This document shows positions 1-64,000 of a stretch of 64,000 bases of DNA, piece after piece. The notes under the pieces were generated by a model. It ran no database searches. It was not told the origin of the DNA and was given only the letters and a program-made list of their open reading frames with translations. The position numbers and the translations under genes were made by a program. Positions within the stretch are counted from its first letter, which is position 1; each line of letters opens with the position of its first letter. Source of the DNA: Echinarachnius parma (taxonomy: Eukaryota; Echinodermata; Echinoidea; Clypeasteroida; Echinarachniidae); contig JBAMJV010007730.1 of the NCBI GenBank assembly GCA_037951105.1, positions 107,661 through 171,660 of the forward strand, written 5' to 3'.

Positions 1-104
1 ACTTTTTACTAATATGAGATTATACAAATTTGCCACATTTTCAAATCTTGATTATAGCTATATAATTTATATGATTAAAATGAAAAACAAAAACAAATTG
101 ATGG

Positions 105-435
105 ATGGAATTATTGGCAGGTGAGTTGGTGCTTGGATCGATGGATGGATTGGGGGACGCGTGGATGGATGAATAGGTGGATGGATGAGAAGATGGATGG
201 ATGGATGAATGGATCACGGATTAGAAGGATGGATGGATGGATGGATAGATGGATGGATGGAAGGATCACAGGGTGGATGGATGGAAGGGTAGATGAATGA
301 ATGGATGGATGGATGGTAGATGGATTGGTACATGAATGGATGAAAGGGGGATGAATGGATGGATGAATGGACGGATGGATGGGTAGATGGATGTTTGGAT
401 GGGTCACAGAGTGGAAGGATGGATGGATGGGTGGA
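105..435. repeat. (GGAT)n-type tetranucleotide satellite
   Basis: About 330 bp of diverged GGAT/GATG units. Open frames through it encode only Ile/His/Pro/Ser periodic peptides and are repeat artefacts. Confidence 0.95.
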
Positions 436-440
436 ATAGA

Positions 441-497
441 TATAAAGATATATATATATATATAGATAGATAGATAGATAGATAGAAATATAGATAT

Positions 498-539
<42 letters not shown>

Positions 540-540
540 T
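441..540. repeat. (TA)n and (GATA)n microsatellite
   Basis: A short TA run is followed by two GATA runs directly next to the GGAT satellite, so several simple-repeat types sit end to end. Confidence 0.95.
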
Positions 541-689
541 TGTATTGACACATGAAATATACAAGACTGTAGTCCGAGGGCTAAAGTGCCTTGTGCACCA
601 AAGAAATATATCAAAACATGCATGGATAAATATTTTTACAACGTAAAATACAAATATTACTTAACAACAGTATATCACTCAATATTAAA

Positions 690-1440
690 AAAAATAGAGG
701 ACCCGTGAAAATTGCACGAAATATTACGATTAAAAACACCCCAACTGTAATATCATTGTAATGTTGGATTTAATCAGAAAAGGCTGAGCTCACAAAACTA
801 CTTTAATGGTATAGATGGTACTGCAGGCAATGCCGTTTTTATAGTGAATAGAGGACCCGTGCAAACAAATAGTAGAACAGATAAGTGTAAAATATCATGG
901 AAATCGTTCAAAGTTTGATACAAGCAACATACTCCGTATGCAGACTACCTTAGGGATATTTTTTAGAAAAAAACATTTAGACAAGCAAAAATCCAAGATG
1001 GCGGCCGATTTCCAAGATGGCCGCCAAAAAGGTACTCTTTTAATATAAAAATTGACTTAGTTGGCCGATTTTAATAATCCTGGTGCCGTTTTATATGTTT
1101 ATTGACATGCTAAACACGATGGTGCTACATACGGACTCATATGATGGCCAAAATCCAAGATGGCCGCCATTTTTCCAAGATTGCCCCAAAAAGCTACTTT
1201 TTGATATAAAAATTGACTGAGTTCGTCGATTTTTATTATTTTGGTTTCAATTTCGATGTGTACCGTTATGCTAAAACCGATAATGACACATACGGACCCA
1301 TATGATGGCGAAACATCGACATGGCAGCAATTTTATACAAATTGACTGGGTTGATCGATTTTGATATTCCCGGTGTCTGTTGATGTTTCTTGATGTGCTG
1401 AAAACATTTGTGTTACACAAGGACCTAAACAATGGCGTAG
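690..1440 (+). repeat. Left arm of a foldback repeat with CAAGATGGCGGCC-type units
   Basis: Units of about 160 bp contain the words CAAGATGGC(C/G)GCC and ACTGAGTTGG. The leading part (about 865-985) is the reverse complement of 5930-6030, so this is one arm of a large inverted repeat. A third copy of the same leading sequence lies at about 43500-43620. The word AATAGAGGACCCGTG occurs twice, near 690 and 845. No coding capacity is seen, and the family is not one I recognise. Confidence 0.7.
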
Positions 1441-1499
1441 CTAAGGGATATATGCCTATATAACCCACGGGGGGCACTCATGTATAATGTAAGACGGGT

Positions 1500-2060
1500 A
1501 CGTGCCGCTTACAAAAAAAAACGTTTTCACCCGTTGTCACACCCGATTGCCACTCTCAAGATACCAGATTTTCAAAAATTGCCGCTCCATAGACCCCGGA
1601 ATGACTTGGCTAGGTAGTTGAGTAACATCGAGTCCATTATTCTTCTTCTAGTCAGCTCCCTGGACCACCATTTGAGGGTTTCCGTAGGTCTTTGGTAGCT
1701 CCAAGTCCATGTATTTTGTAGTTTTAGTCTGCTCCTTAGACCTCTTAACTCCCGTTTAAGGGTTTTTGTAGCTCCCTATATGTGTTGCTTGTAGTCAGCT
1801 CTTAAGGCCCCCATATCAGAGTTCCGTGAGACACACCCCGTCAACATATTTGAGTGCCCCCCCCCCCCCCCCCCCCCCTCCACCTCGGATATAACCCCTC
1901 TTTATGTAATGAATTATTTTGTTCTTGATTTTTGTATAGGCTGCTCCTTTATTGCTATTTCCTATCCCGGAACGAACTCTTTACCTCATACTGGTCCGTC
2001 CAAACCCCTGGCCTCCTGAATATATACCTAACATGTTTATTAAGAGAATAATACGATTTT
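1500..2060. repeat. Degenerate repeat and poly-C tract
   Basis: Loosely repeated words around 'agctccctgg...gggtttttgtagctcc' (about 1650-1830) precede a poly-C run of about 20 at 1858-1878. No gene is seen. Confidence 0.4.
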
Positions 2061-2640
2061 AATCATTAATAATGTATTGGGAGTTCATGTACAGTATGCA
2101 TAAAACAGCATTTTATACACCCAGATCAATTCACATGTTCAGATTAAACTTCCGACCCCTTCTCAGTTGGCATACGGCTTAATACTGGCTACGCCATGGA
2201 CCGCTCTATATACCAAACACAACTGTAGATATTTTTGCAGCTTCCTTTATATTATCAGCTTTGGGTCATAGGGGTATAATATTACTGTACAGTATCACAC
2301 GTTACTATTCGATATGCCACATTGTATAAATGGACACCGACACTGGTCACACCGGCCGTTCCTCCTTTTGATGATGTCAGCCTTTATCTTTTCAGGGAAC
2401 CATGGTCCAAAATATTGCTATTTTAAATAAAAGGCAACATTTGTATATCCCAAAAGTTTCGGAAAATAGATTTCCATAACATTTATTAAATCTAGTGTCT
2501 AGGACGTATGATATATCATATATATATAAAGAACCTAATTATGCTGTCTGCATATCCATCCCCTTACCCATGCCTTTGAACCATTCCTGAAGCATGATAT
2601 GTACATATCAGTGCAAATATAATAGTTTAGCAACATCAAA
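2060..2640. other. AT-rich spacer
   Basis: No open frame, recognised repeat or RNA gene is evident. Confidence 0.5.
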
Positions 2641-2649
2641 TGAGGTGCA

Positions 2650-2897
2650 TTATAGATCCTTAGTGTCTTGCATATTACTTTCTTTTAGAGGTTCATCCAT
2701 TTCCTGGGATACGTTCAATTGCTTGCCTATTCTCTTATTGAAGTGGGACTGAGTTTGCACTACTTGCTCATGGTGGTTGGTCAAATTAGCAGGTTTATCT
2801 TTACACCCTGAATGGTCATCATACTCGAGGAAATGATGAGCCTGGAGTGGGCTGTGACATGTTTTAGAGACTGACATACTTGGATCCATATAGGTGA
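2650..2897 (-). CDS. Possible terminal exon of an unrecognised gene
   Basis: On the minus strand a CAG acceptor-like site near 2898 leads into an 82-codon frame that ends at a TAA at 2650. The peptide is hydrophilic, rich in His/Lys/Asp/Glu, and has normal rather than repeat-like composition (…SKTCHSPLQAHHFLEYDD…). I do not recognise it. The acceptor lies in the target-site duplication of the adjoining hAT insertion, and no upstream exon was found, so it may be a chance frame or a gene remnant cut off by the insertion. Confidence 0.25.
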
Positions 2898-2907
2898 TAG
2901 CTGGGTG

Positions 2908-4281
2908 CAGTGGCGTAGACAGGTTCTTACACCTGGGGGGATGATTTGCCGTTCACCGGACCAAGACCAATTTTTCGAGACCAAGACAATTGCTTGAAAG
3001 TCCTCTCAGTGGGGGGAGGGGGGGGGGGAGATGTTAAGATGGTCGTGACCAGGCGGGCCGAAAGCAGTTTTGGATTTTTTTTTTTCGGGGGGGGGGATTT
3101 TGTGTGTGTATATAGGGGCTCATGCCCAACCACACTCACAGTGCTGCCAACTTTGAGCCAGATGTGAAAGTGAGACATTTCAAGGATCGAAGCGACCAAG
3201 CCCGAGGGAGCGAAGTGACTGAGCGGGGGGAGGGTGTGGGAGGGGGTGTCCCCCCTCCCACGCTAGAGAGATTTTGCATTTTTGGACTTGAAATTGTGCA
3301 TTCTGGTGCTTACCTAGATAGGAAATTCGGGCTTAACATTGACTGTATCTGGGAAAGCGTGTTATGATTAGATCGACCAGAAATTTTAACTATATTTTCA
3401 GGATAAAAAAAATAATTGACACACTAATAAATATGCACCTCAACACAGGGATCGAAGTGACTGAGCGGGGGGAGGGTGTGGGAGGGGGGTGTCCCCCCTC
3501 CTACGCAAGGGAGATTTTGCATTTTTGGACTTACAATTGTGCATTCTGGTGCTTACCTAGATAGGAAATTCGGGCTTAACATTGACTGTATCTGGGAAAG
3601 CGTGTTAGGATTTGATCGACCAGAAATTTTAATTATTTAAATATATTTTCACGAAGAAAACAAATAATTGACACATATGCACCCCTACAGAAATATTGTA
3701 TTTATATTTTAGCATCATCCACAGTTCCAACATCACCATATGCCACATTATGTATGATCCAACAACTTAGCCTATTGCCAAGAATGAGTCCCGAGGGGCG
3801 AAGCTACCGAGGGCTGGGGCAGGGCCAAATAGGGCGGGTTTGGGAGGGGGTATCCCCCTCCCACGGAGAAGATTTTGCATTTATATATATACTTGAAATG
3901 GTGAAATTTGGTGCATGTCACACAAGGAGCCAGAGCAATGCCAGCCTACACTGGAACTACGTGGCCCGGTATACAGAAAACAAATACTCATCCCTGACCA
4001 TACGCAAGTTACACAACAAACAGAGATAATCTGTTCGAGCGCGAAGCGCGCACCAAAAATTGAAAGTTGATATATAAATTACCTTTTTAACGTTAGAATT
4101 AACAAGTCTTAGCTTATTATTATACAACTTATGTTTTCTTTCCCACTCGTATACAGCTGCACACAAAACAAATATATCCTTCCCTAAAACCTGGGGGGGA
4201 TGATTGTACATGTCATCCCCCCCACCTTGTGAGGTGGGGGGGGATGCATCCCCCTCATCCCCCCCGTTGTCTACGCCCCTG
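2908..4281. mobile_element. Non-autonomous hAT-type DNA transposon
   Basis: The ends are CAGTGGCGTAGACA and its near complement TGTCTACGCCCCTG, flanked by an identical 8-bp duplication GCTGGGTG at 2900-2907 and 4282-4289. An 8-bp target duplication with CAGxGGCGTAG termini is typical of the hAT superfamily. The interior holds poly-G tracts, two direct copies of a ~250-bp block (about 3190-3370 and 3450-3630), and a segment that reappears inverted at 56.4-56.95 kb. No transposase frame is present. Confidence 0.85.
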
Positions 4282-4291
4282 GCTGGGTGAC

Positions 4292-4475
4292 AACCCAGCT
4301 ATGAGATGATGTTGGGCCATTGTCGGAAATTGACGTTATGCCAATATATCACAAAAATGACGTCGTGACGATGTTGGGCTGGCGGACATTTTAACCTCGA
4401 GCCAACGGCGATATGCCGACATCCGGCAACCAACTTCCGACATCGGCCCGACGTCAGGTGGCTAGCTGGGTAGTG
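4292..4475. mobile_element. MITE with ACCCAGCTA terminal inverted repeats
   Basis: It starts with ACCCAGCTATGAG and ends with CTAGCTGGGT. The sub-terminal words GTTGGGCC and GGCCCGACGTC are also roughly complementary. It is about 184 bp with no coding capacity. Confidence 0.5.
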
Positions 4476-5060
4476 TCCGAGTGTAATAAATTATACTTAC
4501 AACCCAAACTGAATCTTTACAGAGAAGCAAATAACAGACCAAACTCTTACAAGATATGTTTGGGTATACATCGTAAAAGGGACCATGGCGTTGCCAGTCT
4601 CAGGCTATGAGCCTAATGGGGGCTGGGTGGGTGGTGGTGGAGATTTGGACATGCTAACCGGGATGTGGGGGAAATAATTCATTCAATGAAAAATGGACTC
4701 TAAACGCGTTGAAATTTTTGTTTGCAATTGATTGATTTTCTGCTGATATACACATGTTCACGGCATAGGCAGCATTTATCCAAAATGGGGGATGGGACGA
4801 TGCACGGCATTGTAGCTGGTTTGTGCGTAGCACAATCGTTTAAAGAATATTGGTGAATAAAAAATGTATAAGGACGCTAGTGCGTTCATAATGATTTAAA
4901 TCGTATACAATTATTGTCACTCATTCATCTCAAAAGTCCAAAGGACTGCCACTGATGAGAGGGGTGGCAAACAAAGTTTTAGGGCAATATTTCCTATATT
5001 AGCAGCTTTTACCGAAACAAGCGAAATCATGATTTCCCTAGGGAGAGATGGCTAATCCCT
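4476..5060. other. Spacer without recognised genes
   Basis: No exon, RNA gene or complete element is recognised. The last ~80 bases lead into the foldback arm. Confidence 0.4.
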
Positions 5061-6045
5061 CCTTTATCCCCTAGCTACGCCATCTTGGAAAATGGCCGCC
5101 ATGTTCGATTTTACCATTATTTAGATCCATTTGTATGAAAATAGTTTTCAGCTCATCAAAAAAAACTTTTAATCAGTACAAAGCTTATTAGAATCAGCCA
5201 ACTCAGTCAGTTGAAAAGTTGTAAAATGCTTTTTGACAACCGCCTTGAAAAATGGCCGCCATGTTGGATTTTTGCCATCTTATATGTCTGTATGTATCAT
5301 AATCGTCTTCTGCATATTATCAGGTCACATATAAATCGCAGCAAGATAATACAAATCGGCAAACTCAGTCAACTTAAACAAAATAAAAAAATAGCCTTGG
5401 CGGTCATCTTGGAAAATGGAAGCCATCTTGGATTTTCTCCATTATATTGGTCCGTTTGTATTACAATCGTTTTAAATATATCAATTAACATTTAAATTGA
5501 CACTAATAAGATTATTACAATTAGCCAACTCATTCAATTTTGATATCAAAAAGGAGCTTTTGGCGACCATCTTGAATAAATGGCTGCCATCTTGGATTTT
5601 TGCCTTCAAATGGGTCCGTATTATATCACCATCGTTTTTAGCATATCAAGAAACATATAAATCAACACCGAGATTATCAAAACCGGCCAACTCAGTAAAT
5701 TTTCATATTAAAAAGTAACTGTTGGGGTCCATCTTGGAAAATGGCGGCCACTTTGGATTTTGGCCATCATAATGGGTCCGTATGTATTACCATCGTGTTC
5801 AGAATGTCAATAAACATTTAAAACGACACCAAGATTATTAAAATCGGCCAACTCAGTAAATTTGTATATCAAAAAGTAGCTTTTTGGCGGCCATCTTGGA
5901 AAATGGCCGCCATGTTGGAATTTCGTTTGTCTAAATGTTTTTTCTAAAAAGTGTCCCTAAGGTAGTCTGCATACGGAGTATGTTGCTTGTATCAAACTTT
6001 GAACGATTATTACACTTATCTGCTCTACTAAAAGTACAACTAATT
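5060..6045 (-). repeat. Right arm of the foldback repeat; about six ~160-bp units
   Basis: The motif CCATCTTGGAAAATGGCCGCC or a variant recurs near 5083, 5250, 5405, 5567, 5730 and 5890. Each copy is followed by a line containing AACTCAGTCAA and 'gggtccgtatgtatta'. The outer end (5930-6030) is complementary to 865-985. The arms are therefore unequal in copy number. Confidence 0.75.
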
Positions 6046-6059
6046 TGTTGACATGATTA

Positions 6060-6660
6060 ATTGCTGAGATGACCAATCCAGCGAGCGGTGATTCACACAC
6101 TTATACTGAATCTCCATTGCAGTATATGCACTGCACTGCATGATATGCACACAACACACTGTAGGCATAGGGGTACGGTATGTGTATAGTTTATGCACAT
6201 ATATATTATGCAGGTGAGGGTGTGTGCGAAATCGCTGGCGCTGATTAGCTTATCACGCTTTCCTTCGCACCAGGTTCTGCTCCTGTATATCCGGTGCAAT
6301 AATAACCTTGCGATAGGGGACATTTTTTGGGCTCAAAACTTTTAAAAAATCAACTTCCGTTTGATGTAATTTGATACCTTTTCACCATTTCCTCATTAAA
6401 GGTAGTAGCAATCATCACCTGAAAGATGAGGGTCATACCTCAAGGCATGGTGATTTGCATAGCCGGACAGACAAACAAACATACATCCAGACAGATCCTC
6501 CTCTTTTAGTAGTACTAGAGGGTCTGTGGAAAAAAAATAAAAACCCATAACGCGATCGGTGCTCTGCACACACTGTTTCTCTACTGAGCACAACACAACA
6601 CACAATACACAACACACTGCACTGAATAGTCATCACCTACCATGGGCCTACATATCTTTC
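6060..6660. repeat. Dispersed repeat, copy 1
   Basis: Contains the signatures 'cacaccaggttctg', CTTCCGTTTGATGTAA, CACCATTTCCTC and 'ggacagacaaaca'. The same order recurs at 7655-7950, and inverted at 8255-8620. The next hAT insertion splits this copy from the following one. Confidence 0.6.
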
Positions 6661-6675
6661 TGATGTGCACACGTA

Positions 6676-7644
6676 CAGTAGCGTAGACAGGTTCTTACAC
6701 CTGGGGGGGACGATTTGCTGTTCAGTTCACCGGACCAAGACTAATTTGTTCGCGGCCGAGACCACCTGCCAAATATTTTGAGACCAAGGCAATTGCTTGG
6801 AAGTCCTCTCATTTCGAGACCAAGTACTTTCACAATTTTCGAGCCCGAGACCAAGTACCTTCAAAGTTGAAAACCCCTCTCAGTGGGGGGGGGGGGGGGG
6901 GGGGGGGGGGGGTTGCCGTAAACAATTTTCGAAGCCGAGACCAAGTACTTTCAAAATTTTCGAGACCGAGACCAAGTACCAAGTTGAAAACCCCTCTCAG
7001 TGGGGGGGGGGGGGGGGGGGGGGGTTTCCGTAAACAAACAAGTACTTTCAAAATTTTCGAGACCGAGACCAAGTACCTTCAAAGTTGAAAACCCCCCTCA
7101 CAGTGGGGGGGGAGGGGGGGGGGTTCGAAACTTTCAAGTTGTCGACACCGAGACCAGGTTCATTCAACTTTCTCAGTCCAAATACTTTCAACAATTTTCG
7201 AACCCGATACCGGAGATCTTTGACAATTTTTGGTACCGAGATCGGGTTTTAGTCGGTTGTTACCACGTTTTAGTCGGTCGAGACCAGGTTTTAGACGGTC
7301 AAGACGGCTTAAAAGTAGTCTCGAGACCTAGGTTTTAGACGGTCAAGACGGCTTAAAAGTAGTCTCGAGACCAGCTAAAATGTGAAAAGGGGGGTTCAAA
7401 CCCCCCTTACAGCCATTCTTGGGTCAAAGGGGGGGGGGGGGCGTTGAACCGCCAACCCCCCCCCCCCCCCCCCCTGGGTACGCCTATGCATACAAGTAAT
7501 GTTTTTTTTTCACTCGTATAGATACACACAACAAAATATATCCTTCCCTAAAACCTGGGGGGGATGATTGTACATGTCATCCCCCCCACCTTGTGAGGTG
7601 GGGGGGATGCATCCCCCTCATCCCCCCCGTTGTCTACGCCACTG
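6676..7644. mobile_element. Non-autonomous hAT-type element, G-rich
   Basis: Termini CAGTAGCGTAGACAGG and TTGTCTACGCCACTG are flanked by the 8-bp duplication CACACGTA (6668-6675 and 7645-7652). The interior has at least four long poly-G or poly-C tracts alternating with repeated 'ccgagaccaagtac' blocks. The last ~90 bp match the end of the 2908-4281 element, so the two are related. Confidence 0.85.
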
Positions 7645-7652
7645 CACACGTA

Positions 7653-8640
7653 ACTATATGCGCTTGGCTTCGAATTGCAGGCGAGGGTGTGTACGAATTC
7701 GTTGCAGCTTTCCTTCGCATCACGTTGTACACGTTGCGAAAGTCCTGCGATAGTGGACATTTTGGGTCTCAAAACGTCAACAACCCAAAATACTTCCGTT
7801 TGATGTAAATTTGATATCCTTTCACCATTACCTCCCTGAAGGTAGTAGCAATCATCACCTGAAAGATGAGGGTCGTACCTCAAGGCATGGCGATTTGCAT
7901 AGACGGACAGACAGACAAACAGATCTTCCTCTTTTAGTAGTATAGATAGAATAGAGGACCTGTGCCTGAGGCACAGAAAATGAACCTGATTACAACATCA
8001 ATAAACCACAAAAACAACCTCCACGACAAATTTACCTAAATTTTTGACATGAGTCATGATTGGTCAGATGATTTATTTCGAATAACCGATCCAGCGATTT
8101 CACACACTGATTCTACACTGCTGAAGCTACTGTACTGCATGCGCGCACACAACATACATACTGTAGGCATACGGGGACGGTATGTGTACATCGTGTACCA
8201 TACTAATAGTGTATGCACATAGCTAGGCAGTCCTGATGAGTCCTGATTTATCACAACATCAATAAACCATAAGAAGGCATTATTGCTTTCTGTATGTCTG
8301 TCTGTTTGTTTGTTTGTCTGTCCGGCTACGCAAATCGCCATGCATTGAGGTATGACCCTCACATTTTAGGTGAGATGATAGCCACTACCTTTAGGGAGGT
8401 AATGGTGAAAGGGTTTTTAAATACATCAAACGGAAGTTGATTTTTTTTTTGGATGTTTTGAGCCCAAACATTTGTCCACTATCGCACGTTATTATCGGAA
8501 GAGCAGAGGGTGGTGCGAAGGAAAGCGCGACAAGCCAATCAGCGCCAGCGATATCGTACACACCCTTGCCTGTAAGCCGAATGCAATAGTTACGTGTGTC
8601 CATCACAAAGGCATATCGTACCCGTATGCCTACAGTACGG
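7653..8640. repeat. Foldback pair of a dispersed repeat
   Basis: 7680-7930 and 8270-8600 are inverted copies of the same sequence (shared: CTTCCGTTTGATGTAA, 'acctcaaggcatgg', 'gtccactatcg'). 'caacatcaataaacca' also occurs near 7998 and 8252. No gene is seen. Confidence 0.6.
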
Positions 8641-8683
8641 TATTTTCGCAAACCTGAGGACGACGAGTAGTGGGGTGGTTAAG

Positions 8684-8905
8684 GGGTCCATGACTGCATT
8701 TTGGGGTACGATTGTTTTACTTGGCATACATACTCCTTGGATCAAAAGAAGAAAATTCGTCAAAAGAGACACTCTGTAGCTATGCAAATTCGGCCTAATT
8801 TCCATAATTGATACAGAGTGTCTCTTTGGATAAATTTTCTTCTTTTGATCCAAGGAGTTTGTATGCCAAGTAAAACGATTGTACCCCAAACTGCAGTGAA
8901 CACCC
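8684..8905. mobile_element. Palindromic MITE
   Basis: The left arm (from about 8690) carries GGGGTACGATTGTTTTACTT, and the right arm ends with the complement (AAGTAAAACGATTGTACCCC). The arms are ~90 bp with small mismatches around a ~30-nt centre. It has no coding capacity. Confidence 0.75.
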
Positions 8906-9074
8906 ATATTTGTGGCCCCTACTAGAAGAAATGACGTCATTTAGGCGAGAAATTACGTCACTTACGTTCTCTCTCGTCGTCTGGCCAATCTGAGCACTAG
9001 TTCATGCCCGATTTCAGGTTCGTCGGAAAATCCAGTGCACCGTCTTCAGAATTACGTAATCAGAGAAGTATCAA

Positions 9075-9775
9075 CATGTATATGTGTGTGTGTGTGTTTT
9101 ATACGTGTGTATGTGTATGTGTGGTGGATTATGTAACTGGTGTATGCGTGTGTGTTTGAATGTGTGCGTTTGTGGCTTTGTGTACGTGTGTGCGCATTTG
9201 TGCGTGTGTGTGTGTTTGTGAGTGTATATGTGTTTGTTTTTGTTTGTTGGAATGCAAGTGCCTGCGTGCGTGTGTGTATGCGTATTACGGGTATGGGTTT
9301 TTGTTTGAGTGTGTGCGTGTGTTTGTGTTTGTTTGAGTGCTCGCGTGGATGAGTGTGTGTGTTTGTGTGTGTGGATGTGCGTGTGTGGGTGTTTGTGTGC
9401 ATTTGTGAGTGTGCATTCATGTGTTTGTGTTTGTGTGGGTGTGTGTTGTGTATCTGTATGCGTATGTGTGGGAGTTGTATTAATGTTGTGTTTGTGTGTA
9501 TACGCGTGTGTAAGGGTTTGTGTTTGTGTGAGCGCATGTGTGGGGTGTTTGTGTGCATTGGTGTTTGTTTGAGTGCGAGTGCGTGCGTGCGTGCGGGAGT
9601 GGATGTTTGTGCGTGTGAGTATACGTGTGTGTGTAAGTGTGTGTGTGTTTTGTGTGATTGAATGCGTGTATGTGTGTGTGTGTCTGTGTTGGAGTTAGTT
9701 CAGTCGGGTCGTGTGTTTGCGCATGTGTATGTTTGAAAGTGTAAGGTGTGTGTGAGTGTTTGTCATGATTGTGTG
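9075..9775. repeat. GT-rich satellite
   Basis: About 700 bp of TGTG/TGCG/TTTG-type sequence on the plus strand. Long open frames on both strands (His/Thr-rich or Val/Cys-rich) are compositional artefacts. Confidence 0.9.
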
Positions 9776-9896
9776 TAGAAGGGAACGACGTCATTTTGAA
9801 CGCGCGTTAACTAAAAACGAAAATGGTTCAAAGGCAGCAAACAGGTAGTGAACAGCACGGGTTGACTACATTCAATAGACCGCTTCTGTGATGTAT

Positions 9897-10051
9897 GCAA
9901 ATAATATTCGTATGACGTATAGACTCCCCGTTGGCAAACTTAACAATAGTAACTAGGTTCGGCAAGATAAGTATGCCGGAGCTTACCGGACCTAGTTACT
10001 ATTGTTAAACAGTGCCAACGTGGAGTATTACGTCATACGCATATTATTTGC
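9897..10051. mobile_element. Palindromic MITE, ends GCAAATAATAT
   Basis: The arms GCAAATAATATTCGTATGAC and its near complement are followed inward by GTTGGCA/TGCCAAC and AACAATAGTAACTAG/CTAGTTACTATTGTT. It is about 155 bp. Confidence 0.75.
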
Positions 10052-10056
10052 TTATA

Positions 10057-10281
10057 CAGGGTGGCCCAGAAATAACGGAACGGGGTACTTTCCATTATAA
10101 AGAAACATACAGACTAGGTTCACTGGATAGATAATCTTTTAAAAAGAACTTTGATATCATCAACAGTAATGTTTTTGTTTGGGTGTTCGGAATAACGAAT
10201 TTCTTTTAAAAAGATTATCTATCCAGTGAACATATTATCACAATGGCAAATACCCCGTTCCGTTATTTCTGGGCCACCCTG
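10057..10281. mobile_element. Mariner-like MITE, CAGGGTGGCCC termini
   Basis: The terminal inverted repeat of ~30 bp starts CAGGGTGGCCCAGAAATAAC and is preceded by TA. A second inner inverted pair (around 'aagattatctatccag') makes it nearly palindromic. The same family occurs at 45535-45771, with a clean TA duplication, and at 59340. Confidence 0.8.
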
Positions 10282-10374
10282 AAACGGTCGTTCTAGGACG
10301 GGAAACTCGTTCTCGTTCACATTAGCGAAAACTCCCTAGTGTGTTGTGTGCGCGCATGCAGTTGTACGCAGTTT

Positions 10375-10465
10375 GATGGATGGATGCATGCATGCATGCA
10401 TGGATGCATGAGTGGATGGCTGGATGGATGGGTACTAGATGGATGGATGGATGGATGGGTGGATT
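10375..10465. repeat. (GGAT)n/(TGCA)n microsatellite
   Basis: A short tetranucleotide array, diverged. Confidence 0.85.
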
Positions 10466-10484
10466 TCTTTCATTGTTTTTCATT

Positions 10485-12025
10485 GTTTTCATTGTTTTAA
10501 TTATTGGGGGCACAGGACCCCCCCCCCCCCCCCCCCCCAATCCCCCATCCCCTGGCGCATGTGTACCATGGTCATTCTAGAAACGAACTTTTATTTTTCG
10601 TCTTACCTAACATGGATTTAGAAAAATAACGTTGACCAACAAACAAACGAGCCAACACCGTCACATTGTTTTATTGTTTGTCCATTAATGGCGTTGCAAG
10701 GCGGAATAACATTATTAGGGGCGAAGGGGATCGACACTAAGGGCTCTATTATAAGATTATTATTTACACAAGGATTTCACATCCGTTTTATCGGTTGTTT
10801 ATACGTGATAATAATTCCGTTTATATAAAAGCATTACTATAAAGGACTACCTTGAATATCTTTGGATATTTGTACGCTTAGATTGCAATAAAAGATCAAT
10901 AATTATGTTGACATTATTTGAGAAAAGCAATAAAAACACATTTATTTTCGCTCTTCATCTCAGTTAAATTGATTTCCGTTAAATATTTTGGTTAACTATG
11001 AGAAGTTGGTTTCATAGGAAGGGGTGCACACCAACTCCAAGAAAGGGGGTGATTCACCCCCCCCCCCCCCTCCCCTACCCCCTGATCACCACCTAACTCC
11101 TTTGGCTGATCAGTGCATTCGTGCATTTAATATGTTTTTATGCCGTAACAATTATCAATATGACGTATATGACACGTTTTTGTATTTTGCCCTGAGTTTT
11201 CTATCGTTGCTTGATATTTGAGTAATAATTGTCACACGTATAGCCTTTCTAATTTCTAATAAAAAGCAAGAACTCGTAATCATTTCCCAAAAGAGTAATC
11301 TTCTTGGTAAAGGATTTCCAATTGTGTTTGCATTGGTTTTATTTCATTATTGGGGGGCAAATCCCCATCCCCCGGTGAGACACCACTGCGTACCATGGTC
11401 ATTCTAGAAACGAACTTTTATTTTATCGTCTTTAATACCTTATATGGATTTAGATAAATAACGTTGACAAACAAACAAACGAACCAACAACTTCGTCACT
11501 TTGTTTTATTTGTCTTTCCATTAATGGCAAGAAGGAATAATATTATAAGCGGATCGAAACTATGGGCTCTAGTATAGGTTTAATTATTTACACAAGGAGT
11601 TTACATCCGTTCTACTGATTGTTTATGATTGATAATAATTATGTTTATATATTGTGTAATTTGGTTTTGTTGTTTTCTCTTTTTTCTGTAAACTTTTTCA
11701 ATTACATTTGAAATAGGTAGAGCAATTAATGTTGTCGTGGCCTTTTTTATCACCACATTATGATTTTATTTCCGTTAAATATTTTTGGTAAACTCCCAGG
11801 TAAGGGGCGAATCCCCCCCCCCCCCCCCTCCCCCCGATCAACACATAACTTTGGCTGCTCAGTGCATTCATGCATTTATCATGACGTATATGACCCGTTT
11901 TTGTCTATTGCATTGAGTTTATATTGAGATATTATGATGATTGTCACACCTCTAGCCTTGTATGAACATGTATAATTAAACAAAACAAAAACTTGTGATC
12001 ATTTCCCAAAACAATAACATCCTTC
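10485..12025. repeat. Tandem duplication of a ~0.75-0.83-kb block upstream of the GPCR
   Basis: Block A (about 10485-11330) and block B (about 11331-12025) share the same words in order: ACCATGGTCATTCTAGAAAC, 'ataacgttga', 'tgggctct', 'ttccgttaaatattttgg', a poly-C run, 'cagtgcattc', and CATTTCCCAAAA. The offset is about 827 bp at the start and ~790 bp later. The blocks differ by many substitutions and indels, so the duplication is not recent. No coding frame is conserved between them. Confidence 0.8.
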
Positions 12026-12290
12026 GATCAGCATTTAAGAAGGGTTGTCGGAAAATATCGACCGTGATCATTATTGCTGACAAGTTCACCGATATATTGT
12101 GCTGGATGTACTCGTAGTGGTGCTTTCGAGCGTTTTCTCAAAATATCACAGCGCTGATTTAACTTTGCGAGTATATATACTTAAAACCTTCGCTCTCCTG
12201 ATAGGTTCCACGTCGATGTTCCTCCGTTGTAACCAGGGAATCCAGTCATTGTAGTATATTCTCTGTTCACATTTTGCGAAAAAGGGCACA

Positions 12291-12300
12291 TTATATAAGG
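12291..12300 (+). promoter_or_regulatory. TATA-like sequence upstream of the GPCR start
   Basis: TTATATAAGG lies ~200 bp before the ATG at 12494. Another TATATATA run lies near 12170. The assignment rests on position and sequence only. Confidence 0.25.
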
Positions 12301-12493
12301 GATTGACAGAACATCATCGAACCCCTACAATATTGAAACGAGCCGTGTCTTCGGGCTATATCTATATTGACATGATTCCAGTTCCCGAATCGTCTGAATT
12401 TTATGTTAATTACTATTCAATAATTGAGAAAGCAAGTTGCCTATCAGACGTTAAAATAATTACAGCCCAAATATACCGTGCATATAACGAATC

Positions 12494-13090
12494 ATGTTTG
12501 CCCATGACAACTTGACAAGTCCCACGGCAGGGCCAGCGAATATTACGACAAGTCCCAATTCAGACGACTTTGGCTGGTCTATCGGCGGGATCGAGCACAG
12601 CGCTTTAGCGCGCAGCGCATACGGCTTGATCGGCATCTCGGGAATGTTCGGGAACGCGCTGGTGTGCATCGTGATGTTTCGCGTTCCCGCGCTCCGCACG
12701 CGCACCAGTAAGTTCATCATCAACCTCGCCATAACCGACTTCTTATCCTGCTTCTTGATGATCCCGGTGCACGTGTTCCCGAACGCCAACCCGAGGATTC
12801 CCGCGGGAATATGGGGCGAGTTGGTGTGCCGTTTGTACGTGTCCAAGTTCCTCACGTGGATGCCGGCAATCGCGTCCATCTATTGCCTCACCGCCATCAC
12901 TCTGGAGAGGTACGTTGCTGTGGTCTACCCAGCCAAGTACAAGACATTCTTCTCGACCAAAAAAATCCCCTTCGTCTTCTTTGTCTGCTGGGTGATGAGT
13001 TTCATGCAACTGTTTTTCATCTTCATAGTCTACGATGTCCAGGATGGCAAGTGCGTATTGGTGCCCTACCCGACATTTGCACACCAAGTG
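12494..13090 (+). CDS. GPCR exon 1 (TM1 to extracellular loop 2)
   Basis: Codes for residues 1-199. The ATG at 12494 is chosen because it gives a short glycosylated N-terminus before TM1. The donor GTAAGC follows CACCAAGTG at 13091, phase 0. Base composition is clearly more GC-rich than the flanks. Confidence 0.9.
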
Positions 13091-16000
13091 GTAAGCTATA
13101 TCTCAGTCTGGGAATTAATTGGTTTCAAAAACGAAATAATGCCAAAATCATTTCGGAAATTTATTTGTAAGACAGTTTTCATATAACAAATTAAATCAAC
13201 AGAAGCGTATACTCAGTAAAAGGGTTACTCAAATTAAACGAGCTCTGTATCTAGTAAAATTTGTCGACATGAATTGTGCAAAAACTGACAAAGGGTTGAA
13301 AGTGATCTGATATGTCCACTGATGGGCGATGTTTGAACATAGTAAATTGACGTCATGACCAAAAATGAGCGAAATTATAAAATGATAATTGCTAACTCAT
13401 TGCACTATAGTGTGGAGAGTTGAAACACTCACAGGGAGGCTTTCAAATGCGAATACTCAATACTACAATAATTATCTTAATAATGAAACGGAAAATCGGA
13501 AGACCGAATCCTACATGGTCAATGTCTCTATAGGTCAATAATACAACGAGGTATGTGAGAACTGCTAGAGTTCTAGGTAAGTTTTGAGGAATTAAACAAC
13601 TTGATATACTAGATTTCTTTAACAGCGTATTTATCAACACATTTCATTTATTTATTTAAATGTCGCTATTATAAAAACTTTAATAAAAGACAAATGGAGT
13701 ACAAAATGAAACCTTTCGAAAGTATTTCCTCAATATCCATTAATCACCTAAGCAATTGCTAAGGCCTAAGTCGCATATTCAATATTCAATATTTTATTTT
13801 ATTCGTCCAACTCAATGGAAACCTGTCCTGGGTTCACAAAAATCACAATTCTTAACATCAACATTAAAACATCAAAAAGCATGAAGATATATACAGCGTA
13901 AAACACCATTATAAAGATTAAAATTAAGAAAGAGCAAGTGAGTGGCGAGCGAGATACAGAAAAAAAGAAGAATAGGGAAACGTGAAAAGGCAAAAGGAGA
14001 GAAGATGAGAAAGAGAATAAAAGGGAAAAGGAGAAAGGGATACATTATGTCATAAGAGTTACATGTATAATACATTCATATGAACACTTGAAATATTTTA
14101 TTTATGCAAGACTATGCAAAAAGATCAAAAGCAAACTACCAATCAAGGCCAGGTAATACAATGTCTAAGTGTATGGCATCAACACAGATATAGCAAGTCC
14201 TATTAATTAAATTAAATATACTTACAATTTTACCAATAAACACTTGTAACATACTGATTGCGTTTGCCCCACCTGAGCTCTTCAATATTCACCTTATGTA
14301 TCTGTCTTTGGTTTGTGATATCGCAATTATTTGTTGAATTGGCTGAATTTTATCAAGTTATTGTTGAGAACTTTGGAAATCAACTATTTGAAATCAACCT
14401 GTGTAACTGCACGGGCACCATATTGACTTTACCACATACATACTACTAGTGCAAGATTGTGTAGTACGTTGCATTTGTATGGGACAATGTGCATTCATAT
14501 ATTGAAAGTGCCCTATTCAAGGACAAACAGTGACTTCACCACATACAGTCTGTGCCAAGTTTGTGCACTGGTTATGAATAAGCCATGGAACATTCATCTA
14601 TAGAAAGTACCTTATTCAGCGACTCAATGCCAGCTTTACTCTATGGCTTTAAATTGGACCCACCTCTTTCTTATTTTGACTGTTCTATTATATGCAACTC
14701 GTCATGAATGGAATCGACTCTTCACAGACAAGATACTAAAGGACCTACAGAATACAACGTACTTTGACACTTATTCCATAGTTGATGACTTGAAACATAG
14801 GTATGCCGAAGAAAAATCCATGAAAATAAATACAGTAGTGATTTAAGACTAGTTTTCTGATGCCAAATCTCACTTAGCTGCCAATTTACGCCCCACCCAC
14901 ATTTAGCGTCCGGAATCGGCGGCGTGATCGACGTGTGATTGACAATTCATTTGTTTACGTCATGACGCGTCATCTACAGAATTTAATTCATTGGTCCGGT
15001 CTTTAGATGACGTCACATTTTGGCGATTTAAAAGGGGCGTTCCCAGGACAATTAGATATTTAATAATTACCCCAAAATTGATTGATTTCATGAGAAATGA
15101 CTGCTAAATTCTTTTTCTTCGGGAAAAATTACTTATAGAGAGCCGAATTGTGAAAATTAGGCCATTTAGACGCTGTAGTTCCTTTAAAACTACCGACCGA
15201 TGTCATCCCCCCGCACGTCTCGCTCCTCAGGTAATTCCCCTTTGGGAATCGACTCTTTGGGAATCGACTCTTCACAGACAAGCTACTAACTACCGATGTC
15301 ATCCACCCGCACGTCTCGCTCCTCAGGGAATTTCCCTTTTGGAATCGACTCTTCGGGAATCGACTCTTCACAGACAAGCTACTAACTACCGATGTCATCC
15401 ATCCGCACGTCTCGCTCCTCAGGGAATTCCCCTTTGGGAATCGACTATTCACATACAAGATACTACCGATTTCATCCACCCGCACGTCTCGCTCCTCAGG
15501 GAATTCCCCTTTGGGAATCGACTCTTCGGGAATCGACTCTTCACAGACAAGCTACTAACTACCGATGTCATCCATCCGCACGTCTCGCTCCTCAGGGAAT
15601 TCCCCTTTGGGAATCGACTCTTCGGGAATCGACTCTTCACATACAAGCTACTAACTACCGATTTCATCCATCCGCACGTCTCGCTCCTCAAGGAATTCCC
15701 CTTTGGGAATCGACTCTTCACAGACAAGCTATTAATTACCGATGTCATCCATCCGCACGTCTCGCTCCTCAGGGAATTCCCTTTGGGAATCGACTCTTCG
15801 GGAATCGACTCTTCACATACAAGCTACTAACTACCGATTTCATCCATCCGCACGTCTCGCTCCTCAAGGAATTCCCCTTTGGGAATCGACTCTTCACAGA
15901 CAAGCTATTAATTACCGATGTCATCCATCCGCACGTCTCGCTCCTCAGGTAATTCCCCTTTGGGAATCGACTCTTCGGGAATCGACTCTTCACAGACAAG

Positions 16001-19000
16001 CTACTAACTACCGATGTCATCCATCCGCACGTCTCGCTGCCCAGGGAATTCCCCTTTGGGAATCGACTCTTCGGGAATCGACTCTTCACATACAAGCTAC
16101 TAACTACCGATTTCATCCATCCGCACGTCTCGCTCCTCAAGGAATTCCCCTTTGGGAATCGACTCTTCACAGACAAGCTACTAACTACCGATTTCATCCA
16201 TCCGCACGTCTCGCTCCTCAAGGAATTCCCCTTTGGGAATCGACTCTTCACAGACAAGCTATTAATTACCGATGTCATCCATCCGCACGTCTCGCTCCTC
16301 AGGGAATTCCCCTTTGGGAATCGACTCTTCGGGAATCGACTCTTCACAGACAAGCTACTAACTACCGGTGTCATCCACCAGCACGTCACGCTCCACAGGG
16401 CTTCAAACTCAAATACGCGATTGGCAGCGAATTCATAAGCTTGGGATATCAAAAAAGCAAAAAAACACATCGTGGAAGTAAAGGAAAAGCTAGATCAAAG
16501 ATTTGTCAGCATCAAACTACCATATATGCACCTAAGGATGTTGCTAACTCACCAATACCTATTGATTAGAACAAGAAAAGAAAGGAACATTGAAAAACGA
16601 CATACATGTATGTATAAATAATTTAAAATCAATTATCTTGCAAAAATCAAACAACGTACAATTTGACATACCACCTATTCTTTTAACTAATGTACGATCA
16701 ATTAATAACAAACTTGATGAGATTGATGTTGTGGCTAATAATAAAAAACCGTTGATTTTAATTGCATTAACTGAGACATGGACTGACGAAAATACTCCAT
16801 CTGAATCACTCACTATAAACGGTTTTGTTTTATTTTTAAAGTCTAGAATAGGAAGAAAGGGTGGAGGTGTTGCGTTATATGTTAGAGATTGTTTTAATCC
16901 TCATTATCTGTCTATACCTTTACAAGTAATGAAGTTGAAGCAATATGGGTTTATACGAGACCGAAATTATTACCACGTCAAATATCATGTATTATTATGT
17001 GTGTACTATACTTCCCACCTCGATATCAGTAGCAAAATGATCATATTACCTCAGTTATTGATTATGTACTCATGGAACATCCAGATGCCGCTATTTTTGT
17101 GGCGGGATATATGAATGATCTGTATATTCAACATATTTTAAACAATGATGGCTTCCATCAAGGTATACATTTGCCCACAAGAGAGAATAATATTCTAGAT
17201 AAGATTATCATAATTGTAGCAGATTTTATTCACCTGTAACATTAATGTCGCCTTTTGGTAGGAGTGACCATAATTGTGTATTGTTAGCTCCTTTATCTCC
17301 TTCAGTACCAATGTTGCCTATTTGCACCACACAATACACACAGGTACCATAGAGCTGTACAGTCCCTGGCATTTAAAGTGTTAAAATGTATATCTAGAGA
17401 AAAAAAATGAAGTTAAGAAAAAGTTTATTCGTCCTCTTCCAGACAGTGGTTTGCGTTCATTTGGTCAATGGATTATTGATACTACCAGGACATAACTGGA
17501 TAAGTATTTACCTGTTAAAGAAGTCAAAATATGTAAAAATGCCTTTATAGAAAATGATAAACCTAAGTGGCGCCGTCTACGAAACAAAGTTGATCGGATG
17601 ATAATATCTGCTAAAAGATATTATTATAATGTAAGAGTCTCACATTTAAAACTAATAAACCCAGCAGCTTGCTATAAGCAAATAAAATTCATTACAAAAA
17701 AGAGATGTTAACTCACCATGTATTGCTGTCCCAAACGTCGAACCCGATGATCCTGAGCATCGACAGAAAACCGCAGACGCAAGCAACGAGCACTTCATCT
17801 CAGTAGCATCAGACCTTCCGCCCCTTGACAGGAGTTGCTTACCAGCATACTTACCGTTGCCATCTGTATGTCCGCGAGTCCAACCTCATGAAGTCTACTT
17901 TAAATTACGGAAATTAAATGCAATAAAGCAGGATTATCCGATGACATACCTCCACGCGTTGTCCGTGAATTCACATGTGAATTATGCCAACCTCTTGCTG
18001 ATATTCTTAATGCATCTTTCCAACAGGGCATAGATCCTTGGCAGTGGAAGAGGGGCCAAATTATTCCCATACCGAAATGTCAACCACCAAAATTAGACCA
18101 GCTTCGTCCGATATGTTTAACAAGCCAATTCGCTCAAATTGCTGAATCATTTGTTATTAAAGAGCAGGCGCAGTCCGAGTTTCGGTCGATGATCGATAGG
18201 TCTGTCGGTGCCCGTCCGACACTCGGGCGACGTCTAGGCGGGCTCCACCCAACGTCTTGCCTTGGGTCCTCTGTCACGTCAGCGCTTTGAATATTGTACA
18301 CATCATACTTCTGAGCAGCCAAGTTCCTACATTGACAGGAAGAGCTCGGCGGGGCCCGTAGCGGGATACGGAAGGGGGTCGTTCGAGTATCGCAGCTCTT
18401 CCGACCTCCGTCTGTATTTTAAAGCCACAAATGGTCTTAAATCGTCGGATTGCCGCCCGAATATCGATCGAATGTTTGCCGTCGCCCGAGCGATCTACGG
18501 CCACGGGCGACCTGTTTTACGAGCTCTGCGACCTCAAAATTCGCTGAATTGGGAGCAGGTTTCGCAATAATTTGATTGAATGCCAATATTCGGGCCAAAA
18601 ATGTTTAAAGTTCGTTGTAATTAATAACGCATTTACAGGAGCTGACGATGTGAATAACTTGTTGTACAACGCCGTTTTGGCACCATTTAGCTTTTCCCCT
18701 TTCCTGGCCACCATCCCTGCTTATGATGGTTGGTCTCCTGCATTTATTTATTGTATTTATCAAAATAATAAAACATAAATTAACATTAAAGTTATTGTCA
18801 CATTTATTGTATTTAGCTATTGTAATGCACTGGTTTAGTTGTGTAAGCGGGGTGGGGGGGGGGGGGGGTCAACAAGACCTAATGTTGCCCGAGACACTGG
18901 TTTAGATGGCCGGGACCGATCAAAAGTTGACCCGAGACCTTTCTGATATTGATGTTTTTTTTATTGATTTCTTTAATTTATTTTAATTATTTTTTATTAT

Positions 19001-22000
19001 TGTTTTATTTTTTTGGGGGGTGCGTACGCAATCAACTCACCCCCTGGCTTCGGGTCTGTATTATACTTTTATCGCCTGGGTTACGCTTTTCAAGTTCTAC
19101 GAGCTGTGTGGGCATTTCGCATGTCCATATCAATTATTTTCATTTATTTTCATAACATGTATTTGACCTTCCGTCTTGATGGTGTTCGTTATATGATGTG
19201 TGTTTGTATATCCATTTGTATATTGATTTCAAGTTAATCAAGTTAATTCAAGTTAATCGGATGTTATTTGGCTGAGAAATGAGCGAAAAATGTGATATTC
19301 ACTTACTCATTGCACTTACTTTGTACACGGCTGAAAAGGTCCTGTAGATAATTTCATATCCGAACACTTTAATCGTAAATCTTTTGAACGAAATGGAAAT
19401 TTTAAAAACCGAAACATGTCCCATGTTTTTATTGTGAATACGAAAGAACAAAAAAGTATGAGGGAACCGCGTAAATTCCAATTTGATTCTGAGGATTTGG
19501 AAAATGCTACTAAGTCCCTTTAAAGCTCTGGAAATAAAATCATTGAAAATTAATGAACTTACATAGGAGTGAAATACAATTCTAATGTCTTTGTTTTCTT
19601 ATTTAGATGTATTCCAGAAAAAAACAAGGATTCTCTGTACATTTCATTTCTATTTTGTTACCAAAAAAAAGAAATAAATCTGCTGACAACAAGTGTATTG
19701 TAATTCCTCCTCGCTTATTTTCCTTAGGTCCTGGGCATACATGTGTTCATCCTGGAGTACGTGCTGCCGATCACGCTCAACTTGGGCCTGCACTTCGCCA
19801 TCATAGGCGCCCTCAACCGCCAGGCCAAGGCCCTTCATTCTCGACCTCAACCAGGCCGCTCTGGTAAGTTCTTAGCCCAGTTGCGGAGGCCCGGAGGGGG
19901 GGGGGGGTGGGTGGCACCTGCCCCCACATAATTGAATGAAAACAAAAATCGTGAAGGGAAATTCTTTCTCAAACTAGACAGAGTGCACTCGCGGAGTGCA
20001 TACCTCCGCCAACGCTTTAATAACGTATTCATTCTTACATAATCATCATTATCTGTACGGAAGGATAGGTTTTGTCCTGTAGATCCTCCGGTCGTTACAT
20101 ATAGGTTGGGTTAGTGCGCCTGTCTCTCCACATAATCAATGCAAACCCTTCTATTAGTGACATCTAGACAAAAACATTCTTGAAACTCCAGTGAAAAATG
20201 TTGTATGATACGTCGTCAATAAACCAATGAAGAATCGTCAGTAATGTAAAGTCAAACATATCTAACATTCAAGCGACCACCTTCATGCCTTAAAGGGAGT
20301 GTAACACATTTGCATCCACCAAATCAGGTGGGAAAACAAATCTTGTAAGTAACTAATGGGCCTGAACAAAGGCTCTTAATGGACATATTCTACGATTTGA
20401 GTTATGTTTTCCTTTTTGATCAGGTAAGAGAGAAATCTAATTTATATTTATTTTTTTTATTTTTTGAATCGCTAAACGTCTAGGCTAGACGTTAAGGGGT
20501 AGCTACACACGTCGATGAACACACACATCGTTCAATATAAAATGTGACCGACTGCAATGGCAATGCATTGACTTGCGAACACACACAGTGCAAAGATCCA
20601 TGGAACAAAGGCACTCACTAGTTGCTAAACTACAAAACAACCCTTGTACCTGATCACGAACTATAGCTTGCCTGCCATACCGTAACACTGTTCTACACAC
20701 ACCTCCTATATTGCTATATAATTAGCCTACACACAGTCTACATCACAATGTATACTCAACACAATGCATAGTGTGTATACCGAACTACTAATGGAGTGGT
20801 CACACAATACTTGCGACGACATGCAACAGCTTGCGATTGGTCACGTGCACATATGAAAGGCGGATTTTACCAAAGTCTGTAATACATCACCGCCCTGTAC
20901 AAACTCACTGCAGATGTACAATATAAACACTCATAAAATGTTCCACAATTCAAGGATGAGCGTTAATATCTCTCTGCTCTTATATTGATATGGTCTTGAT
21001 GCACAAATTACTACTATTACTACTACCTACTACTTCTACTACTACTACTAATAATAATAATTATAATAGTAATATTGTTAATTATAATAATAATATTATT
21101 TAATAATAATTAATAATAATAGTAGTTCGTATTATATAGCGCCTATATTAGCCTCTAAGCGTCACACCCGCATTGTACACATCCTCTACTCCCTGAGGAG
21201 CATGCTAGCGGTGGGTACCCTATTGGTGCACCAAGCTTATATGAAATTAGCCTGAGTATGGAGCCATAGCAAAGACAAATGTTGCAAAATATAAACATAG
21301 GACGTGGTGCAAGCTTTTGGCTCTTAATTAGCTCATACAAAGACCTCCAATAGGCCAAATATAAATTGCCGCGGTAAACAAGGTAGAAAGAAATAATAAC
21401 TGTGGGACATGAAAGAGAATCGTGGGCCCCAAGAGCGCAAGAGCCGAGACCCCCACCCCCCCCCCCCCCCCCTCCCCCCCATTCGATCGTTGTCATGTGG
21501 ATGCCAATCCCAATAATGATAATACAAATCTGTCGGTTGAACACCTCCCTTTCATTATTGGTAAGGGTATGTAATGAGAATAAATAACTTTTGATGAAAA
21601 GCAGAAATATCTAGAGGCTTGCCTGGAGTATTCAGGATAAATCATTGTCTACCAAACCATGCATCGTTGCCATGGATACGATTTCAATAGGTCACCGCAT
21701 GCGACGAGACTTGCCTGAAGTATTCAGGATTAAGTATTGTCTACCAAACCATGAATATTTGCCATGGATGCAATTTCAATAGGTCAATAGGGTGAGATGA
21801 AGCCACCGCAATAACCGCAATCACCGCAATCACCTTGCTCTTTCTCTCTCTCTTCTATTGTTTTGATCGCAACGGATTTTGAACCGACTTTTTGATGTTC
21901 AAAAACCTTGCGACAAGACTTGCGACGGGAACCTGCCGTCGCAAGAGAACACACGGCGCATGCGTTCCTCGTGACCAGTCGTGCTATTGTTCGATCGACA

Positions 22001-23307
22001 ACCCAAAACCAGGCTTATGATGCTTATTAAGCACGGTAAATAACATGTTAGGTTAACTTTAGCCTAAATGTAATACATACAACCTATTTATGGCTATAAT
22101 GGGAATAATACCGAATTTATTGCGATATTTGCATTCTGATGTAACGTCTAGTTATTTCGAACATGATCGGCCCTTCATAAGTTCTATTGTCTTGTTGCAG
22201 GCTGTTGCAGGTCGTCGCAAGTCTCGTGTGCCCACTCCATGATGGCTTGGTCACACGATACTTGCGACGACCTGCAACAGCCTGCAACAAGACAATAGAA
22301 CTTATGACGGGCCGATCATGTTCGAAATAACTAGACGTTACAACAAAATGCAAATATCGCCATAAATTCGGTCTAATTCCCAATTATAGCCATAAATAGG
22401 TTTTGTGTATTACATTTCGGCTAAAATAAACCTTACATCTGATTTATTGTGCTTAATAAGCATTATAAGCCCGGTTTTGGGTTGTTGATCAAACAATAGC
22501 ACAACCGGTCACGTGGAACGCATGCGCCGTGTGTTCTCTTGCGACGGCAGGTTCCCATCGCAAGTCTTTACTTGTCGCAAGGTTTTTGAACATCAAAAAG
22601 TCGGTTCAAAATCCGTTGCGATCAAAACAATAGAAGAGAGAGAGAGCATGCGGTGAATGCGGTTAGTGCGGTGGCTGCAGCTCACCCCATTGTCCCATTG
22701 AAATTGTATCCATGGCAAATATTCATGGCTTGGTAGACAATACTTAATCCTGAATACTTCAGGCAAGTCTCATCGCATGCGGTAATTGCGGTGACCTATT
22801 GAAATTGTATCCATGGCAACGATGCATTGTTTGGTAGACAATGATTTATCCTAAATACTCCTGGCAAGCCTCTAGATATTTCTGCTTTTCATCAAAAGTT
22901 ATTTATTCTCATTACACACCCTCACCATTGAAAGGGAGGTATTCAACCGACATATTTGTATTGTCATGATTGGGATCGGCATCCACGTGACAACGAAGGG
23001 GGGGGGGGGGGGTCTCGGCTCTTGCGCTCTTGGGTCCTTCATGTCCCAGATTTATTATTGTTGTTGTTTTTCTACCTTGTTTACCGCGGTAATTTATATT
23101 TGGCCCATTGGGGAGCTTTGTATGAGCTAAAAGCCAATAAGCTTGATGCACTAATACTAGGGTGGCCCACCGCTAGCATGCTCCTCGGGGAGTAGAGGAT
23201 GTGTACAATGCTGGTCTGACGCTCAGAGACTATTATTATTAATTATTATTAAATAATATTATTGTTATAATTATCAATATTACTATTATAATTATTATTA
23301 TTATTAG

Positions 23308-23400
<93 letters not shown>

Positions 23401-24630
23401 TATTCCATAATTTGTGCATCAAGACCATATCAATATAAGAGCAGAGAGATATTAACCATGTTAACGCTCATCCTTGAATTGCGGAACATTTTGTGAGTGT
23501 TTATATTGTATATCTGCAGTGAGTTTGTACAGGGCGGTGATGTATTACAGACTTTGGCAAAATCCGCCTTTCATATGTGCACGTGACCAATCGCAAGCTG
23601 TTGCAGGTCGTCGCAAGTATCGTGTGACCAAGCCATAAACAACTTACTTGATAATTTAACCCACTGGACTTACTCCCTTCAACCTACTTTCAATGTGTAC
23701 TGTAAATGTAGTGTCCCTTGTACCTAACATTATACCAGGCATAATGAAAGACCTGGGAAAATCTGTACACTGTATTTGTGTGTGTGTACGTGTCAACGAT
23801 ATTGATGGTACGTGTGTTATAACGTATAGCTATGTGTGTGTCGCTGTGTAACCAGCGTATGTCGTGTCAGTATCGACTAATCAAGTGCCGAATTATCCAG
23901 AGGCTGAGTTACCTCAAGCCATATTTTTTCCGAAGTAAAACAGAAAAATATTAAATTCGTTTATTAAAGAAGTAACAGTTCAATTAATTTGATATTTCTC
24001 ACACATCTCATTAACATCATTACCTAGCTACATGCTCATTTTGAGAAAGGTCCGCGGTGTTTGCAAGTGTGTTACACTCCCTTTAAGCACCCAAACTGTC
24101 CATAAGCAAATAAGGTCACCTGAAACTTACTACCTAAAGAAATCTCCTCATTTTCCACAGGTGGTCACTATTCACAGGTTTGAATGCAATTTAATTTCGA
24201 TCCTGAATCAAAGATATGCCACTGATCCTATTATCATATTATTATCAATACTGTAGACGCCACCGAAAACTATAACAACCAATGGCAGCTGAAGGCGGCT
24301 AGAAGTCTCCAGAAGATGTTCATCATCGTCATCGCCCTCTTCATCATCTCCTGGACTCCGAACTCGTGCACCTTCTTCGTCTACATGCTAGGCGTCCCTG
24401 TCGACTTCACTGGCTCCTTCTACCACTTTACCGTCGTCTTGTGCTTCGCCAACTCATGCGTGAACCCTTTCATCTACTTCTTCAAGAACAAGACGTTCAG
24501 GCGAGGCGTCCTGCAGGCGTTGGGTATTGGCTCGGGGAACGCGTTGTCTGTGCAGCCGACAGAGTTGGGTTCTACCACTGCAGCTGCAGGGGTGTCAACC
24601 GTCGATGGCACGTCTTCAACCTTGGCGTAA
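12494..24630 (+). CDS. Rhodopsin-class (class A) G-protein-coupled receptor, full gene span
   Basis: Three exons (12494-13090, 19728-19863, 24257-24630) join with GT/AG junctions in matching phases (0, then 1) into 368 aa with seven hydrophobic segments. The N-terminus has two N-glycosylation sites (N6, N16). Family landmarks are visible: GN at 53-54 (TM1), NLAxTD with D82 (TM2), C112 and C187 for the conserved disulfide, ERY at 138-140 instead of DRY, W166 (TM4), P213 (TM5), WTP at 277-279 (TM6) and NPFIY at 314-318 (TM7). It should signal at the plasma membrane through G proteins. The layout resembles peptide-type receptors, but I cannot name a ligand. Both introns are full of repeats. Confidence 0.9.
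13091..14690 (+). other. GPCR intron 1, 5' part
   Basis: AT-rich intronic DNA without recognised genes or complete elements. Confidence 0.6.
14708..14738 (+). repeat. Isolated partial unit of the downstream minisatellite
   Basis: A ~30-bp block (GGAATCGACTCTTCACAGAC plus 'aagatactaa') is identical in design to part of each unit of the array that starts ~470 bp downstream. It may be the seed of that array or a dispersed piece of it. Confidence 0.7.
15195..16400. repeat. Minisatellite with 81- and 96-bp units
   Basis: Fourteen copies of CGCACGTCTCGCT occur at 15212, 15308, 15404, 15481, 15577, 15673, 15754, 15849, 15930, 16026, 16122, 16203, 16284 and ~16380. Spacings are mostly 96 or 81, with one 77 and one 95. 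The 15-bp difference is a local duplication of GGAATCGACTCTTCG. Because 81, 96 and 15 are multiples of three, long frames stay open on both strands. It lies in an intron of the GPCR, so a translated product is unlikely. Confidence 0.95.
16590..18165 (+). pseudogene. Decayed non-LTR retrotransposon (endonuclease plus start of reverse transcriptase)
   Basis: The first readable part is an AP-type endonuclease with a NVRSINNKLDEI start and the catalytic TETW motif, then a GGGVALYV stretch. After ~17030 the frame is broken, but the endonuclease continues (…GFHQGIHLPTRENN…). It then passes into a connecting region and a reverse-transcriptase start (…QWKRGQIIPIPK…, RPICLTSQFAQIAESFV), where homology stops near 18160. 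The 3' half of the reverse transcriptase is missing. It is a CR1/jockey-like relic lying inside GPCR intron 1. Confidence 0.8.
18170..18780. other. GC-rich unassigned segment after the LINE relic
   Basis: CpG-rich to about 18550, with 100-aa open frames on the plus strand and shorter ones on the minus strand. No motif recognised. Confidence 0.3.
18780..19727. other. GPCR intron 1, 3' part
   Basis: AT-rich DNA with one poly-G run at 18850-18868. A phrase near 18915 (GATCAAAAGTTGA) recurs in the 60.9-61.6 kb tandem repeats. It ends with the acceptor TTTTCCTTAG. Confidence 0.5.
19728..19863 (+). CDS. GPCR exon 2 (TM5 and start of intracellular loop 3)
   Basis: 136 nt between TTTTCCTTAG and the donor GTAAGT. 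It codes for residues 200-244 plus the first base of codon 245, with P213 in the expected TM5 place. Entry is phase 0 and exit phase 1, matching exons 1 and 3. Confidence 0.9.
19864..20790. other. GPCR intron 2, 5' part
   Basis: Has a poly-G run at ~19896 and, at 19975-20025, an inverted fragment of the repeat seen at 45050-45275 (shared: GGCGGAGGTATGCACTCC). The rest is unassigned. Confidence 0.5.
20791..22240. mobile_element. Left half of a 2.85-kb palindrome; TIR element of ~1.45 kb
   Basis: It begins ATGGAGTGGTCACAC, then 'aatacttgcgacgac', and ends with the complement (…GTCGTCGCAAGTCTCGTGTG, CCCACTCCAT). Terminal inverted repeats of ~35-40 bp bracket non-coding DNA that includes a SINE-like piece (21120-21230), a poly-C run (21455-21480) and a TAT/AAT-rich stretch. 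No transposase is seen, so it is non-autonomous. Confidence 0.75.
22242..23635. mobile_element. Right half of the palindrome; inverted copy of the TIR element
   Basis: The sequence runs as the reverse complement of 20791-22240 with modest divergence. It starts ATGGCTTGGTCACACG and ends CGTGTGACCAAGCCAT. A (TAG)n array is far longer here (23310-23400) than at the mirror position (~21005-21050), showing independent microsatellite change after duplication. Confidence 0.8.
23308..23402. repeat. (TAG)n microsatellite
   Basis: An array of about 90 bp inside the right palindrome arm. Confidence 0.95.
23640..24256. other. GPCR intron 2, 3' part
   Basis: No repeats or genes recognised. It ends in the acceptor 'aatactgtag'. 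Confidence 0.6.
24257..24630 (+). CDS. GPCR exon 3 (loop 3 end, TM6, TM7, C-tail)
   Basis: Begins AC, completing codon 245 (Asp), and ends with TAA. Contains KAARSLQKM before TM6, SWTPN (276-280), FANSCVNPFIY (308-318), FKNKTFRRG of helix 8, and a Ser/Thr-rich tail. The tail has no obvious palmitoylation cysteine after NPxxY. Confidence 0.9.
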
Positions 24631-24719
24631 ACAAATTTAAAACAGACGTTAATGTTTGTAATGTCAACATATTTTCAATTTAGTCTTTGCACTTAGAACA
24701 TCCCTATCTATTTTCTTAT

Positions 24720-25490
24720 CCTCTTCCTCTGCATCATTAACTTCTTCATTTTCTTCTGCTCCTTCCTTTCATTTTCTGCTTTTCAGTTTGAAATTTCCTC
24801 CTACGCCTTTCCCCTCCTACCTGTCCTCCTCTTTATCCTCCTCCTCTTCCTTCTCCTCCATCTCACCCTCCTTCTCCTCATTCTTATCCTATTTTCTTGT
24901 TCTCCTTCTTCTTCTTCTTATTCTATTTTCTTCTTCTTCTTCTTCTTCTCCTTCTTCTTCTTCTTCTTCTTCTTCTTCTTCTTCTTCTTCTTCTTCTTCT
25001 TCTTCTTCTTCTTCTTCTTCTTCTTCTTCTTCTTCTTCTTCTTCTTCTTCTTCTTCTTCTTCTTCTTCTTCTTCTTCTTCTTCTTCTTCTTCTTCTTCTT
25101 CTTCTTCTTCTTCTTCTTCTTCTTCTTCTTTCTTCTTCTTCTTCTTCTTCTTCTTCTTCTTCTTCTTCTTCTTCTTCTTCTTCTTCTTCTTCTTCTTCTT
25201 CTTCTTCTTCTTCTTCTTCTTCTTCTTCTTCTTCTTCTTCTTCTTCTTCTTCTTCTTCTTCTTCTTCTTCTTCTTCTTCTTCTTCTTCTTCTTCTTCTTC
25301 TTCTTCTTCTTCTTCTTCTTCTTCTTCTTCTTCTTCTTCTTCTTCTTCTTCTTCTTCTTCTTCTTCTTCTTCTTCTTCTTCTTCTTCTTCTTCTTCTTCT
25401 TCTTCTTCTTCTTCTTCTTCTTCTTCTTCTTCTTCTTCTTCTTCTTCTTCTTCTTCTTCTTCTTCTTCTTCTTCTTCTTCTTCTTCTTCT
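24720..25490. repeat. (TTC)n microsatellite, 5' of the LINE
   Basis: Impure pyrimidine DNA to ~24950, then over 500 bp of almost perfect TTC with one extra T near 25130. The poly-Ser, poly-Phe, poly-Leu and poly-Glu frames are artefacts. Confidence 0.98.
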
Positions 25491-25704
25491 TTTGAGGTAG
25501 GTCGTGTATTTTTTAGGCTCCGGATTTGTTCTTTTTTGTGGGTGTTTTTGACCTTCGTGGTCCTTGATTTTTTATAGGTTGTATCTTTTTGATGCACTGA
25601 TTACTTTAGACCAGTCCTCGCTTTGTCAGGTTTATTAATTTTTCCGTATTTTGAGGTGTTTTTTTTTTTTGGTTGTGTGTTGCTTTTCGTATTGGCTGTG
25701 CTGT

Positions 25705-27261
25705 ATGGCCGGCCGATCGGATCGCCATGTACAGGGCCAGGCACAAGGCCCTATTGGTAACCCTACTATTGTAGGTGTTGAACAGTTTAAACTCGTAACG
25801 AGGGACAATGGGGTTTCTTTTAGCGCCATTAACAATGTCTCGATTCAAACGTACATTGATGCGTTCGTACAGAACATTCCACCTGAGCATATTGTCTCTG
25901 CTTCTCGAATCTCGAACGGTCGCATTGCTATCTATCTTAATTCCAAAGAGTCAGTGGTGCGTGCTGTGAATCGTGGATTGAATTACGAGGGGGCTTTCAT
26001 CGAATTAACCCCTCTCGTACGCCCCACCACTAAGCTCATTTTGTCTAATGTGTACCCAGAGATACCGAATTCTGTCTTAGTTGAGAATATAGGTTCGTTT
26101 TGTAAGGTTGTCTCTCAATGTAGGCCCATTCCACTAGGGTTGAAGAATAAGAAGCTCACACATGTAATGAGCTTTCGGAGACAAGTTCAAGTGCTCATGA
26201 ATCCAAATATTACCCCTCCCGACCATATTAATTTTACCCACTCGGGTACTAATTATCGTGTGTTTGTGTCTACGGAGTCTGCACGGTGCTTTAATTGTGG
26301 GGAATTTGGACATATTTCGCGCTCATGCAAAAAGCCGAAATCTCAAGCCAACATTGCCCCACCCCCTACGACTTTGAACAAACCTACTACTTCGACAGAC
26401 GACCGACCCCCCTTCGGGCCGACCCCCGCTACTGGAGTGAAGCACACTGCCCCTCCCCCGCCTCCCCTTGTTGGGATGACTGCTAGTTTAGCTCGTGACG
26501 CGCCCCCTCCTGTTGAGGTGCCCCAATCCGGCCCTTCGCGTCCCACCTCCCCCCAGCCTTCTTGCTCCTCGCTGAACCCACCACCCTCTGTAGCTTCATC
26601 AGCCCTTCCACCCAGTCCATCGGGGGTTAAGGGTCCCCAAATTGATGTTGTACGTGAGGGTGATGGGGTTCCCTCCCCATCTCATAAACTTGGCTCTCCC
26701 AAACCCACTCCCCCCTTGTGGAGTGAACCTCCCTTGCCCAGGAGGTCCTTTTCGGATGTTGTCTCCAAGCGGAAACAGACTGCAGCCACACCTGCAGAAG
26801 AGATTTCTAATACCCTTACACCACTCAAGACCCCATCCCCTCAGAGGAAAATGCAGAAGAAGTCTCTTACCCCTTTGGTGAACAAGTCCCCTACGCTTAC
26901 ACAGGCCCTCGACACCCCGACTCCTGAACCCCCCTCCACCCCATTGTCCTCGACCGAGGACCCCGCCGCAGACTTGACAGACACTGACTCTATGACCTGG
27001 GAGGATACCCAGTCCCAGACTGATGAAGAGTCGATACATGAAGAGACTCTCCCCCTCACACCAGGCCCCCTGTCGGCTTCTGAAATTATTAAGTTTTTAG
27101 CTTCGGTTAAAGGCAGGAAAAAACCAACTCAAATAGCTCGCAAATACACTTCCAATATTCCTGGTTTAGTGAAACAATTGAAGCCCTTGAAGAATAGTCC
27201 GCTATTTAAGAAAAGCATGCAACAGAGGATTTATAAATTAGTTAACACGCTAGACGTGTAG
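25705..27261 (+). CDS. LINE ORF1, nucleic-acid-binding protein with CCHC zinc knuckle (518 aa)
   Basis: Starts at ATG 25705 (MAGRSDRHVQ); the frame is open upstream only from non-ATG codons. The N-terminal ~190 residues form a folded-looking region with PTTKLILSNVYPEIPN and FRRQVQVLM blocks, typical of Tx1-like ORF1. A zinc knuckle follows at C195-x2-C198-x4-H203-x4-C208. Residues ~215-450 are a Pro/Ser/Thr-rich linker, and the C-terminus is basic (KGRKKPTQIARKY…). The expected role is to bind element RNA in a ribonucleoprotein. The stop codon lies in the loop of a 7-bp hairpin (27249-27267). Confidence 0.9.
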   Translation: MAGRSDRHVQGQAQGPIGNPTIVGVEQFKLVTRDNGVSFSAINNVSIQTYIDAFVQNIPPEHIVSASRISNGRIAIYLNSKESVVRAVNRGLNYEGAFIELTPLVRPTTKLILSNVYPEIPNSVLVENIGSFCKVVSQCRPIPLGLKNKKLTHVMSFRRQVQVLMNPNITPPDHINFTHSGTNYRVFVSTESARCFNCGEFGHISRSCKKPKSQANIAPPPTTLNKPTTSTDDRPPFGPTPATGVKHTAPPPPPLVGMTASLARDAPPPVEVPQSGPSRPTSPQPSCSSLNPPPSVASSALPPSPSGVKGPQIDVVREGDGVPSPSHKLGSPKPTPPLWSEPPLPRRSFSDVVSKRKQTAATPAEEISNTLTPLKTPSPQRKMQKKSLTPLVNKSPTLTQALDTPTPEPPSTPLSSTEDPAADLTDTDSMTWEDTQSQTDEESIHEETLPLTPGPLSASEIIKFLASVKGRKKPTQIARKYTSNIPGLVKQLKPLKNSPLFKKSMQQRIYKLVNTLDV

Positions 27262-27267
27262 TCTAGC
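27249..27267 (+). promoter_or_regulatory. Hairpin around the ORF1 stop codon
   Basis: GCTAGAC and GTCTAGC form a perfect 7-bp stem with loop GTGTA. The TAG stop (27259-27261) straddles loop and stem. ORF2's first ATG is 48 bp further on. A role in termination and reinitiation is only a guess. Confidence 0.5.
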
Positions 27268-27309
27268 TTGTTTTGGTTTTGTGATTGTTGTTTTTTTTGT
27301 TTTTTACGT

Positions 27310-30300
27310 ATGGCTCTGTTTATGGTTGGTTGTTTTTCTTTTGTGATGGCTTTGTCACTGCTGACCCTCAATACGGGTGGGTGCTCGGCGATTTCGCAAA
27401 ATGCGTCTTTTAAAGTTTTTGTTGATCATTTGACCTCTAACCCAGATATAGTCTTTTTGCAAGAGACTTATCAGCTAAATGAAAATAGCTCTTGTTGGAG
27501 GGAATGGTCTTATGTTCCTTTTTGTTCGCCAAGCTCCTCTCGTGGGTCAGGGGTCACAACGTTATTGAATAGCTCAAAAATAGAGTGTTTGTCTTCACTT
27601 TCTGTTTGTGATGGGTATATTTTATATCATAAAATTTGTTTCAATAGGGCCATATATCACATTTATAATACCCTCATCCCCCATGATGATCGGCTGGCTT
27701 TACGTACCATAACAGCCCTTCATGATCATGTTTCTAGCTGTAATGATGGCACTATTGTCATTGGGGGCGATTTTAATTGCACGGAGAACCCAGTACTTGA
27801 TCGTTTTCATATGTCAGTAGAACACAGGGCTAAAGTTTCAGTTGCTTTGAAGAATGTATTTAATTCGTTTTCGCTTTGTGATACTTGGCGTAGATTGAAT
27901 CCTGGTGTAAAGAAATTTACTTGGTTTAGAAATAATTCGGCTAGTGTTCATGGGGCTTCTAAGTCCAGGCTAGATCGTTTTTATGTACCGCTATGTTTAT
28001 TTTCTTTTGTTCATTCATGTGATATTATTCCTTGTTCCCTTTCTGATCATTCAGCGGTGCTGTTGAAATTTAAGCCTCCTTCAATTTGTGGAGGAAGTGC
28101 TTATTGGCACTTTAATAATACTTTATTAGAGGATGAGAATTATAGGGAAATTATAAAATCCTTTTGGTTAGATTGGCAGAAGGAAAAGAATAATTTTGTG
28201 GAAGTTGCTTCTTGGTGGGATTTTGGTAAAGTTCATATTAAGTCTATTACTCAAATGTATAGCTCTAAGATTAGGCAAGAGAAACGGTCAGCTTTATTTG
28301 ATATTAATAGAAGGATTGATGAACTTCAGTCTACACCAGACTTTACTCTTGAGATTAGAAATGTACTTGCTGAACAAAGAGATGCACTTAATTTATTATT
28401 GAAAAATGAGGCACAGGGTGCTCTCATAAGGTCTCGCTTTAGATACACGAATGAGTCTGATTCTTGTTCTAGTTTCTTTTTTAATCTTGAAAAGTCGAAT
28501 TCGAATTTTAAAAATATGTCTCGCATTCGTCTCCCTTCTGGTTGTATAACAGAAGATCCGAATGAAATAAGAATGCATGTTCGTAATTTTTATGAGTCTT
28601 TATACTCGTCTTCTGTTGTCGATAAGAGTGCCCTAGAATATTTATTACCCGATTCCATTGCTTATGACCCCTCCCTGTTAGAGGATCTTGAAGACCCTCT
28701 TTCGGAGGAGGAGTTTGATGTTGCAGTACAGCACCTTGGCAAGAATAAGTCGCCCGGTTTAGATGGGCTCACATCAGAATTTTTTCAGGTCTTTTGGCCT
28801 ACTTTACGTGATGATTTTTTCTCTGTTATTTGTTCGTCGTTTGAGTCAGGGGCTCTGCCTCCCTCTCTTAGACGGGCAGTTATAACGTTGCTCCCTAAAA
28901 AAGGAGATTTGGCCGATGTTTCAAATTGGCGCCCCGTTTCTCTTTTGAATACGGATTATAAAATTCTTGCCAAGGTGCTGGCTGGCAGGCTAACGCAATA
29001 TATTGGCAATGTTATTGGTGAGGATCAAACATATTGTATTCCTGGCAGGTCCATTTATGATAATATTAATTTAATTCGTGATGCTATTTTTTATGCAAAT
29101 GCTGAAGATATACCCTTGGCCTTGATTAATTTAGATCAGAAAAAGGCTTTTGATAATGTGGATCACTCTTATTTGTTCAACGTTATGAAGAAAATGGGGT
29201 TTGGTGATCGTTTTATTTTTTATATACAGACTTTGTACGAGGGTGCTGAGAGCCTTATAAAAGTAAGTGGGTCACTGACTTCCCCCTTCCTTTTTGAGAA
29301 GGGAACTCGTCAGGGGTGCCCCCTCTCAGGACTACTCTATACTATTGCAATCGAACCGTTTTTAGTTACTTTAAGGAATACTTTGATTAATCATGGTTTA
29401 TGTATACCTGGAACTAATGTGAATTGTGCTATTTCTGCGTATGCAGATGATGTAACTGTTTTTATTACTTCGGACCCAGGGTTCGCTGTGGTTGAGAAGG
29501 CTTATGATTTGTTTAGCCGCGCCTCTGCTGCTTGTCTTAATACACAAAAGTCTCAGGGCTTATGGGTTGGCCGATGGATGGGGCGCAATGATTCGCCCTT
29601 GAATTTTATGTGGAATAATGAAGGTCTCCCGTTTCTTGGAGTTCATTTGGGAAACACAATTAATTATGTGCGTCAGAATTGGAGTAAGTGTAAAGATAAA
29701 TTAATTAAAACGTTTGCTTCTTGGTCTCGGCTTGTTTATTCTTTGTCTTTTAAAGGGAAAGTTTTAATTGCAAATCAGCTGGCAGCCTCTAAGGTTTTCC
29801 ACTGTTTAGCGGTTCTTTCTCCCCCAGACAATATTCTAAATGAACTCCAGAATTTACTTGTTGATTTTGTGTGGTCTAAGAAGCGACATATGTTGAAAAA
29901 ATCAGTTCTTTTTGAACAACCTGACAAAGGAGGACTTGGTCTAGTTTGCCTCCAAGCACGCGTTTTTTCTTTTAGGTTCGGTTTTCTTCAACGTTTTTTC
30001 AATCTTACTTCACATCCGGCTTACCTTTTTATGAAATGTTTTTTTCGACAATATTGTAAGTTGGGTTATGATTATCAATTGTTTCACGTTGAAATTAACC
30101 CTAAATTTCTTGTTAGTTTGCCGGTTTTTTATGGTGAGGTTTTGCGTGCTTGGATGGTGTCCGGAGCCCGTATAGATACACGATCTATCTCGTTTAATTA
30201 TGCTGCCAATATGCCATTAACTTGTTTTTTGTTACCAAATGATAATTATGTTGGTTGCTGCCCCCCTGCTCGACCCTTGGCGTGCGGGGCCCAACTAGTC

Positions 30301-31212
30301 CGCCACTTGCTTGACCCCCTGTCTGGTCTGTGGCTTGACCCCTCCGCTTTACATATATTTTTTAAAGGACTTCGCCCGCCTTCCCTTCGTCTCCTCCGCC
30401 GCGAACTCCAGCACCTGCGCCTTGCCATCGCTAGCGCGTTTCCAGCCTGGTTCAACGAGCTTGGGTGCAAGATATCGACACATGTGGATCTACAGACAAT
30501 TTCATCTTTCCCATCGGTTGCGATCGACGTCTGCTTGCCGATGCTTGAAAATGGAAGCAAAGCTTCGTCAAAATCTATCTACAGGATGTTCAACAAGATC
30601 ATTAACAAACTTTCCGACCATGTTTCGCACTGGCACCGAATTGGGTCCGTCGACGAGTCAACCAAGCTGCAGTGGGCCCTTGTCTACAAGCTACCGACGT
30701 CGAAGAAGGAAGGCGATGTCCAGTTTAAGCTTTTTCACAATATATTGCCCTCACTTACTGTTTTGCATCATATAAATCCTGATATTTTTTCGCGACACTG
30801 CGGCTGGTGCAAGGATGCACCAGGTACAATCGAACATTTATTTATTCAATGCCCGGCCATTCAACCGGTCCTTACTCTTTTGTCCGTATTATTGAATCGT
30901 TTGTTCCCATCTTTACTTTTAAATTTTGATTTATACTGGTCCCTTGTCCCGTGCGCAGGTGGTCGTAGCAGGGAGGCGGTGCGCCTCGCTAATTTTTTGA
31001 TCATTAGTTGCAAGTGTGTCATTTATACTTTGTTTCGTACGAATTCTTTTTCCAATCCTGTGATTATTTGGCAGCATCGGTTAAAAAGCAGGATTTTATA
31101 TGAATTTCATTATTATCATTTGTGCCACAATGTCGATGCTTTTTTAAAAACGTGGTCACATAATAATACTCTGTTCCTTTTCGATGATTGCAAATTGATT
31201 TGGTTGTTTTAG
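27310..31212 (+). CDS. LINE ORF2, endonuclease and reverse transcriptase (1300 aa)
   Basis: Start taken at ATG 27310, just before the endonuclease LTLNTGG block; ATG 27346 is also possible. The AP-type endonuclease has FLQETYQ, GGDFN (D154) and SDH (245-247). The reverse transcriptase has WRPVSLLNTDYK, NLDQKKAFDNVDH, GTRQGCPLSGLLY and the catalytic YADD at 711-714. The C-terminal domain has a CxxC…H…C cluster beginning at C1164 (HCGWCKDAPGTIEHLFIQCP). All catalytic landmarks are present with no stop, so the copy looks competent or recently active. Its product would nick the target and copy element RNA there. Part of the C-terminal region is unusually GC-rich (about 30250-30730). Confidence 0.95.
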   Translation: MALFMVGCFSFVMALSLLTLNTGGCSAISQNASFKVFVDHLTSNPDIVFLQETYQLNENSSCWREWSYVPFCSPSSSRGSGVTTLLNSSKIECLSSLSVCDGYILYHKICFNRAIYHIYNTLIPHDDRLALRTITALHDHVSSCNDGTIVIGGDFNCTENPVLDRFHMSVEHRAKVSVALKNVFNSFSLCDTWRRLNPGVKKFTWFRNNSASVHGASKSRLDRFYVPLCLFSFVHSCDIIPCSLSDHSAVLLKFKPPSICGGSAYWHFNNTLLEDENYREIIKSFWLDWQKEKNNFVEVASWWDFGKVHIKSITQMYSSKIRQEKRSALFDINRRIDELQSTPDFTLEIRNVLAEQRDALNLLLKNEAQGALIRSRFRYTNESDSCSSFFFNLEKSNSNFKNMSRIRLPSGCITEDPNEIRMHVRNFYESLYSSSVVDKSALEYLLPDSIAYDPSLLEDLEDPLSEEEFDVAVQHLGKNKSPGLDGLTSEFFQVFWPTLRDDFFSVICSSFESGALPPSLRRAVITLLPKKGDLADVSNWRPVSLLNTDYKILAKVLAGRLTQYIGNVIGEDQTYCIPGRSIYDNINLIRDAIFYANAEDIPLALINLDQKKAFDNVDHSYLFNVMKKMGFGDRFIFYIQTLYEGAESLIKVSGSLTSPFLFEKGTRQGCPLSGLLYTIAIEPFLVTLRNTLINHGLCIPGTNVNCAISAYADDVTVFITSDPGFAVVEKAYDLFSRASAACLNTQKSQGLWVGRWMGRNDSPLNFMWNNEGLPFLGVHLGNTINYVRQNWSKCKDKLIKTFASWSRLVYSLSFKGKVLIANQLAASKVFHCLAVLSPPDNILNELQNLLVDFVWSKKRHMLKKSVLFEQPDKGGLGLVCLQARVFSFRFGFLQRFFNLTSHPAYLFMKCFFRQYCKLGYDYQLFHVEINPKFLVSLPVFYGEVLRAWMVSGARIDTRSISFNYAANMPLTCFLLPNDNYVGCCPPARPLACGAQLVRHLLDPLSGLWLDPSALHIFFKGLRPPSLRLLRRELQHLRLAIASAFPAWFNELGCKISTHVDLQTISSFPSVAIDVCLPMLENGSKASSKSIYRMFNKIINKLSDHVSHWHRIGSVDESTKLQWALVYKLPTSKKEGDVQFKLFHNILPSLTVLHHINPDIFSRHCGWCKDAPGTIEHLFIQCPAIQPVLTLLSVLLNRLFPSLLLNFDLYWSLVPCAGGRSREAVRLANFLIISCKCVIYTLFRTNSFSNPVIIWQHRLKSRILYEFHYYHLCHNVDAFLKTWSHNNTLFLFDDCKLIWLF

Positions 31213-31217
31213 AGTTT

Positions 31218-31238
31218 GCATCTACCTTATGTAGATGC
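31218..31238 (+). other. 3' UTR hairpin 1 of the LINE
   Basis: GCATCTAC / GTAGATGC, a perfect 8-bp stem with loop CTTAT, starting five bases after the ORF2 stop. Confidence 0.6.
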
Positions 31239-31270
31239 GTTTGTTATTACATGTACGTTGTATTGTTTTT

Positions 31271-31295
31271 ACATTGTTTACTTCGGTAACAATGT
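31271..31295 (+). other. 3' UTR hairpin 2 with cUUCGg tetraloop
   Basis: ACATTGTTTAC, TTCG, GTAACAATGT: about ten pairs with one bulged T, closed by C(TTCG)G, an exceptionally stable RNA tetraloop. It could be the template-recognition structure. Confidence 0.6.
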
Positions 31296-31318
31296 TTATA
31301 CTTGTATAACCTTTGTAA

Positions 31319-31335
31319 ACAAACTTTACGTTTGT
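31319..31335 (+). other. 3' UTR hairpin 3 of the LINE
   Basis: ACAAAC / GTTTGT with loop TTTAC, a 6-bp stem. Confidence 0.4.
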
Positions 31336-31419
31336 GTACTATTCTTTTATTGTAAACTTCTGACTTTTGATTTATAGTTTGTAAATAAAGATATCCTTTT
31401 GAAAAGTCAAAAAAAAGTC

Positions 31420-31700
31420 TTCTTCTTCTTCTTCTTCTTCTTCTTCTTCTTCTTCTTCTTCTTCTTCTTCTTCTTCTTCTTCTTCTTCTTCTTCTTCTTC
31501 TTCTTCTTCTTCTTCTTCTTCTTCTTCTTCTTCTTCTTCTTCTTCTTCTTCTTCTTCTTCTTCTTCCTCTTCACCTTCTTCTTCTTCTTCTTCTTCGGGT
31601 TCTTCTTCTTCTTCTTCTTCTTCGGGTTCTTCTTCTTCTTCTTCTTCTTCCTCTTCACCTTCTTCGTCCTTTTCGTCATCCTCTTCTTCTTTTTCTTCGT
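31420..31700. repeat. (TTC)n microsatellite, 3' of the LINE
   Basis: Pure TTC to ~31565, then TTC broken by CTTCACC and TTCGGG variants. It is the continuation of the array into which the LINE inserted. Confidence 0.97.
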
Positions 31701-31918
31701 CGTCCCTTCTTTCCCCCTTCTCTCTTCTCCTCTTTCTCTCTCTATTTCACCTAATTACAAATTTAGTATTTTCCTCATATTCTTACTACCTATCCCTACT
31801 CTTTTCAATGTTAGCAAATTTATGTTTATGGAAATGTAGTTTATCTTGACATGATTTTGAATTTGCCTATCTATGAAAAACAATTCGGCTATGCCGCGAA
31901 TCATGATTTTTGAAATAA

Positions 31919-31950
31919 ACTATCTATCTATCTATCTATCTATCTATCTC
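31919..31950. repeat. (CTAT)n microsatellite
   Basis: Eight tetranucleotides after 'tgaaataaa', possibly the 3' tail of an old retroelement. Confidence 0.9.
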
Positions 31951-32730
31951 ATACAAGATACATTCAATGTTTACCCCTTAATATGCAGGTCTCTATCACA
32001 TCTACGAAACAATATGTTACCTTAATCAAAATGCGCAAATTAAATATGACCTTTGCCTCATTTACAAACACAACCTTAATATTTCCCATTATTAATTCAC
32101 ACTTTGGTGTAGTGTACTCTGAATATACTGACATTATATTAAAGACGTTGATAAAACACTTACATACATAAACACAGACCAGTGCGTATACAAACGCGCA
32201 TACACACATGCACACACATTTACATAAATCATGATCATCACACGTTTCTATAGGAAGGGACAATGCAGCTGAGACCTTTTGTAAATACATGTGGTCAAGC
32301 AAAACACACACGGTCGCATCCATGCGATAAACCAGACACACATGCACGAACATGTATAATGTTACCTACGAATACACACATGCACAGAGCACTTACGCAA
32401 CTATCTTATGCAAATACAAAACATGCGAACATACATATGTTTTGTAATGTTTTATTCCTCCAAAATATATCAAAGTAAATATACAATACAATCAAATATA
32501 AATGATCAATGCATTGAAATTACCATAAACGATCTACAATGAAAACTATCTATAAATCAACAGATATTTAATTCACTCTGTTTACAGAAAAGTTATAATT
32601 TTCTCCTCTAAACCCACACATGAATAAATTTGTCTAATCCCATTATGTTCTTCCTCGTTATAATACGAAATATTCCATAATTATGGTTAAAACCATTTAC
32701 AGTAATATCCAGCATAGTTTTACATAAGCT

Positions 32731-33127
32731 TATAGAGTGGTGAAGTGTGATGTCATAAATGATGTCATAAACATTTTTTGTTTTGAATTTTCAAATTTGG
32801 ACCTCATTTTCAGAAAGAGCATTACAAATTATGTCCAAATACCGAAAAGCAAAGGAATAGATTACGTATTGGCCGAGATATGCCCATCCGAATGATTTGT
32901 TGGTCAATGGGCAATCAGTGTTATAGTGCACTGGTTCCTAAATTTAGGAACCAGTGCATTATAACTCTGATTGCCAATTGAAGTAAAATTCATTCAGATG
33001 GGCATATCTCAGCCAATACGTAACCTATTCCTTTGATTTTCGGTATTTGGAGCATTCTGAAAATGAAGTCCAAATTTGAAAATTCTAAAAAAGTGTTTTT
33101 ATGACGTCATGGCTTCTGTACTCTATA
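32731..33127. mobile_element. Palindromic MITE with TATAGAGT ends
   Basis: Almost palindromic over ~397 bp; the centre is GGTTCCTAAATTTAGGAACC. The ends TATAGAGT…ACTCTATA meet a target that is 'gtatatagac' in the unoccupied paralogous copy at ~49697. Confidence 0.85.
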
Positions 33128-33134
33128 TAGACTG

Positions 33135-33143
33135 TAGTAGTAT

Positions 33144-33181
<38 letters not shown>

Positions 33182-33185
33182 ATAG
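33135..33185. repeat. (TAG)n microsatellite
   Basis: A short array, matched by a longer one at 49715-49950 in the paralogous region. Confidence 0.95.
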
Positions 33186-33321
33186 AAGGAGTAGTTAAGT
33201 AGTCTGAATACATTACAAAAGTTATTGCTTGTGCTAGCATTTCGCTTGAATCGGTATGCATACAAACACGAAATCAATACATTTAATCATGGAGTTTAGA
33301 GCTTTGCCATGTGATACATGT

Positions 33322-34181
33322 TAAAGGGACAGTCCCTCTTTTGCAAGCCAAATTTCAAAAGTTGCGAGGTTATTGTCTTATATGAAAGACAATGCCATTT
33401 AATAGCATGCCTGAACAAATTTGGGCTTGAAATATCTTTTTCGTGGAATTATAGACCTAAATCTAATAAACCATCGTCCAACGGTTAATTGTGCATTATA
33501 CGTGTATTCACCCGTCGAGAAAGTTCGTTCACGGATTCCACGGATTGCCCCAGCGCTATGCGTGACCCCTATGTGACCCGCGCCAGCTGCGTGACCCGCG
33601 GACAAATAACAATGGGTAAGCGATTACTAATCAAAATAACCAGGAGAGTAAAGTTTTGGTGAAACTGAATTTTATTAACCAAAACCTGCATCATTACATT
33701 ACAAACTAATAGTTATAACTAGAAAGGAACACAAAATTACAAATGACGTAGTAAAGATCATGTTATCATTCATAAAGAGCCGTTAAAACGGAAGAGGGCG
33801 CTCTCTAAACACTCATCGGTTTCAACCATTTTGCATACAATATTGTGCATGTGATGCTTTGTTGAAATAGTGATTGGATAGAGAAATAACCAACAACTAT
33901 CTAAATACCTATTTTGTAACTTTTTGAAAAGAGGAAGCATTTGTTTTTAATTTTGAACGGTTGGTTCAAAATTCTCTAATAAACCTGGGGCCCCAGGTTT
34001 ATTAGAAATTGTTATATTTATGGATATTTCAGCCGTCTCTGAACCGATTTTGATCAAACAAAGATGATTTTATTATTTAAATATTTATGCTCTTTCAAAT
34101 TTTACACTCAGTTTTTCATTACCTCACAAACAAAATAAGTAGTCTTGCGCCCTCTCTACCAAAACTCAACTATCCCTTTAA
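33322..34181. mobile_element. TTAA-type MITE with central palindrome, copy 1
   Basis: Starts TTAAAGGGACAGT and ends ACTATCCCTTTAA, i.e. AGGGAYAGT terminal repeats next to TTAA. A 32-bp perfect palindrome centred on GGGGCCCC lies at 33975-34006. Other copies are at 43914-44903 and 63050-63470. A TTAA target is known for piggyBac and Kolobok superfamilies; which applies is undecided. The left boundary is less sure than the right. Confidence 0.65.
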
Positions 34182-34618
34182 ACTGACTACATGTAATTAT
34201 ATATTCTTCATTTTTTAGATCCTTTTCCGTGACATACCTTTACAACTGTCGGCTTCACAATACCTTTACAAGAATTAGTACAATATTGTTGTAATTATGC
34301 TAAATTCGTAGAATCAAAATTACAGGGCTGTTCGATCTGATTGTTGTGTGTGCATGTTACATTTATCCCCATATGTTAACTGGAAACTGTTCAGACGATT
34401 TGTTAAAGGGGGACAGTTCCTTTTAACAAACTAGTAACAGACACCAATTATTCGTTCAAACGCCCTATATAGTGGGTTAAGCTATTTTGTTTTGCCCTCT
34501 CCGAGGCACGATACAAACGATTTAAAGAAAATATATTTCAGGTCAATATCCTATTAATGCTGAACATGCTGGAGCGGAAAAAAATCAAATATCGTGATTT
34601 TATATGAAGATTCTGATC

Positions 34619-34714
34619 ACGGGCGTAGACATGTAATTGATACCCATTCAACTGGGGGATGGTCTGTTCATGTATCCCCCCTGACGAATAGGTTTTACGT
34701 AAGTCGCTACGCCC
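34619..34714. mobile_element. Short hAT-like MITE, CACGGGCGTAG ends
   Basis: Ends CACGGGCGTAG and CTACGCCCGTG are perfect complements over ~96 bp; the flanking octamers ATTCTGAT and ATTCTAAC are similar but not identical. Confidence 0.6.
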
Positions 34715-35298
34715 GTGATTCTAACTATTTTGTACGGAACGCTCATGGAAGGTCCTAGGCCAATTAAAACAATATTATTATGTAAAACATAGGGAAACCA
34801 ACCACAAATAGAACTGTTAAAGAGCAAATAAATAATCCCCTTTTTTATGTAAAGAATAATAATGCGTGATTTGTAGGGACAGCCATCTTTGATGTTAGTG
34901 TAGTAGACAAAAAAGTAAGTGTCACAAATTATTTCCATTTGAATAAAAAAAAAAAAAAAAAACATGAGATATTTTCTTTTTACTCATTCCACGTCCAATT
35001 GAACTACCCAACTACCTTAAAGTTCCTGTTTTCCTCTTTGACCTTTTCATATTTTCATAGGAACCGTTCAAACCATTTCACTCATCCCCAACCCCCACCC
35101 CCGATGAAAAATGTCCTACGGGAAAGAAGTATTTAAGGGACGTCAACATTCTTGTTATAAAGGACGCTTCTTTGTGATGAAACAAATGATAACACTCACA
35201 TTTTCGCCACTATAATTACGTTTGAAACGAACCTTTCTGTTCCGTTTAAGAACTTACAGGGCTACGAATAGGTAAACCTTCCAAGGGGGTTTAATTGT

Positions 35299-35644
35299 TC
35301 AACAAAAGGGAGTTTCATACTCTTGGTCATCATTGCCTCCCCCATTGACAGGGGGTTGGTTTAGACCCTGGTAAATGTGAGGAGCGTCTCTCGGTCGCGT
35401 AACTACTCCTGCATTCTCGTATGTGACATCGTCCTGCGGCATGGTTACTGCTGCAACTTCGTATTCACTCTCATTGATGTCGACATGATACGGCGAAGGA
35501 TCGGCCAGATGGGAGTTAGAGACAAGTGGAGCCTTTCCTACGCCTATATTCAGGAGAAAAGCATCCGTCGAGTTATTCAGTCTTGGTTTCTTGCTCTGTC
35601 CAGATGGCAATCCCTCTTGCGATGTTGCTGCGCCCTTTCGCCAA
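35299..35644 (-). CDS. Mucin-like receptor, cytoplasmic-tail exon
   Basis: The acceptor TTTACAG precedes 346 nt ending in TGA (35299-35301). Entry phase 2 completes Cys269. The tail is 114 residues, hydrophilic, with five tyrosines, four of them in E/D-rich or YxxL/YxN contexts. The KKPR basic patch (287-290) follows the membrane. Confidence 0.8.
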
Positions 35645-38600
35645 CTGTAAACAATGGCAGAATGTATGATTAAATGTTTTGTAACTAAAAGTGAACAAAG
35701 AAAATTGTGCATCGCTTGGAATTTAAAGATCTCCGGATCGTTATACCAGTGCTCTAAACACTGACCTACAACACTTTTATGATGGCTTGGAATGTACTAC
35801 CCATGTGATTATAAAAGAAATATTGAGTCTTGGTTTCATATTGAAATTTATCTTGACACTGTGTTTTCAGTTTAAAAGTTCATCTCAATAGGATAAAGGC
35901 ATTGTACAGTCATGGAATACATACAAGTGTACATACCACGCAAGACGAAAGTACAGCATGGCAAAAACGAATCCACCGATGATGTTGACAGAGAGTGAGA
36001 TTCCAAACAAGACCCATGGAATCGTCAGGGCGGGACACGTCTGCTCATGACTCCCAGATAAACCTGTCGAGTTACGAATTCGATAAACATACAATAATCA
36101 CGTTATAATAACAAACAATTGAAGATGATCCGCCTATTTGATCAAATGGGGACAAGATAATTGATCGATAATTTATCGATTTTCACTACAGATGAATTCT
36201 GATTTGTTCTAAACATTGGGCAAAATGCATAGCAAGTATAGCATTTGCATGTCATGGCTATAATCAAAAGCAAGAGCTTGTCAGCTAAGTTACTAAATCT
36301 CTTTAATTTGACATGATAATCAAATCAAATTGTGAAAAGGTGATGAATTAGTACATCCTTATATCCATAGCAGGATCATACTTACGTCTAGGAGTCGAAG
36401 ATGCAGTAGTTGCAGGGGCAGCAGTTGCAGGTGCATCAGTTGCAGGTGCTCCAGTTGCAGGTGCACCAGTTGCAGGTGCACCAGTTGTAGGTGGTGCAGT
36501 TGTAGGTGCAGCAGTTGCAGGTGCACCAGTTGTAGGTGCAGCTGTTGTAGGTGCATCAGTCGTACGTGCAGCAGTTGTATGTGCATCAGTTGTAGGTGAA
36601 ACAGTCGTACAGGGTATCCAAAAATAACGTGTACACCCTAAACAATATTAATTTAACAAGGATAACACCATATTTAAACAATAATTTATAAATCATATGA
36701 CTTTCCTAACATTCTCACACGTTATTCTTCTAGAAAAAAAACCTAACAAGGTATTCTTTCATGCCATTTTCTTCCCATTATTTACATTTTTCCGGTTTTG
36801 TGGTAACAACAAATTATTCGGACACCTATCACCAAGTGGTAACTTAGCATGTTTTGCAGGACGGTCTGGTCAGGACTTGGTTGGTCCTCCTTGTGCAGCA
36901 ATCACAACCCTAACAAGACCCATGGGGTCGCCAGGGCGGGACACGTCTGATCAGGACTCACGGATGAATCTCTCGTGTGATGAATTCGACAAACATACAC
37001 ACAATCACGCTATAATGAAATCCAATTGAAGATGATCCGCATAATTGATTAAATGGGGAAAAGATAATTGCACCATTTTGAAAAACACAAACACATTTTA
37101 TCGTTTTTCAGTACATCTGAGTTCTGGTTTTGTTAACCAATTGGGCCGAATTGCATGTCATGGCTACAATCACAAGTAAGAGCTTTACTAAACGTCTTTA
37201 ATTTTACAAGACAATCCAATCAAATTTTGAATATAGATGATTAATTAGTATAACTTAATATCCGTAGCAGCAGCAGACTTACAGCTAGTAGTCGTAGGTG
37301 CAGCTGTTGTACGTGCATCAGTCGTAGGTGCAGCAGTTGTAGGTGCAGCAGTTGTAGGTGAAACAGTCGTACAGCTAGGTATCCAAAAATAACGTGTACA
37401 CCCTGAAAAATATTAAATTAACAAGGATAACACCATATTTATACAAACATTTATACATCATAATGACTTTCCTAACATTCTCATTATTTACATTGTTCGA
37501 GTTTTGTGGTAACCAAAACTTATTTGGACACCTATCACCTTTTATCGATTTTCAGTACATCTGAGTTCTGATTTTATTCAAAAATTGGGCCGAATGAATA
37601 GCAAGTATAGCGATTGCATGTCATGGCTACAATCGCAGGCAAGAGCTTGTGGATTAATTTACTAATTAATTGACATGATAGTCAAATAAATTTGTGAACA
37701 TAGGTGATTAATTAGTATAACATAATATCCGTAGCAGCAGCAGACTTACAGCTAGTAGTTGCAGGTGCAGCAGTTGTAGGTGCAGCAGTTGTAGGTGCAG
37801 CAGTTGTAGGTGAAACAGTCGTACAGCTAGGTATCCAAAAATAACGTGTACACCCTGACAAATATAAATTTAAGAAGGATAACACAATATTTATACAATA
37901 AATTATAAATCATATGACTTTCCCAACATTTTCTTACGTTATCTTCTAGAAAAATGGACAAGGTATATTTTGTGCCATTTTCTTCCCATTATTTAAATTC
38001 GTTCAGGTTTTGTGGTAACCAACAATTATTTGGACACCTATCACCAAGTGGTAATTTAGCATGTTTTACAGGTCTGGTCAAGACTTGGTTGGTCCTCCTT
38101 GTGCAACAATCACATCCCAAGGGTAAGGGTTAGGGTTAGGATTAGGGATAGGGTTAACCCAAACCCTAACCCTAGACAGGACACGTCTGATCGGGGCTCG
38201 CAGATGAACCTGTCGAGTTACGAATTCGGTACACATACAAACAATCACGTTTCAATGAAAAACAATTGAGGATGATCCGCAATTTAATTAAATGGGGAAA
38301 TGATAAGTGCACACTTTCTTGAAACACAAACACATTTATTGCTTTTCAGTACATCTGAGTTCTGGTTTCGTTAACAAACTGGGCCGAATTGCATGTCATG
38401 GCTACAATCACAAGCAAGATCTTGTCAATTTATTTACTTAACCTTTTTAATTTTACATGACAATCGAATCAAATTTTGAATATAGATAATTAATTAGTAT
38501 AACATAATATCCGTAGCAGCAGCAGACTTACAGCTAGTAGTTGCAGGTGCAGCAGTTGTAGGTGCAGCAGTCGTAGGTGCAGCTGTTGTACGTGTAGCAG

Positions 38601-41600
38601 TTGTAGGTGAAACAGTCGTACAGCTAGGTATCCAAAAATAACGTGTACACCCTGAAAAATATTAATTTAAGAACGATAACACAATATTTATACAATAATT
38701 TATAAATCACGTGACTTTCACAACATTCTCACACGTTATTCTTCAAGAAAAAAAACTAAAAAGGTATACTTTCATGGCATTTTCTTCCCATTATTTACAT
38801 TTTTCCGGTTTTGTGGTAACAAAAAATTTTCGGACACCGATCACCAAGTGGTACTTTGGCATATTTTACAGGTCTGGTCAGGACTTGATTGGTCCTCCCT
38901 GTGCAGCAATCACATCCCAAGGGTTACGGATAGGGATAGGGTTAACCCTAACTCTAACCCTAACCCTAGACAAGACACGTCTGATCGGGGCTCACAGATG
39001 AACCTGTCGAGTTACGAATTCGGTACACATACAAACAACCACGTTTAAATGAAAAACAATTGAAGATGATCGGCAATTTGATTAAATGGGGAAATGATAA
39101 GTGCACACTTTCTTGAAACACAAACACCTTTTTATCAATTTCAGTACATCTGAGTTTTGATTTCGTTAACAAATCGGGCCGAATTGCATGTCATGGGTAC
39201 AGTCACAAGCAAGAGCTTGTCAATTAATTTACTAAACCTCTTTAATTTGACATAACAATCCAATAAAATGTTGACTATAGGTGATTAATTAGTAGAACTT
39301 AATATACGTAGCAGCAGCAGACTTACATCCAGTAGTCATAGGACCTGGTGTAGCAGTCGTACGTGCGGGTGTGGCTGCATCTTATGTCGGTACAGCAGTC
39401 GTGTGTGCATCAGTTGTAGGTGCAGCAGTAAATATGCATCAAATGTGGGTGCAGGAGTCGTAGGTGCATCAGTTTCAGGTGCAGGCATGCAGCAGTCGTA
39501 CAAATTAGCAAAAAATAAATTAGGCACTCTGACTAATATTAAAATAACAAGGGTAACACCATATTTTTACAACAATTTATTAATGAAATGAATTACACTA
39601 CATTCTCACACATTATTCATCTAGAAAACCATGAACATAGTATTATTTTGTTCCCATTATTCACATTTTTCCGGTTTTGTGGTAACAACAAATTATTCGG
39701 ACACCTATCACCAAGTGGCAATTTGGCATGTTTTCCAGGTCTGGTCAGAACTTGGTTGGTCCTCCTTGTGAAGCAATCGCAGTACACTACTCAACTCAGT
39801 TGTCAACCGCATAAATGTAGATGGACCAGTCGAGACTGTCCCATGTGCGCTGAAGTATGTCTTTTAGGTGTTGGGCCATATATTTTGGACTGTTGATAGG
39901 CATTGTACATTATATGGTGGTTGTGGTGGATTTTTCCCTTCCATATCATCCCTAATGTTATGTATTGATTGATTTAGGGGCTTTTAAAAAATTTAACTGG
40001 ATGACTTTCACCCTTTTCTTTGCAAGACCTGCAATTGCTTTGCAGGATCTATTAGGTTGATAACCTGTTGATAAATGCAACAAATTTGATTTTCTGTGTA
40101 AAATATTAGGATGCAGATCGCCTCCATTGACAGGTGTCATGCATCCCCACACCAAAACACTCTGATCCCCTTACTGGGGTAAGACAGTGGAGGCTATACT
40201 GATCTATTGAATGGGGACATATTCCCTGACAACCATCTGATCCGTTGACCACATGACTGACTTCCAGATGACAATAGGCTTGTCAGCAAGTTCTCTGGCA
40301 AAGTTATAAATGTTTATGTCTGTTATTATTGATGACGAGTGGCTTATTGCAAGAATAGCTGTCATGGAGCCCACATGCACTTAAGCTTGAACATAATTCG
40401 ATGACAGCAGACCCGGGTTCCAGTAGCATGTGCCACTCTTTCAGCTTTTGATTTTTCCTGACAAGCTTTTAGGTGTACCCGTGTGTCCGTCAAAGTGACA
40501 TTTCTCTCCAACCGCCCTCCCTCTTGAATGCTATTTCCACCATTGTCCCTGTATCTCTGTATTCTGTTGTGCATGGACGACAGTTTCATATCTAGTTTGG
40601 ATACCATCCTTGTTGAATGTGACTTTCTCCTTTAATTAATAGGATATTTGTGCAGGTTTAGTCATGTTTAACCCTAAGTAGACCGGGGTGGGGGGGGGGG
40701 GGGGGGCATAATGCCCCCCCTCCCCCCTTCAGCGGTTTTTGTTATTGCTCCAAAAACGGGGTAGGATGACACGCCGCTGGTTGGTGACTTTTTCTTTTGG
40801 AGTCTTGAGCATATTTTATAACAAACATTTTGAAACTCGGGCCTACCGTTACGAAGTCACATGACCTTTTATCTATGCATGTCAGCCCGAAAATCGCTCA
40901 ATTTCGTGATTTGTGTACAAAACAAATGGAAATATCAGTTTTCAGAAAAAGAGGTATATCATTGGTTATTTGGTCTTGTTTACCTTTTATATGTTTGTTT
41001 TGGGGCTCAAAATTGTTGAATTATAGTTAGAAATAAAATAAACAACAAAAACAATAAAATACATAAGTAAAACAAAAACAAAAATACATAAGAAATTATT
41101 AAAGAAACAATAGAAAACATAAGGAAGAACCTGGCTCTTCCGAACTTTATTGTCGTATTATTATTCCAAATGCTCTAAAGAATATATGTAGTGAAAACCA
41201 ATGTTTAAAGTGATGGAGGAAAAGTGTAACATTCTGCCGAAAGAGACATTTGAGACTTCAATCCTATGTCAATATCATTGTAATATACAATTGAAGGATT
41301 TGTGAAAGTTTGAAAGAAAACGAAAACTGTTTACCTCGTGAAAAAAGGGAATATTGATTTCATATTTTATCACCGAAAATTGATGGCCTACCGTAAATTT
41401 GTCAGAAGAATGATGGTCCGGCCGTTGATATGCGCACCCGTACATGTACACATCGGCTCAGCTCAACAGTCGCGGTACATCGACTCGTTGCGCGCGCTGC
41501 CCTGTCTATCGCCCGTCTATCGGCGAGGTTTAGGCCGTGATCGCGTGGCCAGGCGCGCGCCGGCCGGCTGGGCGTGAACGTGAAAGCTACAGCTGGCAAA

Positions 41601-44600
41601 TAAAAGCAACTCCACGTACGCATATTCTGAAATTCCATTGTTCTCTTTCAAAATTTATTCTATAATTACTCACTCTCCCTCTATCATATAGTAGGCAACA
41701 TCCGCCATATTGTGTATTCATTTTTCATGGAGACAATGGAATAGTGTGGTCAGACTAAATGGGGGCACACCTTATATATTTTGTTTCTATACATTCTGAT
41801 CTTGCAGTGGCATGAACTATTTTGAAAAGTGGGGGTGGGGTGGTGGGAGGGAGCAGGGGGGGGGGGGGGGGGTGTGGGAGGGGTATCACACTATCGCCCC
41901 TCCCACAGTAGGGAGCTTTTCCAATTTTCACTCGAAAAAATGTGCAGTGTGTTCCATACCTTGGAATATACTAGAATTCAAGAAAGCATGACCTCCCACA
42001 TGTCTATATAGGCTACATTTGGGGAGGGTATGTGGGTAGATTTTTTGTATGTATCACTTTAGAAGTATGCTAGTTATGCAAACGAGAGATATCCCCCACC
42101 CTTCACCCTGTCATACCCCCAATCTATTCCTGTGATGTTTTGTATTTTTATGGCAAATTATTAGAGGGGATGGGGGGGGGGGGGGGGGGGTGCGCCCCCA
42201 TGCAACATCACTGCATGTAGAGGTTGCAGAGAAAAGGAATGTAATTGAACCTGTCTATAGTGATCACCTTTCTACAGTGGCCACTTTGATTGGCGGTCAT
42301 GGTACACAGGTTTTACTGTACATTTTCATGCTTCTAGCCATTTTTTCCCCCTTTGTATAAGTACCTGGTACCATGTGTGCATTTTTTACATTTCAAACTA
42401 ACAAAATTGCCTGTTTGTTTAAATGTATGCTTGTAAATTGTACTTTTTTGAAGAAGGATTTACAGTGAAATTTGAAGCAATGCAAATGGTTGAATAACTT
42501 CGGTATTTACACAGCATTTTCACATTTAATGAAAATCAATTATATAACATAATTTTGTTAACAGTTGTTTCTGCATTTATTGAAAAATGAAATACAAAGT
42601 ATCCAAATAACAATAATTGCATATGAAATTATTGTTATTTGGATACTTTGTATTTCATTTTTCAATAAATGCAGAAACAACTGTTAAAAAATGTTTAATA
42701 CTGGGTGATTGATTCAACTTTTGGATGTGTGCAAATCATGTAGTGTCTCCGTGAATGTGTCTCATACATTGTCCACCTAGCCATTTGGTTGATCCTGATC
42801 TATGAAAAATAAAATTGAGTTGGCCGACCCTTCATTACCCTGCATATAATAGGGCAAGCCTCTGTGAATCCAAGCAAAATGAGGGTTAAAAGGACAATTG
42901 GCATAGTGATACACACTCACATTTCTTCATGGGTGTTATTAGGAACTTCAATCATACATTATATCAATAACCTTGTACAATTATTCTGAATCATATTATT
43001 TATTATTATTTCATCTGAGAAAACAATGGTTTGTTTGAGTTAAAAAATGACAAATTTATGTCATAATAATTTATTCCATACTGCCCACTGATTTGAACTC
43101 CAAGTTAAAGCATCTTGTAACATAGATACAGTGGAACCTCCTAACAAGAGGTACCGGATACAGCGATGATAATTTTACACGTCAAGGATCTTTTAAAAAA
43201 ATTATTTTTAAGCCCAGACACAAGATATCTGACATAAGGAATTCAATCCAATTGTGCCCGAGGTGCTTGTTATAATTAGGTTTCTCTTCGACGACTCAAT
43301 TACTACGTAAGTTGTAGTTTATTCGTCACGTTATAATACATTGAAGTAAATTTATTATCTACTAACATACAGGCCAGTTTTTCGATTCAATACATCGCGT
43401 ATTTTGTTTCCGTCTATAGGGTTTGTCATTCATAGAGGACATTATTACTATGATATTACTGTCGTAACGCGTATTCTGCAACTCTATAAATGTGGGTTTG
43501 CAGTAGTACAGCAGATAAGTGTTAAAAATTGCATGGACATCGTTTGATACAAGCTACAAACTTGGTATGCAGGCCAGGCTACCCTAAGATAAACTTTTCA
43601 GAAAAAACACACTTAGACAAACGAAAGGCAAAGATGACCGCCAACCCGCTACTGTTTGGTCGATTTTAATAATTTTAGTGTTGATGTGTATGTTTCTTGA
43701 AATGCTTGAAACGATTGTGACACAAACGGACCCATATGATGTCAAAAATCCAAGATGGCTGCCCAAAAGCCACTTCGGTCGACTTTGATAATCTTGGTGT
43801 CGAGTAAAGTTTCCTGATATCCTGAAAACGATTCTAATACATACAAACATACAGTGGAGAAAATCGAACATGGTGGCCATTTCCAAGTTACGTGCCAAAA
43901 AACAATGTTTTAAAGGGATAGTTGAGTTTTGGTAAAGAGAGTACAGTTTTTGTCAAACTGAATTTTAGTGACTAAAATCTGCACGATTAGATTACAAACT
44001 AATCGTTACTATTCCACCATGCTCAAAAAGAAAGACAAATTACAAATGACTTAGTTAAAAGCCTGTTATCATTCAAAAAGAGCCGTTTAAACGCAATATG
44101 GCGCTCTCTAAAATCTCATTAGTTTTAAGCATTTAAAATAAAACATTGTGCATGTGATGTTTTGTTGAAATAGTGATTAAATAGAGAGATAATCAACAAC
44201 TATTTCAAATCCTCTTTTGTAAATTTTGAAAAGAGGAAGCATTTAAACAAATGTTTAACGGCTGGTTCAAAATTATCGAATAATTGTGGGGCCCCACAAT
44301 TATTACATATGGTTATGTTTATGGATATTTCAGCCATTTCCGAACCGATTTTGATCAAATAAAGTTTATTCTCTCATTAAAATTGTATGCTCTTTCAAAG
44401 CCGACACTCAGTTTTTCATTATCTTTCATTATACAATTTTAATGGCAGAATAAATTGTATTTGATCAAAATCGCTTCAGAAACGGCTGAAATATCCATAA
44501 ACATAACCATTTGTTATAAATGTGGGGCCCCACAAGTATTCGATCATTTTGAACCAGCCGTTAAAATCCGTTTTAAAATGCTTCTAGCTCTTTTCAAAAA

Positions 44601-45396
44601 TGTTCAAAAGAGGTTTTTATATAGTTGTTGATTATCGCTAGAGCTATCTAATCACTATTTCAACAAAACATCACATGCACAATATTTTATTTAAAATGGT
44701 TTAAACAAATGCTTTTTTGAAAGCGCCCTCTTTAGTTTAAACAGCTCTTTTTGAATGATAACAGCCTTTTTACTTAGTCGTTTGTAATTTTTGTATTCCT
44801 TTTGAGCATGGTGGAGTTATAATTATTAGTTTGTAATGTAAGTGCAGGTTTTGGTTACTACAACTCAGTACTGTACTCTCTCTACCAGAACTCAACTATC
44901 CCTTTAATTAAAAAAGACGACTGAGTTGGGAAATTTGGATTTGGGCCACTCTGTATACACCGATTTAGTCTACAAACGCAATATAAATAGTATCATACAT
45001 GTCATATGAATCGGGTGAGGTACAAAGGGAAATATCAAGTTTAAGGTACGGTATCTTGTTTGTTTGTTTGTTTGTCACCAGTCTCCTGCGCACAATGTCA
45101 CAAATATCTCAACCAATTTTTCGTAGAAGCTTCGTGTTCATTTAGAATGGAACCCAATTACATTTTCAAGGTCAAAAGTGAAAGGACAAAGGCAAGGTCA
45201 AAGTCACGCAAACATCAAAATTTGAGTGTTGGCGGAGGTATGCACTCCCTGTATGCACTGCATCTAGTTGTAGATACAATGAGCGTGAGATCAAACGAAC
45301 ACAACATTACTTACCCGTAGTCTGTGACATAGTGGTAGCAGGGAATGTGAATAGGGCAATCAAGAAGATAGCAGATACGCCTTTATAGCTCTCCAT
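35299..45396 (-). CDS. Mucin-like single-pass receptor with phosphotyrosine-motif tail (full span)
   Basis: Seven exons join in phase into 383 aa: signal peptide (45315-45396), four Thr/Ala/Pro-rich exons (38532-38651, 37750-37854, 37283-37402, 36386-36637), TM (35937-36063) and tail (35299-35644). All junctions are GT/AG. Each mucin exon opens with the block CTRYFWIPSCTT (two cysteines), then PTTAAPTT-type repeats that should be heavily O-glycosylated. The TM segment is residues ~240-265. The tail has Y321, Y330 (YEVA), Y344 (YENA, Grb2-SH2-like), Y360 (YQGL) and Y378 (YETP). It therefore looks like a surface receptor or adhesion mucin able to recruit SH2 proteins. I know no named homologue. 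Confidence 0.75.
35937..36063 (-). CDS. Mucin-like receptor, transmembrane exon
   Basis: Acceptor CTCGACAG, donor GTATGT. Codes for a juxtamembrane stretch with one Cys (C236), then a hydrophobic run with a GG pair (IPWVLFGISLSVNIIGGF). Partial copies of this exon occur at three upstream places. Confidence 0.8.
36386..36637 (-). CDS. Mucin-like receptor, longest Thr-rich exon
   Basis: 252 nt, phase 1-1. Begins CTRYFWIPCTT, then about fifteen pentapeptide-like units (APTTG, APATG, APATD). Acceptor 'attgtttag', donor GTAAGT. Confidence 0.8.
36902..36969 (-). pseudogene. Truncated copy of the TM exon (relic 1)
   Basis: Matches the first ~20 codons of the TM exon (…SPDQTCPALATPWVLLGL) and then reaches TGA. 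At the break the sequence reads TTAGGGTT on the minus strand. An AG acceptor is still possible at its start. Confidence 0.6.
37283..37402 (-). CDS. Mucin-like receptor, Thr-rich exon
   Basis: 120 nt, phase 1-1, acceptor TTTTTCAG, donor GTAAGT. Codes for CTRYFWIPSCTTVSP followed by PTTAA/PTTDA units. Confidence 0.8.
37750..37854 (-). CDS. Mucin-like receptor, Thr-rich exon
   Basis: 105 nt, phase 1-1, acceptor ATTTGTCAG, donor GTAAGT. Same CTRYFWIPSCTT start and one repeat fewer than its 120-nt neighbours. Confidence 0.8.
38120..38175. repeat. Telomere-like inverted tract 1
   Basis: GGGTTAGGGTTAGG-type units meet CCCTAACCC-type units around GGGTTAACCC, giving a head-to-head array of ~56 bp fused to the TM-exon relic. 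Confidence 0.85.
38172..38209 (-). pseudogene. TM-exon relic 2; possible secreted-form terminal exon
   Basis: The original acceptor CTCGACAG is kept, followed by an 11-codon frame SSASPDQTCPV and TAG, where the telomere-like tract starts. Phase fits the upstream mucin exon. Confidence 0.5.
38532..38651 (-). CDS. Mucin-like receptor, first intact Thr-rich exon
   Basis: 120 nt, phase 1-1, acceptor ATTTTTCAG, donor GTAAGT. Codes for CTRYFWIPSCTTVSP and PTTAT/RTTAA units. It is the first intact mucin exon after the signal-peptide exon. Confidence 0.8.
38919..38969. repeat. Telomere-like inverted tract 2
   Basis: Second head-to-head GGGTTA/TAACCC array at the equivalent position of the neighbouring duplicate. 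Confidence 0.85.
38966..39003 (-). pseudogene. TM-exon relic 3; possible secreted-form terminal exon
   Basis: Same acceptor and length as relic 2; reads SSVSPDQTCLV then TAG. Confidence 0.5.
39325..39527 (-). pseudogene. Decayed mucin exon
   Basis: Keeps the phrase APETDAPTTPAPTFDA and a TTGTACGACTG start like the intact exons, but frames are shifted and stops appear. It is an older copy, probably skipped in splicing. Confidence 0.65.
39960..40625 (-). pseudogene. Decayed Tc1-like transposase
   Basis: Minus-strand frames, broken by stops, read RIQRYRDNGGNS, then WKSVMWSTDQ-like sequence, then VLVWGCMTPVNGGDL. The last matches the VWGC…G.G.L core of Tc1-type transposases. No inverted repeats identified. 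It lies in intron 1 of the mucin-like gene. Confidence 0.45.
40680..41400. other. Intronic spacer with poly-G/poly-C
   Basis: A G run and a facing C run at 40687-40728 can pair. The rest is AT-rich without features. Confidence 0.5.
41405..41590. other. CpG-dense island in AT-rich DNA
   Basis: About 185 bp with many CG dinucleotides and CGCGCGCCGGCCGG at its core. No coding evidence; it could be a small promoter or a transposon fragment. Confidence 0.35.
41820..42220. repeat. G-rich repeat fragments
   Basis: 41830-41940 resembles the 3190-3270 part of the hAT element (GTGTGGGAGGGG, 'cccctcccac'). 42170-42215 has another G run and a GCGCCCCCATGCA word. Confidence 0.5.
42558..42687. mobile_element. 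Perfect 130-bp palindrome (MITE-like) with TTAA ends
   Basis: Two 61-bp arms are identical in reverse complement, with an 8-nt loop GCATATGA. Ends are TTAACAGTTG and CAACTGTTAA. Confidence 0.9.
42690..43490. other. AT-rich intronic spacer
   Basis: No recognised gene or complete repeat. Confidence 0.5.
43495..43909 (+). repeat. Copy of the CAAGATGGC foldback-repeat family
   Basis: Order of words as at 865-1440: CAGCAGATAAGTGTTA, 'gatacaagcta', 'tatgcaggcc', AATCCAAGATGGC. The sequence continues after the MITE (44908 on, GACTGAGTTGG). Confidence 0.75.
43914..44903. mobile_element. TTAA-type MITE, head-to-head double copy
   Basis: Begins AGGGATAGTTGAG after TTAA (43910-43913) and ends CTCAACTATCCCT before TTAA (44904-44907). 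The two halves are inverted copies meeting near 44440. Each contains the GGGGCCCC palindrome (44279-44304 perfect; ~44516-44539 imperfect). It interrupts the repeat at 43495-43909, so the insertion is clean. Confidence 0.85.
45048..45275 (+). repeat. Dispersed repeat ending GGAGGTATGCACTCC
   Basis: Starts with (TTTG)n, then 'caaatatctcaaccaattttt' and 'aaggtcaaa' blocks. An inverted fragment of its end lies at 19975-20025. It stops ~40 bp from the signal-peptide exon. Confidence 0.55.
45315..45396 (-). CDS. Mucin-like receptor, signal-peptide exon
   Basis: ATG at 45396. The first 27 residues have a positive N-region, a hydrophobic core (VSAIFLIALFTF) and small residues before a likely cleavage (PATTMS). 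Donor GTAAGT at 45314, phase 1, matching the first mucin exon. This is the only start found for the gene. Confidence 0.75.
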
Positions 45397-45534
45397 CGTG
45401 TCAGGTTTTCAAACTCCTTACAACATTGGATAAATCTGAAATTGAATCAATAACCAGTTTCAAATTTATTTGATCCAAAAAGTCAAATGATCTCATAAAA
45501 GTATTCATTAATACAGTCAAATATCACAGTTGTA

Positions 45535-45771
45535 CAGGGTGGCCCAGAAATAACGGAACGGGGTGCTTGCTATAATGAAGACACATGATGCCCGTCATAG
45601 CAACTAGTAACGTTCAATGCGTGCGCCATTGTTAGTACCCTTTCTTCTCTATACACAGCTGAACGCACACTCACAATGGCGCTCGGTTGATCGTTACTCG
45701 ATGCAGTATGGCGGGCATCATGAGTCTTTAGTATGGCAAGTACCCCGTTCCGTTATTTGTGGGCCACCCTG
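45535..45771. mobile_element. Mariner-like MITE near the receptor promoter
   Basis: CAGGGTGGCCC termini with TA on both sides (45533-45534, 45772-45773). An inner inverted pair (GATGCCCG… / …CGGGCATC) is unrelated to that of the 10057 copy. It lies ~140 bp upstream of the receptor's ATG. Confidence 0.85.
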
Positions 45772-45979
45772 TATAAGGCCTGAGAAAACAGTGATTCCAT
45801 ACACGCTATACACAACACAATACTGCATTAGAAGCAAAGGAACAAGTACTTTCATGTTTTTTCAGCTTTACAAAAACCAGAGTGAGAAGATGAGATAAAA
45901 TCTAAAGTGATTTGTATAACTTACATAAAGCTTCAAAATGTCTGCGAAATAATCTGTTAAAATACGATGGTCTTCAAGA

Positions 45980-46200
45980 TGTACAATTTACCGGAGAAGC
46001 ACTCCAAAATATCACAACACCCCAAAAAAGCCAGAGGGAGAAATATGAAATGAAGGTCTGAATATTGCCATTGAGGAAGTAATTGAACATTTCTCCGCCA
46101 ACTGTTCTTGACGTCATAGACAAGAACATTTGAACCCTAAAATAAACCATGACAAGATGGTTGTTTTTGTTGTTTGTTTGTTTACTATATTTAATCAAGC
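45980..46200. repeat. Short duplicated segment
   Basis: 46050-46130 resembles 47280-47350 (shared: 'attgaggaagtaatt', 'catttct', TGACGT). Possibly an old promoter or UTR duplication. Confidence 0.3.
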
Positions 46201-46790
46201 TAAATGCCCACTTTCAGCTAGAACCTGTTTTCCACCAGGGTCGTGAACACAATAATACACGAATACATTCAATAACAGATAATATGTTTTGAAGAATGCA
46301 AAAAAGGGAGAAAGGGGGAGGAATGGTGGCTCTCAAAGGCCACATGGGCGTACGGGTTATTTTTTTTTCTAATTTTTAAATTTATTTATTAATATTTTTG
46401 TTTTTGAGGGGGGGGGGGGGGGGCGGAATTCGTACGCCCGAAAATGATATCCTTCCCCTGACAAGACAAACCAAATAAAATGGTCTTGACAATTTGATGC
46501 CCGTAAATGTAGTGTTTTTGATGGTTTAGTCCGAAATTGACATGAACTACCAGATATATAACTTGGTTTTGCCCGAAAATTATGTTACAGAACTGATGAT
46601 TTTGCCCGAATATGAAATTATTTAACCAAAATATGACAGTGCGTTGCCCGCATATGACCCACCCCCTCGTATGCCTATACCATGAATACCGTGGCGTGAA
46701 ATGATATTAATCAATAGCCTTTCCAATTCAATGATTTGCGCTGTAGTGAAGAATAATTCATCTTTTTAATTGCCTATTAATTCTATTTGT
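46200..46790. other. Spacer with poly-G run
   Basis: G run at 46408-46423 followed by repeated 'gcccgaaaat' words. No gene seen. Confidence 0.4.
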
Positions 46791-46805
46791 TATGCTGGCA
46801 TGCAG

Positions 46806-46901
46806 GTTTGGCATAATCAGTTCCATGCTACCAAGGAGCCATTGAAAACGCCTCCGGACAACGCCTCGCTGATTGACAGGAACGAGGAAATACCAAACTG
46901 A
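46806..46901 (+). CDS. Possible terminal exon of an unrecognised plus-strand gene
   Basis: After a good acceptor (…GGCATGCAG) there is a 31-codon frame to TGA. It ends KTPPDNASLIDRNEEIPN, a hydrophilic, GC-balanced sequence unlike the AT-rich surroundings. The phase is unknown and no upstream exon was found. It could be the C-terminus of a host gene or chance. Confidence 0.35.
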   Translation, partial: VWHNQFHATKEPLKTPPDNASLIDRNEEIPN

Positions 46902-46904
46902 AAA

Positions 46905-47690
46905 GAAAATGCATCAAAGAAAATAAAATTCCTCTTCTTAAGAATATTATACTATCCAACATAATAATAAATATTGTCAATTGACATACCCGGTGCATTT
47001 AGCGCGTCGGGTCTTTTGAATTGTGTAAGCACTTTACAAATAGGCAGTGAACTGAATAAAAGCAACCTTAGAATTTCAATGATACAAATACTTATAACAG
47101 TAGATAATAACGTTTCATTTTACAGGAGAGCCATTTAAAGGTAAACATGTGTGCTGATTATTTTTTGAACTTGTCTATGCTTTGGTTAGTTTTATATCCA
47201 TGTAAAAGTACATTCCTTTTTATTACGGAATTATTTATAACAAAATCACTCCAACATATTATTCTACTCCAACAAGAAATCTTCGAAATAAAGGATTGCA
47301 TCTTGCAATTGAGGAAGTAATTACATATTTCTTTGCTAATTCATGACGTTGTACATACAGCACGCTATAGAGTGAACACTGCCACGAATCTCTCTAAGAC
47401 TCGGTTCCCTTGGCCTTGAATGGTACACATGGCACTCATACTATTTATTTAGCGCTGTTCGATTAATTTTTTCCATCGAATGCTTCGCACTTTAAATAAT
47501 TTATCTCTTCAACTTCCCCCTATGGGAGAAGTATGGGGAAATGGGAAATTTTAAATAAAACTACAATACAAAATATATAAAAACCACTTCCCTCTTCTCA
47601 TGAGTATAGAAACTACAAAATGTGGTACTACTAATATTTGGATTATAATAAACTTTCAAATGCCAGAATAGCTGCTCCATTGAGCGCGTC
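46905..47690. other. AT-rich spacer
   Basis: No gene recognised apart from the duplicated piece at 47280-47350. Confidence 0.5.
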
Positions 47691-47699
47691 TGGTATATA

Positions 47700-47765
47700 A
47701 AATGTAGTAGTAGTAGTAGTAGTATTAATAGTACTACTAGTAGTAGCAGCGGTAGTGGTAGTACA
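47700..47765. repeat. (TAG)n microsatellite
   Basis: A short interrupted array. Confidence 0.9.
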
Positions 47766-47919
47766 TGTAACGGAAAAGGGTGCAGACTCGGCATAGGATT
47801 AATGTACAATATTATGCACATATAAAAGTGCATTATTTGCTAAAGTGCAAAGTAGCAACTTTCTTAGTCTTGTTCATATACCATGGTCCTATTGCACGCA
47901 TGTTTTTATGTACGCATGT

Positions 47920-48500
47920 TTGAGTTTGAACACGAGAGGGAGACATGTTGTTTGAGTTTGAACAAGAGAGAGAGAGACATGTTGTTTGAGTTTGAACACG
48001 AGAGGGAGCATTTTGTTTGAGTTTGAACAAGAGATGGAGACATGTTGTTTGAGTTTGAGCAAGAGAGGGAGACATGTTGTTTGAGTTTGAGCAAGAGATG
48101 GAGACATGTTGTTTGAGTTTGAACAAGAGAGGGAGACATGTTGTTTGAGTTTGAACAAGAGAGGGAGATATGTTGTTTGAGTTTGAACAAGATATGGAGA
48201 CATGTTGTTTGAGTTTGAACAAGAGAGGGAGACATGTTGTTTGAGTTTGAACAAGAGAGGTAGACATGTTGTTTGAGTTTCATCAAGAGAGAGAGACATG
48301 TTGTTTGAGTATGAACAAGAGAGGGAAACATGTTGTTTGAGTATGAACAAGAGAGGGAGACATGTTGTTTGAGTTTGAACAAGAGAGGGAGACATGTTGT
48401 TTGAGTTTGAACAAGAGAGGGAAACATGTTGTTTGAGTTTGAACAAAAGAGTGAGACATATTAATGTTAACGTTTGAACAAGAGAGGGAGATTTATTAAT
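47920..48500. repeat. 32-bp minisatellite, about 18 copies
   Basis: Unit read as ACATGTTGTTTGAGTTTG plus 'aacaagagagggag', with point variants. As 32 is not a multiple of three, the three minus-strand frames are all open and rotate. These are artefacts. Confidence 0.97.
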
Positions 48501-48544
48501 GAAATGCTGAAAATTGAGATTAAATCTCACATGAACCATACATT

Positions 48545-48875
48545 ATAATAATAATATATAGCGTTTATAGAGCGCCATCTATCTAGTTGCCTATTCAGAG
48601 GTGCATTATTACCCTTGGTCATCAGGTACAGTTCAAACCCGCACAATTATCTTGTGCACCATCTCAACTCCCAGGGGAGCATACTAGCCCAGGCTGCCCA
48701 ACGGACGCTGAAGGCTAATTAACACCCGACCAAGTACCCATTTATACTCCTGGGTAGAGAGCAGCTATGTGGATTAATTGTCTTGCTGAAGGACAAACGG
48801 AGTGGGCAGGGTTCGAACTCGGGATCTCGAGATCAGAAAGCGCGCGCTCTACCGATCTTGCCACACCACATTCGG
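48545..48875 (-). mobile_element. tRNA-derived SINE
   Basis: On the minus strand the head at 48875 reads TGGCAAGATCGGTAGAGC (A-box-like), then GAGTTCGAACCC (B-box-like). A body with 'actcccaggggagcata' follows, and an ATA-rich tail near 48545. Body fragments recur at 21150-21220, 23160-23220 and 51050-51120. Confidence 0.75.
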
Positions 48876-49704
48876 ATATGTTTATAGCATTTCTCATTTC
48901 AGCAAGGTAACATTTGATAGAGTCAATGTTTACCACTTAATATACACAGATACATGTCTGTACCACATCTACGAAATAATACGTTACCTTAATCAAAATG
49001 CGCATATGAAATATTATGACCTTTGCTTCATTTACAAACACAATCTAAATATTTCCCATTATGTATTCAAACTTTGGTGTAGTGTACTTTGAATATGCTG
49101 ACATTATTTTACAGACACTGCTAAAACACAACTACACACATGCACACACATTTTACAGAAATCATGATCATCAAAAGTTGTTTATATTCAGGAAGGGACA
49201 TTGCAGCTGATACCTTTTAAAGATACATGTGGTCATGTAAAACTTTGCTGGTCGCACTCACGCAATAAACGAGGCACACATACTGTACATAAACATGCAT
49301 AAGGCAAGCACACCTACAAATACACACAAACAAACTACACATACGCAACTTTCACATTGCGAACATAAAACAAGCAAACATAAATATTGTTCGTAATGGT
49401 TTTCTTTTTCCTCCAAAAATAAAATGCAAACATACAATCAAATACAAATGATAAGTGCATTTACATTTCCACTAACGGTACTAAATTAGCCAAACTTTAT
49501 AAATCAACAGATATTAAATTCACTCTGTTTACAAAACATAATGGAGGTCATTGTATAGTACAATTAATTATAATTTCCCCCTCTACACCCAGACACCGAA
49601 CACAAATATTTTATCCCATCATGTTCTTTTTAGTTATAATACGAACTCTAACCCACTTACAAAATATAATGATATAATATCCAGCATAGTTTTCATGAAC
49701 GTAT

Positions 49705-49761
49705 ATAGACTACAGTAGTAGAAGTAGCAGCAGTAGAGGTAGTAGTAGTAGTAGTACAAGA

Positions 49762-49852
<91 letters not shown>

Positions 49853-49903
49853 CTAGTAGTAGTAATAACTAGTAATATTAGTAGTAGTAATAACTAGTAA
49901 TAT

Positions 49904-49935
<32 letters not shown>

Positions 49936-49955
49936 GTAGTAGTAGTAGTAGATGG
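49705..49955. repeat. (TAG)n microsatellite
   Basis: About 250 bp with ATT and AAG interruptions. A second array is at 50248-50296. Confidence 0.97.
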
Positions 49956-50235
49956 GGCGGATCTAGCTTTTTGCTAAGGGGGGGGGGGGGGGGGGAGGGG
50001 GGTTGACCCAATGACGATCTAGTTTTTTGCTAAGGGGGGGGGGGGGGGGGGTGGGTTGACCCAATGACTATGCATCATCATTGAGCCGTGAACCAGCGAT
50101 TTTTGTTGTTGCTATTTTAAACCCCCATAAGTAAGTTTTTGTTCACTTTTTTCACTAATACATATTCATTTGGCAGCCCAAGGGGGGAGGGGGGGGGGTT
50201 AAACCCCTAACCCCCACCCCCCTAGATCCGCCACT
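49955..50235. mobile_element. G-rich insertion between two (TAG)n arrays
   Basis: Starts GGGGCGGATCTAGC and ends CTAGATCCGCCACTGAG. The complementary words GCGGATCTAG/CTAGATCCGC mark inverted ends. The interior has three G runs and a duplicated 'gttgacccaatgac'. Confidence 0.6.
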
Positions 50236-50246
50236 GAGCTGATTAT

Positions 50247-50296
<50 letters not shown>

Positions 50297-50819
50297 TTAT
50301 TACCACAAATATTACCACAAAAATTACTACACATATAAATGACAAATTAGGAGCAAAGATTTAATACCCTTATTTTCATTTGAACAATGATATTCGTAAT
50401 TATCACGGACAGCCATCTTCAATTTTAGTTTAGTCACAAAAAGTGTCAATAATGATTTCTCTTCCACATAAAACAAAAGATCACTATGTTACACTTACAT
50501 GGCCCTTGGAAGCGGGGATGCTGGAGTTGCTGCAGCACCCCTGTACATTTTTCAGGGGTTGCGCAGCACCCCCTGCAATTTCTATTGTATGTTATAATGT
50601 ATATCATTATGCTTCGTTTACGAAATTGTCACACAGCCGACAGCCACAAATGACGCTTTTTGAATATTGTTTTAATGCATATTATCGTTAGACGATATTG
50701 GGCATTGGGCAGGAAGGTCAGCTTGCTACAACTTCTGTAAACTATTTAATCTTCACAAAGATCGGGCTACGGTTGTCAGTCTCCATAACGCGATTAGTAC
50801 TAGTAAAAAGCTCGACGGA

Positions 50820-50826
50820 TAGGCTA

Positions 50827-50857
<31 letters not shown>

Positions 50858-50870
50858 CCTCCCCGCCCCG
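50820..50870. repeat. Poly-C tract
   Basis: More than 25 C with few interruptions. Confidence 0.95.
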
Positions 50871-51149
50871 CTTGCGCGGCCAAGTGAAAATGTAGCAGTG
50901 ACAAAAATCACTTACGGGGGTTCAAAATAGCAACAACAAAATCGCCCAGTGAAGTAAGTTATAGTAATATTATGAACATGTCCATTTTTTAAGTACATAC
51001 AGCAGCTATTTTACATATATTCTCTACTAAACTTAATCTATAACTTTTACCCATGGTCATCAGGAACATTTCAAACCCACACAATGATATTACGTACATT
51101 CTCAACTCCCCTAGGAGCATATATATACTCAATTAGAGTTCTAAGTAAG

Positions 51150-51900
51150 TTGTGTGGATTTGTGACTGTTACGAGATCATTTAATAGATTCAATACATCA
51201 TATTCAATTCATGCAGATTTTTCCAAACTCCATTGTATATGAATGGGTGATCAATACATTCACGTATAATTGCATTTATACACATATAGGTAAAGTAAAA
51301 TATCATATTAATTATGCACCCAGAGACTTAAAGATTGAAATGAATTCAAGATTATAACTATACGCATGTTTAGTATGCAATATTATAGGCGTTCATGTGG
51401 GTTGCTAATCTTACGTTATGAGAGTGTAAAATGTATAACATACAAGTTTGTTTAATATAAAACAGAGGTCGAGTATGTAAAACAATTCATTTTGAGATGC
51501 GTCTCCTTTTACCAGTATTCTTGAGTAAATTACTTCAATATGCACGTAACAGCGAATGTTATACAAAGAGTAAATGTGTAATATACAGAAATTATTTTGT
51601 GAACAAACCATAAACATTACATGGGAGTATACAGCTCATGAATTATGAATTAGGGGTTAGAGCACTGGCATAATTTGTAATATAGTACAGTATTAGGTAC
51701 TACAATACGGTATAACATTTTGTTTCTTGTACGTTGTTTTATTTAATCACGATCAACGTATATTAAATAACTGAGTAGATGTTTGTAGGATATTTACAAA
51801 TGACTATACTTGTCCTGGACTAAATAAGATATGTACAGGTATGATGATGACAAATGTTGTGATGACATTTGCATTATATGCACGAAACTTGTTTGCAAAT
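51150..51900. other. AT-rich spacer
   Basis: No gene recognised. 51050-51120 just before it is a SINE-body fragment. Confidence 0.5.
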
Positions 51901-51919
51901 TAGAATTGTTATTACTGAT

Positions 51920-52145
51920 GGTGGTGAGGGGCGAGGGCGGATGGATGAGGAATACGTGGCTCATGTGGCGATGGACGAGGAGGAAGGTGAGAGAGCATGG
52001 GGGTAAGAGGGTTGGTCAGGGGGCGAGGGTGGATGGATAAAGAGTAAGTGGCTATGGGGGCAAATGAGAGGGGGAGAAGAGAGGGGATGAGGATTATGGG
52101 CGAGGAGCGAGAAGTGAAGGGGTGACGGGCAAGTGGTGAATAGCG
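51920..52145. repeat. Purine-rich degenerate repeat
   Basis: GAGGGCGAGG/GGATGAGG-type units, strongly G-biased on the plus strand. Confidence 0.6.
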
Positions 52146-52333
52146 CAAGTGCCTAAGGGTTCGAGGTGTCTAGATAACTAAGATGAGGTGAAGCGATGCA
52201 AAAATGTGCTTTTCTGATGTACTAATAAATATCCAGCTAGGTATACATGACTTATTAGGGGATGGGAAAATGAGGGCAAGTACCTCCTCACCAAACTTAG
52301 CTACGTTACTCTCTATGAATGCCAACTACACGA

Positions 52334-52579
52334 TTACTGACCGCAGGGTGTGGTGATTTTGCAAAAGGATGGAAGTAAAAAAGTACAAGACAGGTCATTC
52401 CAGCCCCATTCATTGAGGTGCAAACGTGTATGCGCACAGTCCTCCACCGTGTTGACGACTCCTGTAGGTTGGTTAGCGGACCAATCCATGTAGTCCATCT
52501 GGGAACCATCAGCGTTGACGTAGGTACCTTCAGTGGCGATGTCGTTTACACCCAACCACACCCAGGATTGACCAAGATG
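52334..52579 (-). CDS. C-type lectin exon 2
   Basis: Acceptor TTTTAACAG; 81 codons then TAA at 52334-52336. Codes for the Ca/sugar-site half of the domain. The last codons (CGGTCAGTAA) include a weak donor-like GTCAGT in phase 1. Confidence 0.85.
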   Translation of the reverse strand, partial: HLGQSWVWLGVNDIATEGTYVNADGSQMDYMDWSANQPTGVVNTVEDCAHTRLHLNEWGWNDLSCTFLLPSFCKITTPCGQ

Positions 52580-55500
52580 CTGTTAAAATAATCGAACACA
52601 ATTATTGCAAAAAAGTTACTGTCATTGACCGTGGTGTATAATTGTATAATTTTCTAACATGTGGCATTTGTTTATAAGCCATGGCAATGGTCAATCATGT
52701 TTATTTTCCCACGGGACCATGGTATCAGGGTGAGGATTGTATTTCCTAATAAGTATCGTGACCTTCTCTACCACTTTCGGTATTTTATCGGAAATATCAC
52801 CACTTAGATTTTTAGCAACAAAATAATGTATAACTTGATTAATATTAGTTTGTTGAAGGCTAGACAAACGCGCTTTAATAACGTGGATCAGAGCCTCGCT
52901 TATTGTTAAACAAGATAGACAATTGCCGCTAAAGTTCTGCATCCATTCAGAAAAGCATCCTCAAACATTTAGCGAACGTTAAACCGTTCACTTTCATGTT
53001 AACGTTCTTTTCGTTATCGATCAACAACTAAAAATGCATGCGCAAATATACTGTTATTAATCGTTCAATTAGCAAAGCTTTCGCCGGTATTACGTTATTG
53101 TAAAAAGCCACGTCGGTTTCCTGTCAACCTAGCTGGCGGGTCGCTACATTTATATCCCCTTGTAGCAATGAACTCGTCATGTGCAGTGCGGTGAGTCACT
53201 CGTCACGCGATATCGACCCCACCCCATTAATTTATCCCGCCCCGGCCCATTACCTATTGCGTAACAATACACTTTACACAACTGCACAATGAATCGTCAC
53301 ATCGGAGATTCGTATTTTGATAATCATTCCAAGCGGCAACAGAACAATGCTATCTTTCATTAAAATTCAAACGCATACACTTGTCGGTAGTCGTGATTAT
53401 AAAGAAGCCAATTCCACCTATTTCAAGTGATTCTCTTTGCGGCAATGAAACTGATTTTCATTATCTTGATATCGTTGATTAGGCTATGCGAGGAGCGTAA
53501 CGTGTAACATGGTTCACACACATTCTTCTTCTTCTTCCATGCGTAGGCAGCGCAGCTTCTACGCAATATCACGCAAGTTTTGTACCCAGTTAACAGTGGT
53601 CCAGGATGTTTAGATCTGGGTTTGTGTTGCCAGGTGGGCGAAGGATTGGGCACTCTTCAACGATGTGGGAGGCAGTCTGCTCGGGGGCTCCACACGTGCA
53701 AGCCGGAGAAGGCCCTTGGCGTTAAATCCACCAACCACTGTGCGGATCCTATTGAGGGTGACCCATTCCTTTCGGGGAAGATCCGCGCCTGGTGGTAGTT
53801 TAGGGTCACTGTGAATTGAGGGGGTATGGGGGTCTGCTGCCAGCTGTCCTTCCATTTGTTGAGGGTGTTGTGAGTGACTTCTCACAATGTATCGGCATGG
53901 CGACTGAACGGTGTGCGTGAGCGTAGGCGTTGGCGTCACGGTTGTGTGTTCTGGGTGGTACGGTGTAGAGGGTGTGTACGGTCTTGGAGGGCCTTGTTGA
54001 CTAGTTGTTGTGTATAGTGTTCTCTGAGGACGGCGGGGTGCGATACCAGCGAGCACTGGTAAGAGATAATCTGATGTGGGTCTGAGGCATTATGTGATGA
54101 TCCTAATTGTCTCATGGGCACGCAGGGGCGACATACTCGGCAGCACTGTAGACTAGTGAGATGGCGCCAGTGCAAAGCGTGGAGTGCGAAGCATGGAGTG
54201 CGAAGCGTGGGAGTTTTAGCACCCCGGGTGGTGCCCGCAAGGCGGCGGAGTAGGTTGTTCCTAGATGAGACTTTGGCTCGTAGTGAATCAAGGTGTGGTT
54301 TGAAGGTCAGGGGTGGTATTCTTTAAGTTCATCCTAAAGTTGATCTTAGGAGTTGCTCTAAATTTCAACTCTAAGAGCTCCCTAAGATTTGCAAAAGTGG
54401 TATTCTGTAAGTTCTTAGGACGATCTTAGCATGAATAATGAATAATCAATCAGCGCCGTGAAGATGTAATCTAACCAATCAGAGATTGCCTCTTATCTTA
54501 ATTTAACCCCGGTGGTGTGGCTTCGGTTATTCGAGTCTGATTGTTTCTCCGCGTTTATTCATAATTATATGGAAATTGTACAGTGTGAGTGCGCTTGGTA
54601 AAGTGCGCACCTTACGCACATTCCTATTGTTACGTCATATTATTTCCCCACATTGCAATTTTGTGACGATGTTCCTGCTTTCATTACTGCTTCTAACAAG
54701 GCCGTCAGCCCGCAATTGGTTTATGTACAAAATATACAGGTTAGGTCACTGCGCGCGATACAGTTTACCTTCCAGTTCTACAACGACCATGGGCGTCGAT
54801 ACTTACGTAATACCCATTCATCAGGGGGGGATGGATGAATGGATCATCCCCCCCTGATCAATGGGTATCAATGACAGATCGACGCCCGTGACAACGACAG
54901 TGTTGGAGTCATACTTATATGGTTTAGTTTACAATATATTCGATCATGAATAGCTAACGAGGATTTACTGAGTTTCTGGGCGAAAGCGAAATGGAGGTTG
55001 CTCAGAAAACTCATTATTTACGTTTCGAGATTAGGACCTGCAATTTTTTGAGAATGTAGATGAAATATATAAGTATCGAATCCCGTAAAGTGGAAATTTT
55101 CAGCCAAAGACAATTTGTATGATGTTGAGGCTCTATGTACTAAAGACCCACAGCGACTTATGACCGAATTCGTAAGAGACGGTCTCAATATCAATACGCG
55201 TCTTTGCCATGACCTTGGGGGGAATACGCATCCAAGGTGATATCAGACAGGGGCACTGGGTGCCGGTGTAGTAGGGATTTTTGTCCAGGTGTCCAGTACA
55301 AATAATCCCTAGGGATATCGTTGGACAATTATCCCTGGTGAACCTCTAGGGATAATTGTCACTGCCCAGGGATTAGTGTCCATTGTGTGAATCGATTTCC
55401 GACGTTGATTATTTGCTCATAAAAATCATTTGGCGACGAATGATGTAGACAAATCTTAAGTTGTGTGATATAAATCGTAACGTATATGTTTTTGTTTTTG

Positions 55501-58500
55501 TTTGTAAAGCTAATTTATCTAATATGGGCTCATCATAATCATCGGGGGCACCCACGAACCTCAATACTTTACTCCTACGTATTTGAGGTTAGCAACTATT
55601 TGAATGCCGTACCCGTTAAAAGTTAATACTCTATGGCCAATTTAGTTGCTAACTTCAATCACTCAAATATAGTTTAATTCGCCACCTCGTAATTGAGGTT
55701 AGCGACTTTTTTTATGTCATACCCGTTACAAGTTAATGATCTATGGCCGATTTAGTTGCTAACTTCAATCACTCAAATCTAGTTTAATTCGCCACCTCGT
55801 AGTTAAGGTTAGCAACAATTTTAACGTGGTACCCGTTCAACGTTAATACTCTATGGCCAATTTAGTTGCTAACTTTAATCATTAAAATCTAATTTAGTTC
55901 GGGTTTTGATTTTGAATAAATCAACGTCATTTCTTTAATAGACTTGAATAATAAATGACAATAGTTGCTTCTTCCATATGTACAGTACGTTATACTTCGG
56001 GTTCGAAAATCAATATCACGACAAATAATTGGCTTTAATAAATCTGTCTGGCGAATATGGGCAGACGCACGGTAAAGTTATACATTTCGAGCCGAAATGC
56101 AGCAGAGGATGTGAGGCTGTACGTACTGACTTCCGACGCCGCAACGCACGGCGCCATAGGCGCCGGAAGTGGGGGGGGGGGGGGGGGGGGGGGGCGGCCG
56201 CCCCCCCCCCCCCATCCAAAAAGTGGTGAGGGGGCAAAACGCGTTTTTGCCCCCCCCCCCCCCCCAAAAAAAAAAAAGCCCCCCCCCCCCTCAAAAAAAA
56301 AAAAAAAAAAAAAGAAAAGAAAGAAAGAAAGAATGAAAAAGGAAAAGAAAACTTAAATGTATCAGCCGATACTTGTTAATTCTAACGTTTAAACGAAGCT
56401 ATACAAGTCATCCATTTAACGTTTTCGCTGCGCGCTTTGCGCGCAAATAAATCATCTCAGTTTGTTGTGTAACTTGCGTATGGTACATCTGGGATGGATT
56501 TTTCTGTACCGGTCCACGTAGTTCCTGTGTAGGCTGTTATTGCCCTGGCTGTTTGTGTGACGTTCACCAAATTGCAAACCCTTCCCCTCTGGCCCTGACC
56601 CAGCCCTCGGTCGCTTCGCTCCCTCGGGACTCATTTTTGGCTGTAAGCTTTGATGTTGGATCATACAAATGTGCCATATGGTTTATGTTTTTATGCACCA
56701 GAATGCACCATTCCAAGTATATAAATGCAAAATCTTCCCCGTGGGAGGGGGACTCCGCTCAGTCACTTCTCTCCCTCGGGCTTGGTCGCTATACCCTCGC
56801 AATGTATCACTCTCACCTCTGGCTCAAAGTTGGCAACTCTGTGAGTGGGGTTGGGCATGAGCCCCTAAACACATAAATCGTGAGCCCCCTTAGGGTTTTG
56901 CCCCCCCCCCCCTCCCCCCCAATCCAAAACTGCTTCCGGCGCGCCTGCACGGCGCTCTGTGCTGCGCAGTCTGCCTGCAAGTGCAGAGTCACGTCAAATG
57001 TCAAACTCAACAACGCGTGACATGCGCCCAGAAAAAACGCTCATAATAAAAGAATGCATGACTGTTTTACCGTTCTGTATTCATATTTTGGCAGATGTTC
57101 ATTTTTCTTGTTTGTATATAAAGCGCTAATGTGAACAATAGCACACCAGAATTTGAAAGGAGCTCCGGAGGGCCAATCAATGGTTCACTGCAACTCAAAT
57201 ACCAAATAAAATATTATCTAATTAAACAAAAATTGGAAGAAAAAAAAATCACATTTTGGGGTGAACAGGACCCCTTAAAAACAAATGTATTGGTCAAGTT
57301 ATTAGTAACTTTTGATAAATGATAGAAATTTCATTCTTTTTTTCTGTCCTGTTTATGGACATCTCAGCGCTTGTCGTCGGCTTTTACCGTGTGTGTATTG
57401 AACACTAAAAAGACTAAAATAATGATAGTCGACAAAGACAGCAACAACGACGATTTCACCATAGATGGAAAGAAGATTGAAGTAGTCAGTCAGTTTGAAT
57501 ATTTGGGTTCCATAATCAATAACAAAGGGGAGAGCACCACAGAGATAATGAGAAGACTGGCAATAGCAAGATCAACCGTGCAGAGCATGTCTCATATCTG
57601 GAGAAGCCAAGGCCTATCACTCGATCTGAAGGTTCGACTTCTTCGTGCAACTGCATTCTCCATTGCTACATATGGATGCGAGTCTTGGGCCATGACAAAG
57701 AACGACAGAAAAAGAGTTGACGCTTTTGAGATGTGGTGCTACAGAAGGCTTTTACAGGTGTCTTGGCAAGATAGTTAGACAAATGTATGGATTCTGAACA
57801 AGATTGGTACAGACTTAATTATCAGAAGGGGAATTATGGAACAGAAACTAAAGTACTTTGGGAACATCGTTAGGAGAACTGAAGGAATAGAGAAAAGAAT
57901 ACTGTAAGGCGCAATTGAATGAAAACGTGACAGAGGTCGTCCACCTACATCTTGGACTGACGATATCAAGAGAGTGTCCGGGGAAGGAATGAAGGGTGCA
58001 ACACACTTGGCAGAAGACAGAGTTGCATGACGTGCTCTCGTGAAGACCACAGCAGCGCTTTACAGCGCCACCTGAACTTGATGATGATGATGATGTAAGA
58101 TCGGATGTGAAATTGTACATCAATTGAGTTAAGCCCGACGCAGACAGCTAGAGCCGACTCGGTCCGATGCGACTGGTTTTCAGCCTGATTAACTCGGTTT
58201 TACCAGTGCCAGTCGGAGGTCATTCAAGGCCGATTGAACATGTTGGAGTGGCTCCGACTGAGCGAAACTGACTCGGCTCTGTGCCGGGCTTTAGTCCACA
58301 CGTCACATGAAATCACAAAGGAAAAATGGTGTGGGCAAACATCCCTGAGCGTGGCCATTTATCCCTAATTCTTGTAGGGATTTCTAGGGATTTCTGTCCA
58401 TGATGACGTCACTGCCAATTAATCTCTGGCCGGACAATTATCCCTGTCACACCGGAATATGTTTGATCATAATTCTATACACCCATTATGTTATTATAAT

Positions 58501-59265
58501 AAAAGCAAGATCGATGCTGTCTGCATTATTTATTATAATGTTTCCTGTTCCAACAACATATTTTGCATAATGAAGTAATGCCAACATTATACATTGACAA
58601 ATTCCCACAGTATTACGGTTTTCTAATGACAGGCCACAAAAATATAATTTGTAAATCTCTATTGCACAAAATGTTATGCCATTTCATAGAGAGTGAACAT
58701 GATAAATACAATTCCATTTACCATGTTTACAGAACATAGACACCTACTTTTGTTGCTCCCTGAACCTAAAGTGTAGTTGGGGTAGTTTAATGTTATTTAA
58801 CATTTATTCAGAGATGGGCAGTGCAATATGGTATTATATAGCTCAGGCGTTAAAGAGCAGGTATAGCGGTCAGGAGGACTCGGGTTCAAATTCAGGAAGA
58901 ATCTCATGTTCTTTGCTTTTTTCATTAATATCATAATTGCTGTTCAGTTTCTCTATAATTATCTTTAAATGAACGTTATTTGTCAACGTAGTGCTTACCC
59001 CACTGTCCGCCTGAGTCCGCAAGAAATAATAGAGGAACGTATGTTGGTCTGAGCTGTGCAGAGAGGCCAGGTCGCTTCCTGGGTTGAGACTGCGGCAGTT
59101 CTGTTTGGCATCTTCCCACGTGAGCTTGGTCGGGACGTAACGGTAGCAGCTCCCACCATACTCCCCCCATGTCGTGTCCGGACAGATGGTAGATGACGGC
59201 AAACCAAAACACGAGGTTGTGATGAGCACCACGATGAGGCACGTCAGCAAGAAGCGAGACATCAT
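52334..59265 (-). CDS. Secreted C-type lectin-domain protein (full span, 170 aa)
   Basis: Two exons join phase 0 to 170 aa: a signal peptide (MMSRFLLTCLIVVLITTSCFG), then a single long-form C-type lectin domain. Visible landmarks are CPDTTW, SCYRY, TWEDAKQNC, LGQSWVWLGVND, WSANQPTG, EDC, WGWNDLSC and FC. The six canonical cysteines and the WND motif are kept. The Ca-site tripeptide is QPT rather than EPN (mannose) or QPD (galactose), so sugar specificity is uncertain. Proteins of this size in invertebrates are usually secreted recognition or agglutination factors. A 6.4-kb intron full of LINE and MITE debris separates the exons. Confidence 0.85.
52688..52945 (-). CDS. Possible coding fragment, unrecognised
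   Basis: An 82-codon minus-strand frame with protein-like, helical composition (…ISEALIHVIKARLSSLQQ…) preceded by an AG. It lies inside the lectin intron. No family recognised; may be chance or an exapted fragment. Confidence 0.2.
52950..53575. other. Lectin-intron spacer
   Basis: No feature recognised. Confidence 0.4.
53580..54330 (-). pseudogene. 3' fragment of a jockey/CR1-like LINE
   Basis: Minus-strand frames read ETIRII-like, VLAGIAPRRPQR, LPRKEWVTLNRIRT, then ACTCGAPEQTASHIVEECP and ILDHC with a stop near 53598. This is the order at the C-terminus of jockey-like elements, ending in the Cys/His motif. Frameshifts are present and the catalytic domains are missing. Confidence 0.65.
54328..54560. 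repeat. MITE-like repeat, GGTATTC…AAGTTC words
   Basis: GGTATTCTTTAAGTTC and GGTATTCTGTAAGTTC flank repeated CTAAGA/TCTTAG words. Superfamily not determined. Confidence 0.35.
54788..54890. mobile_element. hAT-like MITE, 103 bp
   Basis: CATGGGCGTCGAT and ATCGACGCCCGTG ends, with the perfect 8-bp duplication ACAACGAC (54780-54787, 54891-54898). The interior is a hairpin around GGATGGATGAATGGATCATCC. Confidence 0.85.
54900..55570. other. Spacer with GGGATAATTGTCC words
   Basis: 55280-55385 repeats 'agggataattgtc' and 'aatccctagggat'. Similar words recur at 58340-58450. No gene. Confidence 0.4.
55575..55905. repeat. 110-bp tandem repeat, three hairpin-bearing units
   Basis: CTATGGCC recurs at intervals of 110 bp. 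Each unit has GAGGTTAGCAACT-like sequence and its complement AGTTGCTAACTTC, so each can fold. Confidence 0.85.
56130..56340. repeat. Poly-G/poly-C/poly-A composite
   Basis: After GGCGCCATAGGCGCCGG come long G, C, C, A, C and A runs. The joined reads here may be of low assembly quality. Confidence 0.85.
56395..56960 (-). repeat. Inverted copy of the hAT interior (about 3060-4060)
   Basis: Reverse-complement matches include CTCGGGACTCAT, CGCGCTTTGCGCGC, 'ttgtgtaacttgcgtatgg', CTCGGGCTTGGTCGC and CTCAAAGTTGGCA. Termini were not identified. Confidence 0.75.
57370..58096 (+). pseudogene. 5'-truncated RTE-like LINE, reverse-transcriptase C-terminus
   Basis: A 120-residue open part has VSQFEYLGSIINNKGE, LKVRLLRATAFSIATYGCESW and FEMWCYRRLLQVSW, typical of RTE-like elements. 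A stop follows at 57776. The frame then continues with further stops (KLKYFGNIVRR…, RGRPPTSWTDDI) and ends in a (GAT)n tail at 58079-58095, as RTE elements do. Confidence 0.8.
58131..58293. mobile_element. MITE with AAGCCCGRCRCAGA ends
   Basis: Left AAGCCCGACGCAGA, right TCTGTGCCGGGCTT. Inner GAGCCGACTCGG and GACTCGGCTC also pair. Confidence 0.6.
58300..58870. other. Lectin-intron spacer
   Basis: Only the 'ggacaattatccct' words noted at 58340-58450. Confidence 0.4.
58999..59265 (-). CDS. C-type lectin exon 1
   Basis: ATG at 59265 (a second ATG follows at once); 89 codons; donor GTAAGC, phase 0. Contains the signal peptide and the N-terminal half of the lectin domain. Confidence 0.85.
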
Positions 59266-59339
59266 TTCTTGAGTACGTTGAGATGCTGATATCAAACATA
59301 ATGAGGAATATATAAAATATGTAATTAATAAGCAATATA

Positions 59340-59500
59340 CAGGTTGCCTCCCAAAAACGGAACGGGATACTTACAATAATAAAGAAACATGATGTCTAGA
59401 TTCACGGGACATGGCATCTTTTAAAAAGACAAATTATACCGAGAACAACGAGAACATTTTGGTCGAGTAGTTTTGGGGTTTAGGGTGTTCTAAGTGACAC
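59340..59500. mobile_element. Partial mariner-like MITE
   Basis: Diverged CAGGTTGCC end with AACGGAACGGGATA and CATCTTTTAAAAAG as in the 10057 copy. The right end is not found. Confidence 0.6.
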
Positions 59501-59559
59501 CATGTCAAGAAGAAAACAAACATCAAAATTCCTTATCCCGCAGGGTGTGTGCCCTGGGG

Positions 59560-59720
59560 GTGTTTCACTAAGCACTAAAATCGATTTTAGATCGATCTTA
59601 GAGGACACTGGGCACTAAAATCGATTTCGATTTTAGTGTCTGTTTCACAAAGCACACTGGGATTGGTTTTAGTCTTAAAATCGATTTTAGCCTAAAATCA
59701 GTCTGAGACCGGTTTTAGGC
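59560..59720. repeat. CTAAAATCGATTTTAG-rich repeat
   Basis: Several copies of a self-complementary 16-mer and of GTTTCAC(T/A)AAGCAC. Confidence 0.6.
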
Positions 59721-59879
59721 CTGGGAACGGTATGGAAAAAAAAGTTAAAGTCTTTCCCGTACCAATGTTGGCACATAAGGCGGCGCCTATCTCCGTTTCA
59801 ATAGCCCTAGGCCACACGTCTACTAAATGTAGCGAAATTTACAGAAGGGGGCTAGTCCTCTGGTAACTCGTGTGATTAA

Positions 59880-60035
59880 CTTTCCCTTCTCCATTCTATA
59901 AATGCCGAGTGTCTGGCTAGAAGGCAGAAGGTACCATTTTTAAAGTCTTTGGTATGACCCGGTCTGGGTTCGAACCCGGGACCTCCCGTGCATGAGGCGG
60001 ACACTCTAACCGCTAAGCCACCATGCTCGGTCATG
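59880..60035 (-). mobile_element. tRNA-derived SINE head
   Basis: On the minus strand from 60031: GGTGGCTTAGCGGTTAGAGT (A box) and GGGTTCGAACCC (B box), then 'cataccaaagactt'. The acceptor stem pairs only partly, so it is a SINE or pseudo-tRNA rather than a functional tRNA. Confidence 0.7.
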
Positions 60036-60500
60036 GAAAGGGATGTATAAATGATATTTATACATGACATTGGTGTGAATTACTGATTGGTAATTAATTA
60101 TATGCTGTTATTATTAAACATTCTGATTATTTCAAAAATATTTTGAAACGTAGTTATAATCTTGATTATTTTTAGCCAACTAATTATGTCATCTTGTAAT
60201 TCGTGCCAATATCCATGATTTTTAAAATATATAATAACACTGTAGATATGACAATAAACGATTATTTAAAAGCATGCATTATAATATTCCAGTACAAATG
60301 CAAACATACCGACGAAGACAATTAACACTGACATTAAGATGCCCATACAAACATGTATACATACAACTATATACACACTTACGCGCACGTAATTTAGTAA
60401 TACACTCTTACTTTGCATTCATTCACTTATGATCATACACATCCACTAATACACAACTCACCGGCAAACAACAATTCACCAACTACTAGTATTATGAAAG
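60036..60500. other. AT-rich spacer
   Basis: No features. Confidence 0.5.
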
Positions 60501-60509
60501 TAGATGAAC

Positions 60510-60625
60510 ACACCCATACATACTACATACATACATACACACACACGCACGCACACACACACATACATACACACACGCGCGCATACACATACGCACACAC
60601 ACACATACATACCCTCATAATCACA
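60510..60625. repeat. (CA)n/(CATA)n microsatellite
   Basis: Simple repeat; His/Thr frames are artefacts. Confidence 0.95.
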
Positions 60626-60925
60626 AAATATGCACAAATAATACTACATTTATAACTACAAGCTACGCATGCACATGCTCAAACACAATGTTTTATGCTC
60701 TAAAATCAATGCAGCAGTTTCAGCATAAGAAAACATTATTACATACAAAATAAGTACGCACATTCCAATGCGTGAATCCACCCAGCCCCCCCCCCCAAAA
60801 AAAAACAACAATATGTAATAAGATGGTTAGTTTCAAGAGATAGTTGTTGTAGTTTAAATTACAAGGCGAAATATCACAAAGTAGTGTAGTGTTTGGTTGT
60901 AAAATCATAATATTCAACAATTTTA

Positions 60926-61615
60926 ATGGGATGGAATAATTTCAAATACCATATAACAATGTATATATAGATTATTTGATAATTTGTAGTAATAATTGGA
61001 ATAATATATTTATGATCGATTGTGGGAGATAGGGATCGATCAAAAGTTGAACTGAGAAATTAATCAAGCAAACATTCACAGATATAAATAAATGAAAACA
61101 CAACATTATTTTATTTAACAACTGTTAATTAAATGCTCCATGACAATTTACACAATTCATAGGGATGACATTATTTCAAATGCCATATAAGATGTATATT
61201 TTGTATTTGATCATTAATAGTAAAAGTTATATTATTTATTAGTGATCGATTATCGGAGTAAGGAATCGATCAAATGTTGAACCGAAAGATGAATCAAGAA
61301 AAGATTTACAAATGTAAATAAATGAAAACACATTATAATTTACCAAAACATCAACTGTTAATTAAATACTCCGTGACAATTTACACAATTCAAAGGGATG
61401 GAATTATTTCAAACGCCATATAAGATGTATATTTTGTATTTGATCATTAATAGTAAAAATTAGATTATATATTAGTGATCGATTATAGGAGTAAGGAATC
61501 AATCAAATGTTGAACCGAAAGATGAATCAAGAAAACATTTACAAATATAAATAAATAAAAACACATTATAATTTACTAAAAGATCAACTGTAAATTAACT
61601 ACTCCATGACAATTT
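60926..61615. repeat. ~233-bp tandem repeat, three units
   Basis: GGGATG… starts at 60928, 61162 and 61395. Each unit contains GATCGATT, 'gatcaaa(t/a)gttgaac' and 'ctccatgacaattt'. The second and third are most alike. Confidence 0.9.
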
Positions 61616-61619
61616 TTAA

Positions 61620-63045
61620 TGATATATCGGCCATAGGCCTTTTGCTAATTCTTACTTATATTTTAATATAATATGGATGAAATAAACTGAAAGAATATAG
61701 CATTATCAAATTACTTAAAAGTAAGTCACAGTTTGATACACATTACCCTGTTTTAAAACAATGTAATATAGTATTATTAAGAAATTAACAAGAAAATAAT
61801 TAAAGATCACATATTGTTTGAGTATTGGATAGATATTTGTAATATTACTAAAATATGTTGTATTGTAGTCATCTTTAACAAAAAAAAGTTATCTTGATGT
61901 TTCGGTTATATAATAACATTAATTAAATTAACATGTAAGTGCTATTCTACTATGACTACCCTGTAAATCAATCTATACATACTACAATTCAAAATTTACC
62001 AATATGAATAGAGGAAAAAACAAAATAGTACATAACACACATTATATTCAATACAAATTAACAATTTAAAAAACACATTTACAACGAAACTAAACATATG
62101 TCTCTATAAAATTAAATAAAGTCATTATCACTGTCATTACTGTTTTTGAAATAATGTGAATTATTATTTTTACAAAATGCATGCAGACATACAAATAGGA
62201 ATATTAATACAAACATATAAATCAAAACTGGATCCATTTTCTTCGTGTAATGATATGTTGGTATTCATAAACATACATTTCATTTCAATCAACACTTATT
62301 ACAATACATACCATAACAAAAACAACAATCCTACTGGTTAAACATTTCTGTCATTGATGTGTTTGTTAAATTATAATAATTGTCTTGTAAAATGTGACTA
62401 ATCTCAATATTATCATAAAGATGGCAGAACGCAAGTACTTCAGAACCCCAAACCCAGTAACTAAGTAATTTTATTTGGAATACTAAAATCAACAAAATAA
62501 AAAGAATGTAATAAAAGTTTGCATGTCAGCAAAATAACCCTGTGATTAGTTGACTAAATTTAATGTATCATATTTAAATATATAAAGAAAAATTACTTTA
62601 GTATTTGGGGAAACTTTATATCATGGACATTCTTTCTCTGTTTGACATAAACAAATGAAATACATTTCTCATTATACTCGTGTGAAAAAAAATACCAAAG
62701 TTGACTAAGATGAAGTGTAATATGGGTAAGTAGATGTTTACTCCAGGGTAACCCTACATACAGCACTCCTGCCAAAGCACCTTCACTTGACCATGGATGA
62801 CATCTTGGCTGCACTTTCATGCAAAATGTAAACAAACAGAGGAACATTAAGATATCACATGAACGTGTCTATAATTATAGTTAAGGAATGTGCACGATTT
62901 GAATTTAAATAATGTCTACCTTATTTGTGACATTCTCTCTCCTCAATCCAGATTTATTAAAAAAAAAAAAAAAATACAAATTAAATGAAATACTTTTAGT
63001 GATATCAACACGATTTGGTACTAACTTCCTTTGGAACTAATTATC
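61620..63045. other. AT-rich spacer
   Basis: No exon, RNA gene or recognised repeat. Confidence 0.5.
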
Positions 63046-63049
63046 AAAA

Positions 63050-63475
63050 CCCTTTAAGTAAAAAGCCTGTTATCATTCCAAAAGAGCCATTCAAACACAA
63101 GAAGGAACTCTCTAAAAAAAAGCATTGGTTTCAACCATTTCTAATACAAAAGTATGCATGTGATGTTTTGTAGAAATAGAGAGATCATCAACATGAACTA
63201 ATTGAAAACCTCTTTTGAACATTTTTGAACAAATGTAAACATTGTTTTAATAAAAAAAAAATCATCGAATAAATCTGGGGCCCAGATTTATTCCGATTGA
63301 ATATATTTATTTATATTTCAGCCGTTTGTGAACCGATTTTGATCATAACAAAGTTTATTCTGTCATTACAATTATATGCTCCTTACAATTTTACACTTTG
63401 TTTTTCATAATCTCACAAAACAAATTTTTCATGCAGAGCCCTCTATGCCAAAACTGAATTACCCCTTTTACATCA
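63050..63475. mobile_element. TTAA-type MITE, diverged copy
   Basis: Shares 'cctgttatcattc', GAGCC, 'tcagccgttt' and CCGATTTTGATCA with the other copies, and keeps a palindrome with 13-bp arms at 63267-63293. Confidence 0.75.
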
Positions 63476-63609
63476 ATGCAATCAACAACAATAAAAAATA
63501 CAGGTAAATAAATTTTGTGGAAATATTGAAAGTATTGCGAATTCGGAATACCGATCACGACGGTCTATTGTAATGTAAGAACGTGCGTGGTTTCTTGCCG
63601 TCGCTGGTC

Positions 63610-63970
63610 TCGTAATGAGGGTTTTTTTTCTGCTTGCTGATTTCATAATATTATCTTTCCAATCAACGACCATGATTTGAGTCTACATTTAGGTTGTATG
63701 TCTATGCTACTGAATTCACTAGTTAAATTCTTCTTTCCCAAATTGTCGCAAAAGGGTAGACAAACTTGATTTTAAGCCTATTTCTTTATATTAGGGTTTT
63801 TTCTGCATGCTGATGTCATGTTATCTTTCAAATCAACGACAATGATTTGAGTCTACACTTAGGTTGTACGTCATTGCCACTGAATTCCCTAGTTAAATCC
63901 CTGTTCCCCAAATTGTCGCCAAATAGTGTTATAAATTTGGTTTCAACCCAATTTCTTTATGCACTGCCAT
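63610..63970. repeat. ~170-bp tandem duplication
   Basis: Two units share 'tctgc(t/a)tgctgat', TGATTTGAGTCTACA, CTAGTTAAAT and 'cccaaattgtcgc'. Confidence 0.85.
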
Positions 63971-64000
63971 TCCCCTTTAACCCTAAAAGTACCAGTGGGA

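Follow-up and report, generated by a model that had tools for sequence, protein, structure and literature searches.

The question raised by positions 35299..45396 of the window, the whole 64,000-nucleotide stretch of Echinarachnius parma DNA that was analysed, is whether seven separated minus-strand exons form a gene and, if so, what kind of protein it would encode. When rebuilt, the exons of this gene, here called gene A, join in frame into 383 amino acids, with all six introns running GT...AG and with junction phases of 1, 1, 1, 1, 1 and 2, so that the seven-exon frame, splice sites and agreeing phases of the preliminary description are all borne out. The model runs from a signal peptide through four Thr-rich Cys-loop modules and a transmembrane (TM) segment to a tail with five tyrosines. 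Reading from the sequence, we consider that this is probably a functional, or recently functional, animal gene encoding a type I surface receptor, a member of a family defined by its TM segment and tail, whose repeat array has grown by unit duplication.

Exon 1 (45315..45396; this and all features below lie on the minus strand) contains the start codon and the signal peptide (MESYKGVSAIFLIALFTFPATTMSQTTG) and ends in phase 1. It is followed by three class 1-1 exons recognised from the rebuilt model and from comparison of the modules: mucin exon 1 (38532..38651, 120 nt), which encodes CTRYFWIPSCTT and a Thr-rich array, mucin exon 2 (37750..37854, 105 nt) and mucin exon 3 (37283..37402, 120 nt). 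Mucin exon 4 (36386..36637, 252 nt), again of class 1-1, has a long array of 5-residue Thr/Ala/Pro repeats and one Ser fewer; with four exons of this class, isoforms lacking whole mucin exons would be expected. The four modules described previously are therefore present but are not identical, as three read CTRYFWIPSCTT while the fourth, CTRYFWIPCTT, has one residue fewer. The TM exon (35937..36063), homologous to that of the wider family, ends in phase 2, and its product reaches a KD hydropathy window of 2.08 starting at residue 244. The cytoplasmic tail exon (35299..35644), for which related tails are available, carries the five tyrosines and the stop codon. The pyrimidine tract at the acceptor of the TM exon is weak, and within the 1.5 kb searched downstream the polyA-like signals lie either 5 bases past the stop or 1.2-1.35 kb away. 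The predicted ectodomain has a mucin-like composition: residues 26-230 are 32% Thr, 14% Pro and 22% Ala, Ser and Thr make up 79 of 205 residues outside the TM segment, and there are 15-nt tandem repeats. In each module a C-x8-C loop, closed by Cys at both ends and with aromatic residues at its core, precedes a Thr/Ala/Pro array on which dense O-glycans would be expected. A spliced type I membrane protein with a mucin-like ectodomain is supported as a predicted model, from which we infer secretion, glycosylation, disulfides in the loops and the use of these exons in mRNA.

A short Cys-bounded peptide repeated after a signal peptide might also suggest a precursor from which the C-x8-C loop is released as a cyclic peptide, as in multi-copy neuropeptide precursors, and the loop is presumably similar, if superficially, to somatostatin-type rings. 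Such a precursor is nevertheless extremely improbable here, as dibasic sites occur in the 383-residue model only at residues 226, 271 and 287, none of them between modules, and beyond the modules lie the TM segment and the conserved tail.

Agreement of phase over six junctions had been regarded as unlikely to arise by chance. Taken alone it counts for little, since AG and GT sites are abundant, but the conservation across copies of the exon order, the phase-2 intron and a module core that is constant within genes lifts the model above chance. Close copies of gene A are found on six further contigs of the 1.2-Gb genome, and the signal peptide, modules, TM segment and tail are kept on other contigs in the same exon order, with exon 1 homologues of 79-100% identity on the contigs of the family. 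With up to 3 mismatches allowed, a 39-nt core pattern matches this 1.2-Gb genome at 24 places, each of them on a contig of the mucin gene, and the reversed pattern used as a control gave 0 matches.

The way in which the array has grown can be read from remnants within the window. Three fossil fragments of the TM exon were recognised by sequence comparison: a 5′ fragment with stops inside intron 1 (38929..39003, 75 nt displayed), a second 5′ fragment with stops that leads into telomere-like repeats (38135..38209, 75 nt displayed), and a third, RDSSVSPDQTCPALATPWVLLGL, followed by the unit junction (36905..36973). The duplicated unit measures 765-877 bp, with one copy of 452 bp, and since the truncated TM-exon fossil is present in the full-length units, the array has grown by tandem duplication with a breakpoint within the TM exon. 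The proposed expansion of the modules by exon duplication is thus supported by the tandem structure and its fossils. Each full unit would add a spliceable, in-frame class 1-1 exon together with a truncated TM fragment that apparently lacks a donor and would be skipped; as the unit stops within the TM exon, a full duplication would gain an in-frame exon while disabling the extra TM copy. A fifth mucin exon (about 39327..39528), assigned to the repeat family and counted by hand at 202 nt, which is no multiple of 3, has a broken frame.

Decay of this kind brings in a different explanation, in which the locus is a decaying receptor fragment, a TM-tail duplicate from the wider family, deprived of its ectodomain, to which simple Thr-codon repeats are fortuitously spliced, and in which the copies are homogenised pseudogenes. 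The decayed fifth module of the window fits this explanation, as do modules broken in related copies: one in C12896 has lost its donor, several in C8080 are decayed, and the gene A copy on C7426 has a 1-nt deletion in a module and an acceptor shift. The gene A copy in the window is, on the other hand, intact throughout, and its module cores do not behave as decaying sequence would. The first 50 nt of its four modules show 0 substitutions, although both flanking introns differ by 17-22%. Core substitutions are likewise absent from the 6 unit pairs that the window gene gives and from the 15 pairs of a second gene, gene B on C12896, beside mean upstream and downstream intron distances of 0.22 and 0.17 in the former and 0.19 and 0.15 in the latter. 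When three C8080 modules are added to those of A and B, giving a selection of 13 units, 78 of 78 pairs show less divergence in the core than in the introns, and variation touches 5 of 53 core columns but 105 of 252 in the introns (p about 3e-6).

This contrast weakens when the sample is widened. With three further, diverged C8080 modules, those that the comparison could include, making 16 units, the core lies below the introns in 85 of 120 pairs and the comparison of columns is not significant (p=0.23). The added modules lack a clear donor or show decay of another kind; their cores are not constant as in A and B but vary about as much as introns, which is what a decaying locus would lead one to expect. 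The donorless C12896 module, by contrast, keeps an invariant core, and within A and B the synonymous sites are as still as the remaining core sites; for these two reasons part of the constancy may be due to homogenisation, for instance by gene conversion, and the donorless module can be counted on the side of decay. Diversifying selection on the modules, as suggested in the preliminary description, finds no support, since no core change is seen within A or B beside their diverged introns.

The tail allows the question of function to be followed beyond the mucin genes, because the TM and tail exons of gene A are homologous to an expanded family in the same genome. A search with the tail exon gave 52 matches at E<=0.1, of which 3 contain an internal stop, and a survey of 1.5 kb upstream at each of 30 loci found the TM exon at 17, with a phase-2 donor after it in 16. 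In a tree of 30 tails the mucin genes form one side of a branch with support of 100/100; the tails of this mucin clade have a 14-residue insertion with an extra YEVA and lack the LYEG tyrosine. None of the seven contains an internal stop, which is not what would be anticipated of pseudogenes. Nor are the substitution ratios: tail dN/dS is 0.23-0.48 in 11 pairs that include the C8080 or C14362 copy, and for the window copy it is 0.37 against C8080 and 0.31 against C14362, where the comparison of synonymous with nonsynonymous change gives p=0.025 and 0.006 in two tests that are not independent. The ratio is higher between A and B (0.51-0.83), with a median of 0.59 for relatives and of 0.66 across clades. 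The gene A copies show 1 to 4 tail changes, mostly nonsynonymous, so that dN/dS is uninformative and constraint unclear, a point in favour of decay. Taken together, the sequences show moderate constraint on the tail, and we judge the decaying fragment to be improbable beside a receptor gene that is, or recently was, functional.

Three of the tail tyrosines identified earlier are indeed preserved among relatives: of the 32 tails aligned from the 52 matches, 29, 30 and 32 have Y at these positions, beside a mean share of 0.69 for the top residue. This bears on a further alternative, that the product of gene A is structural, a mucin or adhesion protein belonging to the surface coat, with repeats that build a glycan layer and a tail that serves as a cytoskeletal anchor or in endocytosis rather than in phosphotyrosine signalling. 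Repeats rich in Thr, Pro and Ala, their variable length and the lack of a recognised binding domain agree with such a role. An ITAM consists of two spaced YxxL/I motifs and an ITIM of [ILVS]xYxx[ILV]; against these consensus patterns, the gene A tail has one YxxL (HIYQGL) but neither a complete ITAM nor a strict ITIM, and YQGL would equally suit a YxxL-type sorting signal. The tyrosines are kept, however, partly on relatives with wholly different ectodomains, and therefore a shared cytoplasmic task is indicated. A purely structural mucin seems to us unlikely, if worth bearing in mind.

The ectodomains of these relatives were read upstream of four tails. In three of them the tail is preceded by Ig-like and FN3 exons, and in two of the three by EGF-like exons as well; for the fourth (C9632:49396), tblastn of about 6.8 kb upstream revealed neither EGF, Ig-like or FN3 exons nor a TM exon. 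Of the 52 tails, 25 have an Ig-like exon on the same strand in the 30 kb upstream, and these are 25 of the 45 outside the mucin clade and 0 of the 7 within it, one of which, on C14362, has just 1.8 kb upstream on its contig. In the window itself tblastn found no EGF, Ig-like or FN3 exon, and intron 1 was scanned for phase 1-1 candidate exons of 90-400 nt flanked by a pyrimidine-rich acceptor and a GT[AG]AG donor, of which it holds none. The name "Ig-like" is tentative, because the fold model of the exon is of low confidence (pLDDT 63), Pfam gave it no name, and the Foldseek matches listed, mostly antibody variable domains, include none at E<=0.001. The EGF exons are weak and below the Pfam cut-off but better supported in the PDB, where the joined exons of one relative match 6u11, an EGF-like protein (9e-11), the Tie2 chain 4k0v over the EGF and FN3 parts (a weak E 1e-5) and receptor phosphatase mu 2v5y (7e-5). 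A C-type lectin exon on the same strand (58.9-59.4 kb) was considered as a 5′ part of gene A and set aside, because exon 1 already supplies a start codon and a signal peptide.

The layout had been thought to match no described family. That holds for Pfam, where the 383-residue protein gave nothing over the cut-off (below it, WDR93 at E 0.06 and Extensin_1 at 0.48), but not for the TM segment and tail, which belong to the large family in the same genome. A PDB search with the tail gave no relative, and the papers listed in literature searches, judged by title and abstract opening, contain no description of the gene A layout or of the tail family. The nearest likenesses are the receptors at C4366:144.8 kb, C1690:292.8 kb and on C13193, which have a homologous tail exon, a homologous TM exon where one was found, the same phase-2 intron between TM segment and tail, and the tyrosine contexts YEN, YQGL and YETP; they differ in that part of them have Ig-like/FN3 (EGF-like) exons, none of which were found near mucin-clade tails. 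The succession EGF, Ig-like, FN3 is part of the order in the vertebrate receptors Tie1 and Tie2, reportedly represented in sea urchin by SpTie1/2, and is shown by one relative, not by gene A. Unlike Tie, the family tail is about 100-115 residues long and has no kinase, Pfam (E<=1) giving no kinase domain in the 115-residue tail of gene A, and gene A lacks the EGF-Ig-FN3 ectodomain. Mucin-like membrane receptors with tyrosine tails, such as MUC1, PSGL-1 and the TIM family, share with gene A a stalk prone to O-glycosylation, a single TM segment and tail tyrosines; Pfam revealed no sequence relation to them, nor any SEA domain of the MUC1 type at E<=1, and we know of no Cys-loop module repeated exon by exon in these proteins.

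If gene A is a receptor, its stalk would act as a spacer and its loops as sites of binding or clustering. Clustering would lead a cytoplasmic tyrosine kinase to phosphorylate the tail, on which SH2 adaptors could then dock. Among the tail motifs we take YEN to resemble the Grb2-type YxN, YETP the Crk/Nck-type YxxP and YQGL a YxxL site, and we put the signalling step close to an even chance, though somewhat short of it. An invertebrate precedent for the mechanism is the amphioxus inhibitory receptor BbLcLRR, in which a Src-family kinase phosphorylates tail tyrosines that work with SH2 phosphatases (PMC8211107); in its LRR ectodomain and ITIM-type motifs it differs from gene A.

In the mucin clade the repeated module would occupy the place of the Ig-like/FN3 ectodomain. 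More tentatively, we suggest that a conserved TM-tail cassette might have been joined within one genome to unrelated ectodomains, either Ig-like/FN3 (EGF) domains or a mucin-loop array that expands itself, growing in frame through a breakpoint in the TM exon, with numbers of genes and modules that vary between contigs, as in families of immunity or self-recognition. If transcribed, such genes would place either a folded ectodomain or a mucin stalk on one signalling end, with the duplication breakpoints still readable, and a large family sharing one tyrosine tail would be a candidate set for work on immunity or cell recognition. Further places related to exon 1 lie on C14374 (twice), C10651, C58, C3045, C330 and C3924.

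The seven minus-strand exons of the predicted gene (45396..35299) join into a 383-residue frame, with canonical sites at all six introns and junction phases 1,1,1,1,1,2, reproducing exactly the exon model of the preliminary description. The predicted protein begins with a hydrophobic signal peptide (best nine-residue KD window 2.93). Thr makes up 32% of its ectodomain (residues 26–230), Ala 22% and Pro 14%; this region contains eight Cys and no N-glycosylation site. A single transmembrane (TM) segment (KD window 2.08 from residue 244) is followed by a tail whose tyrosines stand in five contexts: YHVD, YEVA, YENA, YQGL and YETP. Each mucin exon carries one module, a CTRYFWIP(S)C Cys loop with a Thr-rich array. 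The four modules originally reported are present in the frame, although the fourth is one Ser short, and the window sequence also contains a decayed fifth module (~39528–39327, minus strand). The argument that phase agreement alone makes chance unlikely is unconvincing, because AG and GT sites are abundant; copies elsewhere in the genome are a better guide to whether the gene is real.

In the genome that holds the window (G000; 1.2 Gb, 14,790 contigs), the module was found on the contig of the window and on five others, and a close tail was additionally found on C14362. Gene content suggests that the organism is an animal, conceivably an invertebrate deuterostome. A 39-nt pattern, the first 39 nt of the module exon, has 24 matches genome-wide, 18 of them exact and all on mucin-gene contigs, while the reversed control pattern has none. 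Contig comparisons and the tail tree together distinguish gene A (the window contig C7718, C3305, C5642 and the second gene of C7426) from gene B (the first gene of C7426, and C12896). C8080 and C14362 are additional copies that do not group together in the tail tree. The window is 99.7% identical to C5642 across 9 kb, and to C3305 by 96–98% in the 3′ part of the gene and 91–94% in upstream pieces; these copies of A may be alleles, paralogs or assembly duplicates. C7426 carries B followed by A, and the genome-wide tail search placed no B tail in the window. Counting only lengths divisible by 3, 26 module exons have an open frame, in addition to one 42-nt stretch that we take to be spurious. 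Broken modules, with a lost donor, shifted acceptor, indels or an insertion, occur in B, in C8080 and in the A copy on C7426. At G000:C7426:39104 the mucin exon is only 30 nt long: it has lost the full Thr array as well as the Cys that closes the loop, and a deletion between two copies of the word AGCTGTA, with donor and frame retained, appears to be the cause.

The introns of the duplicated units can be aligned with each other and provide an internal yardstick for the module. Across the four mucin exons of the window gene the core, the first 50 nt, shows no differences at aligned sites (6 pairs), against mean intron distances of 0.22 upstream and 0.17 downstream; for gene B on C12896 the core distance is 0 across 15 pairs, against 0.19 upstream (15 pairs) and 0.15 downstream (10 pairs). 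Core divergence is below intron divergence in 78 of 78 pairs from 13 units (A 4, B 6, C8080 3), a figure that depends on the choice of units, as the set excludes the diverged C8080 modules. With three of these added, only 85 of 120 pairs still show the less diverged core, and significance is not reached in the column test (p=0.23). The added modules have no clear donor or are otherwise decayed, which fits a relaxation of constraint once a module was no longer used. Selection on the protein may nevertheless be only part of the cause, since synonymous core sites within A and B are as unchanged as other sites and a donorless C12896 module retains the invariant core; local gene conversion or a splicing element may contribute.

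Module spacing in the window, measured from exon starts, is 877, 797, 452 and 765 bp, and Thr-array lengths differ by 15-nt steps. In full-length units the TM exon recurs as a 5′ fragment, which in the window is seen at 39003, 38209 and ~36970 and has counterparts at similar positions in C12896, C7426 and C8080; no such fragment lies in the 452-bp unit. Several fragments, including that at 36970, end in a shared or near-identical junction sequence (GTTAGGGTTGTGATTGCTGC), while the two upstream fragments of the window (39003, 38209) continue instead into telomere-like TTAGGG repeats. The simplest reading would be a duplication breakpoint inside the TM exon, from which it would follow that each full unit adds one whole class 1-1 mucin exon together with a donorless TM fragment.

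The tail motifs resemble Grb2-type YxN, Crk/Nck-type YxxP and YxxL sites, and the tail of the window protein contains no complete ITAM or strict ITIM. In an alignment of 32 tails, the best-matching of 52, tyrosine is conserved at YEN in 29 (Lys in three relatives), at YQGL in 30 (Phe or Ser in two) and at YETP in all 32. All seven mucin-clade tails have a 14-residue insertion containing the extra YEVA, and the clade is without the LYEG tyrosine of most relatives. Tail dN/dS for the window copy is 0.37 against C8080 and 0.31 against C14362, with an excess of synonymous changes in both (p=0.025 and p=0.006, respectively); it is 0.23 between C8080 and C14362 and 0.51–0.83 between A and B, and values among copies of A are based on just 1–4 changes. 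The median is 0.59 within the relatives and 0.66 when the mucin clade is compared with them, 24 of the 30 tails being used. PMC8211107 describes an amphioxus inhibitory receptor that is phosphorylated by Lck.

The 52 tail matches comprise 7 close tails (88–100% identity) and 45 others, 40 of them at 41–61% identity and 7 sharing contig C4366; an internal stop interrupts three of the 52. Among the matches listed, the acceptor position is identical at no fewer than 34 tail loci (at least 31 distinct), and a search of the 1.5 kb upstream recovered a TM exon at 17 of 30 loci, in 16 cases with the shared phase-2 donor. Ectodomain content was read from additional upstream DNA of four relatives (L055–L058). 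In L056, TM and tail are preceded by three EGF-like exons, one Ig-like exon and one FN3 exon, in this order; L058 has one EGF-like, an Ig-like and an FN3 exon, and L055 an Ig-like and two FN3 exons; the ~6.8 kb at C9632:49396 (in L057) hold no EGF-like, Ig-like or FN3 exon and no TM match. Pfam assigns two of the FN3 exons (9e-9, 3e-11), leaves the Ig-like exon unnamed and places no EGF over cut-off; PDB matches are to an EGF-like protein (9e-11), Tie2 (1e-5) and receptor phosphatase mu (7e-5). PMC9367165 and PMC13409769 list among their references a title on a sea urchin Tie orthologue. Searches of open-access literature brought up no description of the layout of the window gene, as judged by titles and abstract openings.

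Of the 52 tails, 25 have an Ig-like exon on the same strand in the 30 kb upstream, and two have one nearby on the opposite strand; C9632:49396, one of the 25, probably counts the Ig exon of a neighbour. None of the seven mucin-clade tails has such a same-strand exon, C14362 having only 1.8 kb upstream. In a midpoint-rooted tree of 30 tails, a branch with 100/100 support separates the clade from the others; folded domains may have been lost in it or been missing from the start. The genome holds at least 92 Ig-like exon matches, and contigs such as C825, C1669 and C8232 carry many exons of this kind with no match to the tail of the window gene, suggesting that the Ig-like ectodomain may also be joined to other cytoplasmic parts. 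Exons resembling exon 1 occur at C14374:48126, C14374:43312, C10651:21377, C58:9656, C3045:11587, C330:59469 and C3924:14958 (E 6.5e-6 to 0.02), on contigs with no tail match, and are possibly further receptors with other tails.

Elsewhere in the window, ORF and domain reading identifies a plus-strand LINE-type retrotransposon (25639–31212) with two long adjacent ORFs, one of 540 residues with a CCHC zinc knuckle and one of 1316 residues with endonuclease and reverse transcriptase domains, flanked on both sides by long TTC and TCT microsatellites. Two plus-strand ORFs (12488–13186 and 24226–24630) match complementary parts of the Pfam rhodopsin-type GPCR profile 7tm_1 and are perhaps a single gene with a long intron between them. 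A minus-strand ORF (58870–59370) combines a signal-peptide-like start with a sub-cut-off Pfam match to the first half of a C-type lectin domain. A plus-strand tandem array (15189–16394), found by repeat and ORF reading, has repeats of roughly 77–96 bp, and both its strands carry long open frames, several of them overlapping.
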